From positions 620,001 to 684,000 of the forward strand of contig NZ_JBBYXJ010000002.1 of the NCBI RefSeq assembly GCF_039655775.1: a stretch of 64,000 nucleotides of DNA, written 5' to 3'. Both the position numbers and the translations under genes were made by a program. The DNA comes from Iodidimonas sp. SYSU 1G8. Lineage in GTDB: Bacteria; Pseudomonadota; Alphaproteobacteria; SMXS01. This document shows positions 1-64,000 of this stretch, piece by piece. The notes beneath the pieces were generated by a model. The model was not told the DNA's origin and did not search any database. It saw only the letters and a program-made list of their open reading frames with translations. Each line of letters opens with the position of its first letter. Position 1 is the first letter of the stretch.

Positions 1-89
1 TGGCGGTGATCGAGTTCGACGCGGCGACCTGGAGCGGGGCCAGGGACGGCGATCTGGTCGCGTTTGAAGTTCCCAAGGCGCTGGTCTGA
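1..89 (+). CDS. C-terminal fragment of an unidentified protein
   Basis: The frame starting at base 3 is open from the left edge and stops with TGA at 87-89, giving the last 28 residues of a protein whose start lies outside the window. The tail (AVIEFDAATWSGARDG, ending PKALV) is too short to assign to a family. The next gene begins 86 bases further on in the same direction, so the two could be co-transcribed. Coding status is inferred only from the clean open frame and GC-rich third positions. Confidence 0.4.
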   Translation, partial: AVIEFDAATWSGARDGDLVAFEVPKALV

Positions 90-175
90 CCATGAGCCGC
101 GTCCGCGGGCCGCGTTGATTTTGCCGCCGGTCCATGGCCTGATGGCCGGCCTTGGGGAACGGGCGGTGGAGCACG

Positions 176-2686
176 ATGGCGGCGGCGGACGAGGGCATGG
201 TGGCTGACCCGGTACAGGAGCCGGCGCGCGGGCCCTTGCCCGAGAAGGAGCTGCGCCTTGCCATCGTGTGCAGCGGCGGCATTTCTCTCGCCGTCTACAT
301 GCACGGCATCGTCAAGGAAATCCTCAAGCTGGCGCGCGCCTCCAAGCTGTACCATGCGGCGCCCGACATCGCCCTCAAGCACAAGCGCACCTTCGAGGAC
401 CTGCCGCCGGTGCGTGATCGCGCCATCGATACCGAGGCGGTCTATTTCGAGTTGCTGCGCGAAATCGGCCAACGGCTCGACCTGCGGGTGATCGTCGATG
501 TGATCGCCGGGGCCAGCGCGGGCGGTATCAACAGCGTGCTGCTGGCGCGCGCGCTGGCGCATGACCTGCCGTTCAACGCCCTGCGCGAGATGTGGCTCAC
601 CGGCGCCGACGTGGATGCCCTGATGTCGGAAGGCGCGCGGACGGGCTGGGGCGACCGAATGTTCTGGCCGCTGGTGCGCTGGGTGGCTGGCGACAGGCTC
701 AGCGACATCGAGATGGACGCCGAGGTCTCGGCCAAGCTTCGATCCATGATGCAGATCGTGCGCCTGCGTCCGCCTTTCGACGGGGAACGACTGATCGAGT
801 CGCTGATCGCGGCGATGGAGGCCATGGGCGGTCCGCGCCATCCGACGGATTCGCTGATCCCCGCCGGTCTGCGGCTCGACATGTATGTCACACTGACCGA
901 TTTCTTCGGCTATGCCCGGTCCATTCCGCTGTACGATCCACCCCGCATCGAGGAGCGCGAGCACCGGCACCGCCTTCATTTCCACTACCGGCGCTGGACC
1001 GACGGGCAGGTCGAGACGGATTTCGACATGGCCAGCATTCCGGCCCTGGCCTTCGCGGCCCGCGCCACCGCCAGCTTCCCCGCCGCGTTTCCCCCGGCCC
1101 AACTGGGCGAGGTCGACAGGGTCATGGCGCGGCGCGGCGGGAAGTGGACGGCGAAGGACCGTTTCCTGCGCGGCAATTTCCGCCCCTATCTGATGGCGGG
1201 AATGGATCCGGAGAAAACCTCGTTCATTGATGGCAGCGTGCTGAACAACAAGCCTTTCGGCCCCGCCATCGAGGCGATCGGCCGGCAGCCGGCCTACCGC
1301 CGTGTCGACCGGCGGCTTGTGTACATCAATCCCAATCCCGCCGATACGCCGCCACCGCCCACCGGAAAGCCGCCGGGCGTGCTGCGCACGCTCAAGGCCG
1401 CGCTGTCGGATATTCCCCGGAACGAACCCCTGGCCGACGACCTGGCCTGGGTGGAGGAACTGAACATCCGCACGCGCCGGACGCGCGAGGTCGTGGAGGC
1501 GGCGCGTCCCGACATCGCGGCGGCCGTCGACAAGCTGACCCGCGGCAAGCTCGAGGCGCGCCACCTCACCGCCCAACAGGTCGCCGATTGGCGGGGCCTT
1601 GCCAACGCCCAGGCCGCCGAACAGTCGGGTTTTGCCTACAAGGGGTATCTGCGCCTCAAGCTGCACGCCGCCGTCGCCCAGACCGCCAAGCTGGCGGCCG
1701 ATCTGTGCGCGCTCGAGCACGCGACGCCGGCGGCGCTCTTCATTGAAGACGCGCTGCGCGCGTGGGCCATCCAGCGCCATGTGCTGCCCGGCACGGAATG
1801 GGCGCCGGAAACCGGCGACCTACGGCACGACGCGCCCGACTGGGTGCGGCTGCTGCGCAATTTCGATCTGGATTTTCGCAACCGGCGCATCCGTTTCGTC
1901 ATCCAGGCCCTCAACGGCCTGTACGGCAAGGTCGGCCACACCGCCGACCTCAACGCCCATCGCCTGGATTATCTCAAGGGGCAGTTTTACGACGTGCTGG
2001 ACGCGCTGCGGAGCCGCGACGGCACGGCGGCCATCAGCCTCGACGCGGCCAACCGGGTGCGGGATGTCTTCGGGCGCGCCGTCGCCGGTGATTTCGATCC
2101 GGCGGCGGGCGCCGCGTTCGGCCTCGCCAACCTGGAGTCCATTGACACCATCGTGTCGGGTATCGCGCGGGACATCGACCTCGAGGCCATGAACCGGCGC
2201 GCCGACGATATTTTCGCCGGGATCGAGCATGTCGGCGCGGCGGGCCTCATCCGGCGCGAGTTGCTGGTCAGCTATCTGGGTTTCTCGTTCTGGGACATGA
2301 TGACGTTCGCGGCGGGCGTGTGGGAAAGCGAGGGCAGCTACAACGAGATCCGCGTGTCGCGCCTCAGCCCGCAGGACTGCAACGCGATCCGTCCCGGCGG
2401 ACCGGAAGAGGTGCTCAAGGGCGTCAAGCTGGGCAATTTCGGGGCGTTTTTCAAGCGTGCTCACCGCGAGAACGACTACCTCTGGGGCCGTCTGCACGGC
2501 GTGGACCGGCTGATCGACATCGTCGCCGACGCGGCGCGGGTCGAAGGGGTCGATCACACGCTGAACGTGGCGGCGCTGAAGAAGAAGGCGTTCCGCATCA
2601 TCCTGCAGGCGGAGGCGCCCTTCCTGCGCGAGAGCGAAGCGCTGATCGAGGAACTGGAGCGCGAGATCGAGGAGCTCGCCGGTTAG
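176..2686 (+). CDS. Patatin-like phospholipase family protein with DUF3376-type C-terminal region
   Basis: This 836-residue protein is a predicted serine lipid acyl hydrolase. Near the N-terminus is the glycine-rich oxyanion loop CSGGISLAVYMHG (about residue 32), then the nucleophile elbow GASAGG (Ser near 114) and the catalytic-dyad aspartate in FIDGSVLNN (about residue 350). These are the blocks expected of the patatin Ser-Asp dyad. The roughly 450-residue helical C-terminal region matches the long bacterial class usually annotated patatin-like/DUF3376. There is no signal peptide, so it is probably cytosolic or membrane-associated. I chose ATG 176 because GGTGGAG precedes it by a few bases; a TTG at 152 is possible but poorer. 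The stop overlaps the convergent gene stop by 3 bases. The natural substrate cannot be read from the sequence. Confidence 0.85.
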   Translation: MAAADEGMVADPVQEPARGPLPEKELRLAIVCSGGISLAVYMHGIVKEILKLARASKLYHAAPDIALKHKRTFEDLPPVRDRAIDTEAVYFELLREIGQRLDLRVIVDVIAGASAGGINSVLLARALAHDLPFNALREMWLTGADVDALMSEGARTGWGDRMFWPLVRWVAGDRLSDIEMDAEVSAKLRSMMQIVRLRPPFDGERLIESLIAAMEAMGGPRHPTDSLIPAGLRLDMYVTLTDFFGYARSIPLYDPPRIEEREHRHRLHFHYRRWTDGQVETDFDMASIPALAFAARATASFPAAFPPAQLGEVDRVMARRGGKWTAKDRFLRGNFRPYLMAGMDPEKTSFIDGSVLNNKPFGPAIEAIGRQPAYRRVDRRLVYINPNPADTPPPPTGKPPGVLRTLKAALSDIPRNEPLADDLAWVEELNIRTRRTREVVEAARPDIAAAVDKLTRGKLEARHLTAQQVADWRGLANAQAAEQSGFAYKGYLRLKLHAAVAQTAKLAADLCALEHATPAALFIEDALRAWAIQRHVLPGTEWAPETGDLRHDAPDWVRLLRNFDLDFRNRRIRFVIQALNGLYGKVGHTADLNAHRLDYLKGQFYDVLDALRSRDGTAAISLDAANRVRDVFGRAVAGDFDPAAGAAFGLANLESIDTIVSGIARDIDLEAMNRRADDIFAGIEHVGAAGLIRRELLVSYLGFSFWDMMTFAAGVWESEGSYNEIRVSRLSPQDCNAIRPGGPEEVLKGVKLGNFGAFFKRAHRENDYLWGRLHGVDRLIDIVADAARVEGVDHTLNVAALKKKAFRIILQAEAPFLRESEALIEELEREIEELAG

Positions 2687-3120
2687 GCGACGTGCACGAT
2701 CTTGTAGATCCGCCTGGTGAACAGCCATTGGCCATCCCGCTTGCGCAATTCGTCATCATACCGGCCGCGCACGCGGATTTCCTTGCCGCTGTCGGGATCC
2801 TTGTAGATTTCCGACGTGTAGACCCGTGCCGTCGCATTGCCGCCCTCGACCTCGATCGCGCCGGGCGTGGCGATATAGATCATGGGCTCGGCGTAATCGG
2901 TCATCGACGCATATTGGGTCATGGAGGCGACCCAGCCGTTGACGATCGCCTCGCGTCCGATGAACTCCTCGTGCCCCGGCACCTCCGGCAGGCTCCAATA
3001 GGCATCCTCGGCCCAGACGGCGCCCCAGGCGTCGGCGTCGCGGATCATGACCGCGTCGGCATAGGCTTCGATCAGTTCGCGAATGAGGATGCGATCCTCG
3101 AGAGGTCCGGTGAAGGGCAT
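2683..3120 (-). CDS. SnoaL-like / NTF2-fold protein
   Basis: The 145-residue product has the layout of the SnoaL-like NTF2 superfamily: an N-terminal helix (EDRILIRELIEAYADAV), an acidic-aromatic strand (WAEDAYWSLP), and a C-terminal sheet ending DGQWLFTRRIYKIVHVA. Members include scytalone-dehydratase-like and ring-hydroxylating-dioxygenase-beta-like proteins, so a small-molecule dehydratase or isomerase, or a non-catalytic binding role, is plausible. Its 3' end overlaps that of the patatin gene, with the two stop codons interleaved (TTA on minus, TAG on plus). No partner oxygenase alpha subunit is adjacent, which argues against a dioxygenase beta subunit. Confidence 0.75.
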   Translation of the reverse strand: MPFTGPLEDRILIRELIEAYADAVMIRDADAWGAVWAEDAYWSLPEVPGHEEFIGREAIVNGWVASMTQYASMTDYAEPMIYIATPGAIEVEGGNATARVYTSEIYKDPDSGKEIRVRGRYDDELRKRDGQWLFTRRIYKIVHVA

Positions 3121-3276
3121 GGCGATCTTCCAGGCAAAGTGTCACAGGCGGACAGGGTACCATAGGCCGCACCCCCTAGAGGATGCCTTCGCGGCCGACG
3201 CGCGTGATTGACGTATGGTGCCCAGGCACCGCAGTGCATAGCATCTTTTCATGGTTCCATAGCGGGGGACGGCGTC

Positions 3277-3849
3277 ATGCTCGTATTCATGGATTTCGAG
3301 GCGTCCGGTCTGACGGACGACAGCTATCCGATCGAGGTTGCCTGGGTCTTCGAGGATGGGCGCACCGGCAGTTATCTCATCCGTCCGGCGCCGAACTGGA
3401 CGTCCTGGACCGACAGCGCCGAGGATACCCATCGGATTACCCGCGAAACCCTTGCCGAGAAGGGCGAGCCCGCCGCCGTCGTCGCGCATGCCCTGGTCGA
3501 CACCCTCTCGGGTCACGACCTCTTCGCCAGCGCGCCGACCTGGGACGGCAAGTGGCTCGGGGACCTGCTCGAGGCGGGCGGCTTTCCGAGGCAACTCCTG
3601 AGACTGCGCGATACCGAGGAGGCTCAGGCCGAAATCATCGCCGACATGCTGGGAATCGACCTCGCGACCGCCGAACGGCCGCCGGGCGAGGAGCTGCCAT
3701 CGATGGTGGAGGACATCATGGTGATGGCCGCGATGCGCGAGCGCCGTATCCATCACCACCGCGCGCTCGACGACGCCGAGGAAGAACGCCGCCGGTGGTT
3801 CACCGTGCGCGACATGGCCGAAAAGCAGAAGAGCGGGATGGCGGGATAA
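3277..3849 (+). CDS. DEDDh-type 3'-5' exonuclease (DnaQ/RNase T fold)
   Basis: The 190-residue protein starts MLVFMDFEASGL, a classical Exo I block with the D-x-E metal ligands (D6, E8). It continues with HRITRE, an Exo II-like Asp in APTWDGKWL, and ends with Exo III as HRALDDAEE (H-x-A-x-x-D-A). All five DEDDh acidic/His positions are therefore present, so it should be an active two-metal exonuclease on DNA or RNA. ATG 3277 is preferred because GGGGGA lies just upstream and the protein then begins at the first core strand; the frame extends back to 3208 with no conserved sequence. There is no polymerase or helicase domain, so it is a stand-alone enzyme whose substrate is unclear. Confidence 0.8.
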   Translation: MLVFMDFEASGLTDDSYPIEVAWVFEDGRTGSYLIRPAPNWTSWTDSAEDTHRITRETLAEKGEPAAVVAHALVDTLSGHDLFASAPTWDGKWLGDLLEAGGFPRQLLRLRDTEEAQAEIIADMLGIDLATAERPPGEELPSMVEDIMVMAAMRERRIHHHRALDDAEEERRRWFTVRDMAEKQKSGMAG

Positions 3850-3920
3850 TCCGGACTCCGCGCGGCACGGCCCGCTCGATCACCGGTACTGCTTGTTTGA
3901 CCCGTGGGTCTTCATGCACT

Positions 3921-3950
3921 CTGATTGTCGGATATTTGATCATCAATCAG
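3921..3950. promoter_or_regulatory. Nested dyads at the SDR ribosome binding region
   Basis: An outer inverted repeat CTGATTG (3921-3927) / CAATCAG (3944-3950) encloses and overlaps a perfect palindrome TTGAT-C-ATCAA (3936-3946). The AT-rich block ends 14 bases before the proposed TTG start at 3965. It could be an operator or an mRNA hairpin controlling the SDR gene. Its non-coding composition supports the downstream start. Confidence 0.4.
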
Positions 3951-3964
3951 AAAGAGCCAGTGCA

Positions 3965-4786
3965 TTGAAAACCTATCGGGACAAGGTCGTCGTCATCACC
4001 GGCGGCGCTACGGGAATCGGGTTCTCCTTCGCCAAGCGCTTCGGCGCCGATGGCGCGAAGCTGGTGATCGCGAGCCGCCGCAAGGACAAGGTCGATGAGG
4101 CTGTCCAGGCGCTCAGGGACATGGGCTACCAGGCGGTGGGCACGGCGTGCGACGTGTCGGAGCTCTCCCAGGTCGAGGCGCTCGCCGATTTCGCCTGGGA
4201 AAGCTGGGGCCGCGCGGACGTCATCATGAACAATGCGGGCATTGCCCAGAGGCCGACGCCGATCATCGCCACCGCGCCGGAAGACGTCGAGCGCGTCATG
4301 CGGACCAATTATTTCGGGGTCTGGTACTGCTGTCACGTCTTCGGCAAGCGGTTCATCGAACAGGGCACGCCGGCGGCGATCTACAATGTGGGCTCGGAGA
4401 ATAGCTTGGCGAATTTCGTCTTCATAGCCGGGACCTACGAGGCGTCGAAGCACGCGCTCCATGCCATGACCGACGCCATGCGCGAGGAAGTGCCGGATTT
4501 CATCGAGGTCTCGTTCGTGGTGCCGGGGTTCGTCTCCTCGGAGATGACCGATCCCTTCGGCAAGGGCCTTACCATGGATACCGACCGCTATACCGGCATC
4601 GCGTTCCCGCAATTGCAGGCGGGCGAGTTCTATGTCGTGTCACATGCCTACAACATGAAGCGGATCGACGACCGCTATCAGGAGATCAGCGCGGCCTACG
4701 CCAAATACGCGCCGCGCTACGAGGGCGACGATGAATTCGACGCCCGGTCACTGATGGCGAAGATCCGGGCCCGGATGCAGGGATAG
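3965..4786 (+). CDS. Short-chain dehydrogenase/reductase (SDR)
   Basis: A 273-residue classical SDR with the Rossmann cofactor motif TGGATGIG near the N-terminus, NNAGIAQ in the middle and the active-site YEASK (Tyr-x3-Lys). It should reduce or oxidise an alcohol or ketone with NAD(P); the RRKDK just after strand 2 (ASRRKDK) favours NADP. I chose the TTG at 3965 because AGAAAGAG precedes it and residues then start directly at LKTYRDKVVVITGG. An ATG frame from 3914 would add about 17 unconserved residues over a palindromic AT-rich stretch. The C-terminus is slightly long (KYAPRYEGDDEFDARS). No neighbouring gene reveals the substrate. Confidence 0.82.
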   Translation: MKTYRDKVVVITGGATGIGFSFAKRFGADGAKLVIASRRKDKVDEAVQALRDMGYQAVGTACDVSELSQVEALADFAWESWGRADVIMNNAGIAQRPTPIIATAPEDVERVMRTNYFGVWYCCHVFGKRFIEQGTPAAIYNVGSENSLANFVFIAGTYEASKHALHAMTDAMREEVPDFIEVSFVVPGFVSSEMTDPFGKGLTMDTDRYTGIAFPQLQAGEFYVVSHAYNMKRIDDRYQEISAAYAKYAPRYEGDDEFDARSLMAKIRARMQG

Positions 4787-5109
4787 GTTCGCGGTCTCGC
4801 GGTTCAGATATCATCGCACCGCGCCGGGTCGTAGCGCCACGCCCCTCATTCCCGCGTTCCCCACAATGCCGGTCCGAACGCCGCCGGTGTTTGACCGTGC
4901 AGCGGACGCGTTCTCCAAGGCGCAGGTGGAATAAGGATCGTTTCGGGTCCGAACGAGACGATTGCCAAAGTCCGACAACGGGCTCAGGATGGTAAGGGCG
5001 CCGCCACTCACGGCGCCTTGTCGGGCCGACACAATCTGTTTCACCGCTGCCGGGCAGGATCGGTGCCGCCGAGCCGCTCCCTGCAGGGTTCTTCATGGGG
5101 GGCGTCGAG
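4787..5109. other. Intergenic region with one hairpin, no gene seen
   Basis: This 323-bp stretch has no convincing coding frame on either strand. The only structure found is a 7-bp GC stem, GGCGCCG (4997-5003) / CGGCGCC (5011-5017) with a 7-base loop. It lacks a T-run, so it is more likely a leader structure or chance than an intrinsic terminator. The promoter of the downstream membrane-protein gene presumably lies here. Confidence 0.5.
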
Positions 5110-5514
5110 ATGAGCAGCGTAGGGGCTTTGTACAAGCCGAAAGCCGTAAGCCGAGCCGTGAACCTGTTCTCACTGGCCGTGGTGGTCGGGGTCGCGATGG
5201 TGGCGGCCGATTTCTTCCATTTCAGGTCTGGACTGCTGGAGACGGCGCCACTGGCCGTATTCGCCGTCATCTACGCCCTCGCCACGGCGTTGACCATGAT
5301 GGTGTCGAGCCGGATGGGTTTCGCCCGCCTAGTGTTTCTCGGGCTCTACCTGATCGTGCTCGTACCGGCGATCTACGAGATTCTGGCCATGCTGGAAAAG
5401 AACGTGGTGATTGCCCTGCTTCTTGGGGCGCAACTGGTGCTCGCGGCGATCGGCTTCCTGTACCTGTTCCGGCGCCACGCCACGCTATGGTTTGGCGACG
5501 CCGGCAACGGCTGA
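5110..5514 (+). CDS. Small four-helix membrane protein, function unknown
   Basis: The 134-residue product contains four hydrophobic segments: NLFSLAVVVGVAMVAADFF, LAVFAVIYALATALTMMV, LVFLGLYLIVLVPAIYEIL and VIALLLGAQLVLAAIGFLYLF. They are separated by short basic or acidic loops, so it is an inner-membrane protein. I recognise no family motif. ATG 5110 follows GGGGGGCGTCGAG closely and is preferred over the in-frame ATG at 5095. It is convergent with the suf operon end, so no functional link follows from position. Confidence 0.65.
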   Translation: MSSVGALYKPKAVSRAVNLFSLAVVVGVAMVAADFFHFRSGLLETAPLAVFAVIYALATALTMMVSSRMGFARLVFLGLYLIVLVPAIYEILAMLEKNVVIALLLGAQLVLAAIGFLYLFRRHATLWFGDAGNG

Positions 5515-5539
5515 CCCCACCGAGTTCTCCGGCGCCGGG

Positions 5540-5872
5540 TCAGACGGTAAAGCTCTCGCCGCAGCCGCAGCGGCCCTTTTCGTTGGGATTCATGAACAGG
5601 AAGCCCGAGAAGAACTTGTCTTCCTGGTAGTCCATCTGCGAGCCCAGGATGTACATGACCGCCTTGGGGTCCACATAGACCCTGCCGCCTTCGGTCTCGA
5701 CCACGTCGTCGCCGGGCTTGGCCTCGTCGGCGAAGTCCACCTTGTAGCTCAGGCCGGAACAGCCGGCTTCCTTGATCCACACGCGCAGGCCCGCCGCCTC
5801 CGGGCGCTTGGCCATCAGCGTCTTGACGCGGTCCACCGCGCGGTCGGTCAGGGTAATGATGCCTGCTGCCAT
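5540..5872 (-). CDS. sufA: A-type iron-sulfur carrier (SufA/IscA/ErpA family)
   Basis: The 110-residue protein is full length for the HesB/IscA family. It has the three conserved cysteines: C38 in AGCSGLSY and C102/C104 in RCGCGESF. A-type carriers accept nascent clusters from the SufBC2D scaffold and pass them to apoproteins in the cytosol. It is the last gene of the suf operon, 11 bases after sufT. The start MAAGIITLTDRAV at 5872 is chosen because the upstream extension lies inside sufT and is not conserved. The position makes SufA more likely than ErpA, but sequence alone does not separate them fully. Confidence 0.92.
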   Translation of the reverse strand: MAAGIITLTDRAVDRVKTLMAKRPEAAGLRVWIKEAGCSGLSYKVDFADEAKPGDDVVETEGGRVYVDPKAVMYILGSQMDYQEDKFFSGFLFMNPNEKGRCGCGESFTV

Positions 5873-5883
5873 GATCGTGTCTC

Positions 5884-6243
5884 CTACAACATGCCCAGTT
5901 CGAGCTTGGCCGCCTCGGACAGCTTGGTCATGTCCCAGGCCGGTTCCCAGACCAGTTCCACGTTCACCTCGTTGACGCCGTCCACCTCGCGCACCTTGGC
6001 TTCCACCTCGGCGGGCATGGATTCGGCGACCGGGCACATGGGCGTGGTCAGGGTCATGGTGACCTTGACATCCTTGTCGGCCGAAACGTCCAGACCATAG
6101 ATAAGTCCGAGTTCGTAGATGTTAACCGGTATTTCGGGATCATAGATCGACTTCAGCTTGTCGACGATCTGATCGCGCAGGCCGGTATCGGGCGCCGTCT
6201 CGCCAGGACCGTCCAGAAATTCGTCCAGAAATGTCTCGCTCAT
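5884..6243 (-). CDS. sufT: SUF system DUF59/MIP18 family protein (SufT-like)
   Basis: A 119-residue protein with the DUF59 core: DPEIPVNIYELGLIYG (about residues 35-50) and TTPMCPVAESMP with the conserved Cys70. DUF59 proteins (SufT, Cia2/MIP18) help Fe-S cluster maturation or transfer. Here the gene lies between sufU and sufA, and its ATG overlaps the sufU stop by 4 bases (ATGA), so translation is probably coupled. The roughly 20-residue acidic N-terminal tail is the variable part of the family. Confidence 0.9.
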   Translation of the reverse strand: MSETFLDEFLDGPGETAPDTGLRDQIVDKLKSIYDPEIPVNIYELGLIYGLDVSADKDVKVTMTLTTPMCPVAESMPAEVEAKVREVDGVNEVNVELVWEPAWDMTKLSEAAKLELGML

Positions 6244-6694
6244 TCCGTCACCACCGTTGTATCGGCCTGTTCCAGGGCCGCGTTCATCGTATGCCAGCCC
6301 AGCGTGGCGCATTTTACCCGCAATGGGTAGTCGCGCACGCCGGAGAAAACCGCCAGCTTGTCCAGCGCCTCGAGCTGTTCCAGCGTCACATCGGCCTCGC
6401 CGGTGATCATGGCGTGAAACTTTTCGAACAGGGCGTGGGCGTCCGCTTCGCTCCGGCCCTTCATGGCCTCGGTCATCAGCGAGGCGCTGGCGACCGAGAT
6501 GGCGCAGCCGGCGCCCTCGAACTTCACGTCCTCGACGATGCCGTCCCGAACCTTCACATGAACGTCGAGCTTGTCGCCGCACAGCGGATTATGACCATGG
6601 GCCTCGCGGTTGGCGCCGTCGAGCGGGCCGAAATTCCGCGGCTTGCGGCCATGGTCCAGGATCACTTCCTGATAGAGTTCGCGCAGGTCCGACA

Positions 6695-6695
<1 letters not shown>
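6240..6695 (-). CDS. sufU: SufU-type Fe-S assembly / sulfur-transfer protein
   Basis: The 151-residue protein has the IscU-fold cysteines C39 (PLCGDKLD), C64 (GAGCAIS) and C129 (VKCATLGW). It also has the SufU-specific insertion before the last cysteine (TGEADVTLEQLEALDKL, then GVRDYPLRVKC). In Firmicutes SufU is a zinc-bound sulfur acceptor for SufS, and a similar role replacing SufE is expected here because no sufE is present. It starts on the same bases where sufS stops (TGATG) and overlaps sufT by 4 bases. Confidence 0.9.
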
Positions 6696-7947
<1,252 letters not shown>

Positions 7948-7951
<4 letters not shown>

Positions 7952-9231
7952 GACAGGTGCCTTCCATGCAGCCAGCCGCCGACGCCGGTGGAGACCATGT
8001 CGCGGATCTCCGTCGAGCCGATCCGCTCCAGCACTTCGACGACGAAGCCCTCGACCAGCAGGGCGCGGGCGGTTCTTTCGTCGAGGCCGCGCGCCTGCAT
8101 GTAGAACAGCATGTCCTTGTCCAGCTCGCCGACCGTGGCGCCATGGGCGCATTTCACGTCGTCGGCGAAGATTTCCAGCTCGGGCTTGCTGCTCGCCTCG
8201 GCGGTGCGGGCCAGCAGGATGTTGTGATTGGCCTGACGCGCATCGGTCTTCTGCGCGTCCGGGCGGACGATGACCTTTCCCTGGTAAACGGCGTGCGCCT
8301 GATCGTCCAGCACCGCCTTGAACATCTGGTCGCTGGTGGAGTTGGGAACGGCGTGATCGAGAATGGTGACGTTGTCGTGCAGCTGCTTGCCGCGGCCCAG
8401 CGAGACGCCCGCCAGCCGGCAATCGGCGCCTTCCCCGAGGACGTTCACCCGGGTTTCGTTGCGGGCGATCAGGCCGCCCAGCATGATGGTAGCGCTGTCG
8501 AAGCGGGCATTGGCCGCCAACTGCACATGGTTCGATGCGATGTGATAGGCGGCGGCGCCTTCGCTCTGCTCGCGGACATGATCGATCTGGGCGCCGGGCT
8601 CGAGGAAGAACTGGTTCACCACATTGGTCCAGTAGGTGTCCTTCCCGCCGAAATAGCCCTCGGCGAGGGTGGCACGCGAGCCCGCACCGGCAACGATCAC
8701 GTTGCGGACTTGCGCCATGCCGGTCTGCTTGGAGAAGAACAGCAGGTGGATCGGCGCTTCGACGGTCACGCCCTCGGCGATGCGGATGACGGCGCCATCG
8801 TGCATCAAGGCGGTGTTCAGCGACACCAGCGCGTCGTCCGGCGTTGCGCCGGCGGCCTGGGCCAGCCGCTCGGACAGCTCATCGCCCCGCGCCAGTACCT
8901 TGGCCAGACTCTCGATGGTGACGCCAGGCGGCGCCTGCTCGACGTTCGACAGGGCCGTGTCGATCCGGCCGTTGACGAATACCAGTGTCAGCGCGTCGGG
9001 AATGAGATGGGCGGCGATATCGGCCGGCGTCAGGTCGGTGAGGCCGGCGGGCTCGAAGCCAGCGGTGCTGATGCCGCTCAGGCGCGTATGCCGCCATGCT
9101 TCCCGCTTCATGCCGGGGAAGCCGTGGGCGGCGTAATCGGCGAACGCCCGCTCGCGCAGCGCCGCCGCGCCAGGCAGGGCCGGCTTCAGGCGCGCGAACT
9201 GATCGGCGTAAGGGACGGGCTGGACGGTCAT
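7948..9231 (-). CDS. sufD: Fe-S cluster assembly protein SufD
   Basis: This 427-residue protein is the SufD half of the SufBC2D scaffold. It begins with the variable helical domain containing GFPGMKREAWRHTRLS, followed by a right-handed beta-helix. It ends with the family block in which ADDVKCAHGATVG precedes MLFYMQARGLDERTARALLVEGF; the H in CAHGAT is the conserved SufD histidine. It sits between sufC (3-base gap) and sufS (4-base overlap). It acts in the cytosol with SufB and the SufC ATPase. Confidence 0.94.
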
Positions 9232-9234
9232 GGC

Positions 9235-9996
9235 TTACGCGGCCTCCGCGTCGGGCACGTAGTTGACATAGCCGTCGCGTTCCAGCTCCAGCGCCAGTTC
9301 CTTGCCGCCCGAGGCGACGATACGGCCCTTGGCGAGGATGTGCACGAAGTCCGGCTCCACATAGGACAGCAGGCGCTGGTAATGGGTGACCAGCACGGTG
9401 GCCTTGTCCGGCCCGCGCAGGGCGTTGATGCCCTTGGAGACGATTTTCAGCGCGTCGATGTCGAGGCCGGAATCGGTCTCGTCGAGCAGCATGAGATGCG
9501 GATCGAGCATGGCCATCTGGGCGATCTCGTTGCGCTTCTTCTCGCCGCCGGAGAACCCCACATTGACCGCGCGCTTAAGCAGGCTGTCGTCCATTTCCAG
9601 CAGCGCGGCCTTCTGGCGCAGCAGCTTCAGGAAATCGATGCCGTCCAGCTCGGGCAGGCCGCGATGACGGCGCACCGCATTGGCGGCGGTGCGCAGGAAG
9701 GTCATACCGTTCACACCCGGCAGCTCGACCGGATACTGGAAGCCCAGGAACACGCCGTCGCGGGCGCGCTCGTCCGCCGACATGGCGAGCAGGTCCTGGC
9801 CGCGATAGGTGACCGAGCCTTCGGTCACGTCATAGCCGGCGCGGCCGGCGAGGACGTAGGACAGGGTCGACTTGCCCGAGCCGTTCGGACCCATGATGGC
9901 GTGGACTTCGCCCGCGTTCACCGTCAGGTCGATGCCTTTGAGGATGTCGTTGCCGGCGACAGTGGCGTGCAGATTCTTGATTTCGAGCATGGTCAT
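9235..9996 (-). CDS. sufC: Fe-S assembly ATPase SufC
   Basis: A 253-residue ABC-type ATPase of the SufC class. It has Walker A GPNGSGKST (residues 36-44), signature FSGGEKKRNEIAQM, Walker B LMLLDETDSGLD, and the switch histidine in LVTHYQRLL. The ExTxSGLD form of Walker B and the MAMLDP stretch are typical of SufC. It drives conformational changes of SufB-SufD during cluster synthesis. MTMLEIKN at 9996 is the start, preceded by GGAGAAAACGGAA; the frame extending into the sufB end is rejected. Confidence 0.95.
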   Translation of the reverse strand: MTMLEIKNLHATVAGNDILKGIDLTVNAGEVHAIMGPNGSGKSTLSYVLAGRAGYDVTEGSVTYRGQDLLAMSADERARDGVFLGFQYPVELPGVNGMTFLRTAANAVRRHRGLPELDGIDFLKLLRQKAALLEMDDSLLKRAVNVGFSGGEKKRNEIAQMAMLDPHLMLLDETDSGLDIDALKIVSKGINALRGPDKATVLVTHYQRLLSYVEPDFVHILAKGRIVASGGKELALELERDGYVNYVPDAEAA

Positions 9997-10015
9997 TTCC
10001 GTTTTCTCCAGCGCC

Positions 10016-11485
<1,470 letters not shown>

Positions 11486-11501
11486 ATCCTCAGGCTTCCT
11501 G

Positions 11502-11972
11502 TTACTGAACGTCGGTGATTTCGGGCTGCGCGGCGCGCGGCGCGAACATGGCCAGCTGATCGGCGCAAAGCTCCGAGAGGGTGATCTCGCTGAGCGCGCC
11601 GCGCACGGCCGTATTGATCTTCTGCCAGCTGGTGCGGACCCCGCACAGCGACTCGATGCCGCACTCGCTGGGGCCTTCGGTCAGGCATTCGGTCAGCGCA
11701 ATCGGTCCATCCACGGCGCCGACGATGTCGGCAACGGAGATGGCGAGGGGCGCGCGGGCCAAGGTGTAACCGCCCGACTGGCCGCGATGGGAGGTGAGAA
11801 GGCCGCCGCGCGACATGACGCCGAGCAGCTTGCTCACGGTCGGCATGGGGATGTGAGTCTCGGCCGCGAGGCTGCCCGCGTTGTGGATGCGGTCGGGATG
11901 ACGCGACCACTCATGGCCCAGATGGGTCATCAGCAGTACCGCGTAGTCGGCCAGCCGCGTCAGGCGGATCAT
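11502..11972 (-). CDS. Rrf2-family SUF operon regulator (IscR-like)
   Basis: The 156-residue protein has an N-terminal winged helix-turn-helix ([15 protein letters not shown], then [19 protein letters not shown] and [13 protein letters not shown]), the hallmark of Rrf2 regulators. It then has three cysteines, C96, C104 and C110, in [17 protein letters not shown], positioned to hold a Fe-S cluster as in IscR. The E. coli IscR histidine ligand has no obvious counterpart just after the third cysteine. As first gene of the suf operon with an IscR-type operator 28 bases upstream, it probably auto-represses the operon when clusters are plentiful. Confidence 0.92.
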
Positions 11973-11999
11973 CGCACCGGGTCCTCATTCGCCACAGAG

Positions 12000-12024
12000 A
12001 TACTGGACTGTTTCGGTCCAGTAT
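12000..12024. promoter_or_regulatory. IscR type-1-like operator of the suf operon
   Basis: A perfect 9-bp inverted repeat, ATACTGGAC (12000-12008) and GTCCAGTAT (12016-12024), flanks the 7-base spacer TGTTTCG. From memory the E. coli IscR type 1 consensus is ATASYYGAC-TRWWWYA-GTCRRSTAT. This site has the same total length and spacing and agrees at 22 of 25 positions. It lies 28-52 bases before the regulator start. A TTGACT on the minus strand (12052-12057) could be the -35 box. Confidence 0.8.
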
Positions 12025-12091
12025 GCCTCAGATGGGGCACGAGGCCCCGAGAGTCAACGGCGTTTGACTAAATCGGAGCGATCTTGTCAAG

Positions 12092-12116
12092 AATTGGCTC
12101 GATGGGTGAGCCAGTT
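12092..12116 (-). terminator. Hairpin, possible terminator of the 12122-12742 gene
   Basis: TGGCTC (12095-12100) pairs with GAGCCA (12108-12113) around a 7-base loop. The stem can be extended by three more pairs, including one G-U, to 12092-12116. On the minus strand it is followed by a weak T-rich stretch. It lies just after the stop at 12122 and before the suf promoter, a sensible place to insulate the two. Confidence 0.4.
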
Positions 12117-12121
12117 GAGAG

Positions 12122-12742
12122 TCAGTCGCGCTGCGGTCCCATGTCCACATCGCGGTAATCGGCCTGCGGGCGCTGGAACTTGCTGTCGTCGACCACGCCG
12201 ATCCGGGCGCTTTCCAGTTCGACGTTGCCCTGCATCATCTCGTTGTTCATGCGCATGTAGCGCATCACCTGCTGGTCGTCGACGCACAGGGTGGTACCGG
12301 CGGGCTCGGCCATGCGCCAGACCGTGCAGGGCGTGCCGTCGAACGTGTCGGTGCCGCTCTTCTGGCCGCCGAGCGAGGTGGTGATCTTCTCGAACAGCTC
12401 CTGACTGTTCTTTGCCTCGGGCGCCATCCCGGCTTGCGGGTTGGGCGACCGGCTCGCCTCGCTTGTGCCGTTGTCGTAGGTGTAGACCCATTGCGGGTCG
12501 GTGAAGGTCAGCACGTCGATGGACTGCTCGCCCTCGTTGCCCGGCACGCTCGCCTGATAGTGCTGCACCGTCTGGCGGCCGTAATCCTTGATGTAGATGG
12601 TCTGGGTGCCGGTCTGCGCGCCGCTGACCGCATAGCTCAGCGTCGCCTTCTCGAAGGGATAGAGCTTCACCGGCTCGGCGGCGCGCGCGTTGCCGGCGTG
12701 AAGGGCGGCGGCGGTTGCCAATATGGCCATGACCATTTTCAT
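12122..12742 (-). CDS. Secreted/periplasmic hypothetical protein
   Basis: The 206-residue product begins with a signal peptide (MKMVMAILATAAALHAGNARA, cleavage near ARA-AEP). The mature part is mostly beta-strand-rich (KATLSYAVSGAQTGTQTIYIKDYG) with two cysteines (GTPCTVW and TTLCVDD) that could form a disulfide. I do not recognise the family. It resembles small periplasmic proteins of DUF4412-like architecture in composition, but I would not assign that. It is divergent from the GDPD gene and upstream of the suf operon in the same direction, separated by a hairpin. Confidence 0.6.
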   Translation of the reverse strand: MKMVMAILATAAALHAGNARAAEPVKLYPFEKATLSYAVSGAQTGTQTIYIKDYGRQTVQHYQASVPGNEGEQSIDVLTFTDPQWVYTYDNGTSEASRSPNPQAGMAPEAKNSQELFEKITTSLGGQKSGTDTFDGTPCTVWRMAEPAGTTLCVDDQQVMRYMRMNNEMMQGNVELESARIGVVDDSKFQRPQADYRDVDMGPQRD

Positions 12743-12837
12743 CGATTCGCTCTCCCCGGACGCGGTGTGACTGTGTCACTTTGATATGGGCGTACACCGG
12801 CCTCGCCGCTACCTTTGCCGCGAACCAGGATCCGATC

Positions 12838-13770
12838 ATGCCTCATTTCCGCACGCTGAATAACCAGACACCCATCGTCATCGGCCATCGCGGCGCGAGC
12901 GGGTACTTCCCCGAGCACACGGCGCGTGCCTATCGGGCGGCGATCGAGATGGGGGCGCATGCCATCGAGCCGGATCTGGTGGTGACCGCCGATGGCCATC
13001 TTGTCGTGCGCCACGACCGGTATCTGGGCAAGTCGACCGACATCGCCGATTTTCCCGAGTTCAAATCCCGCCGGGTGGTGAAGCCGGGCTTGGCCGAGGC
13101 GGACTGGTACATCGAAGACTTCACCCTGGCCGAGATCAGGACGCTCAAGGCCCGACAGCCGTTTCCGGGCCGCTCACGCGCTTACGACCGCCGGTACCCT
13201 ATCCTCACCTTCGACGAGCTGCTGGAGATCATGCGCGAGGGCGAGGCGAAGCGCGGCGAGAGCATCGGCTTTCATCCGGAGGTCAAGCACCCGGACTACT
13301 TCCTGTCCATCGGCCTCGACATCATCCCGCCGCTGCTGAAATCGCTTGGAGACTATGGGTACGAGGCGTCCCATGGCGATGGGCGCTCGCTGTTCATCCA
13401 GTCGTTCGACCTGGACTTTCACCGCCGCATCAAGCCGTTGACGGACATCAGCCTGACGCAGCTTCTCGAGGATCATGGCGGCGTGCCCCACGTAGCGCTC
13501 GAGACCGCGGCGGAATTCGCGGCAGCCATCGGGCCGCAGAAGTCGCTTCTCATGAACGCGGCGCGGCAATCGACGGGCATGATCGAGCGCGCCCATGCCC
13601 TCAACCTGCTCGTCCATCCGTGGACGTTCCGCGACGATGCCGTGGGGCCGGGGTTCGGCGACGTGCGAGAGGAACTGAACGCCTATCTGATGCTGGGCGT
13701 CGACGGCGTGTTCGCGGACTTCCCGGACACCGCGCTCGATGTGGTCGGGCGCCATATCTCCATGGCCTGA
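12838..13770 (+). CDS. Glycerophosphodiester phosphodiesterase, cytosolic form
   Basis: The 310-residue enzyme has the GDPD TIM-barrel motifs: IGHRGASGYFPEHT (catalytic His-Arg and Glu), IEPDLVVTADGHLVVRHD (metal ligands Glu, Asp and the second catalytic His) and a C-terminal GVDGVFADFPDTA strand. It hydrolyses glycerophosphodiesters to glycerol-3-phosphate and an alcohol. No signal peptide is visible, so it should be cytosolic. I chose ATG 12838, preceded by AGGA, over the frame start at 12781. The length and the two insertions (RRVVKPGLAEADWYIEDF and a segment after YEASHGDG) match the bacterial GlpQ-like group. The next gene is its exported paralogue. Confidence 0.9.
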   Translation: MPHFRTLNNQTPIVIGHRGASGYFPEHTARAYRAAIEMGAHAIEPDLVVTADGHLVVRHDRYLGKSTDIADFPEFKSRRVVKPGLAEADWYIEDFTLAEIRTLKARQPFPGRSRAYDRRYPILTFDELLEIMREGEAKRGESIGFHPEVKHPDYFLSIGLDIIPPLLKSLGDYGYEASHGDGRSLFIQSFDLDFHRRIKPLTDISLTQLLEDHGGVPHVALETAAEFAAAIGPQKSLLMNAARQSTGMIERAHALNLLVHPWTFRDDAVGPGFGDVREELNAYLMLGVDGVFADFPDTALDVVGRHISMA

Positions 13771-13876
13771 ACCCGGCGTCGACCGACGCCTTTCTTAATA
13801 TCGCCGTCGCCATCCGCAACAAATCCGTCACGGTGCCTTAGCCGAAACGTCGCCGTTGGCGGTGTACCACGCCGGC

Positions 13877-14827
13877 ATGCGCTTGTTCGCGGCACTCCTG
13901 TTCCTGCTTGGCGCGGCCGGCATCGCCGCCGCCGCGATCGCTCCGTCGGCGCCGGCCTTCCTCGTCATCGCCCATCGCGGCGCCAGCGGCGTGTTGCCGG
14001 AGCACACGCTGGAAGCCTATCGCCGCGCCATCGATCAGGGCGCGGATTTCGTCGAGCCGGATCTGGTGCCGACCCGTGACGGGCATCTGGTCGCCCGCCA
14101 CGAGCGGCAGCTCGGGCGCACGACCGACGTGTCGCTACGGCCAGAATTCGCCGCACGCCGGGTGGTCAAGCCGGGCGCGGCGGCGCCCGACTGGTACGTG
14201 GAGGATTTCACGTTGGCCGAAATCAAGACGTTGCGGGCCCGCCAGCCGGAGCCGGGCCGACCGGATCGTTACGATGACCGGTTCGGCATCGCCACGTTCG
14301 AGGACATTCTGGTTCTGGTGCGTGAGCGCTCGGTGGCGCTCGACCGTCCGGTCGGGGTCTGGGCCGAACTCAAGCATCCTGCTCTGTTCGCCGGCATGGG
14401 GCTCGATGTCACCGCGCCGCTGCTGCGCGGTTTCGCCCGCCATGGCTTCGGCACGCGCCAGCGCCCGGCCGTGATCCAGTCCTTCGATGCTGACGTCCTG
14501 CGGCAGCTGAACGACCGAACCTCGATCCCGCTGATCGTCCTGTTGTCCGAACCCGCATCGTCGCTGGACGATGTCGCGGGCTTCGCCGCCGGTATCGGCG
14601 CGGCGAAACACCTGTTGATCGATCCCGTCAGCGGCCGCGCCACGCCATTTCTCCGCCGGGCGCAGGCGCTGGGGCTGAAAGTGGTACCCTGGACATTTCG
14701 CGATGACGCGCCGGGTCAGGGCTTCGCCTCGGCGGAAGCGGAGATGCAGGCCTATCTCAAGCTCGGTGTCGATGGCGTGATCACCGATTTTCCCGACACC
14801 GCGATCGCGCTGCGCCCTCTCCACTGA
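13877..14827 (+). CDS. Glycerophosphodiester phosphodiesterase, exported paralogue
   Basis: The 316-residue protein repeats the architecture of the preceding GDPD, with IAHRGASGVLPEHT, VEPDLVPTRDGHLVARHE, ARRVVKPGAAAPDWYVEDF and a final GVDGVITDFPDTA. It adds an N-terminal signal sequence (MRLFAALLFLLGAAGIAAA), so it should act in the periplasm on glycerophosphodiesters released from lipids, the classical GlpQ role. The start at 13877 begins the hydrophobic signal; an upstream TTG at 13856 is less likely. The tandem pair most likely arose by duplication, followed by gain or loss of the signal peptide. Confidence 0.88.
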   Translation: MRLFAALLFLLGAAGIAAAAIAPSAPAFLVIAHRGASGVLPEHTLEAYRRAIDQGADFVEPDLVPTRDGHLVARHERQLGRTTDVSLRPEFAARRVVKPGAAAPDWYVEDFTLAEIKTLRARQPEPGRPDRYDDRFGIATFEDILVLVRERSVALDRPVGVWAELKHPALFAGMGLDVTAPLLRGFARHGFGTRQRPAVIQSFDADVLRQLNDRTSIPLIVLLSEPASSLDDVAGFAAGIGAAKHLLIDPVSGRATPFLRRAQALGLKVVPWTFRDDAPGQGFASAEAEMQAYLKLGVDGVITDFPDTAIALRPLH

Positions 14828-14976
14828 AAGCACATGCACCCATGCCTTTTCCGCTGCATCCGGTCGCCCGGGCGTGCTAGCGTTTCGCCCCGAATGATCC
14901 GGTTGAACCGGACGGCCATAACAATGGATGTTGCCCGGCTATCGCGCCGGCGCGGGATGATCGAGAGGAACGGGAC

Positions 14977-16215
14977 ATGGATTTCAACGATACGCCGGAA
15001 GAAGCCGCATTCCGCGCCAAGGCGCGCGCCTGGCTGGAAAGCAACGTGCCCGCCGACTGGCGCGAGCGCGCCGCGAAGGGCAGCATCCAGGATGTCTGCA
15101 AGGAATGGCAGCGCATCAAGTACGATGCGGGCTGGGCCTGTCTGAACTGGCCGAAGGAGTATGGCGGGCAGGGCTTCACGCCCATGCAGTCGGTGATCTG
15201 GTCGCAGGAAGAAAACAAGATCGCGCCGCCGTCCGCCGCCATGCTGGTCGTCGGTCTGGGCATGACCGGTCCCATGCTGATGGTGCACGGCACCGAGGAA
15301 CAGAAGAAGCAGCACCTGCCGCCGATGGCGCGCGCCGACGTGATCTGGTGCCAGCTGTTCTCGGAACCGGCCGGCGGCTCGGATCTGGCGGCGCTGCGCA
15401 CCCGCGCGGTGAAGGATGGCGATGAATGGGTCGTCAACGGCCAGAAGATCTGGTCGTCGGGCGCGCACCAGTCCGACTGGGCGATCCTGGTCACCCGGAC
15501 GGATCCGACCGTGCCCAAGCACAAGGGCCTGACCTTCTTCATCGTCGACATGAAGACGCCCGGCATCGAGCCGCGGCCGATCAAGCAGATCTCCGGCGCC
15601 GCGCATTTCAACGAGGTCTATCTCACCGATGTGCGCATTCCCGATTCGAACCGGATCAGCGGCGTGGGCAATGGCTGGAACGTGGCCATGACCATCCTGA
15701 TGAACGAGCGTCTGGCGGTCGGCTCGACGGGCGGCGCGGGTGGCATCGGCGCCAGCTGGGAGTCCCTGTTCGAGATGGCCCGCACGCTGGAGGGCGAGGA
15801 CGGCCCGGTGATCCAGGACGCGGCGGTGCGCGAGCGTCTGGCCGACTGGTACGTGCGCGAGGCGGGCATTCGCAACGTCAACGCGCGCACCATCTCGGCC
15901 CTGTCGCGCGGCGACACGCCCGGTCCGGAAGCCTCCATTTCCAAGATGGTGATCGGCCCCCAGAAGCAGAACATGGCGTCCTTCGCCATGGACCTGCAGG
16001 ACATGGCCGGCGGCATCATGGACCCGAAGATCGCCCCGCTTCACGCGGCGTTCCAGCAGTCGTTGCTCGGCTCGCCCGCGGGCCGCATCGCCGGCGGCAC
16101 CGACGAGATCATGCGCAACATCATCGCCGAGCGCGTCCTCGGCATGCCGGGCGATATCCGCGTCGACAAGGATCTGCCGTTCAACGAGATTCCGACCGGC
16201 GGCAAGGCTGCCTGA
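14977..16215 (+). CDS. Acyl-CoA dehydrogenase family protein
   Basis: The 412-residue flavoprotein has the ACAD plan: a helical N-terminal domain from MDFNDTPEEAAFRAKARAWL, a middle beta domain with CQLFSEPAGGSDLAAL and WVVNGQKIWSSGAH (FAD and substrate contacts), and a C-terminal four-helix domain ending GGTDEIMRNIIAERVLG. It oxidises an acyl-CoA at C2-C3 and passes electrons to ETF. The position usually holding glutamate just before the final GT is glycine here, so the catalytic base must come from another helix, as in several degradative FadE proteins. GAGAGGAAC precedes the ATG. It stands alone, with a hairpin terminator after it. Confidence 0.88.
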   Translation: MDFNDTPEEAAFRAKARAWLESNVPADWRERAAKGSIQDVCKEWQRIKYDAGWACLNWPKEYGGQGFTPMQSVIWSQEENKIAPPSAAMLVVGLGMTGPMLMVHGTEEQKKQHLPPMARADVIWCQLFSEPAGGSDLAALRTRAVKDGDEWVVNGQKIWSSGAHQSDWAILVTRTDPTVPKHKGLTFFIVDMKTPGIEPRPIKQISGAAHFNEVYLTDVRIPDSNRISGVGNGWNVAMTILMNERLAVGSTGGAGGIGASWESLFEMARTLEGEDGPVIQDAAVRERLADWYVREAGIRNVNARTISALSRGDTPGPEASISKMVIGPQKQNMASFAMDLQDMAGGIMDPKIAPLHAAFQQSLLGSPAGRIAGGTDEIMRNIIAERVLGMPGDIRVDKDLPFNEIPTGGKAA

Positions 16216-16300
16216 GCGGGATCTTCCCCGATCAGCGAGTCGGCCCGTCATAAACGGCGCTTGACTCGAACCAGCCTTCGCGGCTGTGTGTCGCCAAGTC

Positions 16301-16324
16301 AACGGGCCCTTCGGGGCCCGTTTC
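16301..16324 (+). terminator. Rho-independent-like terminator after acyl-CoA dehydrogenase gene
   Basis: A stem formed by AACGGGCCC (16301-16309) and GGGCCCGTT (16314-16322) closes a TTCG tetraloop and is followed by a short T-run. It lies between the acyl-CoA dehydrogenase stop and the cysD start. It could also act as an attenuator in a long cysD leader. Confidence 0.65.
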
Positions 16325-16380
16325 CACGCGCGGAGTTTGCCGACAGGCACGGATGCAGCTATATGCGGCAGGCGACGCGA

Positions 16381-17343
16381 ATGAATGGGATTGAAGACGT
16401 GAGCACAACGGCGACGGCGAACAGCGGCGAGACAGGTCTTTCGCCCGTTCAGTTGACCCACCTCCAGCGGCTGGAGGCGGAGTCGATCCATATTTTCCGC
16501 GAGGTGGTGGCCGAGGCGGAAAATCCGGTCATGCTCTATTCTGTGGGCAAGGATTCGGCGGTGATGCTGCATCTGGCGCGCAAGGCGTTCTATCCGTCGC
16601 CGCCGCCGTTTCCCATGCTGCACGTCGACACGACGTGGAAGTTCAAGGCCATGTACGAGATGCGCGACCGCATGGCCGTGGAGAGCGGGATGAACCTGCT
16701 GGTGCATCAGAATCCCGAGGCCAAGGAACGGGGCATCAACCCGTTCGACCATGGAGCGCTGCACACCGACATGTGGAAGACCGAGGGCCTGAAGCAGGCG
16801 CTCGACAAGTACGGTTTCGACGCGGCCTTCGGCGGCGCGCGCCGCGACGAGGAAAAGAGCCGGGCCAAGGAGCGCGTGTTCTCGTTCCGCTCGGCCAATC
16901 ACCGCTGGGACCCGAAGAACCAGCGGCCCGAGTTGTGGAAGCTGTACAACGCGCGCAAGGCCAAGGGCGAGAGCATCCGCGTCTTCCCGATCTCCAACTG
17001 GACCGAGCTGGACATCTGGCAGTACATCCATCTGGAAGGCATTCCCATCGTGCCGCTGTACTTCTCGGCCATGCGGCCGACGGTCGAGCGCGACGGACTG
17101 ATCCTGATGGTCGATGACGAACGCTTCCCGCTGCGTCCAGGCGAGGAGCCGGTGATGCGGCCGATCCGCTTCCGCACCCTGGGCTGCTATCCGCTGACCG
17201 GCGCCGTGGTCAGCGAGGCCGCGACCCTGCCGGAAGTGATCCAGGAAATGCTGCTGACCACCACGTCCGAGCGCCAGGGGCGCGCCATCGATCATGACCA
17301 GGCGGCCAGCATGGAGAAGAAGAAGCAGGAGGGCTATTTCTGA
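16381..17343 (+). CDS. cysD: Sulfate adenylyltransferase subunit 2 (CysD)
   Basis: The 320-residue protein is a PAPS-reductase-like ATP pyrophosphatase. The P-loop-like motif is [19 protein letters not shown], followed by [28 protein letters not shown] and the C-terminal [14 protein letters not shown], all CysD hallmarks. With the CysN GTPase it makes adenosine phosphosulfate from sulfate and ATP. I place the start at MNGIEDVS (16381); GTG 16399 is an alternative. The TGA stop shares bases with the cysNC ATG (TGATG), so the two are translationally coupled. Confidence 0.93.
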
Positions 17344-19325
17344 TGGCCACGACCATGCCCGACACGGACAACGCCAGCAGCTACAAGGCGCACGACCTCA
17401 TCGCCGAGGACATCGACGCCTACCTCGTGCAGCACCAGCACAAGAGCCTGCTGCGCTTCATCACCTGCGGCAGCGTCGACGACGGCAAATCCACGCTGAT
17501 CGGCCGCCTGCTGTACGATTCCAAGATGATCTTCGAGGATCAGCTCGCCGCGCTGGAAGCCGACAGCAAGCGTGTCGGCACGCAGGGGCAGGAAATCGAT
17601 TTCGCGCTGCTGGTCGACGGCCTCGCCGCCGAGCGCGAGCAGGGCATCACCATCGACGTGGCCTACCGCTTCTTCGCCACCGACCGGCGCAAGTTCATCG
17701 TCGCCGACACACCCGGCCACGAGCAGTACACGCGCAACATGGTCACCGGCGCCTCGACCGCCGATCTGGCCGTGATCCTGATCGATGCGCGCAAGGGCGT
17801 GCTCACCCAGACGCGCCGGCATTCCTATCTGGTGAAGCTGATCGGCATCCGCCACGTGGTGCTGGCCATCAACAAGATGGATCTGGTGAACTACGATCAG
17901 GCGGCGTTCGACCGCATCGTCGCCGATTATCGCGCCTTCGCCGACAGCATCGGCATCGACACCTTCCTGGCGATCCCGATCTCGGGCCTGCGCGGCGACA
18001 ACATCACGGTCAAGAGCGACGCGACGCCCTGGTATGCCGGCCCGCCGCTGCTCGAGCATATCGAAACGGTCGAAATCGGCTCCGACTCGGCGAGCACCGG
18101 GCCGTTCCGGCTGCCGGTGCAGTGGGTCAACCGCCCCAACCTGGATTTCCGCGGCTTCTCCGGCATGATCGCCGGCGGCACGGTGGCGCCGGGTGATGCC
18201 GTGCGCGTCCTGCCGTCGGGCCGCACGTCGACCGTCGCCCGTATCGTCACGCTGGACGGCGACCTGCCGCAGGCGGTGACCGGCCAGTCGGTGACCATCA
18301 CGCTCGCCGACGAAATCGACTGCTCGCGCGGCGATGTCCTCGCGGCGGCGAGCGCGCCGCCGGAAGTGGCCGACCAGTTCGAGACCACGATCATCTGGAT
18401 GGCGGATGACGAGATGCTGCCCGGCCGGCCTTACTGGCTCAAGCTGGGCACGCAGACCGTGACCGCGACGGTCCAGCCGCCGAAGTACCAGGTGAACGTC
18501 AACACCATGGAGCATCTGGCGGCCAAGACGCTGGGCCTCAACGCCATCGGCGTCGCCAATTTGTCGACCGACCGGCCGCTGGTGTTCGAGCCGTATGAGC
18601 GCTCGAAGGATCTGGGCGGCTTCATCCTGATCGACAAGATCAGCAACGCGACGGTCGCGGCGGGACTGATCCATTTCTCGCTGCGCCGCGCCGCCAACGT
18701 TCACTGGCAGGCCATCGACATCGACCGCGCCGCCCATGCCGGCCAGAAGGGTCAGCAGCCGCGCGTGCTCTGGTTCACCGGCCTGTCGGGCTCGGGCAAG
18801 TCGACCATCGCCAATCTCGTCGAGAAGCGTCTGTTCGCGTTGGGCAAGCACTCGTTCCTGCTCGACGGCGACAATGTGCGCCACGGCCTGAACAAGGATC
18901 TGGGCTTTACCGATGCCGACCGGGTCGAGAACGTGCGCCGGGTGGGCGAGGTGGCGAAGCTGATGACCGATGCGGGCCTGATCGTGCTCGCCGCCTTCAT
19001 CAGTCCGTTCCGGGCCGAGCGCGACATGGTTCGCGCCATGCTGCCGGAGGGCGAGTTCATCGAAATCTTCGTCGACACGCCGCTCGCCGAAGCCGAGAAG
19101 CGGGATGTGAAGGGGCTCTACAAGAAGGCCCGTGCCGGCGAGCTGAAGAACTTCACCGGCATCGACAGCCCGTACGAGCCGCCGCTCAATCCGGAAGTCA
19201 CCGTCAACACCCTGGAGATGACGCCGGATCAGGCCGCCGAGCACATCGTGGCGCGCATTCTCTGGGGCCGCTCGGAAATGCCGGACGAGGCAGATCCCGA
19301 CTGGTTCAAGGGCCGGGGCATCTAG
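17343..19325 (+). CDS. cysNC: Bifunctional sulfate adenylyltransferase subunit 1 / APS kinase (CysNC)
   Basis: The 660-residue fusion has an N-terminal translational-GTPase-like CysN: G1 [10 protein letters not shown]3 [12 protein letters not shown] and G4 NKMD, then beta-barrel domains. A CysC kinase begins near residue 475 with P-loop [21 protein letters not shown] and [23 protein letters not shown]. It couples GTP hydrolysis to APS synthesis and phosphorylates APS to PAPS. Fused CysNC proteins of this length are common in alphaproteobacteria. It is the last gene of the cysD-cysNC pair and is convergent with the epimerase gene. Confidence 0.95.
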
Positions 19326-19344
19326 CCTGGCGCGGCCGTGTGGG

Positions 19345-20340
19345 CTATCCCCATAAGGCGCGGTCCGCCGGGTGCATGACGCCGCGTTCGTAGCGGATGC
19401 CGTGCTCCCGGTCGCGGGCCAGCAGCAGCGGGCCGTCGAGGTCGATCCATGACGCGTCCTGGGCGACCAGCGCGGCGGGGGCCATGGCCAGCGACGTGCC
19501 CAGCATGCAGCCGACCATCAGCTTCAGGCCGCGCTCGCGTGCCGCGTCGGCGGTCGCCAGCGCCTCGGTCAGGCCGCCGGCCTTGTCGAGCTTGATGTTG
19601 ACGGCCTGATACTTGCCGACCAGATCGTCCAGGCTGGCGCGGTCGTGCAGGCTCTCGTCCGCGCACAGCGGCACCGGGCTGTCGAATCCCCGTAATGCCT
19701 CATCCTGGCCGGCCGGCAGCGGCTGCTCGATCAGGTCGACGCGCAATACGGCGAAGCGGGGCGCGAGGAAGGCCAGGCTCTCGATGGTCAGCGCCTCGTT
19801 GGCGTCGACGATCAGCCGAGCGCCCTGAGCGGCCGCGCTGACCGCGCGGATGCGGGTCAGGTCGTGCTCGTCGCCGGCCAGCTTGATCTTCAGCAGCGGC
19901 CGGTCGGCGACCGCCTCCGCGGCCTCCAGCACCTTCTCGGGCGTGTCGATGCTCAGCGTATAGGCGGTGACGAGCGGGCGCGGCTCGCGCCGGCCGGCCA
20001 GTTGCCATGCCGGCGTGCCCGTTGTCCTGGCTTCCAGATCCCACAGGGCGCAATCGAGCGCGTTGCGCGCCGCGCCATGGGGCAGCAGCGTCTGTGCCTC
20101 GTGGCGGCCGATCCCCGCCAGCACCGCGCCGCGCACGCTCTCGAGCTGGGCGGAGACGCTGGCCGCGCTTTCGCCATAGCGGACGTTCGGGCCGCACTCG
20201 CCGCGCCCAATGAAACCATCCCGCTCGATCTCGACGACGACCACGTCGGTTGCCGTGGCCGAGCGGCGCGAGATACGGAAGATGCCGGCGACCGGCCATT
20301 GTTCGCTGCGGACAGAGTAATTCATTCGGGGGACTGGCAT
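19345..20340 (-). CDS. Dipeptide epimerase (enolase superfamily, Ala-Glu epimerase-like)
   Basis: The 331-residue protein carries the enolase-superfamily catalytic set of the muconate-lactonizing subgroup. It has the K-x-K base in LLKIKLAG, three metal ligands in VDANEA, IEQPL and CADES, and the opposite lysine in VNIKLDKAGG. The terminal DLDGPLLL is typical of L-Ala-D/L-Glu epimerases. It probably epimerises dipeptides from murein turnover. ATG 20340 is taken as start; no clear ribosome site is visible, and TTG 20370 or ATG 20325 are possible. Only about 50 bases separate it from the divergent hydratase gene. Confidence 0.87.
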   Translation of the reverse strand: MPVPRMNYSVRSEQWPVAGIFRISRRSATATDVVVVEIERDGFIGRGECGPNVRYGESAASVSAQLESVRGAVLAGIGRHEAQTLLPHGAARNALDCALWDLEARTTGTPAWQLAGRREPRPLVTAYTLSIDTPEKVLEAAEAVADRPLLKIKLAGDEHDLTRIRAVSAAAQGARLIVDANEALTIESLAFLAPRFAVLRVDLIEQPLPAGQDEALRGFDSPVPLCADESLHDRASLDDLVGKYQAVNIKLDKAGGLTEALATADAARERGLKLMVGCMLGTSLAMAPAALVAQDASWIDLDGPLLLARDREHGIRYERGVMHPADRALWG

Positions 20341-20391
20341 GGCTGGAGGAGACGGGACATTATACGGCAACCATAAACGGGAGAACCTGGG

Positions 20392-21210
20392 ATGTCACAA
20401 GAAGCCACCGCCGCGACCGTCGCGGATGCCGAAGTCCTGCTCGACGTGCGCGATCATATCGCCACCATCACGCTGAACGCGCCGCAGCGCATGAACACCA
20501 TTTCCGGCCCCATGCTCGACCTGCTGGCCAAGACGCTGGTCGAGGTGGACGCGAATCCGGATGTGCGCGTCGTCATCCTTACCGGCGCGGGCCGGGCGTT
20601 CTGCGCGGGTCTCGACCTGGGCGGCGCCAAGCAGGGCTCCACCGGCATGTCGGGCGCCTCAAGCTCGACCACCATTGGCCTGCGCGACACGCCGCCGACG
20701 GTGCTGCACAACATGGACACGCCGGTGATCTGCGCCCTGAATGGCGGCGCCGCCGGCTATGGCATGGATCTGGCCATGGGCTGCGACATCCGCATCATGG
20801 GCGAAGGCGGCAAGCTGGCCGCGGCGTTCACCAAGCGCGGCCTGCTGCCCGAATCCGGCGGGACCTGGATCCTGCCGCGTCTGCTGGGCTGGGCCAAGGC
20901 GGCCGAACTTGTGTTCACCGGCCGGACGCTTGGCGGCGCCGATTGTCTTGAACTGGGTCTCGTCAACAAGGTGGTCGCCGACGCCGAGGTGCAGGACGCC
21001 GCCCGTGCGATGGCCGAGGAAATCGCCGCCAACGCACCGCTGGCCGTCCGGGCGGCCAAGCGCATGATGCGCATGGGCCTGAAGGAGCCCTTCGACGAGC
21101 ACGTCCACCACGTCTTCCTGCAGCTGTTGCCGCTGCTGAAGACCGAGGATTTCGGCGAAGGCATCCGCGCCTTCATGGAAAAGCGGACGCCGAACTTCAC
21201 GGGGAAGTAA
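20392..21210 (+). CDS. Enoyl-CoA hydratase/isomerase family protein
   Basis: A 272-residue crotonase-fold protein with ILTGAGRAFCAGLDLGG (oxyanion-hole strand and first acidic region), CALNGGAAGYGMDLAMGCD (second oxyanion NH) and KRGLLPESGGTWILPRLLG. The last block has the glutamate of LLPESGG, the usual catalytic or general-base position. It likely hydrates or isomerises an enoyl-CoA; the specific substrate is not clear. GGGAGAACCTGGG precedes the ATG. Its 3' end faces the SMP-30 gene across a REP-like element. Confidence 0.85.
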   Translation: MSQEATAATVADAEVLLDVRDHIATITLNAPQRMNTISGPMLDLLAKTLVEVDANPDVRVVILTGAGRAFCAGLDLGGAKQGSTGMSGASSSTTIGLRDTPPTVLHNMDTPVICALNGGAAGYGMDLAMGCDIRIMGEGGKLAAAFTKRGLLPESGGTWILPRLLGWAKAAELVFTGRTLGGADCLELGLVNKVVADAEVQDAARAMAEEIAANAPLAVRAAKRMMRMGLKEPFDEHVHHVFLQLLPLLKTEDFGEGIRAFMEKRTPNFTGK

Positions 21211-21228
21211 CGCCTCACACACACCATG

Positions 21229-21362
21229 GTGTCACCCCCGCCTTGAGCGGGGGCCTATGTCGATGCCGGCTCAGACGTCGGGAGACTTGTACTGACGTCA
21301 GAGACAACGTCAGGCAAGTGTCCGACGCGAAGACGGGTCCCCGCTCAAGGCGGGGATGACAC
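21229..21362. repeat. REP-like paired inverted repeat
   Basis: Two arms of 27 bases at 21229-21255 and 21336-21362 are inverted copies agreeing at 25 of 27 positions. Each arm is itself a palindrome: CCCCCGC-cttga-GCGGGGG on the left and CCCCGC-tcaag-GCGGGG on the right. Nested inside are GTCGG...CTTG and CAAG...CCGAC arms (about 21278-21325) and ACGTC repeats. The layout is that of a REP doublet or small non-autonomous element between the 3' ends of convergent genes. No second copy was seen in the window. Confidence 0.8.
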
Positions 21363-21380
21363 TCTTTTGTAGGATTGAAA

Positions 21381-22394
21381 TCAGGCCGTGTAGGCCAGCT
21401 TCAGTCCCGGCCTCGGCCAGTCGATGGCGATGAGCTGGCCCAGACCGGACAGAGTGACGTAGGCGGTCTTCATGTCCGGTCCGCCGAAGGCGACGTTGGT
21501 GGCGAGGAAGTCGGTGTTGATCGGCGTGTGCTCGATGGTCTGGCCATCGGGCGTGATGCGGGTCAGGCCGCCCTTCACCGGGGTGGCGATGACGATGGAG
21601 CCGTCTTCCTCGATGGCCAGCGAGTCCCAGTAGGTATTGCCGCCTGGGCTGGCGACGGTGCGGCCCTGGAACAGGCCGGGCACCTTGGCGATCTCGCCTT
21701 CGCCGACGATGTCGAATGCCAAAAGGTGCGCACTCATGGATTCAGCGGCGTAGACCGTCTTGCCGTCGGGCGACAGGCCGCAGCCATTGGGCGTCAGCAG
21801 GCCGAAGACGGCCTCCTTGACCAGCGAGCCGTCCGCCCGGCCGTAGTAGAGGCCGCCGCGATCCTGCTCGCGCGCCCGCCCCTGTCCCAGATCCGTGAAC
21901 CAGAAGCCGCCATTGCGGTCGAACATCAGATCGTTGGGGCCGGTCAGCTTGTGGCCGTTCACCGTATCGTAGAGGCGCGTCACCTTGCCGGTCTTCAGAT
22001 CGACCCGGTCGATGGAGCCGCCCTTGTAGTCGCTGGCCTGATGGCCGGGCAGCACCATGCCGCTGGGCAGGGTATGGAACTCGAAGCCGCCATTATTGGT
22101 GACGTAGCAGGCGCCGTCCGGTCCGATGGCCGCGCCGTTTGGGCCGCCCGGCACGTCGGCCACCACCTCGACCGTGCCGTCCGGCCAGCATTTGGCCAGG
22201 GCCTGGCCCTGGATCTCGGTGACCAGCACGCTGCCGTCGTTCATCACGATGGGGCCTTCGGGGAAGCGCAGGCCTTCCGCGATGACGCGGTAGTTCACGG
22301 CGGGAACCACCGTCGTCGGCGGGGTGTAGACCGGCGTGGCCTTGACGGCATCGTACAGGCTTGCCGGGGCGGGCGTCCGCTTCTCCCGGCTCAT
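21381..22394 (-). CDS. SMP-30/gluconolactonase family protein
   Basis: The 337-residue beta-propeller has the SMP-30/LRE blocks: LRFPEGPIVMNDGSVLVTEI (metal-binding Glu), GGPNGAAIGPDG, LTGPNDLMFDRNGGFWFTD (metal-binding Asn and Asp) and PNGCGLSPDGKTVYAAES. Members hydrolyse lactones or act as sugar or aromatic lactonases. Together with the adjacent VOC genes it may belong to a small catabolic cluster. The start MSREKRTPA overlaps the upstream VOC gene stop by 4 bases (ATGA), so the two genes form an operon. Confidence 0.87.
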   Translation of the reverse strand: MSREKRTPAPASLYDAVKATPVYTPPTTVVPAVNYRVIAEGLRFPEGPIVMNDGSVLVTEIQGQALAKCWPDGTVEVVADVPGGPNGAAIGPDGACYVTNNGGFEFHTLPSGMVLPGHQASDYKGGSIDRVDLKTGKVTRLYDTVNGHKLTGPNDLMFDRNGGFWFTDLGQGRAREQDRGGLYYGRADGSLVKEAVFGLLTPNGCGLSPDGKTVYAAESMSAHLLAFDIVGEGEIAKVPGLFQGRTVASPGGNTYWDSLAIEEDGSIVIATPVKGGLTRITPDGQTIEHTPINTDFLATNVAFGGPDMKTAYVTLSGLGQLIAIDWPRPGLKLAYTA

Positions 22395-23278
22395 TCGGCG
22401 GCCTGCGGCAGTTCGTCGGCGCAAGCCGGATCGTCGGCGCTGACCTGAACCAGTTCGAGATAGGAGTCGTGGAAATAGACGAAGGAGACATCGCCGCCAT
22501 CCGGGAAGGCGACGCGTGAGGCCGCCAGTGTCCGTGTCTTGTCGGGCGCGCCCAGGCGGTAGTGGGAATAGCCGGCTTCGAGGAAGATGTCGTCGGTCCA
22601 GCGCGGCTCCACGCGCTGGCCCTGCCTGGGCGTCAGCAGACCGATGGTGATGCCGGGCAGCATCCGGCGCAGGCAGAGCCCGTCGGCCTGGCCATGGAAG
22701 TCGACGCGTCCGATCTCCCGCATGCCGAACTGGTCGGCGAAACCGGCGGCGGTGCGCTCGAGTTCGGCGGGGTCGGTCCAGACATAGATAGTGTGATTTT
22801 CGGCCCGCGTCGGCTGTGTCGGACCAAGTTCGATCATCTGCCCGTTGGGCCCGCGCAGCAGGATCCAGTCGCTGGCGCCGTCGAGGAAGGCGGCCTCGCC
22901 CTTGGCACCGGACAGCACGGTGACCAGGTTTTCGTCGCGCCAGGATTCGAACAGGCCGCGCGGCTCGCGGTCGGTCATGCGAAAGACGGTGTCGCCGACG
23001 CGCGGCGCGTCCGTCGCCGGCCGTTCGACGGCGCGGTACGAGGTGAAGGCGTCGAATTCGATGTAGTCCACATCGGCCTGATTGCCGCGGTGCCAGATGT
23101 ACTGCCGACCGATGCCTTCATACATGTTCTGGATCAGCGGCTTGAAGCCCATGATCTCGAGCAGCCGCAAGGTGGCGGCCAGATCTCCGGTCTTCGGCAC
23201 GTCCTTCTGGACGGCGCCGGCCGGCGGCGCGACCTCGATGATGGTCGTCCCGTAATGGGCGATGGATGGCGATCCCAT
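22391..23278 (-). CDS. VOC superfamily protein (two glyoxalase-like modules)
   Basis: The 295-residue protein has two vicinal-oxygen-chelate halves. The first starts at AATLRLLEIMGFKPLI and includes DVDYIEFDAFTSYR; the second runs from NHTIYVWTDPAELERTAAGFADQFGM to the C-terminal FVYFHDSYLELVQV, with the Glu ligand in YLELVQ. Such proteins include extradiol-type dioxygenases, isomerases and lyases. It is translated in one unit with the SMP-30 lactonase. It is divergent from a second VOC gene, and a dyad lies between them. Confidence 0.75.
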   Translation of the reverse strand: MGSPSIAHYGTTIIEVAPPAGAVQKDVPKTGDLAATLRLLEIMGFKPLIQNMYEGIGRQYIWHRGNQADVDYIEFDAFTSYRAVERPATDAPRVGDTVFRMTDREPRGLFESWRDENLVTVLSGAKGEAAFLDGASDWILLRGPNGQMIELGPTQPTRAENHTIYVWTDPAELERTAAGFADQFGMREIGRVDFHGQADGLCLRRMLPGITIGLLTPRQGQRVEPRWTDDIFLEAGYSHYRLGAPDKTRTLAASRVAFPDGGDVSFVYFHDSYLELVQVSADDPACADELPQAAE

Positions 23279-23329
23279 GGTTAAGTCTTCCCCGTTTCTG
23301 TCCCCGCTGAATATCCTAGCAGAGGATTT

Positions 23330-23358
23330 ACCGATGCCATAGCATCACCAGCATCGGT
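23330..23358. promoter_or_regulatory. Inverted repeat between divergent VOC genes
   Basis: ACCGATGC (23330-23337) and GCATCGGT (23351-23358) form a perfect 8-bp dyad with a 13-base spacer that contains another GCATCA. It lies in the 104-bp divergent intergenic region, 25 bases before the plus-strand start and about 50 before the minus-strand one. It may be a shared operator. No regulator gene is adjacent. Confidence 0.5.
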
Positions 23359-23382
23359 GACTGTACGGGGAGGCGCGGTCAG

Positions 23383-24240
23383 ATGAGCATCATCCAGACC
23401 CATCACGGCATCCATTGCTCGGACATCCACGCGACCAAGCGGGTGCTGCGGACGCTGGGGTTCACGAGCCATCAGCCCAACGCGCCCGAGCCGCTGGTGA
23501 TCCGCAACGTGAAGGAGGACTGGGTCGGCCAAGTCACCGCGCCGGTGCTGGGCGACGAGTATCATACCCATTACGTGGAAAATCCCGACATTCCGCATCA
23601 GATCGACCTGATCCAGATCATGCCGGAGGCGATGACGCCGCGGCTGTGGAACGAACCGGTGCAGGGCGATCTGGTCATCGCCATTCCGGTCGAGGATCCG
23701 TGGGCCTCCTACCGGGCCATGCAGGCCGCCGATCCGGACTGGCGCTATTCGGAGCCGTTCGAGGTGCCGGAGGAAAACGGTATCCGCTTCGTCTGGCGCG
23801 ATGGCCAGCACACCATCCTCACCCGCAACACGGCGCCCTTCGCCATCGTCCACTACAGCAGCCGTGACTGGCCGACCGTGCGCGCCTTCTTCGAGGAGGT
23901 GCTGGACGTGCCGGTGAGCGCCCTGCCGGCCCGGCCCGACGGCGTCGAGCGCTTCCGTCTCGACAGCGGTATCGGCGGCCGGATCGACGTGGAGGTACGG
24001 CCCACGACGCCGCGGCTGGATTTCCGGGCGTGGGGCAAGCACTACCCGGCGGCCAATCATTTCCGGTTGCTGGAGCGAGACGTGCCGGTGATCGAGGCGC
24101 GGATCCGGGAGACCGGACGCGGCGGCTTTGTCATTCCGCCGGTCAACGGTTTCGTCTTCATCCATGGCCCCGTCTCCGAGACCATCGAGCTGTTTCATCT
24201 GGGCATGGCCGATGGCCAGGCACGGGAGGCGGCGGCGTAG
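23383..24240 (+). CDS. VOC superfamily protein
   Basis: The 285-residue protein opens with IIQTHHGIHCSDIHATKRVLRTLGF, a typical VOC metal-ligand strand and helix. A second module from FAIVHYSSRDWPTVRAFFEEVLDV ends GPVSETIELFHLG with the terminal Glu ligand. It is probably a metal-dependent isomerase, lyase or dioxygenase of unknown substrate. GGGGAGG precedes the ATG. It is divergent from the VOC/SMP-30 operon and convergent with the SDR genes. Confidence 0.75.
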   Translation: MSIIQTHHGIHCSDIHATKRVLRTLGFTSHQPNAPEPLVIRNVKEDWVGQVTAPVLGDEYHTHYVENPDIPHQIDLIQIMPEAMTPRLWNEPVQGDLVIAIPVEDPWASYRAMQAADPDWRYSEPFEVPEENGIRFVWRDGQHTILTRNTAPFAIVHYSSRDWPTVRAFFEEVLDVPVSALPARPDGVERFRLDSGIGGRIDVEVRPTTPRLDFRAWGKHYPAANHFRLLERDVPVIEARIRETGRGGFVIPPVNGFVFIHGPVSETIELFHLGMADGQAREAAA

Positions 24241-24265
24241 CGCCGCTCCCGCCGGTCGCGGCCGT

Positions 24266-25033
24266 TCAGAGCCCGCCGGTCACCGAGATGATCTCGCCGG
24301 TCACCCAGGCGGCGGCGGGCGAGGCCAGATAAACCGCGGCGCCGCAGATGTCCTCCTCCTTGCCCATGCGCTTCATGGGGATGTTGATCATCTCCACCAG
24401 TCCCGGAAGCTGTTCTTCGGTCAGCTTCAGCGCTTCCATGAACACTTCGGTCGGGATCGGGCCCGGCGCGACGGCGTTGACGCGAATCTTCGGCGCCAGT
24501 TCGCTGGCCATGGTCTTGGTCAGATTGTTGACGCCGGCCTTGGCCGCGGCATAGGGGCCGTTGTTCGGCGATGCCTTGGCGGCGGCGATGGACGAGATGT
24601 TGACGATCGACGAGCCTTCGCCCATGCGCTTTGCGGCGGCGACCGACCCGGCCCAGACCGCCTTGAGGTTCAGGCCCAGCTGATAGTCCCACTGATATTC
24701 GGGCAGGTCGATGAAGTGGCGCATGGTGCGGTCGTCGGCGCCGCCCGCATTGTTCACCCAGATGGTCAGCTTGCCCATCTGGCGGACGGTTTCCTCGGCC
24801 AGGTTGTCGATGGCCGCCATGTCCATCATGTCGGTGGTGACGGCGGCGGCCCTGCGGCCCAGCGCGCGAATTTCCTCGGCGACGCCCTCGATCTCGTGGG
24901 TGCGGCGCGCGGCCACCACCACGTCGGCGCCGGCTTCGGCCATGGCGAGCGCGATGGCGCGGCCGATGCCGCGGCCCGCGCCGGTGACGACCGCCACCTG
25001 ACCGTCCAGGCGGAATTGATCCATGATGCTCAT
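24266..25033 (-). CDS. SDR family oxidoreductase, paralogue B of a tandem pair
   Basis: A 255-residue classical SDR with cofactor motif TGAGRGIG, NNAGG and active-site YAAAK (Tyr-x3-Lys); the serine is in VNISSIA. ARRTHE after the second strand suggests NADP preference. It is close to the upstream gene: MDQFRLDGQVAVVTG compares with LDQFRLDGHVAVVTG, and both share SPAAAWVTG near the C-terminus, so they are tandem duplicates. It is the last gene of a P450-SDR-SDR operon and probably oxidises the P450 product or a related alcohol. The start at 25033 is preceded by a GGGAGAG-type ribosome site. Confidence 0.88.
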   Translation of the reverse strand: MSIMDQFRLDGQVAVVTGAGRGIGRAIALAMAEAGADVVVAARRTHEIEGVAEEIRALGRRAAAVTTDMMDMAAIDNLAEETVRQMGKLTIWVNNAGGADDRTMRHFIDLPEYQWDYQLGLNLKAVWAGSVAAAKRMGEGSSIVNISSIAAAKASPNNGPYAAAKAGVNNLTKTMASELAPKIRVNAVAPGPIPTEVFMEALKLTEEQLPGLVEMINIPMKRMGKEEDICGAAVYLASPAAAWVTGEIISVTGGL

Positions 25034-25059
25034 CTGTCTCTCCCGTTTCTCGATGATGA

Positions 25060-25827
25060 TTAAAGGCCGCCGGCGACGGTCAGTACCTGACCGGTCACCC
25101 AAGCGGCGGCGGGCGAGGCGAGGAAGATGGCGGCGGCGCCGATGTCCTCTTCCCGGCCCAGGCGCTGCATGGGAATCTTCAGCTGCGCGGCATAGGCCGG
25201 GATGGTCTCGTCGGTCAGGCCGACGGCTTCCAGGTAGACCTCGGTCGGGATGTGTCCGGGCGCGATGGCGTTGACGCGGATGTCCGGCGCCAGTTCCTTC
25301 GACAGGGTGGAGGTGAGGCTGTTCACCGCCGCTTTCGCGGCGCAGTACGGACCGCTGGTCGCCACGCCGGTGAAGGAATAGAGCGACGAGATGTTGATGA
25401 TGGTGCTGCCCGGCTTCATCCGCTTGGAGGCGGCGACCCCGCCGGACCAGACCGCCTTCAAGTTCAGGTCGATCTGGCTGTCCCACGCCACTTCCGGCGT
25501 GTCCTGCAGGGTGCGCAGGGTGCGGTCCTCGAGGCCGCCGGCATTGTTGACCCAGATGGTCAGCTTGCCGAGCTGGCGGACGGTCTCGTCGGCGAGCCGT
25601 TCGACTTGCGCGATATCCATCACGTCGGTGGTGATCGCGGCGGCCTTGCGGCCCCGGGCACGGATTTCGTCGGCCACGGCCTCGATCTCGTGGGTGCGGC
25701 GCGCGGCGACGGCGACATCGGCGCCCGCATCGGCGAAGGCCAGGGCGATGGCCCGGCCGATGCCGCGTCCGCCGCCGGTGACGACCGCGACGTGCCCGTC
25801 CAGCCGGAACTGGTCCAGTATGGTCAT
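25060..25827 (-). CDS. SDR family oxidoreductase, paralogue A of a tandem pair
   Basis: This 255-residue classical SDR has TGGGRGIG, NNAGG, INISSLY (catalytic Ser region) and YCAAK. It lies 97 bases after the P450 gene and 26 bases before its tandem copy, all on the minus strand. GGGGA precedes the ATG. A role as alcohol dehydrogenase or ketoreductase working after the P450 is inferred from position only. Confidence 0.88.
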   Translation of the reverse strand: MTILDQFRLDGHVAVVTGGGRGIGRAIALAFADAGADVAVAARRTHEIEAVADEIRARGRKAAAITTDVMDIAQVERLADETVRQLGKLTIWVNNAGGLEDRTLRTLQDTPEVAWDSQIDLNLKAVWSGGVAASKRMKPGSTIINISSLYSFTGVATSGPYCAAKAAVNSLTSTLSKELAPDIRVNAIAPGHIPTEVYLEAVGLTDETIPAYAAQLKIPMQRLGREEDIGAAAIFLASPAAAWVTGQVLTVAGGL

Positions 25828-25924
25828 GATGATTCCCCTGTTTCCGCCTTGGCGGCGTTGGTCCTCAGGAATCCATGGCCCATCGGGCGGACCATGTCCA
25901 GCCGGTTGGATGCGCGCCTGACTT

Positions 25925-27184
25925 TTACTTCTTCGGGGTGAACTCGATGTGCAGTTCCTTGAGCGCGCGCAGGCAGAAGGTCGGGCCGTGCTTGAAGTCG
26001 TTCTTGCCCTCGGCGAACTGGATGTGATCGAACCGGTCGGTCATGGCCTTGAAGCCCCAGTACAGCTCGCGGCGGGCCAGCGGCGCGCCCAGGCAATGAT
26101 GGACGCCCGAGCCGAATGCCAGGTGACTGCCGGCGTTCTTGCGGTCGAGGTTTAGTTGTTCCGGGCAGTCGAAATGCTCTTCGTCACGGTTGGCCGACGC
26201 GTAGCGGGTATTGATCATCGCGCCCTTGGGGATCGTGACGCCATGCATCTCGATATCCTTGGCGGCGATGCGGAACAGGCTCTGTACCGGTGATTCGAGG
26301 CGCAGGACTTCCTCGACGAAGGTGCGGATGTCCTTGTCGTTGCCCTGCTTCAGGCGCGCCCACACGTCCGGGTTCTGGATCGCCAGCATCATGCCGGCCG
26401 ACAGTGCGTTGGTGGAGGTCTCCGAGCCGCCGACGAAGGTATCGGCCATCATCTCGGCATGGAGCTCGTTGTCGTTCAGGGTCCGGCCCCATTCGGGGAT
26501 CACGGTGTTCACCAGATCGGACAGCAGCGTGTCGTCGGGCTGCTTGCGCAGGCGCTCGAAGATCGGCTGGAAGTAATGCTGCGCCTCGATTTCCATCTCG
26601 ACCGACCAGCGTTCTTCTTCCTCGGTCAGCATCATGCCCAGACGTTGCACCCAGGCGTCGGTCCAGGCCTTGATGCGCCAGATGTCTTCTTCCTTCGCGC
26701 CCATCTGCTTGCCGATGATGATCAGGGGCAGCGGCACGGCGTACTGCTTCACCCAGTCGCAATGGCCATCGGCGATGAAGCCGTCGATCAGCTTGTAGGC
26801 GGTCTGCTCCACCAGCGGATCGACTTCCTTGATCTTGCCGGCGCGGAACGCCGCGTCGAACATGGCGCGCATCTGCTTGTGATTGGGGTCGTCGCGGCCG
26901 GCCAGGGTCGGCGCCGGGGTCCAGCCCTTCTCCTCGTAGAGCTTGCGGATGCGTTCGGTGCGCTCTGGGTTCAGGGTCGTCTTGGGGCGCACGTTGCTGA
27001 AGCTTTCCGTGTCGAGCAACACCTTGCGCAGGTCCTCGTAGCGGGTGACGAAATAGAACCCGGTCACCGGATCCTTCCACACCGGCGCTTGCTCGCGCAG
27101 CAGCTTGTAGGCGTCGTACGGGCATTCCTGAAGTTCGGGCGTGAAGAAGTTCAGGTCATCGGGCTTCTGGATGGTCGTGCTCAT
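25925..27184 (-). CDS. Cytochrome P450 (bacterial class I type)
   Basis: The 419-residue soluble P450 has an I-helix GGSETS (about 252-257), ExxR in EEVLRLESP, and the heme-ligand loop AFGSGVHHCLGAPL with Cys364. It hydroxylates an unknown, probably hydrophobic, substrate using a ferredoxin encoded elsewhere. The acidic I-helix residue is Glu rather than Asp, as in the two other P450s of this window. GGGGAG precedes the ATG. The start faces the MarR gene across a 156-bp region with a 9-bp dyad. Confidence 0.93.
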   Translation of the reverse strand: MSTTIQKPDDLNFFTPELQECPYDAYKLLREQAPVWKDPVTGFYFVTRYEDLRKVLLDTESFSNVRPKTTLNPERTERIRKLYEEKGWTPAPTLAGRDDPNHKQMRAMFDAAFRAGKIKEVDPLVEQTAYKLIDGFIADGHCDWVKQYAVPLPLIIIGKQMGAKEEDIWRIKAWTDAWVQRLGMMLTEEEERWSVEMEIEAQHYFQPIFERLRKQPDDTLLSDLVNTVIPEWGRTLNDNELHAEMMADTFVGGSETSTNALSAGMMLAIQNPDVWARLKQGNDKDIRTFVEEVLRLESPVQSLFRIAAKDIEMHGVTIPKGAMINTRYASANRDEEHFDCPEQLNLDRKNAGSHLAFGSGVHHCLGAPLARRELYWGFKAMTDRFDHIQFAEGKNDFKHGPTFCLRALKELHIEFTPKK

Positions 27185-27282
27185 CTGGGCTCCCCAAAGT
27201 CATCTGCGCTTGTTTGTACAACCCTTCGGCGGCGGTGGTAAAGGGTGCTGAAGGATGAAGCGAAAATTCAGCCTTTATGATA

Positions 27283-27323
27283 GGTGCAAAGGCATTAATA
27301 AGCATTGTATATTACTTTGCACC
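27283..27323. promoter_or_regulatory. Inverted repeat between P450 and marR-efflux operons
   Basis: GGTGCAAAG (27283-27291) and CTTTGCACC (27315-27323) are a perfect 9-bp dyad separated by 23 AT-rich bases. Between them GCATT occurs twice as a direct repeat. It lies 15 bases upstream of the MarR gene and is the best operator candidate for MarR autoregulation and possibly for the divergent P450 operon. The spacing is longer than that of a typical single MarR dimer site. Confidence 0.6.
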
Positions 27324-27340
27324 GTTATATTTCGTGAGTG

Positions 27341-27811
27341 ATGAAAAAGGACGAACTGGATCGCACCTTCGGTTTCCTGGTGCACGATATCGGGCGGCTG
27401 ATGCGGCGCGAGTTCGAGCGGCGCGTGCGCGACATGGGATTCACGCGCGCCCAGTGGCGCGTGCTGGCGCATCTGCGGCGGATCGACGGCATCAATCAGA
27501 GCCAGCTCGCCGATCGCATGGATGTGGAGCCGATCACGCTGGTACGGCTGCTCGACAAGCTCGAGGCGGCCGGCTACGTCCAGCGCCGCCAGGACCCGCA
27601 GGACCGGCGGGCCTATTTGCTCTACCTCACTGAAAAGGCCGGACCGCTGATCGAGCGGCTAGAGGTGATCTCCGAGGAGCTGCGCCAGGAAATGCTCGGT
27701 GATCTGACGCCGGATGAGCGCGACACGCTGATCGACATGCTGATGCGCATCAAATCGAACATGACCAACAAGACCACGGAGACTTTGTGGGAGGTGGCCG
27801 CGCATGAATAA
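27341..27811 (+). CDS. MarR family transcriptional regulator
   Basis: The 156-residue winged-helix protein has the MarR core: RRIDGINQSQLADRMDVEPITLVRLLDKLEAAGYV (recognition helix) and the wing QRRQDPQDRRAYLLYLTEKA with the conserved DRR. It leads an operon with an HlyD adaptor and a DHA2 exporter, whose expression it likely represses until a ligand binds. The start is ATG 27341 or the adjacent GTG 27338; GTGAG is the only weak ribosome site. The gene overlaps the adaptor start by 8 bases. Confidence 0.9.
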   Translation: MKKDELDRTFGFLVHDIGRLMRREFERRVRDMGFTRAQWRVLAHLRRIDGINQSQLADRMDVEPITLVRLLDKLEAAGYVQRRQDPQDRRAYLLYLTEKAGPLIERLEVISEELRQEMLGDLTPDERDTLIDMLMRIKSNMTNKTTETLWEVAAHE

Positions 27812-28910
27812 GGTGACCAGCATCGACGGCACGGTGGCGGCCGAAGTTCCGAATCGCCGCCAATCCCGTTCCCTGCGGCGCGAACTGGTACGGGTCGGCT
27901 CCCTCGTGGTACTGGCCCTGCTGGTGCTGGCCGGGATGATCTTTTATCTGCTGTCGGGTCGTTATGTGACGACCGACAATGCCTTCGTCCAGGCGAACAA
28001 GGCGTATCTGAGCGCCCAGGTCGAAGGCCGCGCCGTCGAGGTGCTGGTGCGCGCCAACCAGAGTGTGAAGGCGGGCGACGTCCTTTTCCGGATCGACGAC
28101 GCGCCTTACCGGATCGCCCTAGAGCGGGCCGAGGCGGATGTGGCGGCGACGCGCTACGGCATCGACGCGCTGCAGGCGTCCTATCGCGAGAAATCGGCGG
28201 CGCTGGCCACCGCGTCGGAGAACATCGCCTTCGCCGAGAAGGAATTCCAGCGCCAGCAGGAATTGCTGGGACGCGGCGTGATTTCGCGCGTGAGATACGA
28301 TCAGGCCGAACACGAACTGACCGTCGCCCGGCAGAAGCGGAACGAGGCGCAGCAGGAACTGGCGGCGATCGCCGCGCGTCTGGGCGGCAAGTCCAGCCAG
28401 GATTCCGCCCGCAGCCCGGAAGTGCTTCGCGCCATCGCGGCCTATGACCAGGCCAAGCTGGATCTGTCGCACACGGTGGTGACCGCGCCCGAGGACAGCA
28501 TCGTGGCGGCGGTCAACCTGCAGTTGGGCGAACAGGTGCAGCCGGGCAAGCCGGTCATCAGCCTGGTGTCGAAGCGCTCGCTGTGGATCACCGCCAATTT
28601 CAAGGAAACCGAGCTGACCAACGTGACGCCGGGCCAGAAGGCGACGATCACGGTGGATATCTATCCGGACCGGGAGTGGCACGCGACCGTGGGCAGTATC
28701 AGTCCGGCGACCGGCGCGGAATTCTCGCTGATCCCGCCGCAGAACGCATCCGGCAACTGGGTCAAGGTGGTCCAGCGCCTGCCGATCAGGCTGTATCTCG
28801 ACGACTACACGGGCGATCCGCCGCTGCCGGCGGGTCTCAGCGCGTATGTCAAGATCGACACCGGCCATCGCAGCGGCTTGCAGCGGCTGTTCGACAGCGT
28901 GTTCGGTTAG
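27804..28910 (+). CDS. HlyD/EmrA-family membrane fusion protein
   Basis: The 368-residue adaptor has one N-terminal membrane helix (LVVLALLVLAGMIFYLLSG), a lipoyl-like half (YLSAQVEGRAVEVLVRANQSVKAGDVLFRID), a coiled-coil hairpin of about 100 residues and the returning beta-barrel (VTAPEDSIVAAVNLQLGEQVQPGKP). It links the inner-membrane pump encoded next to an outer-membrane channel for efflux of drugs or toxic organics. The start overlaps the MarR gene end, and GGGAGG precedes it. Confidence 0.92.
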   Translation: MNKVTSIDGTVAAEVPNRRQSRSLRRELVRVGSLVVLALLVLAGMIFYLLSGRYVTTDNAFVQANKAYLSAQVEGRAVEVLVRANQSVKAGDVLFRIDDAPYRIALERAEADVAATRYGIDALQASYREKSAALATASENIAFAEKEFQRQQELLGRGVISRVRYDQAEHELTVARQKRNEAQQELAAIAARLGGKSSQDSARSPEVLRAIAAYDQAKLDLSHTVVTAPEDSIVAAVNLQLGEQVQPGKPVISLVSKRSLWITANFKETELTNVTPGQKATITVDIYPDREWHATVGSISPATGAEFSLIPPQNASGNWVKVVQRLPIRLYLDDYTGDPPLPAGLSAYVKIDTGHRSGLQRLFDSVFG

Positions 28911-28924
28911 GCGGGAGAGCCGGC

Positions 28925-30466
28925 ATGAGCACGGCGGCCGGCGGCTTCAAGGCGGTTCCCTACCGGGGAATCGTGTCGGTGTCGGCCATGATGGCGACGA
29001 CCATGCAGGCCATCGACAGCACCATCGCAAACGTGGCGCTGCCGCACATGCAGGCGAGCCTGGCGGCCACGCCGGACCAGATCGCCTGGGTGCTGACCTC
29101 CTACATCGTCGCGTCGGCGGTGATGATCCCGGTCACGGGGTTCCTCGCCCTGCGCTTCGGGCGCAAGAGCATCTTCCTGATTTCCATCGCCGGCTTCACC
29201 ATCGCGTCGGCCCTGTGCGGCATCGCCACATCCCTCAACGAGATGCTGGTATTCCGTGCCTTGCAGGGCGTGCTGGGCGCGGCGCTGATCCCGCTGTCCC
29301 AATCGATCATGCTGGACTCGTATCCCGACCATGAGCGCGGCAAGGCCATGGCGGTCTGGGGCGTCGGGGTGATGATCGGGCCGATCATCGGACCGACGCT
29401 GGGCGGCTGGCTGACCGAATATTACGATTGGCGCTGGATCTTCTACATCAACGTTCCCTTCGGCATCTTCGCGTTCCTGGGACTGGCGCTGTTCTCGACC
29501 GATACACCCATCGACAAGAACCGCAAGTTCGCGGCCTATGGTTACGCCATGCTGGCGCTTGCCGTGACCGCGTTCCAGATGATGCTGGACCGGGGCGAGC
29601 GCGCCGACTGGTTCGATTCCATGGAGATCGTGATCTGGGCCGCGCTCGCCGCCATCGGCCTGCTGCTGTTCATCCATCACATGGTGTTTTCGCGAAACCC
29701 ATTCGTGCACCGCGACATCCTGAGCGACCGCAACTTTCTCGCCGGCTCGATATTCTATTTCTGCGTCGCCATGGTGCTGTACACGTCCATGGCGCTGGTG
29801 CCGATCATGCTGCAGAACCTGATGGGCTATCCGGTGCTGGCGACCGGCTTTCTCATCGCGCCGCGCGGTCTTGGCATGATGATCGGCATGACCCTGGTGG
29901 GCCGGCTGTCGCAGCGCGGCGGCGACCCGCGTCTGTATATCTTCATCGGCCTCGTGCTGACGGTGTTCTCGCAGTGGGAGATGTCCCGGTTCAATCTCTA
30001 TACGGCCGAGTTCGAGTTCATCTGGATCGGCATCGTCCAGGGTATCGGGCTGGGTATGACGTTCGTGTCGCTGAACCTGATCTCCTACGCCACGCTGGAG
30101 GTGCGCCTGCGTACCGAGGCGGCCTCGTTCGCCAACACCATGCGCAGCTTCGGCTCCAGCGCGGGCATCGCGCTGGTGTTCGCGTTCCAGGCGAGGGCTT
30201 CGCAGGTCAATCACGCCACGCTGGCGGAACAGATCACGCCGTTCAACAACAGTTTCAACATGCTGAAGCCGGATATCTGGGACCTGACCAGCGCGGCGGG
30301 CCGTGCCGCGCTCGACGCGGAACTGACGAAACAGGCTGCCATGATGGCCTTCACCACCGATTTCCAGCTGGTGATGCTGGCCACCATCGCGATCTTCCCG
30401 CTCCTGCTGCTGGTCAAGCTGCCGAAGCGTCTGATGCCCCCGCCGCCGGAGGCGGCGCACGAGTAG
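28925..30466 (+). CDS. DHA2 family MFS efflux transporter (EmrB-like)
   Basis: The 513-residue membrane protein has about 14 hydrophobic segments, the DHA2 hallmark. TM1 has ATTMQAIDSTIANVALPHMQ, followed by the motif A-like LALRFGRKS, and motif C is around GVGVMIGPIIGPTLGGWL. It is a proton-driven exporter working with the preceding HlyD adaptor, probably on hydrophobic or aromatic compounds. ATG 28925 follows GGGAGAGCC, 14 bases after the adaptor stop. The operon ends here, convergent with the DapB-like gene. Confidence 0.93.
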   Translation: MSTAAGGFKAVPYRGIVSVSAMMATTMQAIDSTIANVALPHMQASLAATPDQIAWVLTSYIVASAVMIPVTGFLALRFGRKSIFLISIAGFTIASALCGIATSLNEMLVFRALQGVLGAALIPLSQSIMLDSYPDHERGKAMAVWGVGVMIGPIIGPTLGGWLTEYYDWRWIFYINVPFGIFAFLGLALFSTDTPIDKNRKFAAYGYAMLALAVTAFQMMLDRGERADWFDSMEIVIWAALAAIGLLLFIHHMVFSRNPFVHRDILSDRNFLAGSIFYFCVAMVLYTSMALVPIMLQNLMGYPVLATGFLIAPRGLGMMIGMTLVGRLSQRGGDPRLYIFIGLVLTVFSQWEMSRFNLYTAEFEFIWIGIVQGIGLGMTFVSLNLISYATLEVRLRTEAASFANTMRSFGSSAGIALVFAFQARASQVNHATLAEQITPFNNSFNMLKPDIWDLTSAAGRAALDAELTKQAAMMAFTTDFQLVMLATIAIFPLLLLVKLPKRLMPPPPEAAHE

Positions 30467-30496
30467 TCACCTCGGCGCCGTAGCGACCGGGGAGCT

Positions 30497-31573
30497 CTAT
30501 TTTTTCTTTTTCCCCTTCTTTTCGGGCACATGGACCGTGCCCTTGCCGATGATCCAGGGCAGATCGAGGAAGGTCTTCACCCCGGATGGCGCGTCGCAGA
30601 CGTAGGGCACGGCGTTGACGGCGTGCATGGCGGTTCCTTGCAGGCCGTCGCCGATCCAGCGGGCGTCGAAATTGACATGCATGCGCGGCTCGCCCTCAAT
30701 GGTGATCGAATGGTCGCCGGTCGCCCAGCCGGGCGCGACGCTTTCATGCATGCGCCAGACCGTCTCATGGACGATGATCTTTTCGCCGCCGGCGATGCCG
30801 GCCCATTCCCAGTGCTGGCCGGCGACGGTCCCCTTTTTGACGAGACCCGCGGCGGTTTCCAGATCGGCGGGCGCCAGTTCCCGAACCGTGGATTCCGCGA
30901 TGTCGTCCAGTTTCACGCCCAAGGCGTCGGCGATCATCTGGATGTTCTCGCGAAACAGGCCGGATAGCCAGAACGAGTAGCGTTCGGCGTCCTTCTTGAA
31001 CTGGGCCGGCGTCTTGCCGAAGCCCATCATGTCGAACATGATCTCCGGCGACGGATAATGCTGGAAGTTGGAGATCTCGCGGACGTGGATCTTGTCCACG
31101 CGCTTCGACAGCGCCGTCATGGTCAGGGGCAGCAGATCGCCCAGCCACCCCGGATTGAGGCCGGTGGAATGGAAGGTGGAGCCGCCGCGCCGGCAGGCTT
31201 CCTCGAGCCGCTTGGTCAGCTTGGGGCCGTAGACCTTGGGGTACATGTAGCCGACCGTGGTGATCACGCTCTTACCAGAGGCCAGCAGGGCGCAGAAGGT
31301 GTCGATGTCGGCCATGGGATCAGCGCCATAGACCAGCGAGGGCAGCGCCGTGTGCAGCACCACGTCCGCGTCCATGGCGATGATCTTGTCGAGATCGTTG
31401 GTCGCCTTGACGCCCAGCTTGCCGATGCCGGCGATCTCGCCTGCGTCCATGCCGGCCTTCTGGTCGGAAAAAACGTACATGCCGACCAGCTTCATGTTGT
31501 CGCGCTCGGCGACGGCACGCACCGCGTGCTTGCCCACATTGCCACTCGACCACTGGATTACCTTGTAGGCCAT
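30497..31573 (-). CDS. DapB-fold NAD(P)-dependent dehydrogenase-like protein
   Basis: The 358-residue protein has an N-terminal Rossmann domain of dihydrodipicolinate-reductase type (VIQWSSGNVGKHAVRAV, then ADVVLHTALPS and GKSVITTVGYMYP). A central dimer domain contains FHSTGLNPGWLGDLLPL. Similar proteins include 2,4-diaminopentanoate dehydrogenase and uncharacterised degradation-island oxidoreductases, so an amine, imine or aldehyde substrate is possible. The C-terminus ends in an unusual lysine-rich tail (EKKGKKKK). It lies 105 bases downstream of the TetR gene on the same strand. AGAGGGGATG precedes the start. Confidence 0.75.
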   Translation of the reverse strand: MAYKVIQWSSGNVGKHAVRAVAERDNMKLVGMYVFSDQKAGMDAGEIAGIGKLGVKATNDLDKIIAMDADVVLHTALPSLVYGADPMADIDTFCALLASGKSVITTVGYMYPKVYGPKLTKRLEEACRRGGSTFHSTGLNPGWLGDLLPLTMTALSKRVDKIHVREISNFQHYPSPEIMFDMMGFGKTPAQFKKDAERYSFWLSGLFRENIQMIADALGVKLDDIAESTVRELAPADLETAAGLVKKGTVAGQHWEWAGIAGGEKIIVHETVWRMHESVAPGWATGDHSITIEGEPRMHVNFDARWIGDGLQGTAMHAVNAVPYVCDAPSGVKTFLDLPWIIGKGTVHVPEKKGKKKK

Positions 31574-31678
31574 CGCTTCATCCCCTCTGTCGTGCTCAAC
31601 GGTCCGGCGAGCAGCCTAACGGTGACCGTCCGAGATGACTAGGGGACGGCGTGAGCCGGCTACCACAGGGGGCGCGAT

Positions 31679-32401
31679 TCAGCGCTTGGCGCGTTCGAGC
31701 CGGGGCAGGCCGAACCATTGCATGGCCATGTCGATCAGATCGTCCTCGAACTCGGGGTCGTCGACGGAGAGTTCCGGCCAGGAGGGCGTCTCGTCACCCA
31801 TGACGAGCAGCACCACCGTTCCCCTGATGACGCTATGGACGCGGACGATGGTCTTCATGATGTCGACGGGAGGATCGGGCCATCTGTCCGCCAGGAAGAT
31901 GGCGGCCTGTTCAGCGGTGAAGCGGTTGGCGGCGGCGGCCATTTCGCAGGCGGTGGCGTCCACCAGCGCACTGCGCTCGAACAATCTCAGAATTGCCCGG
32001 TCGGTGCGACGCGAGCTGAACATCAGGCGGATATAGAACTCGATGATTTCTTGCGGCGTGCGCAGCGCCTCGCTGTTCTCCCGGAAGATGCGGACCACAT
32101 CGGCCGCCCGCGCCCCGAAATAGGATGCCAGCACGGCATAGAGCAGGGACTGCTTGTCGGGAAAGCGGTTGTAGATGGCGCCCGCCGAGATGCCGGCTTC
32201 GGCGGCGATGTCGTTCATGCTGGCGTTTTCATAGCCCTTGGCCGTGAACAGGGCGAGCGCCGCGGCCATGATCCGTTCCAGCTTGTCGCGGCTGCGGGCC
32301 TGCTGCGGCTCGAGGATCCAGGACGTCGGCCCGGCCCAGCCCAGTTTCCGGTCGATCTCGCGCGGTCCGGCGATGCCGGATGTGTTGGTGTCGTCATTCA
32401 T
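31679..32401 (-). CDS. TetR/AcrR family transcriptional regulator
   Basis: The 240-residue protein has the TetR helix-turn-helix region (LERIMAAALALFTAKGYENASMNDIAAEAGISAGAIYNRFPDK in pieces, residues about 40-83) and a helical ligand-binding domain. An N-terminal extension of about 35 residues precedes the DNA-binding domain. It is divergent from the TonB receptor gene, in front of which lies a perfect 9-4-9 palindrome. It therefore probably represses the receptor-Rieske-ligase operon. Confidence 0.9.
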   Translation of the reverse strand: MNDDTNTSGIAGPREIDRKLGWAGPTSWILEPQQARSRDKLERIMAAALALFTAKGYENASMNDIAAEAGISAGAIYNRFPDKQSLLYAVLASYFGARAADVVRIFRENSEALRTPQEIIEFYIRLMFSSRRTDRAILRLFERSALVDATACEMAAAANRFTAEQAAIFLADRWPDPPVDIMKTIVRVHSVIRGTVVLLVMGDETPSWPELSVDDPEFEDDLIDMAMQWFGLPRLERAKR

Positions 32402-32594
32402 GGACAGTGGCGAACTCGTTTCGCACGTCGCGTTTGCCGCGCCTGGATTGAAAAATCTGGCTGCTGCCTGTCACTAACTGCAGGCGCCGCTTTGTCTGTG
32501 TAGTCATTTTGCCATCGTCGCGGAAGGGTATTCTCAAGGATATGCGCTCGGCCCTCATGTCGGTGGCATGCTGCGATTTCGTCTTGCCGAAGTA

Positions 32595-32616
32595 AACATG
32601 AATCAGTATTCATGTT
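32595..32616. promoter_or_regulatory. TetR-type operator upstream of TonB receptor operon
   Basis: AACATGAAT (32595-32603) and ATTCATGTT (32608-32616) form a perfect 9-bp inverted repeat around CAGT. The size and symmetry suit a TetR dimer. It is 80 bases before the receptor start and about 194 bases before the divergent TetR gene. Partial repeats (TTCATG) continue to 32620. Confidence 0.7.
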
Positions 32617-32695
32617 CATGTAAGGGGAGCTGTGGTCATCGTCCGGCGTGCTTTGGCCGAACCGGATTCGCGGACCGCGTCAGGGGAGGAAAACC

Positions 32696-35329
32696 ATGAA
32701 TCCGTTCAAACGCCACGAGTCCGTCCGGGAGACGGGATCCAAGGTCTCTGCGCATCTGATGCTGGGAACGGCGATGATCGCTCTTGCCGGCCTGGTCCCG
32801 GCGGGCGCGCCGGCTCACGCGCAAGACGCCCCCGCCCCCGCGGCCGTGCCGCGGGAAGGCGGAATGCGCGTCGAAACCGTGCTGGTGTCCGCCAGAAAGC
32901 GCGAAGAGCGCCTGATCGACGTCCCGGTCGCGGCCACCGCGCTGCCACAGGCGACACTCGAGCGCTACAACATCGCCTCGGTCGAGCAGCTCGCCACTGC
33001 GCTCCCCGGCATCAACATTTACAAGTCGAGCGGTGGCGGCTCGGGCGGCAATTTCGAGATTCGCGGTGTCGGCCGCATCGCCTCCGATTACGGCGCGGAA
33101 CAGCCGGTGGCGCTGGTGATCGACGGCTTTTCCTTCACCCGCGGCCATGCCATCAGCATGGCGTTCTTCGACGTCGAGAGTGTCGAGGTGCTGAAAGGCC
33201 CGCAGACTCTGTTCTTCGGCAAGAACAGTCCCGCCGGCGTGATCTCGCTCAAGACGGTCAGCCCGGGCGACACGTTCGAGGGCTTCGCCCGTGCCAGCTA
33301 TGAATTCCGGACCGAAAATCCGGTGGTGGAGTTCGGCGTGTCGGTCCCGGTCGTGGAAGACAAGCTGGCGATCCGCGTCGCAGGGCGCGGCGAGTTCATG
33401 CAGGGCGGCTATCTGAACTATTCGACCTCGGCCGACGTGCCGCGCGATATCAGCCCGTTCGAGACCCAGGCGCTCTACCCGTCCGAAGGACCGCATGCCA
33501 AGACCTTTCCGCAGCAGAAGCAGGTCGTCGGCCGCTTCACCGGCGTGCTGACGCCGTCGGACAATTTCGACGCCACGCTGAAACTGACCTATTCCCGCAT
33601 TCGCACCAATGACGCGGGCTCCATCGTCCTGTTCGGCTGCGCCGATGGCCCGGGCTCGAACCCCTATCTCAGCAACGCGTTCTTCGATGATCCGTCGACG
33701 CCCGGCGTGAACGAGGCGCTGATCAAGGACACGGGGCAGACCTGTCCCGACAAGCAGGGCAAGGTGAAGCTGGAGCGCCCGACGGCGGTGCCGCCGCGCG
33801 CCATCGCCGAAGCCAATCCGACGCTGGGTGGCCGGCCGAACGAGTACTTCAACCGGACCCGCAACATCCTGGCGACCTTGGAGATGAACTGGACCCTGGG
33901 CGACATCACGCTGACCTCGGTCTCGGGCTTCTGGGATTACAATCAGGACGAATATACCAATTACGATTACACCAGCTATGCGGTGGTGTCCTCGCTCCAG
34001 GGCGAGGAAGGCCAGAGCTGGACGACGGAGTTGCGCGCCCAGTCGAGCTTCGACGGCCCGCTCAACTTCATGGCCGGCGCGTTCTACGAGGACATGAAGC
34101 GCAGCCTCGATGCGCCGGTGCAGATCTTCCCGCTCGGCCCGGCGCCGTCGGGACCGTGGCCCGCCATCTATGATGGCAGCTTCCTGACTTATCACCATCA
34201 CTGGGACAACAATATCGAGAGCTATTCGGTGTTCGGCGAGGCGCGCTGGGACATCACCGACAGCCTCGAGCTGTCGGGCGGCGTGCGGTATACCAAGGAA
34301 GACCGGCAGACCTTCGGCGAGCAGTATTTCAACCGTCTCGACACCTTCCTGCCGCCGGCGTTCAATCCGTTCGCGCCGTCGGGCAGCACGGCCAATCTGC
34401 GCCGCAAGTTCGACGACGTGTCGCCGTCCGCGACCCTGAGCTGGCACCCGGTCGAGGACATGATGATCTTCGCCGCCTACAAGACCGGCTTCCAGGCGGC
34501 GGGCACGTCCAACCCGGGCACCTTCACCAATTTCTTCACCTGTGGGAACGGGTGCCCGTTCACGCCGGAGCAGATCAACGACGCGCTGACCTTCGACGGC
34601 ACCGACGTGGAAGGCTTCGAGCTGGGCGTGAAGGGCCAGTTCCTCGACGGCCGTCTGCGGGCGGAACTGGTCGGTTGGCGCTACAAATATACCGGCCTGC
34701 AGGTGGCGATCTTCAACTCGAGCACCACCACCTTCACCATCCAGAACGCGGCCGGGGCCACGAATATGGGCCTGGAAGGGTCGTTCAACTTCATCGCCAC
34801 CGATGAGCTCGAGTTGCGCGGCTCGTTCCAGTACGTGCAGCAGAAGTACAAGGACTACACCAACGCCCAGTGCTATGTGGGCCAGACCGATCCGTCCGCC
34901 TCCAACTACCGGCCCGAGCTGGCGGCGCTGTGCCTGTTCGATCCGGCGCTGGGCACCAGCGCGCAGAACATGAACGGCGAACGCTTCGGCGGCGGGCCGC
35001 TTCAGTTCAAGCTGGGCTTCACCTGGGAAAAGCCGCTCGCCAATGGCGACTGGCTGGTCTCGTTCAGCGGTGATGTCCTCTACAAGCAGAAGGGCCGCGA
35101 ATTCCTGCGCCAGCCCAACACGGCCGTGCCGTCCTATGTGGTCATGGACGTGTCGGCGCGCCTGTCGCAGGGGAATGGACCGTGGGAGTTCGCGCTGATC
35201 TGCTCGAACTGCACCAACGAGAAATATGTCGTGTCCATCCTCGACAAGCCGCTGGGCAAGACCGGCGATCTCACCGGCGAGATCGCCCTGCCGCGCCTTT
35301 TGACCCTTCAGGCCACCTATCGGTGGTAA
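32696..35329 (+). CDS. TonB-dependent outer-membrane receptor (TetR-linked)
   Basis: The 877-residue receptor begins with a long signal region ending AHAQDAPAP, then a TonB-box-like VETVLVSARKREE and a plug domain (VPVAATALPQ through VEVLKGPQTLFFGKNSPAGVIS). A 22-strand barrel domain ends TLQATYRW. Receptors of this subfamily import siderophores, vitamins or bulky organic molecules. GGGGAGGA precedes ATG 32696. Twenty-five bases separate it from the Rieske oxygenase gene, suggesting that the imported compound or a derivative is the oxygenase substrate. It is only distantly similar to the four receptors at 47-58 kb. Confidence 0.93.
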   Translation: MNPFKRHESVRETGSKVSAHLMLGTAMIALAGLVPAGAPAHAQDAPAPAAVPREGGMRVETVLVSARKREERLIDVPVAATALPQATLERYNIASVEQLATALPGINIYKSSGGGSGGNFEIRGVGRIASDYGAEQPVALVIDGFSFTRGHAISMAFFDVESVEVLKGPQTLFFGKNSPAGVISLKTVSPGDTFEGFARASYEFRTENPVVEFGVSVPVVEDKLAIRVAGRGEFMQGGYLNYSTSADVPRDISPFETQALYPSEGPHAKTFPQQKQVVGRFTGVLTPSDNFDATLKLTYSRIRTNDAGSIVLFGCADGPGSNPYLSNAFFDDPSTPGVNEALIKDTGQTCPDKQGKVKLERPTAVPPRAIAEANPTLGGRPNEYFNRTRNILATLEMNWTLGDITLTSVSGFWDYNQDEYTNYDYTSYAVVSSLQGEEGQSWTTELRAQSSFDGPLNFMAGAFYEDMKRSLDAPVQIFPLGPAPSGPWPAIYDGSFLTYHHHWDNNIESYSVFGEARWDITDSLELSGGVRYTKEDRQTFGEQYFNRLDTFLPPAFNPFAPSGSTANLRRKFDDVSPSATLSWHPVEDMMIFAAYKTGFQAAGTSNPGTFTNFFTCGNGCPFTPEQINDALTFDGTDVEGFELGVKGQFLDGRLRAELVGWRYKYTGLQVAIFNSSTTTFTIQNAAGATNMGLEGSFNFIATDELELRGSFQYVQQKYKDYTNAQCYVGQTDPSASNYRPELAALCLFDPALGTSAQNMNGERFGGGPLQFKLGFTWEKPLANGDWLVSFSGDVLYKQKGREFLRQPNTAVPSYVVMDVSARLSQGNGPWEFALICSNCTNEKYVVSILDKPLGKTGDLTGEIALPRLLTLQATYRW

Positions 35330-35354
35330 CCGGCCAGAGGGCGGGATCAGGAAG

Positions 35355-36512
35355 ATGACGGTCGAGGACGGGCACAACCGGGCGGCGGCCCGCATGCTGG
35401 CCCATGCCGAGAACGGGACGACGGATTCGGCGCCGGATATCCGACGGGTTCCGGTCGCCGATTATCTCGACACGGAGCGCTGGCAGCGGGAGATGGAGGT
35501 GATCTTCCGCCGCGCCCCGCTGATGCTGGCGCTCAGCATCGAGCTGGCCGGTCCGGGCGCGTACAAGACCATCGAGGCGGCCGGCAAGCCCGTGCTGATG
35601 GTGCGCGGGTCCGATGGGCAGGTGCGGGCCTTCCTGAATGTCTGTTCCCACCGTCAGGCGATGGTGGCCGAGGGCTGCGGCAAGGCGAGCCGGTTCACCT
35701 GCCCGTACCATGGCTGGACCTACAATGCGGAAGGCCGGCTGGTCGGTCTGTCGGACCGGCAGAAATTCGGCGAGGTGGATACGGCCGGGCTCAATCTGGT
35801 CGCGCTGCCCTGCGCCGAGCGGGCCGGCATGGTCTTCGTGTCGCTGACGCCGGGGGCCGAATTCGATATCGAGGCCTATCTCGCGGGCTTCCTGCCCGAC
35901 CTGGAATGGCTGGGGCTGGAGAACTGGTACCTGCACGGTATCACCCGGATCGACGGCGCGTCCTGGAAGGTGGTCACCGACGGCTTCCTCGAGAACTATC
36001 ATTTCGCCACCGCCCATGCGGACACCATCTTCGCGCGCAACCTGTCGAACACGGCGTCGTTCGACTTCTTCGGGCCGCACATCCGGCTCGGTCTCGCCGG
36101 CAAGTGGGTGAAGGATCTGCGTGGCCGTCCCGAGGGCGACTACTACAAGTACGACACCGACGAATTCGGCTTCGTCCGGTTCGTGTTTCCGAACCTGGCC
36201 ATCGCGGTCGGCCGCAACCAGGGCGGCAGCATGACCCAGATCATGCCCGGCCCCACGCCCGATCGGACCATCGCCTATCAGCACCTGATCTTCCCCAAGG
36301 CACCCGAGACCGAGGAAGAACGCGCCCGCTGCGACGCCATGGAGGACTTCCTGCGCGAGGTGGTGACCAGGGAGGATTTCGACCTGGGATTCCGCATCCA
36401 GCGCGGGCTGGAATCCGGCGCCTACGAGCACATGGTGTTCGGCCGCAACGAATGGGGCAACCAACACTATCACGCCAGCATTGAGGCCTTTCTCCGCGAG
36501 CCTTCCGGGTAG
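35355..36512 (+). CDS. Rieske non-heme iron oxygenase, alpha-type subunit
   Basis: The 385-residue protein has a Rieske [2Fe-2S] domain with C97-S-H99 and C116-P-Y-H119. The catalytic domain has iron ligands H216 and H221 in ENYHFATAH, and a later TREDFDLGFRIQRGLESGAY block supplying the third acidic ligand and the typical C-terminal helix. The residue bridging Rieske and iron centres is Glu213 rather than the Asp of naphthalene dioxygenase. That is as in choline- and carnitine-monooxygenase-type enzymes, so the substrate need not be aromatic. No beta subunit, ferredoxin or reductase is adjacent. It is probably in one operon with the TonB receptor and the ATP-grasp gene. Confidence 0.9.
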   Translation: MTVEDGHNRAAARMLAHAENGTTDSAPDIRRVPVADYLDTERWQREMEVIFRRAPLMLALSIELAGPGAYKTIEAAGKPVLMVRGSDGQVRAFLNVCSHRQAMVAEGCGKASRFTCPYHGWTYNAEGRLVGLSDRQKFGEVDTAGLNLVALPCAERAGMVFVSLTPGAEFDIEAYLAGFLPDLEWLGLENWYLHGITRIDGASWKVVTDGFLENYHFATAHADTIFARNLSNTASFDFFGPHIRLGLAGKWVKDLRGRPEGDYYKYDTDEFGFVRFVFPNLAIAVGRNQGGSMTQIMPGPTPDRTIAYQHLIFPKAPETEEERARCDAMEDFLREVVTREDFDLGFRIQRGLESGAYEHMVFGRNEWGNQHYHASIEAFLREPSG

Positions 36513-36597
36513 ATGATCGTGTCCAGGGGCAGGTGGGGAGCCTGTCCGCTGGAGCCGCAAGACCTTCACGCCACATAACCGAATGGGGAGACGAACC

Positions 36598-37896
36598 GTG
36601 CGCGCAGCGCCCTTTTTTCCTGGCCAGACCATGTCCACGACCTTCTGCATGTCGGTGGATGATACGTCGCTCTATTTCGATGTCGGCAAGCTGACGCCCA
36701 AGCAGCAGAAGGAAGACGAAGAAAGCCGCGACCTCATGGGCTTCTTGCAGGTCGTGCTGATCGGCCTGGGCAAGCCCGCCGACCACGTGGCCATGTACGA
36801 CGCCTTCGGCAAGGCGCCCTGGCCGGAGCGGCTGGCGCGCTATACCGACTTCTTCAACCGGATGGGCCTGACCCCCGTTCCGCCCGAGCACCGGCACCTG
36901 CACCCGAAGGAGGAGTTCTATGCGTCCGTCGCGCGTAATCTTCCGCCGACGGACAGCATCACGCTGTACATGACCAGCGGCACCAACAGCGTGCTGCACA
37001 ATGATCCGGAAGCCCTCCGGATCAGCCGCAACGTCAACTCCAAGTTCCATTTCGCCGAACACGCGCCGAAGTTTGGCATTCCGGTGCCCGAGACGCTGGT
37101 GACCACCAAGGCCGGTCTCGATTCGGCCGAGGCGCAGGCCTTCGTCGCCAAGCACGGGCCCAAGGTGATGCTGAAGATCTCGGGCCTCGCCGGGGCGCGC
37201 AACGTCACCGTCGTCGACAGCCTCCAGGCGGCCAAGGACTATGTGGCGGAGTTCGATGGCGGCATCGCCGTGTTGCTGCAGCAGCGCCTCGACTTCAGCG
37301 ACTGGACCGAGATGACGGCCGATTACCGCATCACGGACAAGGACATCACCATCGCCAATGTGCGCCAGATCATGTTCGCCGACGGTGTCTGGGTCGGCAA
37401 TCTGATCGGCCCGGACGTGATCCTGACCGAGGCGCACCGCAAGGAACTGATGAAGGTGGCCGAGTACGCCCGCGCCCAGGGCTTCGTGCGGCCGGAAGGC
37501 ATCAATTGCGGCGTCGACTACTTCATCAAGGGCGACGACGTCATGGTGACCGAGATCAACGCCCGCTGGACCGGCGGCCTGTTCCCCACCGAGATGCTGC
37601 GGCGGGTCGGCGCCACCCACGAGAGCGCCATCGCCTTCGTCGACATGGTGCGCGCCGACAAGTTCGACCGCTACCTGGGGTTCATCGACGAGCATCTCTA
37701 CAAGGAGACCAAGGGTCCGTTCGCCGTGGTGCCGCTGGGCTGCAGCCCGATCCCGCAGATGGTGGCCGGCGCCGAGAGCTATCTGAGCTGGCAGGTCATC
37801 ACCGGCGACTTCGAGGCGTTCAAGCAGGCCCGCCGCGACCAGCTTGGCGAGGGCGCCCTCATGCGCGCGGACTCGATCCGGCTGGGTTTGGGGTAA
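36598..37896 (+). CDS. ATP-grasp family protein, ligase-like
   Basis: The 432-residue product has an ATP-grasp arrangement. A pre-ATP domain leads to VNSKFHFAEHAPKFGIPVPETLV, then the lysine strand GPKVMLKISGLAGARNVTVV. The metal-binding end is FVRPEGINCGVDYF followed by VMVTEINARWTGGLFP, with the E-x-N-x-R ligands. Such enzymes join a carboxylate to an amine or thiol with ATP. I choose GTG 36598 because GGGGAG lies 7 bases upstream; ATG 36631 is the alternative. It follows the Rieske gene by 85 bases in the same direction. I cannot name the product. Confidence 0.7.
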   Translation: MRAAPFFPGQTMSTTFCMSVDDTSLYFDVGKLTPKQQKEDEESRDLMGFLQVVLIGLGKPADHVAMYDAFGKAPWPERLARYTDFFNRMGLTPVPPEHRHLHPKEEFYASVARNLPPTDSITLYMTSGTNSVLHNDPEALRISRNVNSKFHFAEHAPKFGIPVPETLVTTKAGLDSAEAQAFVAKHGPKVMLKISGLAGARNVTVVDSLQAAKDYVAEFDGGIAVLLQQRLDFSDWTEMTADYRITDKDITIANVRQIMFADGVWVGNLIGPDVILTEAHRKELMKVAEYARAQGFVRPEGINCGVDYFIKGDDVMVTEINARWTGGLFPTEMLRRVGATHESAIAFVDMVRADKFDRYLGFIDEHLYKETKGPFAVVPLGCSPIPQMVAGAESYLSWQVITGDFEAFKQARRDQLGEGALMRADSIRLGLG

Positions 37897-37926
37897 GCGA
37901 GTCCCGATCGAAGAGCGACAGACCCG

Positions 37927-38307
37927 TCACCAGATGATGTCAACCGTGGCGTGGGCGAAGGCACGATCCGAGGTCACGACCTTGCAGGAACGTGCGATCG
38001 CCTGCGCGACGATCAGGCTATCCCAGGGGTCCTTGTGATCCCAGTCCAGCGCGCCGCCCAATCGCATGTCCCCGGCTTCCAGCGGCAGCCACGGGATTTC
38101 AGCGGCGGCGACGTGGTGCTCCAACTCGAGTGCGATGGCGAGGGGGAGTTTTCCCAGACGCGCCTTGTTGATCAGTTCATAGAGCGAGACAACGCTGGCG
38201 CGTCTCTCGTTGTTCGGGTCACTGATGACCAGAGTGGCGGCTGATGACAGCCTTTTATCATCCGTCAGCCACTACAGAAGGGCATTGGTGTCGAGCAGCA
38301 GGATCAC
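37927..38307 (-). pseudogene. VapC-type PIN-domain toxin interrupted by an amber codon
   Basis: Read from GTG 38307, the frame gives VILLLDTNALL, then TAG at 38274-38272, then WLTDDKRLSS and a complete PIN domain ending DRAFAHATVDIIW. Every expected acidic residue is present (DTNA, SLYELINKARLGKL, DPWDSLIVAQA, VTSDRAF) and the length (126 codons) is normal. In this family the interrupted position is usually tryptophan (LLWWL), so one TGG-to-TAG change explains the break. No start codon follows soon enough to save the first active-site Asp. GTG overlaps the antitoxin stop (GTGA). It could be a real null, a suppressed stop or a sequencing error. Confidence 0.85.
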
Positions 38308-38582
38308 GGATCGGTGTCATTGCCGACGCATAACCCGATCCCATTGGTGCCTTGGCCTTCCATGATCGCCTGGTCCTCGGGATCGAGCGGCTCGAAGGCT
38401 TCAGGGGGCAACTTCCAGTGCCTGGCGATGCCGGGAGTCCGAGGCTGTGATTGCGGCAACGGCACCAGCTTGGCCAGTGGCTTGCCGGAGCGTGCGATCA
38501 CGATCTCTTCGCCGGCGGCGGCCCGCGCCACCAGATCGGAGAGATGAGCCTTCGCGTCGGCGATGTTGACCGGCTTGTTCAT
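38304..38582 (-). CDS. Phd/YefM-family antitoxin
   Basis: The 92-residue protein starts MNKPVNIADAKAHLSDLVARAAAGEEIVIARSGKPLAKLVPL, here described in pieces: a DNA-binding N-terminal alpha/beta domain with the typical AGEEIVIARSGKP turn. A proline-rich toxin-binding tail (PPEAFEPLDPEDQAIMEGQG) follows. It would neutralise the adjacent VapC toxin and autoregulate the pair. About 13 residues after EGQG are an unusual extension. The start 38582 is at the conserved first residue. Its stop overlaps the toxin GTG by 4 bases. Confidence 0.88.
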   Translation of the reverse strand: MNKPVNIADAKAHLSDLVARAAAGEEIVIARSGKPLAKLVPLPQSQPRTPGIARHWKLPPEAFEPLDPEDQAIMEGQGTNGIGLCVGNDTDP

Positions 38583-38684
38583 CAATGAAATATGGGCTGC
38601 GGTCACCTGTTGGTCAACGCAGTTGGTCATCCTGATCGCGGGCCGCCGGACACCTTTTGGCCGGGGGCACGGTCCGCCGCCGCT

Positions 38685-40256
38685 TTACCCCACCCGCCGA
38701 TCCATTCCTGCCCAATAGGGCTCGCGCAGCTCGCGCTTGAGCAGCTTGCCGATGGTGCTGCGTGGCAGGTCGTCGCGCAGTTCGACGCCGCTCAGGCGCT
38801 GCAGCTTGCCCAGCTTTTCGTTCGCCCAGAGACGGATTTCCTCGCCGGTTGCCGTCGCGCCCGGCTTCAGGACCACGAGGCCCAGCGGCGTTTCGCCCCA
38901 TTCGTCGCTGGGGATGGAGATCACGGCCGCGTCGTCCACGGCCGGATGCTTCAGCAGCTCCGCCTCCAGGTCGGCGGCATAGATGTTGAAGCCACCGGAG
39001 ATGATCATGTCCTTGGCGCGATCCAGCAGGGTGATGAAGCCGTCCTCGTCCATGCGGCCCATGTCGCCGCTGCGCTGCCAGACGCGCCCGCTAGGATCGG
39101 TCCAACGGCTCTCGGCGGTCTTGTCGGGCTTGTTGTAGTAGCCGGTCATCATGAAGCTGGACCAGCCGATCAACTCGCCGATCTGGCCGCGCGGCACCTC
39201 GTTCATATTCTCGTCGACCACGCGGATCTCGGTGCCTTCGCGGGCATAGCCGACCGTGTGCACCTTGTCGGGATTCTCGTGTGCATTGAAGAAGCAGCCG
39301 ACGCCGCCCTCGGTCATGCCATAGACCTCGGTGAAGCCGCCCGGCCAGGCGGTGATCAGCCAGGTCTTGAACTCGGGGCGCAGCGGCGCCGAGGTGCAGA
39401 ACTTCCACTGGAAGCTGGACAGGTCGTACTTGCCGAAATCCGGGTGATCGTGCAGGCGGTGATACTGCACGGGCACCTGCATGGTGTGGGTCGCGCGCTC
39501 CTTCTCGGCCAGCTTCAGGTAGCTTTCCGTGTCCGAGCGGGGCAGCAGGATGGTGGTGCCGCCCCAGGCCAGCGCCGGCAGCAGCGCGAACAGTGTGGTA
39601 TTCGAGTAGAGCGGCGTCGAGACGATGAGCCGCGTGTCCGGGCTGTATTTGAACGCGTCGCGCGTCGCCCAGTAGGAAATGCGCGTGCGGTGATCGTGCA
39701 GGATGCCCTTGGGCACGCCGGTGGTGCCGGACGAATAGATGATGTTGAAGTCGTCCAGCTTGTCGATGGCGACGCCGGGGTTGGTCTCGGGATACTGGGC
39801 GATCCAGTCCTGGAATCCCGTCCAGCGGTCGTCGGCGAAGTCATAGGCGATGCGGCCGCCGGTCACCAGGGTGTGCAGGCGCGCGTCGATCTGGCCGACG
39901 AGCTCCATGGTTTTCTTCGAGACGAACAGCACCTTGGAGCCGCTGTCGGCGATCATCGCCTCGAGGCTTTCGGCGCTGGCCATGCCCGACAACGGCACGG
40001 CGCAGGCGCCGGCGCGGATGATGCCCCAGAAGGTGAAGAAATATTCTGCCGAGGTGTCGGCCAGCATGGCGACCTTGTCGTTGCGCCCGACGCCCAGCGC
40101 GATCAGCCCGTTGGCGATCCTGTTGATGATCTTGTCGCCTTCGCCCCAGCTGTAGCGGCGGTCATTGAACACCAGCATTTCGGCGTTCGGCCGGGTGCGG
40201 GCGTGATAGTCCATGAGATCGGAGAGATTGGCTTCCCGTTCGAACTGCGTGAGCAT
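38685..40256 (-). CDS. Acyl-CoA synthetase / AMP-dependent ligase
   Basis: The 523-residue ANL-superfamily enzyme has the AMP-binding P-loop YSSGTTGVPKGILHDH, the TE block VYGMTEGG, the GDMGRMDEDGFITLLDRAKD hinge region and the C-terminal catalytic lysine in RSTIGKLLKRELRE. It activates a carboxylic acid as acyl-adenylate and then CoA thioester. It is the last gene of the eight-gene minus-strand operon, so its likely substrate is the acid made by the upstream oxidative enzymes. AGGGGATAG precedes the ATG. Confidence 0.93.
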   Translation of the reverse strand: MLTQFEREANLSDLMDYHARTRPNAEMLVFNDRRYSWGEGDKIINRIANGLIALGVGRNDKVAMLADTSAEYFFTFWGIIRAGACAVPLSGMASAESLEAMIADSGSKVLFVSKKTMELVGQIDARLHTLVTGGRIAYDFADDRWTGFQDWIAQYPETNPGVAIDKLDDFNIIYSSGTTGVPKGILHDHRTRISYWATRDAFKYSPDTRLIVSTPLYSNTTLFALLPALAWGGTTILLPRSDTESYLKLAEKERATHTMQVPVQYHRLHDHPDFGKYDLSSFQWKFCTSAPLRPEFKTWLITAWPGGFTEVYGMTEGGVGCFFNAHENPDKVHTVGYAREGTEIRVVDENMNEVPRGQIGELIGWSSFMMTGYYNKPDKTAESRWTDPSGRVWQRSGDMGRMDEDGFITLLDRAKDMIISGGFNIYAADLEAELLKHPAVDDAAVISIPSDEWGETPLGLVVLKPGATATGEEIRLWANEKLGKLQRLSGVELRDDLPRSTIGKLLKRELREPYWAGMDRRVG

Positions 40257-40310
40257 CGTCTATCCCCTGAGATTTTCTTGTGGCGCAGCGTGCCAGCGGC
40301 ACCGCGCATG

Positions 40311-41477
40311 TCAATATGCGGCGTCCAATATGGCTTTCACCGAGGCTTCGTCGGGCAGCGGGCGCGGGTTGGTGCGGACCCACATGCTGGCGACGCTGCG
40401 GCGGGCGATGCCGTCGAAATCGTCGCGGGTCACGCCTACGTCCCGCAGGGTCTGCGGCAGGCCGAGGCTGGCGATGAAGGCGTGGACCAGGTCGGCGGCG
40501 TCCTCGTCCGGGCGGCCGAAGGCGGCGGAGACGTAGCGCTGGGCCTGTTCGGTCACCGGCTTGTTGTAGCGGAGCACGTGCGGCATCAGGATGCAGGACG
40601 TATAGCCGTGCGGCACCTCCTTCATCCCGCCCAGCACGCCGCCGATACCGTGCGAGGCGCCGTAGGGCGCGCGATCGATGCCGTGTCCGGCGATCCAGGT
40701 GGCCTGCTGGCAGGCAAGGCGCGCGTCCAGATCGTCCGGGTCGGCCTTGGTGCGCGGCAGATTGGCGGCGTACATCTCGATGGCCTGGCGGCAGCAGCCG
40801 GTGATGAACGGATTGGCCTTGATCGAACAGATGCCCTCGATGGCATGGTCGAGACCGCGGATGCCGGTCGAAAGCCACAGCCATTCGGGCGTGTGCCGGG
40901 TCATGGCCGGGTCGAGGATGATGACCTGACCCGCTGAGTTGGTGCCGACGAAGCCGTCCTTGAACTGCTTGCGCAGGTCGGTGACGCCCGCGATGGTGCT
41001 GAACTCGGCGCCTGACAGGGTGGTCGGGACGATGATCTGGCGCACGGTGGAAGGCCGCGATGTCGGCGTGACGTAGCTGCCGTCGGCGTTCACCCGCGTG
41101 TGCCAGGCGTCCATGCCCTCGACGGTACGCACGTCCTCGGCGATGCAGATCTGCACCGTCTTGACCATGTCGATGGCGGTGCCGCCGCCGATGGTGACGA
41201 TCAGGTCGGCACCCGCCGCCCGCACCGCGTCGGCGCATTCCAGCACGGTCTCTCGCGGCGTGTGGGCGATGCAGTCGTCATAGAGGCCGACGACGAGGTC
41301 GCCGAGCGCCGATCGCAGGTCGGCGATGGCCGGTGTTCTCCGGTTCAGCGACTTCGCGGTGACGATGAACAGCCGGGTTTTCCCCAACCGCTCCGCTTCC
41401 GCGCGGATCGCTTCGGCCGCAGGGCGGCCGAAGACGATACGTTCCTGCGGAATGTAGTCGTAGCTGCCCGAAGGCAT
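40311..41477 (-). CDS. Iron-containing alcohol dehydrogenase (maleylacetate-reductase-like)
   Basis: The 388-residue protein belongs to the group III Fe-ADH family. It has the NAD-binding GGGTAIDMVK, a metal Asp in LDPAMTRHTPEWLW and histidines in GLDHAIEG, ASHGIGG and HGYTSCILMPH. Relatives oxidise primary alcohols or reduce maleylacetate. In this operon it may oxidise an alcohol formed by the P450s or reduce an intermediate. The start at 41477 is chosen because it follows the SDR stop by 7 bases; an ATG at 41504 would overlap the SDR by 20 bases. Neither has a strong ribosome site. Confidence 0.88.
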   Translation of the reverse strand: MPSGSYDYIPQERIVFGRPAAEAIRAEAERLGKTRLFIVTAKSLNRRTPAIADLRSALGDLVVGLYDDCIAHTPRETVLECADAVRAAGADLIVTIGGGTAIDMVKTVQICIAEDVRTVEGMDAWHTRVNADGSYVTPTSRPSTVRQIIVPTTLSGAEFSTIAGVTDLRKQFKDGFVGTNSAGQVIILDPAMTRHTPEWLWLSTGIRGLDHAIEGICSIKANPFITGCCRQAIEMYAANLPRTKADPDDLDARLACQQATWIAGHGIDRAPYGASHGIGGVLGGMKEVPHGYTSCILMPHVLRYNKPVTEQAQRYVSAAFGRPDEDAADLVHAFIASLGLPQTLRDVGVTRDDFDGIARRSVASMWVRTNPRPLPDEASVKAILDAAY

Positions 41478-41484
41478 GGGTGGC

Positions 41485-42264
41485 TCAGGAGCCGCCGGTG
41501 ACATAGAGGCACTGGCCGGTGACCCAGCCCGAGGCGGGCGAGGACATGTACAGCACGGCCGCGCCGATATCTTCCGGCGTGCCCCAGCGCTCCAGCGGCA
41601 GCTTCATGTATTCCTTCAGCTCGGCCTCGCGCTCGGGCGTGTGCATCTTCATGGAATCGATGAAGTTCTCGGTCGGAATCGGACCCGGCGCCACGGCGTT
41701 GACGCGGATCTTCGGCGCCAGCTCGCGCGAGAAGGTGGCGGTCAGGCTGTTCACCGCCGACTTGGAGGCGCCATAGGGGCCGTTCTTCAGGTTCGGGCCC
41801 ATGTCCTTGGCCGCGCGCGACGAGATGTTCACGATCGCGCCGCCGTTCTCGCCCATGGCCTTGGCCGCGACGACGCAGCCCGCCCAGACGGCTTTGATGT
41901 TCAGGTCGATCTGCGCCATGAACTGCTCTTCCGAGGTGCGCGTCAGCCAGCGCGGCGTGCCGTCGGGCAGACCACCGGCATTGTTCACCCAGATGTCGAG
42001 TCCGCCCAGTTCGTCCTGGGCGCGCTTGGCCAGGTTTTCCAGGAACTCCATCTTGGTCACGTCCGTCGGCACCGCGATGGCGCGGCGGCCGCGTTCCTGA
42101 ACTTCCTTGACCACCCGGTCCAGCTCGTCCTTGCTGCGCGAGGCGACGGCGATATCCGCGCCGGCCTCGGCGAGCGCCAGGGCGATGCCCCGGCCGATGC
42201 CCTTGCCTGCGCCGGTGATGACGGCGACCTTGCCGTCCAGCTTGAATAGATCGAGAGCACCCAT
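41485..42264 (-). CDS. SDR family oxidoreductase in the eight-gene operon
   Basis: A 259-residue classical SDR with TGAGKGIG, NNAGG, VNISSRA and YGASK. It resembles the tandem SDR pair at 24-26 kb: the blocks DLFKLDGKVAVITG, APKIRVNAVAPGPIPTE and SPASGWVTG correspond to similar blocks there. The three form a local family associated each time with P450 genes. AAAGGAA precedes the ATG, and the iron alcohol dehydrogenase follows directly. It probably acts on an alcohol or keto intermediate. Confidence 0.9.
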   Translation of the reverse strand: MGALDLFKLDGKVAVITGAGKGIGRGIALALAEAGADIAVASRSKDELDRVVKEVQERGRRAIAVPTDVTKMEFLENLAKRAQDELGGLDIWVNNAGGLPDGTPRWLTRTSEEQFMAQIDLNIKAVWAGCVVAAKAMGENGGAIVNISSRAAKDMGPNLKNGPYGASKSAVNSLTATFSRELAPKIRVNAVAPGPIPTENFIDSMKMHTPEREAELKEYMKLPLERWGTPEDIGAAVLYMSSPASGWVTGQCLYVTGGS

Positions 42265-42304
42265 CCCGTTAGTTCCTTTCGTCTTCCCTTGAGAGTGTTT
42301 TGTG

Positions 42305-43336
42305 TCAGGCCGTGGCGGCCGGCAGGCGGATCACCATCTTGCCGCGGTTCTCGCCCCGGTAGAGGCGCTGGAACACGTCGGGGAAATCCCCGACATCGCC
42401 GTCGACGATGTTGTCGCGCAGCACCAGCTTGCCTTCGTTCATCCATTGCGCGATCTGTTTCTGCGCCTCGGCGAACTTGTCGAGATAATCATAGACCACG
42501 AAGCCCTGCATGCGCGCGCGCATGGTGCCCAGCCAGATGTAGTTGCTGGGGCCTTCGATCTTTTCCTGGGTGTATTGCGAGGTCGAGCCGCACATCAGCA
42601 CGGTACCGCGCATGCCGATCCACCGCAGGCTTTCATTGAGGATCGGCCCGCCCACATTGTCGAAAATGGCGTCGATCCGGTCCGGCGCGGCCGCGACCAG
42701 CTGGTCGTACAGGTCACCCTTCTTGTAGTTGATGGCTACGTCGAAGCCGAGTTCCTCGGTCAGCCAGCGCGCCTTGTCGTCGCTGCCGGTGATGCCGATG
42801 ACGCGCGCGCCGAGAATCCGGCCGATCTGGCCGGCGACCGAGCCGACGGCGCCGGCCGCGCCATTGACGACCAGCGTCTTGCCCGGGCCGAGCCGGCATT
42901 CCTCGGTCACGGCGAAATAGGCGGTGAGGCCCGACACGCCCATGCCGCCCAGCCATGAGGGCAGGGGCGCGATGGCGGTATCCACCAGAGACAGGCCCGC
43001 GCCGTCCGACACGGAATAGTTCTGCACGCCCAGGCCGCCGGTAACGTAGTCGCCTTCCTTGAAGGCCGGATTGCGGGACTCGACGATCCGGCCGGCGACC
43101 GTGCCGCGCACGAGGTCGCCCGGCTGGACGCGGAACAGGAAGTCCTTGCTGTCGCGCATGATCAGGCGCAGCGCCGCATCGACGGACAGATACTGGGCCT
43201 CGACCAGCACCTCGCCGTCCTTCGGCTCGGGCACCGGCGCCTCGCGGACCTCGAAATCCTGCGGCCCGGCTTCTCCTTCCGGGAAGCGGGTCATGAAAAG
43301 CTGGCGGTTGCGGGCGGCGTTCGGGCGATCGGACAC
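42305..43336 (-). CDS. MDR-superfamily NADP-dependent oxidoreductase
   Basis: The 343-residue protein is a zinc-free medium-chain reductase of the CurA/leukotriene-B4-dehydrogenase type. It has VPEPKDGEVLVEAQYLSVD, the nucleotide-binding VVNGAAGAVGSVAGQIGRI, and YDNVGG-like DAIFDNVGGPILNESL. Such enzymes reduce the C=C of enones. GTG 43336 is the start, one base after the upstream P450 stop. It is related to the partial MDR gene at 63026. In this operon it may saturate an alpha,beta-unsaturated intermediate. Confidence 0.9.
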   Translation of the reverse strand: MSDRPNAARNRQLFMTRFPEGEAGPQDFEVREAPVPEPKDGEVLVEAQYLSVDAALRLIMRDSKDFLFRVQPGDLVRGTVAGRIVESRNPAFKEGDYVTGGLGVQNYSVSDGAGLSLVDTAIAPLPSWLGGMGVSGLTAYFAVTEECRLGPGKTLVVNGAAGAVGSVAGQIGRILGARVIGITGSDDKARWLTEELGFDVAINYKKGDLYDQLVAAAPDRIDAIFDNVGGPILNESLRWIGMRGTVLMCGSTSQYTQEKIEGPSNYIWLGTMRARMQGFVVYDYLDKFAEAQKQIAQWMNEGKLVLRDNIVDGDVGDFPDVFQRLYRGENRGKMVIRLPAATA

Positions 43337-43337
43337 G

Positions 43338-44582
43338 TCAGGCCTGCTTCTTGTCGAAAGTGATGTGCAGATGCTTCAGCGCGCGGACCATGAAGTTGCC
43401 CTGATGCTGGAAGTCGTTCTTGCCCTCGGCGAACTGGAAGTTCTCCAGCCGCTCGAACAGGATGCGGAAGGCGATGTTCATTTCCTGACGAGTCAGCGGC
43501 GCACCGACGCAGTGATGCTCGGCGGTGCTGAACGCCAGATGCGCGCCGGCGTTCTTGCGGCAGACATCAAGCCGGTCGGGGTCGGCGAACACCTTGGCGT
43601 CGCGGTTCGCCGAACCAAAGCGCATGTTGATCATGGACCCGCGCGGGATCTGGACGCCGCCCAGTTCCGTGTCCTTGACGGCGACGCGGAAGATGCCCTG
43701 GGTCGGGCTTTCGACGCGCAGCACTTCCTCGACGAAATTCTTGATCAGCTTGGGATCTTCCTGCACCAGCCTGTACTGGTCCGGGTTCTGGATCAGCAGC
43801 ATCATGCCCGACGACATGGCGTTGGTCGTGGTCTCGTTGCCGCCGACCAGCAGTTGCTCGGTCATGGACATCATCTCACGCACGGTCAGGTCGCGCTCGC
43901 CGTTGAACTTGCCATGGACCAGATCGCTGATGATCCGGTCATCCCGGTTGACGCGCTTTTCCTCGAACTTCCCGGCCAGATAGTGCTGCAGCTCGACGAT
44001 GTTGCGGGCGCACTCCACCTGACGCTCGGCGTCCATGGTGTGCGCGTGCGGCAGCACCCATTCCTCGGACCAGAATTTCAGCCGGGGCAGGTCTTCGGGC
44101 GGCAGGCCGAGCCGGTCGGCGATAACGTGCATGGGCAAGGGATAGGCGAAATCCATGATGAAATCGCATTCGCCCTTGTCGATGAACTTGTCGATCAGCT
44201 CATTGACCAGCTTGGTGATGAAGGGCTCGCAGGCGTCGATGCGGCTCTTGGTGAAGGAGACGTCGACCAGGCTGCGATACATGTCGTGCAGCGGCGGGTC
44301 CTTGGACAGGATGGCGTCACGCGGCCAGCCTTCCGTCTCGAAGATTTCCGGGATCGCCGGATTGCTCCACAGCGTCTCCTGCGACCAGTCGGTGAGCTGG
44401 TCGGAGAAGGTCTCCCAATCCTTGGCGACCTTGCGGCACAGATCGTAGGTGGTCACCACGTACCAGCCGGTCTCGGGCATCTTGTAGACCGGCGCTTCCT
44501 CGCGCAGGCGCTTGTAGTCGTGGTACGGACACTCGACGCTCTGCGGGTCGAGCAAACGGATATCCAGCGCTTCCTTGTTCAT
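43338..44582 (-). CDS. Cytochrome P450 with altered heme-loop motif
   Basis: The 414-residue P450 has the I-helix GGNETT (248-253), ExxR in EEVLRVESP, and the heme loop AFSTAEHHCVGAPL with Cys358. The canonical F-x-x-G-x-H-x-C-x-G motif has alanine (A354) in place of the first glycine. His356/357 and Cys are retained, so it is probably still active. It lies 2 bases after the preceding P450 gene and 1 base before the MDR reductase gene, implying co-translation. Substrate is unknown, and redox partners are not in the window. Confidence 0.92.
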   Translation of the reverse strand: MNKEALDIRLLDPQSVECPYHDYKRLREEAPVYKMPETGWYVVTTYDLCRKVAKDWETFSDQLTDWSQETLWSNPAIPEIFETEGWPRDAILSKDPPLHDMYRSLVDVSFTKSRIDACEPFITKLVNELIDKFIDKGECDFIMDFAYPLPMHVIADRLGLPPEDLPRLKFWSEEWVLPHAHTMDAERQVECARNIVELQHYLAGKFEEKRVNRDDRIISDLVHGKFNGERDLTVREMMSMTEQLLVGGNETTTNAMSSGMMLLIQNPDQYRLVQEDPKLIKNFVEEVLRVESPTQGIFRVAVKDTELGGVQIPRGSMINMRFGSANRDAKVFADPDRLDVCRKNAGAHLAFSTAEHHCVGAPLTRQEMNIAFRILFERLENFQFAEGKNDFQHQGNFMVRALKHLHITFDKKQA

Positions 44583-44584
44583 GG

Positions 44585-45850
44585 TCAGGCCTTCTCGAAC
44601 GAGATATGCAGGTCTTTCAGCGCGCGCAGCGTGAACCCGGGGATATGCTCCGGGTGCTCATGGCCGGGCTTGAAGCGGATGTTCTTCAGGCGGCCGAACA
44701 GGCTGCGGAACGCGCGGTTCAACTCGATCCGGGCCAGCGGCGCGCCGAGACAGTGATGGATGCCCTGGCTGAACGCCATGTGGCGTCCGGCATTGGGGCG
44801 GTTGATGTCGATCTTGTCCGCGTTGGGGAACATCCGTTCGTCGCGGTTGGCCGCGGCGAAACGCAGATTGACGATCTTGCCCTTGGGAATGGTGAAGCCG
44901 TGGAACTCCACGTCGCGGGTCGTCGCGCGGAACATGCCCTGTGTCGGCGATTCCAGACGCAGCACCTCCTCGACGTAATTCTTGATGGCCGCCGGGTTCT
45001 CCGCCAGGCCGCGTTGCACGTCCGGGTTCTGGACATAGAGCATCATGCCAGACGACAGGGCGTTCGCCGTCGTTTCGTGCCCGCCGACCGCGGCGGTCTC
45101 GGAGAACGAGAGCACTTCCCGGGTCGTCAGTTTCCGCTCGGTACCATCGAGACCTTTGTATGTGGCGTGCACCAGCATGCTCAGCAGACCGTGGTCCGGA
45201 TTGGCGCGCTTCTTTTCCGCCTGGTCGACGAGATAGTGCTGGAACTCGCAGATGATCTCGGTCGCTTCCAGCTTTTCCTTGCGGCCTAGACCCATGGCGA
45301 ACGGCTTTACCCAGGCTTCGGCATAGTGCTTGAGCTTGGGCAGATCTTCCATGGGAAGGCCCAGCATGTTGGTGATGACGGCGGCGGGCAGGGGAAAGCC
45401 GAAATCCGTGACGAATTCGCATTCGCCCCGGTCCACGAAATTATCGATGAGAGCGTCGATGGTCTGCTGGATGAAGGGCTCGAACTCGCGCAGCTTGGCC
45501 GGGAAGAAGAACGGGTCGATCAACTCGCGATAGGTGGTGTGGTTGGGCGGATCGAGCATGAAGGTCGGTTGCCGCTCGAAACCCTTCTCGCGGTAGATGG
45601 CGTTCATTTCCTCGTCGGTCGTGGGCGGCGGCGCATGCGCGGCCAGATCCTCGGAGAACTCCTCGGGGTTGCGCACGATTTCGGCGATGTGGTCGTAGCG
45701 CGTGATCACATACATGCCATTGGTCGGCAGGTGATAGACGCCGATGTCCCGCAGCTGTCGATAGGCATCGTATGGGTTCTCCTGGACTTTGGGGTCCATG
45801 AGGTCGATGTCCGCCGGCGCGATGGCTGGGGTTTCCGCCTGGGTGCTCAA
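44585..45850 (-). CDS. Cytochrome P450
   Basis: A 421-residue class I-type P450 with I-helix GGHETT, ExxR in EEVLRLESP and heme loop AFSQGIHHCLGAPL (Cys367 from the chosen start). I place the start at TTG 45850, which overlaps the preceding TGA as TTGA and has GGTGGAG 9 bases upstream. The ATG at 45868 would overlap the previous gene by 22 bases. It is closely related to the next P450 gene (shared ESPTQG, NAGxHxAF and HHCxGAPL blocks), so the two probably arose by duplication and may act in sequence or as a pair. Confidence 0.92.
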   Translation of the reverse strand: MSTQAETPAIAPADIDLMDPKVQENPYDAYRQLRDIGVYHLPTNGMYVITRYDHIAEIVRNPEEFSEDLAAHAPPPTTDEEMNAIYREKGFERQPTFMLDPPNHTTYRELIDPFFFPAKLREFEPFIQQTIDALIDNFVDRGECEFVTDFGFPLPAAVITNMLGLPMEDLPKLKHYAEAWVKPFAMGLGRKEKLEATEIICEFQHYLVDQAEKKRANPDHGLLSMLVHATYKGLDGTERKLTTREVLSFSETAAVGGHETTANALSSGMMLYVQNPDVQRGLAENPAAIKNYVEEVLRLESPTQGMFRATTRDVEFHGFTIPKGKIVNLRFAAANRDERMFPNADKIDINRPNAGRHMAFSQGIHHCLGAPLARIELNRAFRSLFGRLKNIRFKPGHEHPEHIPGFTLRALKDLHISFEKA

Positions 45851-46245
45851 CGCAGCTTGCTCCACCATTTCTGCATGACCACGCCGTGGTCCTTGGAATA
45901 GCGCTTGGCGAGTTCACTGGCGTCGTCGGGCAAATCCTGGTGCTCGGTCGGCGGCAACTCGTTGGCGCCCTGGACTGGATCGATCCATTCCAGCTTGTTG
46001 CTCTCCAGCAAGGAACCGAAGTCCGGCGCCTCATGATGGTCGCTGGTCTGATGAACCATGAATGACCGGTAGTCCTTGAACGACAGCAGGCAGTAGTAGT
46101 GGCCGGGCTTTTGCGAGCGGAAGTACTCGTAGCGCAGCACGTCCTTTTCCAGCCTGTGCGTCTGTTCCCAGATCTGCCGGGCGACCGTTTCGAACTCGGC
46201 TTCCTTGCCGTCGAAGATCTTCAGATGGGCGATGAAGGTTGCCAT
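45847..46245 (-). CDS. ABM-fold (antibiotic biosynthesis monooxygenase-like) protein, copy 2
   Basis: The 132-residue protein has an ABM/dimeric alpha-beta barrel domain: MATFIAHLKIFDGKEAEFETVARQIW, then RYEYFRSQKPGHYYCLLSFKDYRSFMVHQTSDHHE. A roughly 45-residue C-terminal tail ends KRYSKDHGVVMQKWWSKLR. ABM proteins can be cofactor-free monooxygenases or simple binding proteins. It follows its tandem paralogue by 13 bases and overlaps the P450 start by 4 bases. GGGGAGAG precedes the ATG. Confidence 0.8.
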   Translation of the reverse strand: MATFIAHLKIFDGKEAEFETVARQIWEQTHRLEKDVLRYEYFRSQKPGHYYCLLSFKDYRSFMVHQTSDHHEAPDFGSLLESNKLEWIDPVQGANELPPTEHQDLPDDASELAKRYSKDHGVVMQKWWSKLR

Positions 46246-46258
46246 GAGCGTCTCTCCC

Positions 46259-46666
46259 CTAATTCCGCAGCGCCGACCACCAGTCGGCCATGCGGATCGC
46301 ATAGCTCTTGGCGTATTTCTGGACCAGTTCGCTGGCGCCGGGCGGGGCGTCCTGCGGCTCGTTCTGGGCGAGGGCGTTCGCGCCCTTCACGGCGTCGACC
46401 CACTCGATCTCGATGTTCTGGACCAGATCGCCAAACTCGGCGCCAAAATCCTCGTGGGCATCGCTGGACTGGTGCACCAGAAAGGCCTGGAAATCCTTGA
46501 ACGACAAAAATCCGTAATACGAACCTTCCTTTTCGCCACGGAAGAACTCGTAACGTGTCGTCCCCGGCTCTGTCGCGTGGGTCGTGCGCCACAGCGAGCT
46601 CTGCAATTCCTCGAACCGGGCTTCCCTGCCCGGTTTGATCTGGATGTGGGCGAGGATTGTCGCCAT
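46259..46666 (-). CDS. ABM-fold (antibiotic biosynthesis monooxygenase-like) protein, copy 1
   Basis: This 135-residue first gene of the eight-gene operon shares its whole layout with the next: MATILAHIQIKPGREARFEEL, RYEFFRGEKEGSYYGFLSFKDFQAFLVHQSSDAHED and a tail with KYAKSYAIRMADWWSALR. The conserved SFKD-F-V/LHQ-SD block and the terminal WW are distinctive. Function may be oxygenation without cofactor, or binding of a P450 substrate or product; only position supports this. GGGGAAG precedes the ATG. Confidence 0.8.
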   Translation of the reverse strand: MATILAHIQIKPGREARFEELQSSLWRTTHATEPGTTRYEFFRGEKEGSYYGFLSFKDFQAFLVHQSSDAHEDFGAEFGDLVQNIEIEWVDAVKGANALAQNEPQDAPPGASELVQKYAKSYAIRMADWWSALRN

Positions 46667-47104
46667 GTCGTCTTCCCCGTTTCAAGAGCATCGCAAGGTT
46701 GCGTCGTGCCGTACAACCTTCATGCGTGATTGTTTTGCGGCAGTTTGAGACCGGGCGGACGGGCGAGTCAAGGATTAACGCCGAGGTCAGGTCGCGGCTG
46801 GAATGATGAGGCCGGGATAGGGCGCAAAAACGCACTGATACCGGTGTCTGACCCTGAGGTCGTTGCAGCTGCAAGCACCGGTTTTCAAAGGAAAACCCGT
46901 CTGGCACCGTTGTCTTAAAAAAACAGTCATATTTGTGTAAATTGACCCTATCCTCATGATTAATCAGTACTTTTTGCAATACATGCATGCGTGAATGTGT
47001 AGTGACCCTAGATTCCCCTGCCCCTAGGGTGCGCCGCTTCAAAGGTCCGTCGTGCAAGTCGGGCCATGCTCATGAACGGGCAAGCAACTGAAGGGGAGTA
47101 GCCA
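46667..47104. promoter_or_regulatory. Divergent regulatory region between P450 operon and TonB array
   Basis: This 438-bp region has no gene. It holds several dyads: AAGGTTG (46696-46702) / CAACCTT (46715-46721), 30 bases before the ABM gene; the perfect palindrome TTGCAGCTGCAA (46863-46874); and ACCCTAG (47005-47011) / CTAGGGT (47024-47030), 75 bases before the receptor gene. CATGCGTGA occurs at 46722-46730 and again at 46986-46994, followed by TGTGTAGTGAC. These suggest control of both operons, possibly by one regulator. No regulator gene is adjacent. Confidence 0.55.
46990..47007 (+). promoter_or_regulatory. GCGTG/GTGAC element, copy upstream of receptor 1
   Basis: GCGTGAATGTGTAGTGAC reads from about 46989 to 47006, roughly 100 bases before the receptor 1 start. 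It matches the copy upstream of receptor 3 at 14 or 15 of 18 positions, with the GTGA units 11 bases apart. It overlaps the left arm of the ACCCTAG dyad. Confidence 0.5.
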
Positions 47105-49834
47105 ATGAAAAAGGACAAGCTGCGCACGCTGATGATCGGGGGGGCGACTGTCGCCCTGTCCGGTCTGGCGTTCGCATGGACGCCGGTCATCGCGCAGGAT
47201 GCGCCGGCCGCCGCCGCGCCGAGCCAGTCGTCAGTGGGCGTGCTGGAATCGGTCACGGTCTCGGGCACGAAGCGTGAGTCCAACCAGCAGGAAACGCCGA
47301 TCGCGATCTCGACGGTGACCTCGGCCCAGCTCGAGAACACGTTCATCTCGGACGTGCGCGCCGTGGCCCAGATGGCGCCGAACGTGATCCTCAGCAACGT
47401 CACCGGCTTCAACGCGCTGGCACCGGCCATCCGCGGCGCCGGTACCAACGGCATTCTGGTCACGCAGGACGCGGCCATCGGGCTCGTCATCGACGAGTTC
47501 GCGCTCTCCAGCGTGCAGTCCCAGTTCGTGGAACTGTTCGACATCGAGCAGGTGGAAGTCTATCGCGGTCCGCAGGGCACGCTGTTCGGCAAGAGCACGA
47601 CCGGCGGCGCCATGGCGATCACCACCAAGAAGCCGGAGATGAACGAGTATTTCGGCCAGGCCGAGCTGACCTTCGGCGGCTACGGCCGTGAAGGCGGCAA
47701 CATCGGCAAGGGCAAGCTCGCCATCAACGTGCCGGTGGTTGACGACAAGCTGGCGATCCGCATCACCGGCGTCTACGACTATTCGGACGGCTACTACCGG
47801 AACGACAAGGACACCTCGACCTTCCCGAATCTGGTGCCGTTCTATGCCGCGCTGGGCTTGCCGACGGTCAACCCGCCCATGCCGGCCGGCCTCGACACCT
47901 CGACCCGTGGCTCGGGCGAGCACCTCGGCGGTCGTGATGTCCTCGCCATGAAGGCGAAGGCGCTGTTCACGCCGACCGACAATTACGAGGCGCTGTTTAC
48001 CTTCGAGCTGGTGCGCGACCGCTCCGACAGCCCGCCCGGCGTGAACGAGACCGTCGCCGTCGACCGCTTCGGCACCCAGTTCCTGCTGCCCCGCCTGGGC
48101 TTCATCGGCATCGCCGATGCCGGCGTCGGTGACAATCCGTTCAGCACCGGCATTTCCAACCAGAACACCCGCGCCCAGAACGTGGCGAAGGGGCATTCGG
48201 TGAATGTCGAGGGCTTCTACCTGAACCAGTCGATGGAATTCGACAGCTTCACCGTGAAGTCGATCACCGGCTACCGGATGATGGAAGAGACGCTGCCCAG
48301 CACCTATCCGGGTGAAGCGTTCAACAACCTGTTCGACAGCTCGCGCAATCTCGAGCGCAAGATGTTCCAGCAGGAACTGCGCATGGTCACCAATTTCGAC
48401 GGCCCGTTCAATTTCGTCGCGGGCGGCCAGTACTTCATGGACAACATGCAGTTCCGCGCCTTCTCGTCGCAGGGCTTCCAGTCGCTGTACAACTTCCATC
48501 GCACCGGTCCGACGCTCGGCACCACGCCCAGCCCGGTCCAGTATTATGACGCGATGGGCAATCTGAACCTGAACCTGGATTACATCAACGATCCGACGGT
48601 GACCGGTTCCGAACAGTACCGTGACACCTATGCGGTGTATTTCGACTTCAATTACGACATCACGGACCGCCTGACGTTCAATGGCGGCGTGCGCTACACC
48701 TACGACAAGAAGAAGTTCGTGCGCTTCCATGACGGCAATGGCCCGTGCACGAGCGCGACGCAGCTCGAGTATCAGCGCTATCCGAACGACGACCCGAACA
48801 CGCCTGGCGTCTATGAAGGCCCGTGTTTCGACAGCCGCTCGAACGCCATCAGCCGCGCCGGTCTGACCGCCAACGACGTCAATCCGCGCGAGAACCCGCT
48901 GCCCCTGTCGGCGTTCGGCCTGAACGTCAATACTCAGGACAGCTGGAAGCGCCTCACGTGGCGCGCCGTCGTCGACTACAAGGTCACCGACGAGATCATG
49001 ACCTATGCCGGCTATTCGACCGGCTTCCTGGCCGGCGGCTTCACCGAGACCTGCTCGGGCGTCGCCACCTGCGTGCCGTTCAATCCGGAAAAGAACTGGA
49101 ACATCGAAGCCGGCCTGAAGGCGGATCTGTTCGACCGCACGTTGCGGTTCAATCTCGCGGCCTTCTACACCCGCTATAACAACCTGCAGCGCAACCAGGT
49201 CGTGCCGTACATCAATTCGGTCGGCAACCTGGCCCAGGAAACCATCACCGTGAACGCCGGTGAGTCGGAATCCTACGGTCTCGAACTGGAAACCGTCTGG
49301 GTGCCGGTCGACAATGTGCGCGTCGATTTCACCATGGGTTACCTGAAGTCCAAGTACCTGGATTTCCAGACCGACTACATTCCGTCGGACGCGGTCCTGA
49401 TCTCGCGCGGCCTGTGCACCGCGTCGCCCTGCTCGGCGAACGGCGTCCCGGGCGCGAACATCAACGGCAATCTGGACGATGGTACCCTGCTGACCGTGCC
49501 GTTCTCGCCCAAGTGGAACATTGGCATGGGCATCACCTATGACATGGATCTGGGCAACACCGGCACGCTGACCTGGAACGCCAACTTCCACTATCAGTCG
49601 AAGGCCGAATGGCAGGTGTTCAACAGCGAGAACACCCAGCTGCAGGAACGCTTCCTGCTCAACGCCAGCCTGACCTATCGCGATCTGGACGAACGTTACC
49701 GCGTGACCGTCTATGGCAAGAACCTGCTGAACGAAGTCTACCGCACCAACGCCAACTCGGTGGCCGGTCTGTGGAACTTCACCCAGTATGGCGCCCCGAT
49801 CGAGTGGGGCATCGAAGCCGGCTTCTACTTCTAG
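47105..49834 (+). CDS. TonB-dependent receptor 1 of the four-receptor array
   Basis: The 909-residue receptor has a signal peptide (MKKDKLRTLMIGGATVALSG to VIAQDAP), a TonB-box-like LESVTVSGTKRES and a plug domain (TPIAISTVTSAQLENTF to VEVYRGPQGTLFGKSTTGGAMAI). A long beta-barrel ends in GIEAGFYF with the terminal aromatic residue needed for BAM recognition. It belongs to the same subfamily as the three following receptors (shared ITAYRKQKE-like, NAISRAGLTA and GFTETCS blocks). GAAGGGGAG precedes the ATG. It likely imports an organic substrate across the outer membrane with TonB-ExbBD energy. Confidence 0.94.
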   Translation: MKKDKLRTLMIGGATVALSGLAFAWTPVIAQDAPAAAAPSQSSVGVLESVTVSGTKRESNQQETPIAISTVTSAQLENTFISDVRAVAQMAPNVILSNVTGFNALAPAIRGAGTNGILVTQDAAIGLVIDEFALSSVQSQFVELFDIEQVEVYRGPQGTLFGKSTTGGAMAITTKKPEMNEYFGQAELTFGGYGREGGNIGKGKLAINVPVVDDKLAIRITGVYDYSDGYYRNDKDTSTFPNLVPFYAALGLPTVNPPMPAGLDTSTRGSGEHLGGRDVLAMKAKALFTPTDNYEALFTFELVRDRSDSPPGVNETVAVDRFGTQFLLPRLGFIGIADAGVGDNPFSTGISNQNTRAQNVAKGHSVNVEGFYLNQSMEFDSFTVKSITGYRMMEETLPSTYPGEAFNNLFDSSRNLERKMFQQELRMVTNFDGPFNFVAGGQYFMDNMQFRAFSSQGFQSLYNFHRTGPTLGTTPSPVQYYDAMGNLNLNLDYINDPTVTGSEQYRDTYAVYFDFNYDITDRLTFNGGVRYTYDKKKFVRFHDGNGPCTSATQLEYQRYPNDDPNTPGVYEGPCFDSRSNAISRAGLTANDVNPRENPLPLSAFGLNVNTQDSWKRLTWRAVVDYKVTDEIMTYAGYSTGFLAGGFTETCSGVATCVPFNPEKNWNIEAGLKADLFDRTLRFNLAAFYTRYNNLQRNQVVPYINSVGNLAQETITVNAGESESYGLELETVWVPVDNVRVDFTMGYLKSKYLDFQTDYIPSDAVLISRGLCTASPCSANGVPGANINGNLDDGTLLTVPFSPKWNIGMGITYDMDLGNTGTLTWNANFHYQSKAEWQVFNSENTQLQERFLLNASLTYRDLDERYRVTVYGKNLLNEVYRTNANSVAGLWNFTQYGAPIEWGIEAGFYF

Positions 49835-49846
49835 TCATCCGTCGCG

Positions 49847-49873
49847 GAGGGGCGGGCAGCCTGCTCGCCCCTC
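49847..49873 (+). terminator. Hairpin after TonB receptor 1
   Basis: GAGGGGCGGGCAG (49847-49859) can pair with CTGCTCGCCCCTC (49861-49873) with one G-U pair, the innermost bases forming the loop. The following T-run is weak (TCTTCC). It lies 13 bases after the receptor 1 stop. It probably reduces read-through into the next receptor gene. Confidence 0.55.
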
Positions 49874-49959
49874 TTCCGACAGGGGTGACGATAAAAGACA
49901 TGCAAGCTTGGTGTTGCCGACAAGCCACACTGTTTGGATATCGGTGTCATAACAGTCAT

Positions 49960-49985
49960 GCGTGAACGATTGAGCGTGACGTGAC
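49960..49985 (+). promoter_or_regulatory. GCGTG-N3-GATTG-N3-GTGACGTGAC element upstream of receptor 2
   Basis: The 26-base element agrees with that at 62066-62091 at all 20 positions of GCGTG, GATTG and GTGACGTGAC, with identical 3-base spacings. It ends 88 bases before the receptor 2 start. The preceding TCAT makes TCA-TGCG-TGA, a small dyad. It is a candidate binding site for a shared activator or repressor. Confidence 0.55.
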
Positions 49986-50073
49986 TGATTTTAACTGCTT
50001 ATTCTCCCCTCCGTCTGAATAGCGTCCCGATCAACGGGCGCGAGCCAATACGGACCCGAAGGGGAGTTCAACG

Positions 50074-52731
50074 ATGAGTGTGTCATTGCGACGCGCGCTA
50101 TGCGCGTCGGTCGCCCTTACTATTGCCGGAGCCTGGGCGCCGGCTTACGCGCAGGACGCGGCCCCGGCCGCCGCCGCGCCGACGCAGCGCGCGGGACTTG
50201 AGACGGTCACCGTCTCGGGCACCAAGCGCGAAGAAGCGTCGCAGGACGTGCCGATCGCCATCTCGGCGATTTCCGAACAGCAGCTTGCCAACACCTTCCG
50301 CAGCGACGTGCTCGCCGTGTCCGACATGGCCGCGGGCGTGACGCTGGGCCAGATGGCCGGCTTCCGCGCCGTCGCGGGTGGTATCCGCGGCACCGGCCAG
50401 AACGGCATTCTGGTGACGCAGGACAGCTCGGTCGCCATCCTGGTCGACGAATTCGGCCTCAACAACGTGCAGGCGCAGTTCGTCGAACTGTTCGACGTCG
50501 AGCGGGTCGAGGTCTATCGCGGTCCGCAGGGCACCCTGTTCGGCAAGAACGCCACCGGCGGCGCGATCTCGATCGTGACCAAGCGTCCGGAAATGAACGA
50601 GTTCACCGGCGACGTCGAATTCCAGCTGGGCATGTTCGACAGCAACAACGGCAAGATCGCCAAGGGCAAGTTCGCGATCAACATTCCGGTTGTCGAAGAC
50701 AAGCTGGCCCTGCGTATGACCGCCATCTACGACTATGATGACGGCTATATCACCAACAGCAAGTCGGCCGGCAGCTTCCCGAACCTGATCCCGCTGTACG
50801 GCGCATACGGTCTGCCGACCGTCAATCCGCCGCTTCCCCCGGAACTGGGCACCAACGCCACCGGCACCGGCGAGCGCGTGAACGGCACCGATGTGTTCGC
50901 GGGCAAGTTCAAGGCCCTGTTCACGCCGAACGACGTCTACGAAGCCTATTTCATCTGGGAAGTGCTGCGCGACCGGTCTGACTCGACCGCCAGCGTCAAC
51001 GATTCCCCCGCGCTCGGCGCGATCGATCCCGACGCGGGCGTGCAGAACATGCTGCTGCCGCTGCTCGGCTTCCCGGGCATTGACACCACCGGTGACAGCC
51101 CGTGGGTGACCGGCGTGTCCAACCAGTGCGCCGGCAATAATCCGCGCGGCCTGTGCATCACCTCGGGCCACCGGGTCAACGTCGACGGCTACCATCTGCA
51201 CCAGTCGCTGAATCTGGAAGACGTCAGCTTCAAGCTGATCACGGCCTACCGGAAGCAGAAGGAAATCCTGCCGAGCTCGTATCCGGGCGAAGCCTTCGTC
51301 AGCCTGTTCGACGCCACGCGTAACCTGGAGCGCGAGCAGATCCAGATCGAGTTGCGCGCCGCCACCAATTTCGACGGCCCGATCAACTTCATCGCCGGCG
51401 GCACCTATCAGGAAGACAACGTCGACATGCGGTCGTTCTCGACCGTCGGCCTGTCCTCGCTGCTGCCGCGCACGGATGCCCAGCTTGGCCGTCCCACCGT
51501 CGGTAATCCCTATCTGGACGATCGCGGCTTTGTGAACCTGGATCTGGACTACATCAACGATCCGGCCACGGGCGGCGCCAGCCAGGACCGCACGACCTAT
51601 GCCTTCTACTTCGACGGCAACTGGGACATCACCGATCGCCTGCGCTTCACCGCCGGCGTCCGCTGGACCCTGGACAAGAAGTCGTTCTTCCGCCGGGCCA
51701 ACCCGGGCGGCGAGTGCAACCAGTACACCAAGGCCAAGGATCAGCGTTTCGTCGATGTCGACAACAACGTCAACACCCCGGCCGTCTGCTTCGACACCCG
51801 CTCCAACGCCATCTCGCGTGGCGGTCTGACGGCTTCGGATATCGATCCGCGCCAGATCCCGCTGCCGGATGAGCAGTTCGATCTGGTCGTCAACACCAAT
51901 GACAGCTGGGACAAGATCACCTATCGCGGCGTCCTGGACTACAAGGTCACCGACGAAGCCCTGATCTATGCCAGCTATGCCACCGGCTTCATCTCCGGCG
52001 GTTACACCGAAACCTGCTCGAGCGTCCGCACCTGCGTGCCGTTCCAGCCGGAAAACAACTGGAACGCCGAACTCGGCCTGAAGGCGCGCTGGTTCGACAA
52101 CACCCTGCAGACCAACATCGCGGCGTTCTACACCGTCTATTCCGACCTGATCCGTTCCCAGGTGGTGCCGTTCACCGACTTCGCCGGCAACACCACCCAG
52201 GAAACCATCAACGTCAACGCCGGCAAGTCCCGCGTAATCGGTCTCGAAGCCGAAATCAACTGGATGCCGACCGACAATCTGCGCGTCGACCTGTCGGCCG
52301 CCTATCTGAACCACAAGTACAAAGAGTTCCTTCTTGACCGTAACGGCGACGGCGACACGCTCGACGCCAACGAAAATCTGGTCGACTACAAGGTGCCGTT
52401 CTCGCCGAAGTGGAAGATCGGTGGCTCGATCACCTATGACGTCATCCTGGGCGATGCCGGTGTCCTGAGCCTGAACACCAGCGCCAACTACCAGTCTGAA
52501 GCCGAAATGGCCGTGTTCAACTCGCTGAACACCCAGATGGAATCCCGCTTCCTGTGGGATGCCGCAGCGACCTGGCGCGACGCCAACGAGCGTTACCGTG
52601 TGACGGCCTTCGTGAAGAACATCCTAAACGAAGAGCACCGTATCGGTTCCAACTCGGTGGCCGGCCTGTGGAACATGACCATCTACGGTCGTCCGCGGAC
52701 CTACGGCGTCGAAGTGGGCTTCCACTTCTAA
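50074..52731 (+). CDS. TonB-dependent receptor 2 of the array
   Basis: The 885-residue receptor has a signal peptide (SVSLRRALCASVALTIAGAW to AYAQDA), TonB-box-like LETVTVSGTKREE, a plug domain with VEVYRGPQGTLFGKNATGGAISIV, and a barrel ending GVEVGFHF. It is strikingly close to receptor 4: most of the plug and barrel align without gaps, and two DNA tracts (51331-51398 and 52141-52229) are identical to it. GAAGGGGAG precedes the ATG. It probably has the same substrate class as receptor 4, with differences mainly in surface-loop segments. Confidence 0.95.
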   Translation: MSVSLRRALCASVALTIAGAWAPAYAQDAAPAAAAPTQRAGLETVTVSGTKREEASQDVPIAISAISEQQLANTFRSDVLAVSDMAAGVTLGQMAGFRAVAGGIRGTGQNGILVTQDSSVAILVDEFGLNNVQAQFVELFDVERVEVYRGPQGTLFGKNATGGAISIVTKRPEMNEFTGDVEFQLGMFDSNNGKIAKGKFAINIPVVEDKLALRMTAIYDYDDGYITNSKSAGSFPNLIPLYGAYGLPTVNPPLPPELGTNATGTGERVNGTDVFAGKFKALFTPNDVYEAYFIWEVLRDRSDSTASVNDSPALGAIDPDAGVQNMLLPLLGFPGIDTTGDSPWVTGVSNQCAGNNPRGLCITSGHRVNVDGYHLHQSLNLEDVSFKLITAYRKQKEILPSSYPGEAFVSLFDATRNLEREQIQIELRAATNFDGPINFIAGGTYQEDNVDMRSFSTVGLSSLLPRTDAQLGRPTVGNPYLDDRGFVNLDLDYINDPATGGASQDRTTYAFYFDGNWDITDRLRFTAGVRWTLDKKSFFRRANPGGECNQYTKAKDQRFVDVDNNVNTPAVCFDTRSNAISRGGLTASDIDPRQIPLPDEQFDLVVNTNDSWDKITYRGVLDYKVTDEALIYASYATGFISGGYTETCSSVRTCVPFQPENNWNAELGLKARWFDNTLQTNIAAFYTVYSDLIRSQVVPFTDFAGNTTQETINVNAGKSRVIGLEAEINWMPTDNLRVDLSAAYLNHKYKEFLLDRNGDGDTLDANENLVDYKVPFSPKWKIGGSITYDVILGDAGVLSLNTSANYQSEAEMAVFNSLNTQMESRFLWDAAATWRDANERYRVTAFVKNILNEEHRIGSNSVAGLWNMTIYGRPRTYGVEVGFHF

Positions 52732-52758
52732 CGCACGACTTAAACCCTCACCGGTTAT

Positions 52759-52787
52759 AGCGGGCGCTTCGGCGCCCGCTTTTTTTT
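52759..52787 (+). terminator. Rho-independent terminator after receptor 2
   Basis: AGCGGGCGC (52759-52767) and GCGCCCGCT (52772-52780) close a TTCG tetraloop, followed by a run of T residues to 52787. It is a textbook intrinsic terminator. Nearly identical stems follow receptors 3 and 4. Confidence 0.92.
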
Positions 52788-52829
52788 GCTGTGGCGGGAT
52801 CGACACAAAACCCTGAAAAAAGACCGTCA

Positions 52830-52848
52830 GGCGTGAATTTATCGTGAC
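52830..52848 (+). promoter_or_regulatory. GCGTG/GTGAC element upstream of receptor 3
   Basis: GCGTGAATTTATCGTGAC (about 52831-52848) lies 83 bases before the receptor 3 start and is preceded by GTCAG. It is the closest relative of the receptor 1 copy, with GTGA units 11 bases apart. Confidence 0.5.
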
Positions 52849-52930
52849 AATCTAAAAACCGCCCGTAAGGTTTTATGAAACGGATCCGCGAATGGGGTCG
52901 CGATCCGATCATATGGGGAGGATTCACGCG

Positions 52931-55495
52931 ATGATTGCGACCAAGGGATTGATCCGTCTATCGACGGCGGCCTTGCTGGCCGGCGTGTTCACGGGGGCCG
53001 TCAGCGCCCAGGACGCCGCGCCGCCACCACCGCCGCCGCCCGAGGCGGGACGGGCGCAGCTGGAGACGGTCTATACCTCGGCCACGCGCCAATCGACCGA
53101 CGTGCAGACCACGTCCATCGCGGTGACGTCCATCTCGCCGGCTGAAATCGAAACCCGGTTCGTGCAGGACATCCGGGGGATCGCCGATCTCTCGCCCAAC
53201 GTGACCATCCAGCAGGTGACCGGCTTCAACGCGGCGGCGATCGGCATCCGGGGCACGGGCACCAACGACATCATCACCTCCATCGATTCCGCGGTGGGCG
53301 TCGTCGTCGATGATTTCGCCCTGGTGCACACGCAGGGCCAGCTGCTCGATCCATTCGACGTGGAATCCATCGAAATCCTGCGCGGACCGCAAGGCACCCT
53401 GTTCGGCAAGAACACCACGGGCGGCGTTGTCGTGGTGCGCACCACCCGGCCCAAGCTCAATGAGTTTGGCGGCAAGCTGCAGCTCCGGGGCGGCAATCTG
53501 GGCATGCTGGAAGGTCGCGGCGCCGTCAATATCCCGCTGGTTCAGGACAAGCTCGCGGCCCGCGTCGTCGCCATGTACCAGACCGACAGCGGTCAGTACA
53601 CCAACGACAAGGTCAGCCAGGTCTACGGCGTCAATGGCGGTCCGACGCCGTTCGGGCGTCCGGTCAATGGCGACGGCCGCCGTGTGGATGGCAAGAACGT
53701 CTTCTTCGGCCGCGGCAAGCTGCTGTTCACGCCGAGCGACAATTACGAAATCCTGGCGTCGTTCGAAATCCTGCGGGACCGGTCCGATACGGTACCGGGC
53801 ATCAACGAGACGCCGTCCAACGGTCAGCTCGACAAGTTCGGCATTCCCCGTGGCTTTCTGTTCAACGCCATCGGCTTTCCCGGCATCCAGCAGACCTGTG
53901 CCGAGCTGACCCAGAAGTGCATCCTCAGCACCGGCGTCAGCTTTCGCGATGACGGCCTGCGCATGGAGCGCGGTCACCGCATGGACGTGATGGGCGGCTA
54001 CCTCCAGCAGAAACTGGACATGGACACGCTGACGGCCGAGCTGTTCCTCGGTTACCGGAAGCAAAAGGAACGGCTGCCCAGCACCTATGCGGGCGAGGCG
54101 TTCCCGTCGCTGTTCGACGCGACGCGGCATCTCGAACGCGAGCAGATGCAGGCCGAGTTGCGGCTGACGTCCAGCTTCGACAGTCCTTTCAATTTCATCG
54201 CCGGCGCCGCCTACTACATCAACAATCTCGACTGGCGCTCGATCAGCTATGTGGGTTTCACCTCGGTGCCGTTCCTGAATCCGGCCTGCGATATCGAGAA
54301 TCCGGCGGGCGATCCTGACTGCGTGGCGCTCGATCCCAGTTTCGCGTCCATCGACCGCGCGAACTTCACGCCGCTGCATCAGGACGCCGACGCGCTCGGC
54401 ATCTATGCGGAGTTCTACTACGACATCACCGAGCGGCTTAAGCTGACCGCCGGCGTGCGCTATTCCTACGAGAAGAAGAAGTTCCTCACCTATAACGGCG
54501 CGGCCCTGACGCCGGACGAAGCCGACCTGTTCCGCCGCGACAATGGCGGCACGGCCCTCGAGGAGATCCTGACCCAAGGCGCCACGCCCGACAATCCCGG
54601 CCGCTTCAACTTCGTCTATGGCGACCAGAAATCGTGGGACAATTTCACCTTCAAGGGCGTCCTCGGCTACACCGCCGATGACAGCAACTTCTTCTACGCC
54701 AGCTTCAATCAGGGCTTCAAATCGGGCAGCTTCGTCGAAACCTGTACCTCGCTCGGCACCTGCCAGCCGTTCGAGGAAGAGACCGCCAACTCGTTCGAGG
54801 TCGGCTACAAGGGCGACATGTTCGACAACACGCTGCGCCTGAACCTTGCCTTGTTCTATACCAAGATCAAGAACGTGGTCCGGTCGCAGGTTGTCCAGAT
54901 CATCAATGAATTCGGTCTTCCCGACCAGGAAACCCAGTTCCGCAACATCGCCGGCCAGCGCAACTGGGGCGTCGAGGCGGAAATGAACTGGCTCGCGACC
55001 GACAATCTGCGCTTCAGCGCCACCGCCGCGTATCTGAACGCGGAATACACCGAGTTCCTCACCGACGTGAACGGCAGCGATCCGATCAGCACGACCATGC
55101 CGGAGTGCATGAATGTCGACGGCCTGAACGACGACGCCAAATGTCTCGGCATCAAGCCGAACTTCGCCCCGAAATGGCAGCTTGGCGCGACGGTCAATTA
55201 CGACATGCCGCTGGGCAACAACGGCGCGCTGAACTGGAACGCCAGCGTTCACTGGAGCCCGGAATACGAGTTCACGGTCTTCAACTCGGACTACACGCAG
55301 GCCCAGGAGCGCACCCTGGTCAACGCCAGCGTCACCTATGTCGAGCCGGAGGAACGGTGGCGGCTGTCGCTGTTCGTCAAGAACCTGCTCAATGAAACCT
55401 ACCGGACCGGCGGCAACTCGGTGGCGGGGCTCTGGAACTTCACCAATTACGGCCAGACACGCCGCTGGGGAGCGGAGTTGAATATCAACTTCTAG
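52931..55495 (+). CDS. TonB-dependent receptor 3 of the array
   Basis: The 854-residue receptor has a signal peptide (MIATKGLIRLSTAALLAGVF to VSAQDAA), a proline-rich linker (PPPPPPPEAG), TonB-box-like LETVYTSATRQS, a plug ending VEILRGPQGTLFGKNTTGGVVVV (in the order IEILRGPQG), and a barrel ending AELNINF. It is the most divergent of the four. ATG 52931 is chosen because GGGGAGGA lies upstream and the signal peptide starts there; the frame is open from 52892. It has its own upstream element and is flanked by terminators, so it may be a separate transcription unit. Confidence 0.94.
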   Translation: MIATKGLIRLSTAALLAGVFTGAVSAQDAAPPPPPPPEAGRAQLETVYTSATRQSTDVQTTSIAVTSISPAEIETRFVQDIRGIADLSPNVTIQQVTGFNAAAIGIRGTGTNDIITSIDSAVGVVVDDFALVHTQGQLLDPFDVESIEILRGPQGTLFGKNTTGGVVVVRTTRPKLNEFGGKLQLRGGNLGMLEGRGAVNIPLVQDKLAARVVAMYQTDSGQYTNDKVSQVYGVNGGPTPFGRPVNGDGRRVDGKNVFFGRGKLLFTPSDNYEILASFEILRDRSDTVPGINETPSNGQLDKFGIPRGFLFNAIGFPGIQQTCAELTQKCILSTGVSFRDDGLRMERGHRMDVMGGYLQQKLDMDTLTAELFLGYRKQKERLPSTYAGEAFPSLFDATRHLEREQMQAELRLTSSFDSPFNFIAGAAYYINNLDWRSISYVGFTSVPFLNPACDIENPAGDPDCVALDPSFASIDRANFTPLHQDADALGIYAEFYYDITERLKLTAGVRYSYEKKKFLTYNGAALTPDEADLFRRDNGGTALEEILTQGATPDNPGRFNFVYGDQKSWDNFTFKGVLGYTADDSNFFYASFNQGFKSGSFVETCTSLGTCQPFEEETANSFEVGYKGDMFDNTLRLNLALFYTKIKNVVRSQVVQIINEFGLPDQETQFRNIAGQRNWGVEAEMNWLATDNLRFSATAAYLNAEYTEFLTDVNGSDPISTTMPECMNVDGLNDDAKCLGIKPNFAPKWQLGATVNYDMPLGNNGALNWNASVHWSPEYEFTVFNSDYTQAQERTLVNASVTYVEPEERWRLSLFVKNLLNETYRTGGNSVAGLWNFTNYGQTRRWGAELNINF

Positions 55496-55519
55496 GCGGG
55501 GGACAATCCGCGACGGCAG

Positions 55520-55543
55520 GCGGGCGCTTCGGCGCCCGCTTTT
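55520..55543 (+). terminator. Rho-independent terminator after receptor 3
   Basis: GCGGGCGC (55520-55527) and GCGCCCGC (55532-55539) close a TTCG tetraloop, followed by TTTT. The stem is the same as that after receptor 2. The T-run is shorter. Confidence 0.85.
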
Positions 55544-55715
55544 CATTCCGGCTCGGACGACGGCGCGTGCGACATAAAAGCAACAATGAATGTAAAAAGC
55601 AGATGTGACTGCTTTCTGTAATGACTGGTCCAGTTTTACCTCGTATCTTCCGCCTTTGGAAACGGTACCGCCGGGTAACGGGCGGGCCGTGGGAAGTGAA
55701 CCCTGGGGAGGTCTC

Positions 55716-58391
55716 ATGAAACAATCGTTCAGACAAACCGTCAGTGCGTATGCACTCGCCGCCGCCATGGGCGTGACGCTCGTGGCCGCCGGCCAGGCGC
55801 ATGCGCAGTCAGCGCCGGCCGCCGCGCCGCCGGGCGCCGCCGCGCCGCGCACCGGTCTCGAAAGCGTGACCGTGTCCGGCACCAAGCGCGACGAAGCGTC
55901 GCAGGACGTGCCGATCGCCATCTCGGCGATCTCGGACCAGCAGCTCGCCAACACGTTCCGCAACGACGTGCTCGCCGTGTCCGACATGTCGCCGGGCGTC
56001 GCGCTCGGCCAGCTCGCCGGCTTCCGCGCCATCGCCGGTGGTATTCGCGGTACGGGCCAGAACTCGATCCTGGTGACCCAGGACAGTTCGGTGCCGATCA
56101 TCGTCGATGAATTCGGCCTCAATCACGTGCAGTCGCAATTCGTCGAACTGTTCGACGTGGACCGCATCGAGGTGTACCGCGGCCCGCAGGGTACCCTGTT
56201 CGGCAAGAACTCCACTGGCGGCGCGATCTATATCGTGACCAAGCGTCCGGAGATGAACGAGTTCAGCGGCAAGGTCGAGTTGCAGCTGGGCATGTTCGAC
56301 AGCAACAATGGCAAGATCGCCAAGGGCAAGCTGGCCCTCAACATTCCCGTCGTCGAAGACAAGCTGGCGATCCGCATGGTCGGCATCTACGACTACGATG
56401 ACGGCTATATCAAGAACAGCCACGTCGCCAGCGGCTTCCCGAACTTCGTGCCGCTCTATGGCGCCTATGGCCTGCCGGTGGTCAATCCGCCGCTGCCGCC
56501 CGAGCTCAACACCAACGCGGCCGGTTCCGGCGAGAACCTGAACGGCACCGACGTGTTCGCCGGCAAGTTCAAGGTCCTGTTCACGCCGACCGACAACTAC
56601 GAAGCCTACTTCATCCTCGAGGCCCTGCGCGACCGCTCCGACTCGGTGCCGAGCGTCAATGACTCACCCGTTCTCGGCGCCATCGACCCGGATGCCGGCC
56701 CGCAGAACATGCTGATGCCGCTGCTCGGGTTCAATGGCCGTGACGCGACGGGCGAAAGCCCCTGGGTCACCGCCGTCACCAACCAGTGCGCGGGTAACAA
56801 CCCGTCGGGCCTGTGCATTCCCTCGGGCCACCGCGTCAGCGCCATGGGGTACAATCTGCAACAGAACCTGGATCTGGACGTCGTCAGCTTCAAGCTGATC
56901 ACGGCCTACCGGAAGCAGAAGGAAATCCTGCCCAGCACTTATCCGGGCGAGGCGTTCAACAGCCTGTTCGATGCCACCCGCAATCTTGTGCGCGAGCAGA
57001 TCCAGATCGAGTTGCGCGCCGCCACCAATTTCGACGGCCCGATCAACTTCATCGCCGGTGGCACCTATCAGGAAGACAACGTGAAGATGTTGTCCTACTC
57101 CACCGTCGGCTTGTCCTCTTTGCTGCCGCGCACGGATGCCCAGCTTGGCCGCCCGACGGTCGGCAATCCCTATCTGGATGACCGTGGCTTCATCAATCTG
57201 GATCTGGACTACATCAACGATCCTGCCACGGGCGGAGCCGACCAAGACCGGTCCACCTATGCCTTCTACTTCGACGGCAACTGGGACATCACCGATCGCC
57301 TGCGCTTCACGGCCGGCCTGCGCTGGACTCTGGACAAGAAGTCGTTCTTCCGCCGCGCGAATGCGGGTGGTGTCTGCAATCAGTACACCAAGCCCAAGGA
57401 CCAGCGGCTTGTCGACACCGACAACAACGTCAACACGCCTCCCGTCTGCTTCGACACCCGCTCGAACGCCGTATCGCGCGCTGGCCTGACCGCCGCCGAC
57501 CTCGACCCGCGCAACCTGCCGCTGCCGAACTCGGCCTACGCCCTGGTGGTGGACACGAGCGATGAGTGGGACAAGATCACCTGGCGCGCCGTTGTCGACT
57601 ACAAGGTCACCGACGAAGCCATGGTCTATGCCAGCTACTCGACGGGCTTCATCTCGGGCGGCTTCACCGAGACCTGTTCCAGCCCGACGACCTGCGTCGC
57701 GTTCCAGCCGGAAAACAACTGGAGCGCCGAACTGGGTCTGAAATCGCGTTGGTTCGACAACACGGTGCAGGCCAATTTGACCGCGTTCTACACCGTCTAC
57801 TCCGACCTGATCCGTTCCCAGGTGGTGCCGTTCACCGACTTCGCCGGCAACACCACCCAGGAAACCATCAACGTCAACGCCGGCAAGTCGCGCAATCTGG
57901 GCGTCGAGGCGGAACTGCAGTTCCAGCCCACCGACCAGCTGCGCATCGATCTGTCCATCGCCTACCAGGACCATAAGTACAAGGAGTTCTTCCTGGACCG
58001 TAATGGCGATGGCGACACGCTCGACGGTAACGAGAACCTGACCGACTACACGGTGCCCTATTCGCCGAAGTGGAAGATCGGCGGCTCGGTCACCTATGAC
58101 GTCGTTCTCGGCAATGCGGGCGTCCTGACCCTGAACACCACCGGCAACTATCAGTCGGAAGCCGAAATGGCGGTGTTCAACTCGCTGAACACCCAGATGA
58201 CCGAACGCTTCCTGTGGGATGCCTCGGCCAGCTGGCAGGATGTGAACGAGCGCTACCGCGTCACCCTGTTCGCCAAGAACATCCTGAACGAAAAGTACCG
58301 GCTCGGCTCCAACTCGGTGGCCGGTCTCTGGAACATGACCATCTATGGCAAGCCGCGCACCTACGGTATCGAGCTCGGCTTCAACTTCTAG
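55716..58391 (+). CDS. TonB-dependent receptor 4 of the array
   Basis: The 891-residue receptor has a signal peptide (MKQSFRQTVSAYALAAAMGV to AHAQSAP), an alanine/proline linker, TonB-box-like LESVTVSGTKRDE, a plug with IEVYRGPQGTLFGKNSTGGAIYIV, and a barrel ending GIELGFNF. It is a paralogue of receptor 2 with constant register over long stretches (offset 5660 bases). CTGGGGAGG precedes ATG 55716; the open frame back to 55605 lacks conservation. Upstream, ATGTGACTG at about 55603-55611 resembles only part of the shared GTGAC element. Confidence 0.95.
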   Translation: MKQSFRQTVSAYALAAAMGVTLVAAGQAHAQSAPAAAPPGAAAPRTGLESVTVSGTKRDEASQDVPIAISAISDQQLANTFRNDVLAVSDMSPGVALGQLAGFRAIAGGIRGTGQNSILVTQDSSVPIIVDEFGLNHVQSQFVELFDVDRIEVYRGPQGTLFGKNSTGGAIYIVTKRPEMNEFSGKVELQLGMFDSNNGKIAKGKLALNIPVVEDKLAIRMVGIYDYDDGYIKNSHVASGFPNFVPLYGAYGLPVVNPPLPPELNTNAAGSGENLNGTDVFAGKFKVLFTPTDNYEAYFILEALRDRSDSVPSVNDSPVLGAIDPDAGPQNMLMPLLGFNGRDATGESPWVTAVTNQCAGNNPSGLCIPSGHRVSAMGYNLQQNLDLDVVSFKLITAYRKQKEILPSTYPGEAFNSLFDATRNLVREQIQIELRAATNFDGPINFIAGGTYQEDNVKMLSYSTVGLSSLLPRTDAQLGRPTVGNPYLDDRGFINLDLDYINDPATGGADQDRSTYAFYFDGNWDITDRLRFTAGLRWTLDKKSFFRRANAGGVCNQYTKPKDQRLVDTDNNVNTPPVCFDTRSNAVSRAGLTAADLDPRNLPLPNSAYALVVDTSDEWDKITWRAVVDYKVTDEAMVYASYSTGFISGGFTETCSSPTTCVAFQPENNWSAELGLKSRWFDNTVQANLTAFYTVYSDLIRSQVVPFTDFAGNTTQETINVNAGKSRNLGVEAELQFQPTDQLRIDLSIAYQDHKYKEFFLDRNGDGDTLDGNENLTDYTVPYSPKWKIGGSVTYDVVLGNAGVLTLNTTGNYQSEAEMAVFNSLNTQMTERFLWDASASWQDVNERYRVTLFAKNILNEKYRLGSNSVAGLWNMTIYGKPRTYGIELGFNF

Positions 58392-58416
58392 TCGACGGGT
58401 ACAACCCAAGAACCTG

Positions 58417-58444
58417 GCGGGCGCTGCGGCGCCCGCTTTTTTTT
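58417..58444 (+). terminator. Rho-independent terminator after receptor 4
   Basis: GCGGGCGC (58417-58424) and GCGCCCGC (58429-58436) close a TGCG loop and are followed by eight T residues. It is a strong intrinsic terminator. It separates the array from the MFS gene. Confidence 0.92.
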
Positions 58445-58591
58445 GTGAAGATGCCGGGGCCGGAACAACATTCACGTACAACTTTTCAGCACGGGAAAAG
58501 TCGCGTACAAGGTGGGGCGGGTCGGTCCGGGGGCCGCCTGTTCCACTTTTTCGCCCTGTCCTTGGCAGGGCCGTGTTGTAGGCGGGGTTCC

Positions 58592-59971
58592 ATGCAAGAC
58601 TCTGAGAGCGTGCGGCCGGGAGAGCCGCCATGGCCGAATCCGGCCTATGCGTGGTACGTGGTCATCGTCCTGTTCATCGGTGCGATCGTGTCGTTCCTGG
58701 ACCGGCAGATCATCGCGATCATGGTCAGCGACATCAAACTGGACCTCGGCCTGTCGGATTTTGAGATCGGCCTCTTGCAGGGTCCGCCCTTCGGCATCTT
58801 CTATGCCCTGATGTCCATCCCGATCGCCCTGGCGGCGGACCAGTTCAACCGGCGCAACATCATCGCGATCGGCGTGACCTTCTGGAGCCTGGCCACCGCC
58901 GCGTGCGGCTTCGCGGGCCATTTCTGGCATCTGTTCCTGGCCCGCATCAGCGTCGGCGTCGGCGAAGCGACCCTCAGCCCGTCGGCCTATTCCATCATCA
59001 GCGACTATTTTCCCAAGTCCAAGCTGGCCATGGCGATGAGCGTGTTCACCATGGGCAATCTGACCGGCGTCGGTCTTGCCATGGTGCTCGGCAGCGCGTT
59101 GCTCGCCGCGCTGAATGCCATCGGCCCGACCGACCTTCCGCTGCTGGGCACCATGCGTCCCTGGCAACTGGCGTTCGTCGCGGTCGGTCTGCCGGGACTG
59201 CTGCTGGCCCTTCTCGTGTTGACCATCCGCGAGCCTTATCGTCGTGGCCGGACGGTCAGTGATGAAACACAGGGCGGAAAAGCGCAACTCGCGGATTTCA
59301 TCGCCTTCCTGCGAAGCCATTCGGCGACCTTCGGTCATCTGCTGGTCAGCTTCACCATCCTGGTGCTGATCGCCTACGCCAACTTCGCCTGGGTCGTGCA
59401 GTTCTTCGTGCGCTCCTTCGGGACGACCCAGACGGAAGCCGGCATGTGGTATGGCACCATCGTGCTGATCTTCGGCACCATGGGCGCCTTCTTCGGCGGC
59501 TGGCTGTCGAACCGGCTGATGCGCGCGGGCTATGTTGACGCGCCTTTCCGCGCCTCGCTCATCTGCACGCTGCCGCTCGCCGTATGTGCCTTCTTCGCGT
59601 TCGTGGTCGCGCCGGATTCCTGGTGGGCGCTGGTCGCGCTGGCGCCCTGCCAGTTTCTCGGCGCCGTGCCAGCCGGTCTGGCGGGCACCGCGATGATGTC
59701 GATCACGCCGAACCAGATGCGCGCCAAGGCGGCGTCGGTCTATCTGTTCTTCAGCAATATCGTCGGCATCAGCCTGGGATCGACCATGGTCGGCTTCCTG
59801 ACGACGCATGTCTTCCGGGACGACAGCCGGCTGGGACACGCGCTCGCCATCATCAATTGCGGCGGCGCGCCCATCGCGGCGCTGATCATCTTCCTCGGGA
59901 TGAAGCACTATCGCGCCAGCCTGCTGCATGTGGAGGAACTGACGGCCCGGCAGATGCAGGCGGCCGGCTGA
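58592..59971 (+). CDS. MFS transporter (spinster-like)
   Basis: The 459-residue protein has about 12 membrane helices. TM1 starts YAWYVVIVLFIGAIVSFLDRQIIAIMV with the FLDR motif seen in spinster-like MFS proteins, then ALAADQFNRRNIIAIG (motif A) and ARISVGVGEATLSPSAYSIISDYFP. Members move sphingolipids, sugars or organic acids. Placed directly after four outer-membrane receptors, it may carry the imported compound across the inner membrane, although a terminator lies between. The start at 58592 follows GGCGGGG. Confidence 0.9.
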   Translation: MQDSESVRPGEPPWPNPAYAWYVVIVLFIGAIVSFLDRQIIAIMVSDIKLDLGLSDFEIGLLQGPPFGIFYALMSIPIALAADQFNRRNIIAIGVTFWSLATAACGFAGHFWHLFLARISVGVGEATLSPSAYSIISDYFPKSKLAMAMSVFTMGNLTGVGLAMVLGSALLAALNAIGPTDLPLLGTMRPWQLAFVAVGLPGLLLALLVLTIREPYRRGRTVSDETQGGKAQLADFIAFLRSHSATFGHLLVSFTILVLIAYANFAWVVQFFVRSFGTTQTEAGMWYGTIVLIFGTMGAFFGGWLSNRLMRAGYVDAPFRASLICTLPLAVCAFFAFVVAPDSWWALVALAPCQFLGAVPAGLAGTAMMSITPNQMRAKAASVYLFFSNIVGISLGSTMVGFLTTHVFRDDSRLGHALAIINCGGAPIAALIIFLGMKHYRASLLHVEELTARQMQAAG

Positions 59972-59974
59972 TGC

Positions 59975-61447
59975 CTACTCGGCGGCGGACGTGGCGGGCT
60001 TGCGGACGCGCGGCCTTGGCGGGGAAGGTGGGACCATGGCGGCCTTGAGCTCGTCGAAGGCATCGCGGAAGCAGCTCATGTAGAATTCCGGATCGGGCAT
60101 CATGTCCCGGTCCGAGATGGCCGTGATGGTCAGCTTGCCGTCATAGCTCAGGATGGTGTGGAACAGGCCCAAGCCGTCCTGCACGATACCCAGCCCGTAC
60201 TGATTCACCAGCCGCGCGCCGGCGAAGTATAGCGGATGCTGTGGGCCAGGGACGTTGGTCATGACGGTGTTGAACAGCGGCCGCCCGCCATTCGCCAGGC
60301 GCATCTGGGCGAGAAACTGGGCCGCGACGCCGTTGGTGGTGGCCGGCAGCAATTGCTGGAAATCGGTCAGCAGGCGCGCGCCGATCGCATTGGTCAGCGC
60401 CTTGGAATTGGACGTCGAGGCGCGGACAGCCTCCAGCCGTTGACGCGGATCGGCGATATGGGTGCCGAGCGACGCCAGCATCGCTGTGACTTCATTGCCG
60501 GTGGTCATCGCCGTGGCCGCCCGCGTCCGAACCGAAATGGGCGCCATGGTGATCAGCGGTTCGTCCGGGAGCTCGTTCTTGGCCAGCAGGTAACGGCGCA
60601 GCGCACCGCCGCCGAGCGCCAGAACCACGTCGTTGATGGTCGCGCCGGGAAGCGCATCCTTGATGGCGCGGAGATCCGCCAGGTCGAAGCTGATGCCATT
60701 GAAGACACGTCGACCGGAAATCTCCCGGTTGAACCGGGTCGATGGCACTTGGCCGGCGGGCAAATCCATCCGCAGGTTTTCCTCGCCAAGGGTGAGGAAG
60801 TAGCGCGCCGAGGCGGGCACGGACTCGGCCATCAGCTTGAGGAGGCGCATGGGCTGCGCCAGATTGTTCATATGCGCCCGGCCGAGCAATTCCATGGGCG
60901 TGGGCTCCGTCTCGGGAGTCCAAGGCTCGGGCGTGCCGAGGCGCAGGCCCGGCTCGGTCTCGTGGATCGCCGTATTCATGGAGACGGACGAGACGCCGTC
61001 GATCGCCGCATGATGCAGCTTGGTGACGATGGCGAAGCTGCCGGGCGGCAGTCCCTCCACATTGTCGAGTCCCTCGATCACGTCCATGGTCCAGAGCGGC
61101 CGGCTCAAATCGAGCGGGCGGTCATGCAAACGCGAGACGAGAATGCATAATTGCCGCCAGTCGCCCGGCTTTGGCAGGGCGAGATGACGGACGTGATATT
61201 CGATATCGAACCGGGAATCGTCGACCCAGTAAGGGTGGTCCAGATTCAGCGGTACGTTGGCCAGCTTCTGCCGATATCTGGGCCCCTTGTGAATATGGGA
61301 TTCCAGATATCGCAGGATTTGCCGGAACCGCAGCATCCCGCCCGGCACGGTGGACTGATCGTAGATGTACAGTCCACCGATGTGGTTGGCGACGCGCTCG
61401 TTCTCGGTATACAGGAACGAGGCGTCGAGCGGGCTGAGCTGTTCCAT
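59975..61447 (-). CDS. Wax ester synthase / diacylglycerol acyltransferase (WS/DGAT)
   Basis: The 490-residue protein has the WS/DGAT active-site motif HHAAIDG in TKLHHAAIDGVSS, an N-terminal MEQLSPLDASFLYTE, and the C-terminal NVPGPQHPLYFAGARL and GLGLFHTILSYDGKLTI blocks. It esterifies a fatty alcohol or diacylglycerol with acyl-CoA to make wax esters or triacylglycerol for storage. It follows the phasin gene by 24 bases on the same strand, so lipid and PHA-type storage may be co-expressed. The stop faces the MFS gene end, 3 bases apart. Confidence 0.94.
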   Translation of the reverse strand: MEQLSPLDASFLYTENERVANHIGGLYIYDQSTVPGGMLRFRQILRYLESHIHKGPRYRQKLANVPLNLDHPYWVDDSRFDIEYHVRHLALPKPGDWRQLCILVSRLHDRPLDLSRPLWTMDVIEGLDNVEGLPPGSFAIVTKLHHAAIDGVSSVSMNTAIHETEPGLRLGTPEPWTPETEPTPMELLGRAHMNNLAQPMRLLKLMAESVPASARYFLTLGEENLRMDLPAGQVPSTRFNREISGRRVFNGISFDLADLRAIKDALPGATINDVVLALGGGALRRYLLAKNELPDEPLITMAPISVRTRAATAMTTGNEVTAMLASLGTHIADPRQRLEAVRASTSNSKALTNAIGARLLTDFQQLLPATTNGVAAQFLAQMRLANGGRPLFNTVMTNVPGPQHPLYFAGARLVNQYGLGIVQDGLGLFHTILSYDGKLTITAISDRDMMPDPEFYMSCFRDAFDELKAAMVPPSPPRPRVRKPATSAAE

Positions 61448-61471
61448 GGCTGGAGGACAGTCGGCCGAAAG

Positions 61472-61924
61472 TTACTTCTTCGCGACGGCCTGCAGTTCGG
61501 ACATGCTGTCCTGGAAGCGGCGGCCGATGACGCCCCAAGCTTCGGTCTGCGACTTGCCGGCCAGCTCGGCCAGTTCCTTCATATTGGACACCGACTTCTC
61601 GAACGCGCCGCGGGCCATTTCGACCGGCTTGGCGAACACATCGGCGCCGCCGCCGGCGGTGATGGTCTTGGCGGTTTCCTGGAAGTCGCTCATGGCTTCG
61701 GCGGCCAGCTCCTGCTGACGCTTGGCGACGGCCTGCATGCCTTCGAGCGCGATGCGGTTGGCTTCGGTGAGAGCCGCGAAGTTCGCCTGGCCCGTCTTCA
61801 TGACACTATCCATGTCGAACTTGGGCATGGCGCCCATGTTGAACGACGGCATGCCACCCGCGAACTGGGTGAAGCTCTTGGTCATGTTCTCGAAGGCTTC
61901 GGTGAACGGGTTGGTCTGGGACAT
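61472..61924 (-). CDS. Phasin family protein
   Basis: The 150-residue helical protein has the phasin core: MDSVMKTGQANFAALTEANRIALEGMQAVAKRQQELAAEAM, followed by VEMARGAFEKSVSNMKELAELAGKS, with amphipathic helices and no membrane segment. The N-terminal QFAGGMPSFNMGAMPKFDM is flexible. Phasins coat polyhydroxyalkanoate granules. No PHA synthase is in the window. GAGGAGAG precedes the ATG, and two TGC-type dyads lie 59-103 bases upstream. It heads an operon with the WS/DGAT gene. Confidence 0.92.
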   Translation of the reverse strand: MSQTNPFTEAFENMTKSFTQFAGGMPSFNMGAMPKFDMDSVMKTGQANFAALTEANRIALEGMQAVAKRQQELAAEAMSDFQETAKTITAGGGADVFAKPVEMARGAFEKSVSNMKELAELAGKSQTEAWGVIGRRFQDSMSELQAVAKK

Positions 61925-61982
61925 CAGTGCTCTCCTCGGGAAACGTGCTGGTCAGCGGCATTTTCGTAACGGGCCCGCTTTG

Positions 61983-62027
61983 TTGCAGTGCAATATAACG
62001 ATGAAGGCGGATTTTGCAACCGCAAAA
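61983..62027. promoter_or_regulatory. Pair of TGC-type dyads upstream of phasin gene (PhaR-like sites)
   Basis: TTGC-AGT-GCAA (61983-61993) and TTTTGC-AACC-GCAAAA (62012-62027) are perfect dyads with spacers of 3 and 4 bases. From memory, PhaR repressors of alphaproteobacteria recognise CTGC-N3/N4-GCAG elements near phasin genes. The match is in spacing and TGC/GCA core, not in the outer C/G. Confidence 0.55.
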
Positions 62028-62065
62028 AGCATGCCTGTCCGCGGACACCAGCGGGGGCACTAATC

Positions 62066-62091
62066 GCGTGCTTGATTGTTAGTGACGTGAC
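62066..62091 (+). promoter_or_regulatory. GCGTG-N3-GATTG-N3-GTGACGTGAC element upstream of hydrolase gene
   Basis: This 26-base element matches that upstream of receptor 2 at all 20 specified positions. It lies 75-100 bases before the hydrolase start, the same distance range as in the receptor array. It links the hydrolase to the array regulon by sequence only. Confidence 0.55.
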
Positions 62092-62165
62092 GACCCGTAA
62101 ATACCGTCTATAGTGACTGACACAGGACAACCGTCCATTCGGCAAGGACGGGACGAGGACAACGA

Positions 62166-62954
62166 ATGAACGCCAACGCGCACAAGATGCCTCATGCCGG
62201 CCACTACGATCCTCCGGCAGCGGTCTGGTCCATGCTCGAGCCGGCCCGGGCCCTCATGGAATTCGGAATGTTGCCGTTCGCCGCGGCCTGCCTGGGGCAG
62301 GCACCGCGCGGTGACGGCCATCCGGTCATGGTGATCCCCGGTTTCATGGGCACGGACAACTCGACGGCCGTGCTCCGGACCTATCTCTCGACGCTGGGTT
62401 ACGAGGTCTATCCCTGGGCGCTGGGCCGGAACTTCGGCCCGCGAGGCGACACGGAACAGCGGATGGTGGAACGCGCCAATCATCTGGCCGCGACCCACGG
62501 CCGGAAGGTCAGCCTTGTCGGCTGGAGCCTGGGAGGCATCTTTGCCCGGCAGATCGCGCGGGACATTCCCGACGCGGTCCGTCAGGTCATCACCATGGGC
62601 AGCCCTTTCGGCAGCGCCGGAATGGGCGGCACCAACAAGGAAATCGCCGAGCTTTACGAGATGTTGTCGGGCGACATGGTCGCTCACGCGGACGAGCACG
62701 TGAAGCAGCGCCACAGCGCGCGTCCTCCCGTTCCGTGTACCGCGATCTACTCGAAGACGGACGGCGTCGCGGTGTGGCAGGTCTGTTCGGAGGAGGATGG
62801 TCCCGACACGGATAATATCGAGGTGTTCGGCAGCCATACCGGTCTCGGCTTCAATGCCTTCGTGCTCTATGCGGTGGCCGACCGCCTGGCCCAGGCGGAA
62901 GGTCACTGGGCGGCGTTCGACCGCAGCGGTCCCAAGGCGCTCTTCTACCGTTAG
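62166..62954 (+). CDS. Alpha/beta hydrolase (lipase/esterase-like)
   Basis: The 262-residue protein has the oxyanion region VMVIPGFMGTDNSTAVL, the nucleophile elbow GWSLGG in VSLVGWSLGGIFARQ, an Asp in YSKTDGVAVW and a His in FGSHTGLGFNA. The Ser-Asp-His triad is therefore complete. Similar proteins are esterase/lipase-like and sometimes sit near storage-lipid genes. It is divergent from the phasin-WS/DGAT operon and could mobilise storage lipid or hydrolyse an imported ester. There is no signal peptide. GGGACGAGGA precedes the ATG. Confidence 0.85.
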   Translation: MNANAHKMPHAGHYDPPAAVWSMLEPARALMEFGMLPFAAACLGQAPRGDGHPVMVIPGFMGTDNSTAVLRTYLSTLGYEVYPWALGRNFGPRGDTEQRMVERANHLAATHGRKVSLVGWSLGGIFARQIARDIPDAVRQVITMGSPFGSAGMGGTNKEIAELYEMLSGDMVAHADEHVKQRHSARPPVPCTAIYSKTDGVAVWQVCSEEDGPDTDNIEVFGSHTGLGFNAFVLYAVADRLAQAEGHWAAFDRSGPKALFYR

Positions 62955-63025
62955 CCCAAGAACCGCTGTCTCCCGTTCCTCGCTCTGTTATGGTGCCTGC
63001 CGTAACGTCGAGGGGAGGGAAAGAC

Positions 63026-64000
63026 ATGAGCAATCCAGCGAACCGCCAATGGGTACTGGCACGGCGTCCTGAGGGGATGATCTCCGTTGATGATTTCGCG
63101 CCCGCGACGAGCGATATCGCCGAGCCGCTGGATGGCCAGCTCGTCGTAAAGGTCACCCATATCGCCTATGAGCCCGCCATGCGCGGCTGGGTGCGCGAAA
63201 TTCCTGGGCACGGGGCCAACCTGCCGATCGGCGGGGTCATGAAGGCCTCGGGTGTGGGCGAGGTCGTCGCTTCCCGTCATCCCGAGTTTCAGCCCGGCGA
63301 CAAGGTATCCGGCATGTTCGGCTGGCAGCAATATGCCGTGGTCGATGCGGTGGGCCAGTTGTTGCCCGTGCAGAAGATGCCTGCGGGGGTGACCGAGGAA
63401 ATGGCGCTCAGCGTCCTAGGCATCACCGGCCTGACCGCCTATTTCGGCATGCTCGACGTCGGCAAGCCGCGCGCCGGCGACACGGTGGTGGTCTCCGGCG
63501 CGGCGGGCGCGACCGGCTCCATCGCCGGGCAGATCGCGCGGATCGCCGGGTGTCGGGTGATTGGCATCGCCGGCGGCGCCGAGAAATGCGCCTGGCTGAC
63601 CGACGAGGCGGGCTTCGATGCCGCCATCGACTACAAGAACGAGGATGTCTCCGCTCGGCTGCAGGCACTGGCGCCCAAGGGCATCAACGTCTTCTACGAC
63701 AATGTGGGCGGTGCGATTCTCGAAGCGGCGCTGGACAACATCGCGATCGGCAGCCGCATCGTCATCTGTGGCGGCATTTCGGGCTACAACGTCGCCGACG
63801 ACGCCGCTGTCGGCCCGCGCAACTACATGCGCATCGTCAACAGCCCCTCGACCATGAGCGGCTTCCTACTGGGCCAGTTTTCGGCCCGCTTCGACGAGGC
63901 GCGCGAGCAGCTCGGCGCCTGGGCGCGCGAGGGCAAGATCCGCTTCTCGGTGGATGTGCAGGAAGGATTCGACAACGTGCCCGCCACCTTGCTGCGGCTG
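63026..64000 (+). CDS. MDR-superfamily NADP-dependent oxidoreductase, truncated by window end
   Basis: The frame is open from ATG 63026 to the edge, giving 325 residues without a stop. It starts MSNPANRQWVLARRPEGM and carries VVVSGAAGATGSIAGQIARIAG (nucleotide fold) and NVFYDNVGGAILEAALDNI. This is the CurA/leukotriene-B4-dehydrogenase type, related to the operon gene at 42305-43336. It should reduce enones with NADPH. GGGGAGGGAAAG precedes the ATG. About 10-20 residues are probably missing at the C-terminus. Confidence 0.9.
   Translation, partial: MSNPANRQWVLARRPEGMISVDDFAPATSDIAEPLDGQLVVKVTHIAYEPAMRGWVREIPGHGANLPIGGVMKASGVGEVVASRHPEFQPGDKVSGMFGWQQYAVVDAVGQLLPVQKMPAGVTEEMALSVLGITGLTAYFGMLDVGKPRAGDTVVVSGAAGATGSIAGQIARIAGCRVIGIAGGAEKCAWLTDEAGFDAAIDYKNEDVSARLQALAPKGINVFYDNVGGAILEAALDNIAIGSRIVICGGISGYNVADDAAVGPRNYMRIVNSPSTMSGFLLGQFSARFDEAREQLGAWAREGKIRFSVDVQEGFDNVPATLLRL

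Follow-up and report, generated by a model that had tools for sequence, protein, structure and literature searches.

The window, by which we mean the whole 64,000-nucleotide stretch of DNA that was analysed, carries an oxidative operon that is a real, evolutionarily conserved unit. Its core comprises seven of eight adjacent genes, and it brings known enzyme families together in a new arrangement. Two of its products belong to an extended antibiotic-biosynthesis-monooxygenase (ABM) family, and this family, together with its tie to cytochromes P450, is a better lead than the operon itself.

Organization and conservation of the operon

The open reading frame (ORF) list and a Pfam search of the window placed eight ORFs, all on the minus strand, between positions 38685 and 46666 (Table 1). 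Strand, gene order and enzyme families were as described in an earlier sequence-only reading, which had also given gaps of −4 to 54 bases. The tight packing and the upper value hold, and −4 would follow if P450a began at a TTG sharing bases with the stop codon of ABM2 (TTGA); with the longest ORFs the spacings are 13, −22, 2, 1, 40, −20 and 54 bases. For the Fe-ADH homologue, the start used by most congeners (MPSG) gives a gap of +7 bases. Both P450s and the MDR (ADH_N_2), SDR, Fe-ADH and AMP-ligase domains passed Pfam cut-offs, while NCBIfam cut-offs were reached by none of the eight proteins, except for a generic SDR subfamily model. No redox partner or aldehyde dehydrogenase is encoded within the operon.

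The source genome comprises 3.92 Mb in two contigs, and its order is represented by 10 genomes in the comparison set. The locus is present in five congeneric genomes (G002, G003, G004, G005 and G007), and in all five the order ABM1–ABM2–P450b–MDR–SDR–Fe-ADH–ligase is kept, with protein identities of 72–98%. Recurring in five other species, P450a aside, this order reflects more than chance, and the earlier proposal of a single oxidative operon is supported for seven genes. The check proposed with it, conserved co-occurrence of the ABM pair with the P450 pair, shows the ABM pair with P450b in all five of these congeners and with P450a in none.

Synteny with the congeners extends beyond the ligase to a DapB/DAPDH-like gene and P450c, and in most of them also to efflux genes, the MarR regulator and an SDR; on the other side it takes in an MFS transporter, divergent TonB receptors, of which the relatives have one to three, and in most of them a phasin. 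The DapB/DAPDH-like gene is probably the ancestral end of the unit: it is continuous with the conserved block in relatives, and in the window it lies 7 kb beyond the ligase, behind an inserted block (31.7–37.9 kb; Rieske oxygenase, ATP-grasp-like protein, TonB receptor and TetR regulator) that is not there in the relatives.

Table 1. Genes of the operon and its flanks, in window positions.
Feature	Position	Strand	Evidence and conservation
ABM1, extended ABM-fold protein, 135 aa	46259..46666	-	PF03992, E 1.2e-10; 73-87% in congeners
ABM2, the other extended ABM protein, 132 aa from the ATG at 46245	45847..46248	-	PF03992, E 2.2e-7
P450a, genome-specific cytochrome P450 outside the conserved operon	44585..45868	-	PF00067
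P450b, conserved core cytochrome P450	43338..44582	-	88-90% in congeners, same place
MDR, NADPH-dependent enone (C=C) reductase class	42305..43336	-	ADH_N_2; 84-85% in congeners
SDR	41485..42264	-	90-98% in congeners; most conserved gene of the operon
Fe-ADH-family protein, Arg subfamily; alternative start at 41477	40311..41504	-	Pfam, alignment
Acyl-CoA ligase (AMP-binding)	38685..40256	-	PF00501, E 3e-73; 87-93% in congeners
DapB/2,4-diaminopentanoate-dehydrogenase-like protein	30497..31573	-	PF19328, PF01113; after ligase block in relatives
MarR-type regulator, candidate regulator of the region	27338..27811	+	PF01047; syntenic in 4/5 congeners
P450c	25925..27184	-	86-89% in congeners; its family adjoins ABM in Erythrobacter, G099 and the second G002 locus
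TonB-dependent receptor, divergent, the first in a set of four reaching 58391; candidate route of uptake	47105..49834	+	Pfam
MFS transporter after the TonB receptors	58520..59971	+	PF07690; syntenic in congeners

The Fe-ADH homologue and the MDR

Group III (Fe-containing) alcohol dehydrogenases are defined by one Asp and three His ligands (FucO Asp196, His200, His263 and His277). Arg takes the place of Asp196 in the window protein, as it does in all the aligned homologues, while the three His metal ligands are retained; at the position of FucO His267 the genus has Gly, and other homologues mostly have His. Having lost the Asp ligand, the protein falls outside the metal-dependent group III enzymes, and iron-dependent alcohol oxidation is therefore not a safe reading for it. 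Its best PDB matches include the maleylacetate-reductase-type proteins 3jzd, 3w5s and 9ph0 (MAR1), the last being a member of the same Arg subfamily. These proteins likewise lack the Asp ligand (Asn or Arg takes its place), but the window protein is distant from them in sequence and the operon has no maleylacetate pathway genes. Of 385 alphaproteobacteria, 49 have homologues of the Fe-ADH protein.

By its ADH_N_2 domain and its closest matches, PDB 4b7c and prostaglandin reductases, the MDR is an enone reductase; the gene set thus mixes oxidation with C=C reduction. The sequence-only reading had P450 hydroxylation followed by further oxidation or reduction; further oxidation by an iron-dependent Fe-ADH is weakened by the Arg substitution.

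An extended ABM family

ABM1 and ABM2, which are 48% identical to each other, both belong to Pfam ABM (PF03992), scoring 41.9 and 31.4 bits, respectively, against a gathering score of 23.1. Members of the extended family are about 133 aa long and end in an invariant Trp-Trp. An alignment of 29 members has 16 invariant positions, including His66-Gln67, His72-Glu73 and the C-terminal Trp128-Trp129 (numbered by the first row of the alignment, which begins one residue before the ATG). PA3566 shares the His pair and the Gln (the 'HQ..DH' positions), which are thus general to the superfamily; the Trp-Trp tail is a feature of the extended subgroup itself.

In the predicted model of ABM2 (pLDDT 92), residues 1–98 form the ABM core. 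Over these residues the matching ABM structures included 3kkf (VIA-align Z 13.3; 1.7 Å, 97 aligned), LsrG (Z 12.3) and SnoaB (Z 11.3). The ferredoxin-like alpha+beta fold is common to this core and to LsrG, YgiN, SnoaB and RslO4 (PDB 3qmq, 1r6y, 3kg0 and 7bio), but extended ABM proteins, unlike these four, have about 35 additional C-terminal residues, ending in the invariant Trp-Trp. Cofactor-independent quinone-forming monooxygenases of the SnoaB/ActVA-Orf6 type are recognised by catalytic Asn/Trp residues within the barrel, and the match to SnoaB and RslO4 is at the level of fold. The ABM fold does not reveal the reaction, as LsrG and SnoaB differ in their chemistry. No PDB sequence matched extended ABM over its whole length. 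Among the matches listed, only MupZ of Pseudomonas fluorescens (PDB 6fxd) gave an alignment spanning residues 1–133 (Z 11.8, 109 aligned, 14% identity to ABM2); MupZ belongs to mupirocin biosynthesis, not to a P450 operon.

The family is rare. Relatives of ABM2 were found in 12 of 385 alphaproteobacteria, and a profile search of a 398-genome sample of the phylum gave no match beyond the window genome. Carriers belong to the source genome's own family, to family f49 (16 of 18), whose genomes are 1.4 Mb in size, to two further families (f91 and f123) and to Erythrobacter. Tandem ABM pairs have separate origins in the source genus and in f49.

In five of seven contexts a P450 gene lies within about 1 kb of the extended ABM gene. 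Within the source genus, a P450 directly follows ABM2. In Erythrobacter, a P450 ends 14 bases before the ABM gene, whose end is overlapped by a SnoaL gene, and a P450c homologue (61–64%) lies divergently nearby. Another P450c homologue (67%) follows the ABM gene of G099 by 31 bases, P450c-type genes lie within about 0.9 kb at a second G002 ABM locus, and in G001 the distance to a P450 is about 0.7 kb. At the one f49 locus where a P450 was seen, it is several kb away, behind a SnoaL gene; near the f123 ABM gene there was no P450 in the stretch seen. Genes for SnoaL, Rieske oxygenase, SDR or KstD-like proteins are also close by in several contexts.

The ten ABM carriers in a sample of 289 alphaproteobacterial genomes are its ten P450-densest members, with 7.6–14 P450s per Mb against 6.0 in the next genome, as first-look candidate counts rather than curated genes. 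Since the ten fall into four families, they represent about four independent events, and the link to P450 density may reflect lifestyle rather than function. The source genome contains 33 P450 loci. For alphaproteobacteria surveyed in 2021, the reported maximum was 17 P450s per genome and the average 4 (PMC8197338).

We tentatively suggest that extended ABM might be a distinct, undescribed enzyme family that works with P450s on a common kind of P450 product, and that it might be the signature of an oxidative, P450-heavy way of life with several origins in Alphaproteobacteria, some of them in lineages with streamlined 1.4 Mb genomes. Small, rare, sharply conserved and repeatedly found beside P450s, the family tracks P450 density class-wide. 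Should extended ABM catalyse a definite reaction on products of P450s, P450-led catabolism would gain an extra enzyme step and P450-rich degraders a marker gene.

Proposed function

The seven-gene operon may well serve to break down by oxidation, or at least to transform, a hydrophobic compound that is probably alicyclic (terpenoid- or steroid-like) and would be imported through the divergent TonB receptors. In favour of this are the gene order kept in five congeners, the redox or activation enzymes encoded by all the genes, and the divergent TonB receptors and MFS transporter kept alongside. The catalytic steps and the catabolic direction that we infer would begin with oxygen insertion by P450b. 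The SDR would convert a secondary alcohol to a ketone, the MDR would reduce a conjugated C=C bond, and the Arg-type Fe-ADH homologue would contribute a further hydride step, perhaps metal-independent. The ligase would then form a CoA thioester for beta-oxidation encoded elsewhere. ABM1 and ABM2 are predicted to be cofactor-free enzymes (isomerase or oxygenase) acting on an enone or ketone from the P450 branch; action on P450 products is favoured because ABM genes recur beside P450s in separate lineages and their carriers are the P450-densest genomes. Against this reading count the operon's want of a redox partner and an aldehyde dehydrogenase, the lack of a KshA_C match (below), the f123 ABM gene with no P450 in the stretch seen, and squalene-hopene-cyclase-like genes near the locus in several species, recognised by sequence inspection, which make an endogenous isoprenoid substrate conceivable.

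Classical 9,10-seco steroid degradation was considered and rejected: its marker, KshA_C (PF19298), had no match in the source genome, in a search whose sensitivity is limited, the control panel giving a single weak match.

It is rather unlikely that the operon acts in detoxification or cometabolism, modifying toxic hydrophobics such as plant terpenoids or xenobiotics for export or partial inactivation, with nothing passed to central metabolism. The MarR regulator and an adjoining Emr/MFS-like efflux gene pair, syntenic nearby in most congeners, would suit such a role, as would an MDR of the enone/2-alkenal reductase class, which detoxifies enones, and the very numerous P450 paralogues, as in generalist detoxifiers; an acyl-CoA ligase as the last gene and the divergent TonB uptake receptors, however, point to assimilation.

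It is improbable that the operon makes or remodels an endogenous isoprenoid, such as a hopanoid or carotenoid, or a secreted small molecule. Polyketide tailoring is the best-known role of the ABM and SnoaL folds, and sequence inspection places a squalene-hopene-cyclase-like gene within 10–30 kb of the operon in several congeners. The operon, on the other hand, has no polyketide, terpene-cyclase or peptide-synthetase gene, importers diverge from it, and a survey placed just 2.4% of the P450s of alphaproteobacteria in biosynthetic clusters (PMC8197338).

P450a and P450b

All five relatives lack P450a: their ABM2 and P450b genes lie a few tens of bases apart, and the gap is empty. Both proteins carry the P450 motifs: the heme Cys in FSQGIHHCLG and the I-helix acid-Thr pair in GGHET for P450a, and FSTAEHHCVG (Gly to Ala in the heme loop) and GGNET for P450b. 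A search of ten genomes of the family found no congener protein with more than 49% identity to P450a, the best match being P450b. In a tree of 73 P450s, P450b and its relatives form a clade of their own (100/100), and P450a joins a different lineage (96/81) found elsewhere in G005–G007. An origin of P450a as a tandem duplicate of P450b was rejected, as P450a groups with that other lineage and is not sister to P450b. The kin in G005–G007 sit in loci lacking ABM, MDR and ligase genes and are therefore uninformative on its role.

Given this absence, the lack of a close congener homologue and the separate lineage, P450a is an extra gene that was recruited, on the simplest reading after the lineage had diverged from G004. 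As a later, species-level addition it would probably widen the substrate range or add a second hydroxylation. The idea of a system defined by two P450s in series, taken from the sequence-only reading, is thus unsupported, and a two-P450 design is not the general one. That P450a and P450b nevertheless act in series on one substrate, with P450a lost from the relatives, is improbable: in the window one gene follows closely on the other, and the two are so probably co-transcribed, but P450a is absent even from the most divergent relative (G002) and the closest in the P450b tree (G004), and a single gain is simpler than repeated losses. The earlier observation was mostly right and its interpretation partly so. 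As the striking pair of P450s, a local addition, shows, reading an operon from one genome alone can be misleading.

Comparison with known systems

The arrangement had been described as one not recognised from a named pathway, and this stands: a characterised operon that would contradict it was sought with NCBIfam, among plasmids and in the literature, and none was found. The literature covered ABM, P450, SnoaL, maleylacetate reductase and Erythrobacter/Novosphingobium catabolism. Among annotated plasmids, ABM2 had no match and P450b at most 39% identity, and the best ligase and Fe-ADH matches lay among unrelated plasmid genes, two records being without usable annotation. As such, the operon is one more uncharacterised oxidative gene set drawn from known families.

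Estrogen catabolism in Novosphingobium (Caenibius) tardaugens uses the TonB receptor EdcT and the P450 EdcA (PMC7793797), so that a P450 and a TonB receptor of this kind can serve substrate uptake and oxidation. The edc cluster is likewise alphaproteobacterial, combines a P450 with TonB uptake and apparently has its redox partners encoded elsewhere (PMC7793797), a likeness of gene content. It differs in including genes for an extradiol dioxygenase and an indolepyruvate-ferredoxin-oxidoreductase-like protein, whereas the operon described here has no such Pfam domains; the edc-type combination of extradiol dioxygenase and P450 is absent from its eight proteins. Unlike edc, the operon is led by an ABM pair.

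Genes within and beside the operon

The positions of the features considered here are collected in the table. Genes adjoining the SDR are 80-93% identical in the same four congeners in which the SDR itself reaches 97-98%, and its sequence conservation suggests constraint of an unusual degree. Downstream of the operon, the block that separates the acyl-CoA ligase from the DapB-like gene is absent from this position in the relatives, and its ATP-grasp-like protein gave no Pfam match. In the neighbouring toxin-antitoxin pair the antitoxin gene is intact and the toxin gene has an in-frame stop close to its start; an intact copy is present in congener G003. Relatives carry one to three TonB-dependent receptors at the place where the window has four.

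Features of the operon region and a related P450 locus (window coordinates unless stated)
Feature	Position	Remarks
TetR regulator, TonB receptor, Rieske oxygenase, ATP-grasp-like protein	31679-37896	splits ligase from DapB-like gene
VapB/Phd-type antitoxin gene, PIN-domain toxin gene behind	37930-38630	minus strand
SDR	41485-42264	97-98% identity in four congeners
Four consecutive TonB-dependent receptors	47105-58391	divergent from operon
P450 homologue	G000:C2:601798-603108 (= L082:1799-3109)	61% to Erythrobacter P450 preceding ABM gene

ABM genes and P450 content

Tandem SnoaL-ABM-ABM genes are retained in small-genome lineages of family f49 (loci L103 and L105; genomes of 1.4 Mb), which are possibly marine. 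Their ABM loci also contain further oxidative genes, among them those for a PQQ dehydrogenase and a Rieske oxygenase. Each genome holds about 12 P450 candidates. Unlike its Erythrobacter counterpart, the P450 homologue in the present genome has no ABM gene beside it. Across this whole genome (G000, 3.92 Mb, with the window at C2:620001-684000) 33 P450 loci were counted, with P450 content as high in the congeners; this number is about twice the highest alphaproteobacterial count in a 2021 survey (PMC8197338).

Follow-up and report, generated by a model that had tools for sequence, protein, structure and literature searches.

KstR, which controls cholesterol catabolism, is an autoregulated catabolic repressor of the TetR family. 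The locus described here resembles the KstR type in that one TetR protein is predicted to act on numerous catabolic promoters, and on that of its own gene, through dyad operators, and KstR bound to DNA (PDB 5fmp) is among the fold matches of the candidate regulator; it differs in its TCAYGCRTGA-type operator, which is unlike the KstR operator, and in a regulon that contains TonB receptors. In Sphingobium sp. SHPJ-2, loss of the repressor PheR raises expression of catabolic genes as well as of several TonB-dependent receptors, the receptor effect coming from transcriptomes (PMC13273656). PheR has the essential core 5'-GCAACG-3' and belongs to the IclR family; the accessible part of that study gives no shared receptor operator, and the predicted likeness to the present system lies in one repressor over both catabolic genes and TonB receptors (PMC13273656). 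The TetR protein EGO55_16300 of Caenibius tardaugens has likewise been proposed, in the part of the report available, to act on a catabolic cluster (for bile salts) in a host using TonB receptors, through palindromes (ATAGGGCCATTG and GCATGCGGGATGC) that are unlike the operator found here (PMC12882949). Among the titles and first parts of abstracts that were listed, searches with the 12-mer GTCACGCGTGAC and four core strings retrieved no regulator with this operator.

The window, i.e., the whole 64,000-nucleotide stretch of Iodidimonas sp. SYSU 1G8 DNA that was analyzed, carries a P450 operon (Fe-ADH, SDR, MDR, two P450s and two ABM-type proteins by Pfam; 40311-46666, reverse strand) and four TonB-dependent receptor genes in tandem (Pfam; 47105-58391, forward strand). 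Synteny of this cluster was observed in five same-genus genomes and partially in G007. A plasmid collection yielded short receptor fragments only. An earlier note had described a GCGTG...GTGAC element before three of the receptors and a distant hydrolase, with a half copy before the P450 operon, and had proposed one regulator for all of them. All of its strings were found where it had placed them; however, the shared element turned out to be two elements fused into one, and no operator above background was found at the hydrolase.

The first of these elements is a dyad operator of about 20 bp with the consensus AACA[AG]TCAYGCnTGA and a palindromic TCA-N4-TGA core (genus-wide, a form close to AAnAGTCAYGCRTGACTnTT), of which GCGTG(A) is the right half; receptor 4 and the hydrolase had been excluded from the consensus before counting. 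The window was then scanned with a matrix whose training set of 21 sites came exclusively from six other genomes. With this matrix, the receptor, P450 and MFS promoters of the window ranked at the top, and matches of at least 14 bits numbered 10 (both strands counted) as compared to 0.4 expected. The top-scoring site, AACAATCACGCATGAAGGTT (46715-46734, reverse strand; 29.8 bits, matched by none of 300 shuffles), lies approx. 58 bp before the first ABM gene and is present in all seven aligned promoters, including that of G007; the supposed half copy at 46721-46733 is thus part of a complete site. Receptor 1 is preceded by TACATGCATGCGTGAATGTG (46980-46999, forward strand; 18.4 bits) and receptor 2 by AACAGTCATGCGTGAACGAT (49951-49970, forward strand; 21.7 bits, 0 of 300 shuffles). 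The operator of receptor 3 is weaker (52822-52841; 13.4 bits on the reverse and 10.8 bits on the forward strand, 1 of 300 shuffles), as is that of receptor 4 (55594-55613, reverse strand; 14.9 bits, 1 of 300 shuffles). Further sites precede an MFS transporter gene (MFS_1 in Pfam, start at about 58592; operator at 58467-58486, forward strand, 17.5 bits, 0 of 300 shuffles) and a second P450 gene (25925-27184), where the operator is located just upstream of the ribosome-binding region (27195-27214, reverse strand; 22.3 bits, 0 of 300 shuffles; present in 6 of 6 genomes). These two sites and that of receptor 4 were missing from the earlier list. Across the genome, a dyad of at least 13 bits occurs within 300 bp of 6 of the 55 receptors and is absent from the same region of the other 49.

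When each species in turn was left out of the matrix, 15 intergenic regions of the relatives scored between 18.6 and 29.7 bits, each matched by none of 300 shuffles. This scoring, which covered six other genomes, and the recurrence of the operator before other P450s and receptors genus-wide support a single predicted operator common to the receptors and the P450 operon. The proposal of one regulator is to this extent upheld for receptors and P450 operon, but not for the hydrolase.

GTGAC, on the other hand, is the predicted -35 box of the receptor promoters. Putative promoters were located at 47002-47030 (receptor 1, GTGACC-N17-TAGGGT), 49976-50005 (receptor 2, GTGACG-N18-TATTCT), 52844-52871 (receptor 3, GTGACA-N16-TAAGGT) and 55621-55649 (receptor 4, ATGACT-N17-TATCTT), all on the forward strand, and [GA]TGAC-N16-18-TAnnnT boxes were present in 14 of 14 cluster receptor promoters from seven genomes; a spacing of 16-18 bp between putative -35 and -10 hexamers is of the housekeeping type. 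The distance from dyad center to -35 box ranges from 11 to 16 bp at the receptors and is about 17 bp at receptor 4. This variable gap accounts for the copies described as 3 bp shorter. In the P450 promoters, the putative boxes CTTGACT and CAAACT or CACACT were read by eye from the alignment.

As its parts occur apart and their spacing varies, the composite was rejected as a unit. Of its 26-bp form (GCGTG-N3-GATTG-N3-GTGACGTGAC), two copies lie in the window and, even at 3 mismatches, no more than two in the whole 3.92-Mb genome (0 expected from shuffles), whereas the loose form (GCGTG-N3-20-GTGAC) was seen 6 times as compared to 6.1 expected, i.e., not above chance. At up to 1 mismatch, 66 places matched the composite and 27 its reversed form; on the genome-wide distribution by which the earlier note proposed to be judged, the composite is hence not very specific, whereas the dyad is. 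Thirty of the 66 places were taken as loci, and context was viewed for two in the cluster and for L005 and L006, which lie inside an ORF and at the 5' end of an ORF, respectively. The form given in the earlier note is correctly placed at 3 of the 55 receptors in the genome; one further receptor match, at -202 (L088), is unrelated.

The hydrolase has a putative promoter of its own (62087-62114, forward strand; GTGACG-N16-TATAGT) with boxes in 6 of 7 genomes. Its copy of the composite contains no dyad (-16.8 bits in the register proposed), and the best dyad of its intergenic region, at 7.8 bits, is at background (matched by 11 of 300 shuffles); neither an operator above background nor a conserved one was found. 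Since only the -35 box GTGACG is shared with the receptors and the hydrolase promoters of the relatives lack the GCGTG part, membership of the hydrolase in the predicted regulon is not supported, and it would be a syntenic neighbor with an ordinary promoter.

The 26-bp match between hydrolase and receptor 2 promoters is nevertheless unique in the genome, and TTGATTGTT at the hydrolase is similar to an operator half, as would be expected if this species had recently gained a site there; the hydrolase region of G006 also holds a 12.1-bit match (1 of 300 shuffles). With the background score here and 0.3-9.4 bits in the five remaining relatives, we regard such a gain as improbable. If the element were no more than an extended promoter read by an alternative sigma factor that prefers GTGAC as -35 box, the hydrolase would be included as well, in keeping with the GTGACG box and 16-18 bp spacer that it shares with the receptors. 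This reading is quite improbable, as the dyad stands without a following GTGAC at the P450 and TetR promoters and the -10 boxes TATcGT and TATAGT resemble those of the housekeeping sigma. Least plausible of all is that the likeness of the receptor promoters is a leftover of tandem duplication devoid of regulatory meaning: receptor 2 indeed shares 81% identity with receptor 4, 58% with receptor 1 and 44% with receptor 3, but the sites of receptors 2 and 4, the pair most alike, clearly differ, the dyad outlasts the divergence of flanking DNA across species, and it also precedes unrelated genes (ABM, P450s, MFS, TetR, glyoxalase).

A common operator is also consistent with the distribution of the palindrome AAANTCAYGCRTGANTTT (up to 2 mismatches), a pattern refined after the results of a sequence-only model search (at most 150 candidates scored per genome). 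It occurs at 54 places in 7 same-genus genomes as compared to 1 for the reversed control. By adjoining 5' end, these places belong to P450 (15), receptor (7), glyoxalase (6) and TetR (5) genes, the gltX-comEC gap (6), an acyl-CoA dehydrogenase (1) and a thioesterase (1); 13 are unlabelled, 5 of which are copies of a single conserved site; in both genomes tested for it, this site adjoins a zinc-ADH gene. In 19 genomes of other families (approx. 78 Mb), 46 places were found against 7 controls, which weakens the reversed pattern alone as proof of enrichment; as these outgroups show that control to be too lenient, a fair estimate of the enrichment would be about 3.6-fold per Mb, and we consider that the weight of the palindrome case is carried by gene placement. 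The gltX/comEC and parB sites fit poorly with a purely catabolic regulon.

The regulator itself is somewhat more likely than not to be the TetR-family protein G000:C1:37730-38437, a candidate with a TetR_N domain (PF00440; 32.2 bits, cut-off 24). A dyad in the regulator's own promoter is common but not invariable in this family; here, 5 of 8 orthologues have the operator immediately before the gene (of the other three, G005 has a half only, G006 and G007 none). In four relatives the operator follows straight after a TATATA-like -10 box of its promoter, with a variant in this genome; since its own promoter carries the operator in this position, the candidate probably represses itself. Its AlphaFold model (mean pLDDT 77) has nine helices in an all-helical, two-domain fold, and most of the PDB matches listed bear the name of a TetR-family regulator (TM-scores relative to the query, 0.30-0.57); the model bears on the fold alone, not on the ligand. 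The protein reached the cut-off of no NCBIfam TetR subfamily (e.g., ScbR, AcrR, BetI, FadR, PsrA), the best being ScbR_bind_reg (42.1 bits, cut-off 150). It is possible, though we doubt it, that the same operator and regulon are served by another regulator, either a TetR paralogue or the MarR-family protein encoded at 27338-27811 within the cluster. TetR paralogues preceded by TCA-N4-TGA dyads of different cores do exist (C1:1910930, C1:1542753 and C2:419344), in G007 and G009 an operator precedes a different TetR subfamily, and the MarR gene is conserved at 83-88%. None of 8 upstream regions scanned for competing TetR genes in this genome contains the YGCR core, however, and the MarR was rejected because another conserved dyad, TArTATAC-N3-GTATAyTA (read from the alignment), stands in its promoter. 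Also discarded were the TetR of the window (31679-32401), which was not found next to the cluster in the stretches from the relatives and whose own promoter is without a site among the matches listed, and L205, a 208-residue gene with an upstream operator that was suspected by size to be a regulator and is a glyoxalase in Pfam.

Comparison of the genomes establishes the operator, how it is conserved and where it is placed in the genomes, and the promoter boxes; by comparison only, we assign them to a regulon that is new but of a familiar kind, the autoregulated TetR type. We think it probable that these are compound promoters in which the operator of one regulator couples compound uptake to oxidation. 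Receptor promoters would consist of the dyad operator of about 20 bp, then the -35 box [GA]TGAC and the -10 box TAnnnT. One regulator would bind the operator, with outer-membrane uptake represented by the four TonB receptors and the MFS transporter, and oxidation by two P450 transcription units here and further ones at other places of the genome; the TetR would be released by a substrate or metabolite. Steric repression would be expected at P450 and TetR promoters, in which the operator coincides with the start region or follows it, while its placement just upstream of the -35 box at receptors would allow either repression or activation. More speculatively, and with doubt prevailing, one autoregulated TetR might run a genus-wide uptake-and-oxidation program with the operator in two positions (repression at P450 and TetR promoters, possibly activation at receptors), reaching glyoxalases and the gltX/comEC intergenic region; it would then govern growth on a class of hydrophobic substrates globally and not act as a local pathway repressor. 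In Alphaproteobacteria rich in P450s and TonB receptors, genes of either kind number in the dozens. A shared operator would tell which receptors, transporters and P450s act together, and with a regulator gene named, its deletion would expose the whole set, so that substrates may become testable.

The earlier note had described a GCGTG...GTGAC element before three TonB receptors and a hydrolase, with a half copy before the P450 operon, and all four copies (46989-47006, 49960-49985, 52831-52848 and 62066-62091) as well as the half copy (46721-46733) were found. The 26-bp form occurred twice in the window, twice in the genome (≤ 3 mismatches) and never in window shuffles. The loose form GCGTG-N3-20-GTGAC was found at chance level (6 seen, 6.1 expected). 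A genome scan for GCGTGA-N7-GTGAC (≤ 1 mismatch) gave 66 places, as compared to 27 with the reversed pattern. When intergenic regions of relatives were aligned on TCA together with the window sites (except those of receptor 4 and the hydrolase), a dyad, AACA[AG]TCAYGCnTGA, was revealed in constant orientation relative to the downstream gene, at 13 sites before receptors, 7 before ABM1 or MDR, and 6 before a second P450. In receptor promoters, GTGAC or ATGAC was located 11-16 bp from the dyad centre, with a TAnnnT box 16-18 bp further on in 14/14 promoters. This indicates that GCGTG is the right half of a predicted operator and GTGAC a putative -35 box.

The window carries an operon (- strand) of two ABM-type proteins, two P450s, MDR, SDR and iron ADH, four tandem TonB receptors (+ strand), and MFS transporter, WS/DGAT, phasin and hydrolase genes. 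The order operon, receptor(s) (1-3), phasin and hydrolase is shared by five genomes of the genus, so the hydrolase, previously called distant, is a cluster neighbour. The cluster is split across two contigs in G002, and WS/DGAT was present, at the coverage set, only in G006 (same genus) and G007 (same family). Terminator-like hairpins (GCGGGCGCTTCGGCGCCCGC, in one case the variant GCTGCGGC) followed by T runs separate successive receptors (52760-52790, 55510-55540 and 58415-58445), and the receptors are therefore probably transcribed separately. A second conserved block upstream encodes a further P450, SDRs, a MarR protein and an efflux pump; in its P450/MarR intergenic region (27263-27320), a dyad TArTATAC-N3-GTATAyTA before the MarR gene, conserved in relatives by eye, is probably the operator of this MarR itself.

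A matrix trained on 21 sites in six other genomes was run on the window and gave 10 matches with at least 14 bits, as compared to 0.4 expected (first-order Markov; palindrome strands count twice). Ranked by score, and including places below 14 bits, the sequence was ABM/P450 operon (29.8 bits), the second P450 (22.3), receptor 2 (21.7), receptor 1 (18.4), MFS transporter (17.5), position 23346 (16.3), receptor 4 (14.9), position 14831 (13.9) and receptor 3 (13.4). Leave-one-species-out scoring of each intergenic region agrees with this: the relatives' 15 ABM, P450 and receptor regions reached 18.6-29.7 bits (equalled by 0/300 mononucleotide shuffles), window receptors 3 and 4 reached 13.4 and 14.9 bits (1/300 each), and a distant receptor (C2:1547k) 9.1 bits (14/300).

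The hydrolase region of the window reached 7.8 bits (11/300 shuffles), and -16.8 bits in the register of the earlier note. Hydrolase regions of relatives scored 9.4, 8.6, 0.3, 9.1, 12.1 and 1.2 bits; the 12.1 bits (G006; 1/300 shuffles) are the sole result favoring a site. What is conserved in these promoters is GTGACG-N16-TATAGT (6/7). Near the phasin start, in the phasin/hydrolase intergenic region (61955-62030), TTGTTGCAnTGCAATATAA and TTTTGCAACCGCAAAAA, conserved in relatives, resemble PhaR-type TGC/GCA sites.

With a sequence-only profile made from these 21 sites, further sites were found outside the cluster, beside genes for P450, SDR, nitronate monooxygenase, acyl-CoA dehydrogenase and receptors. 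The palindrome AAANTCAYGCRTGANTTT, selected after these matches had been seen, was found at 54 places in 7 same-genus genomes (1 reversed control), 18 in three same-family genomes, G007-G009 (0 controls), and 46 in 19 genomes of other families (7 controls); its density per Mb was approx. 3.6 times higher in the genus than in the outgroups (25 vs 78 Mb). Only one of the 54 places (G005:C2:332642) overlapped the training set. For the predicted operator, gene placement is stronger evidence than enrichment: 41/54 places were at the 5' end of labelled genes (P450, 15; receptor, 7; gltX/comEC, 6; glyoxalase, 6; TetR, 5; acyl-CoA dehydrogenase and thioesterase, 1 each), where labels came from BLAST against proteins with Pfam labels from the present analysis, places with two flanking genes were counted once, and 3 places were inside the first part of a called open frame. 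Among the 13 unlabelled places, five loci were labelled with Pfam: L310 has zinc-ADH and a/b-hydrolase, L276 zinc-ADH, L296 a lysozyme inhibitor, and L300 and L306 methyltransferases. The site between divergent gltX and comEC (AAAGTCACGCGTGATAGT; L173, L175 and L213), present in 6/7 same-genus genomes with a one-base variant in G006, is an unexplained member of the set. ATTCACGCGTGAAT beside parB (near 1501 in L165 and, with one base different, L166; G001:C18 and G002:C10) may be parS-like instead of belonging to the regulon.

The operator was also located at the 5' end of a TetR gene (G000:C1:37730-38437), and its orthologues in G001 to G004 carry an identical 18-mer, AAAGTCATGCGTGATGGT, directly upstream, after TATATA or TATATC. 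A half operator was found in G005, and none upstream of the orthologues in G006 and G007. Six aligned orthologues showed 55-78% identity to this TetR, and LSRGAMQYHFETM in the helix-turn-helix region was invariant across all eight. None of the NCBIfam subfamilies fits the protein. A scan of eight TetR paralogue upstream regions in the same genome found TCA-N4-TGA dyads with different cores before three (C2:419229, C1:1542822 and C1:1911001); these paralogues may form a TetR clade whose operators have diverged. By association, the C1:37730 TetR is a candidate regulator of the operator.

In our literature search, the closest systems were PheR, an IclR regulator (PMC13273656), and a TetR regulator proposed for bile-salt genes (PMC12882949); as far as the accessible text of these papers describes them, both operators differ from the one predicted here and neither system has it. 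By eye, the dyad is at or after the start region in TetR and P450 promoters, a position like that in simple repression. In receptor promoters the dyad centre is upstream of the -35 box, where the operator could serve either repression or activation.
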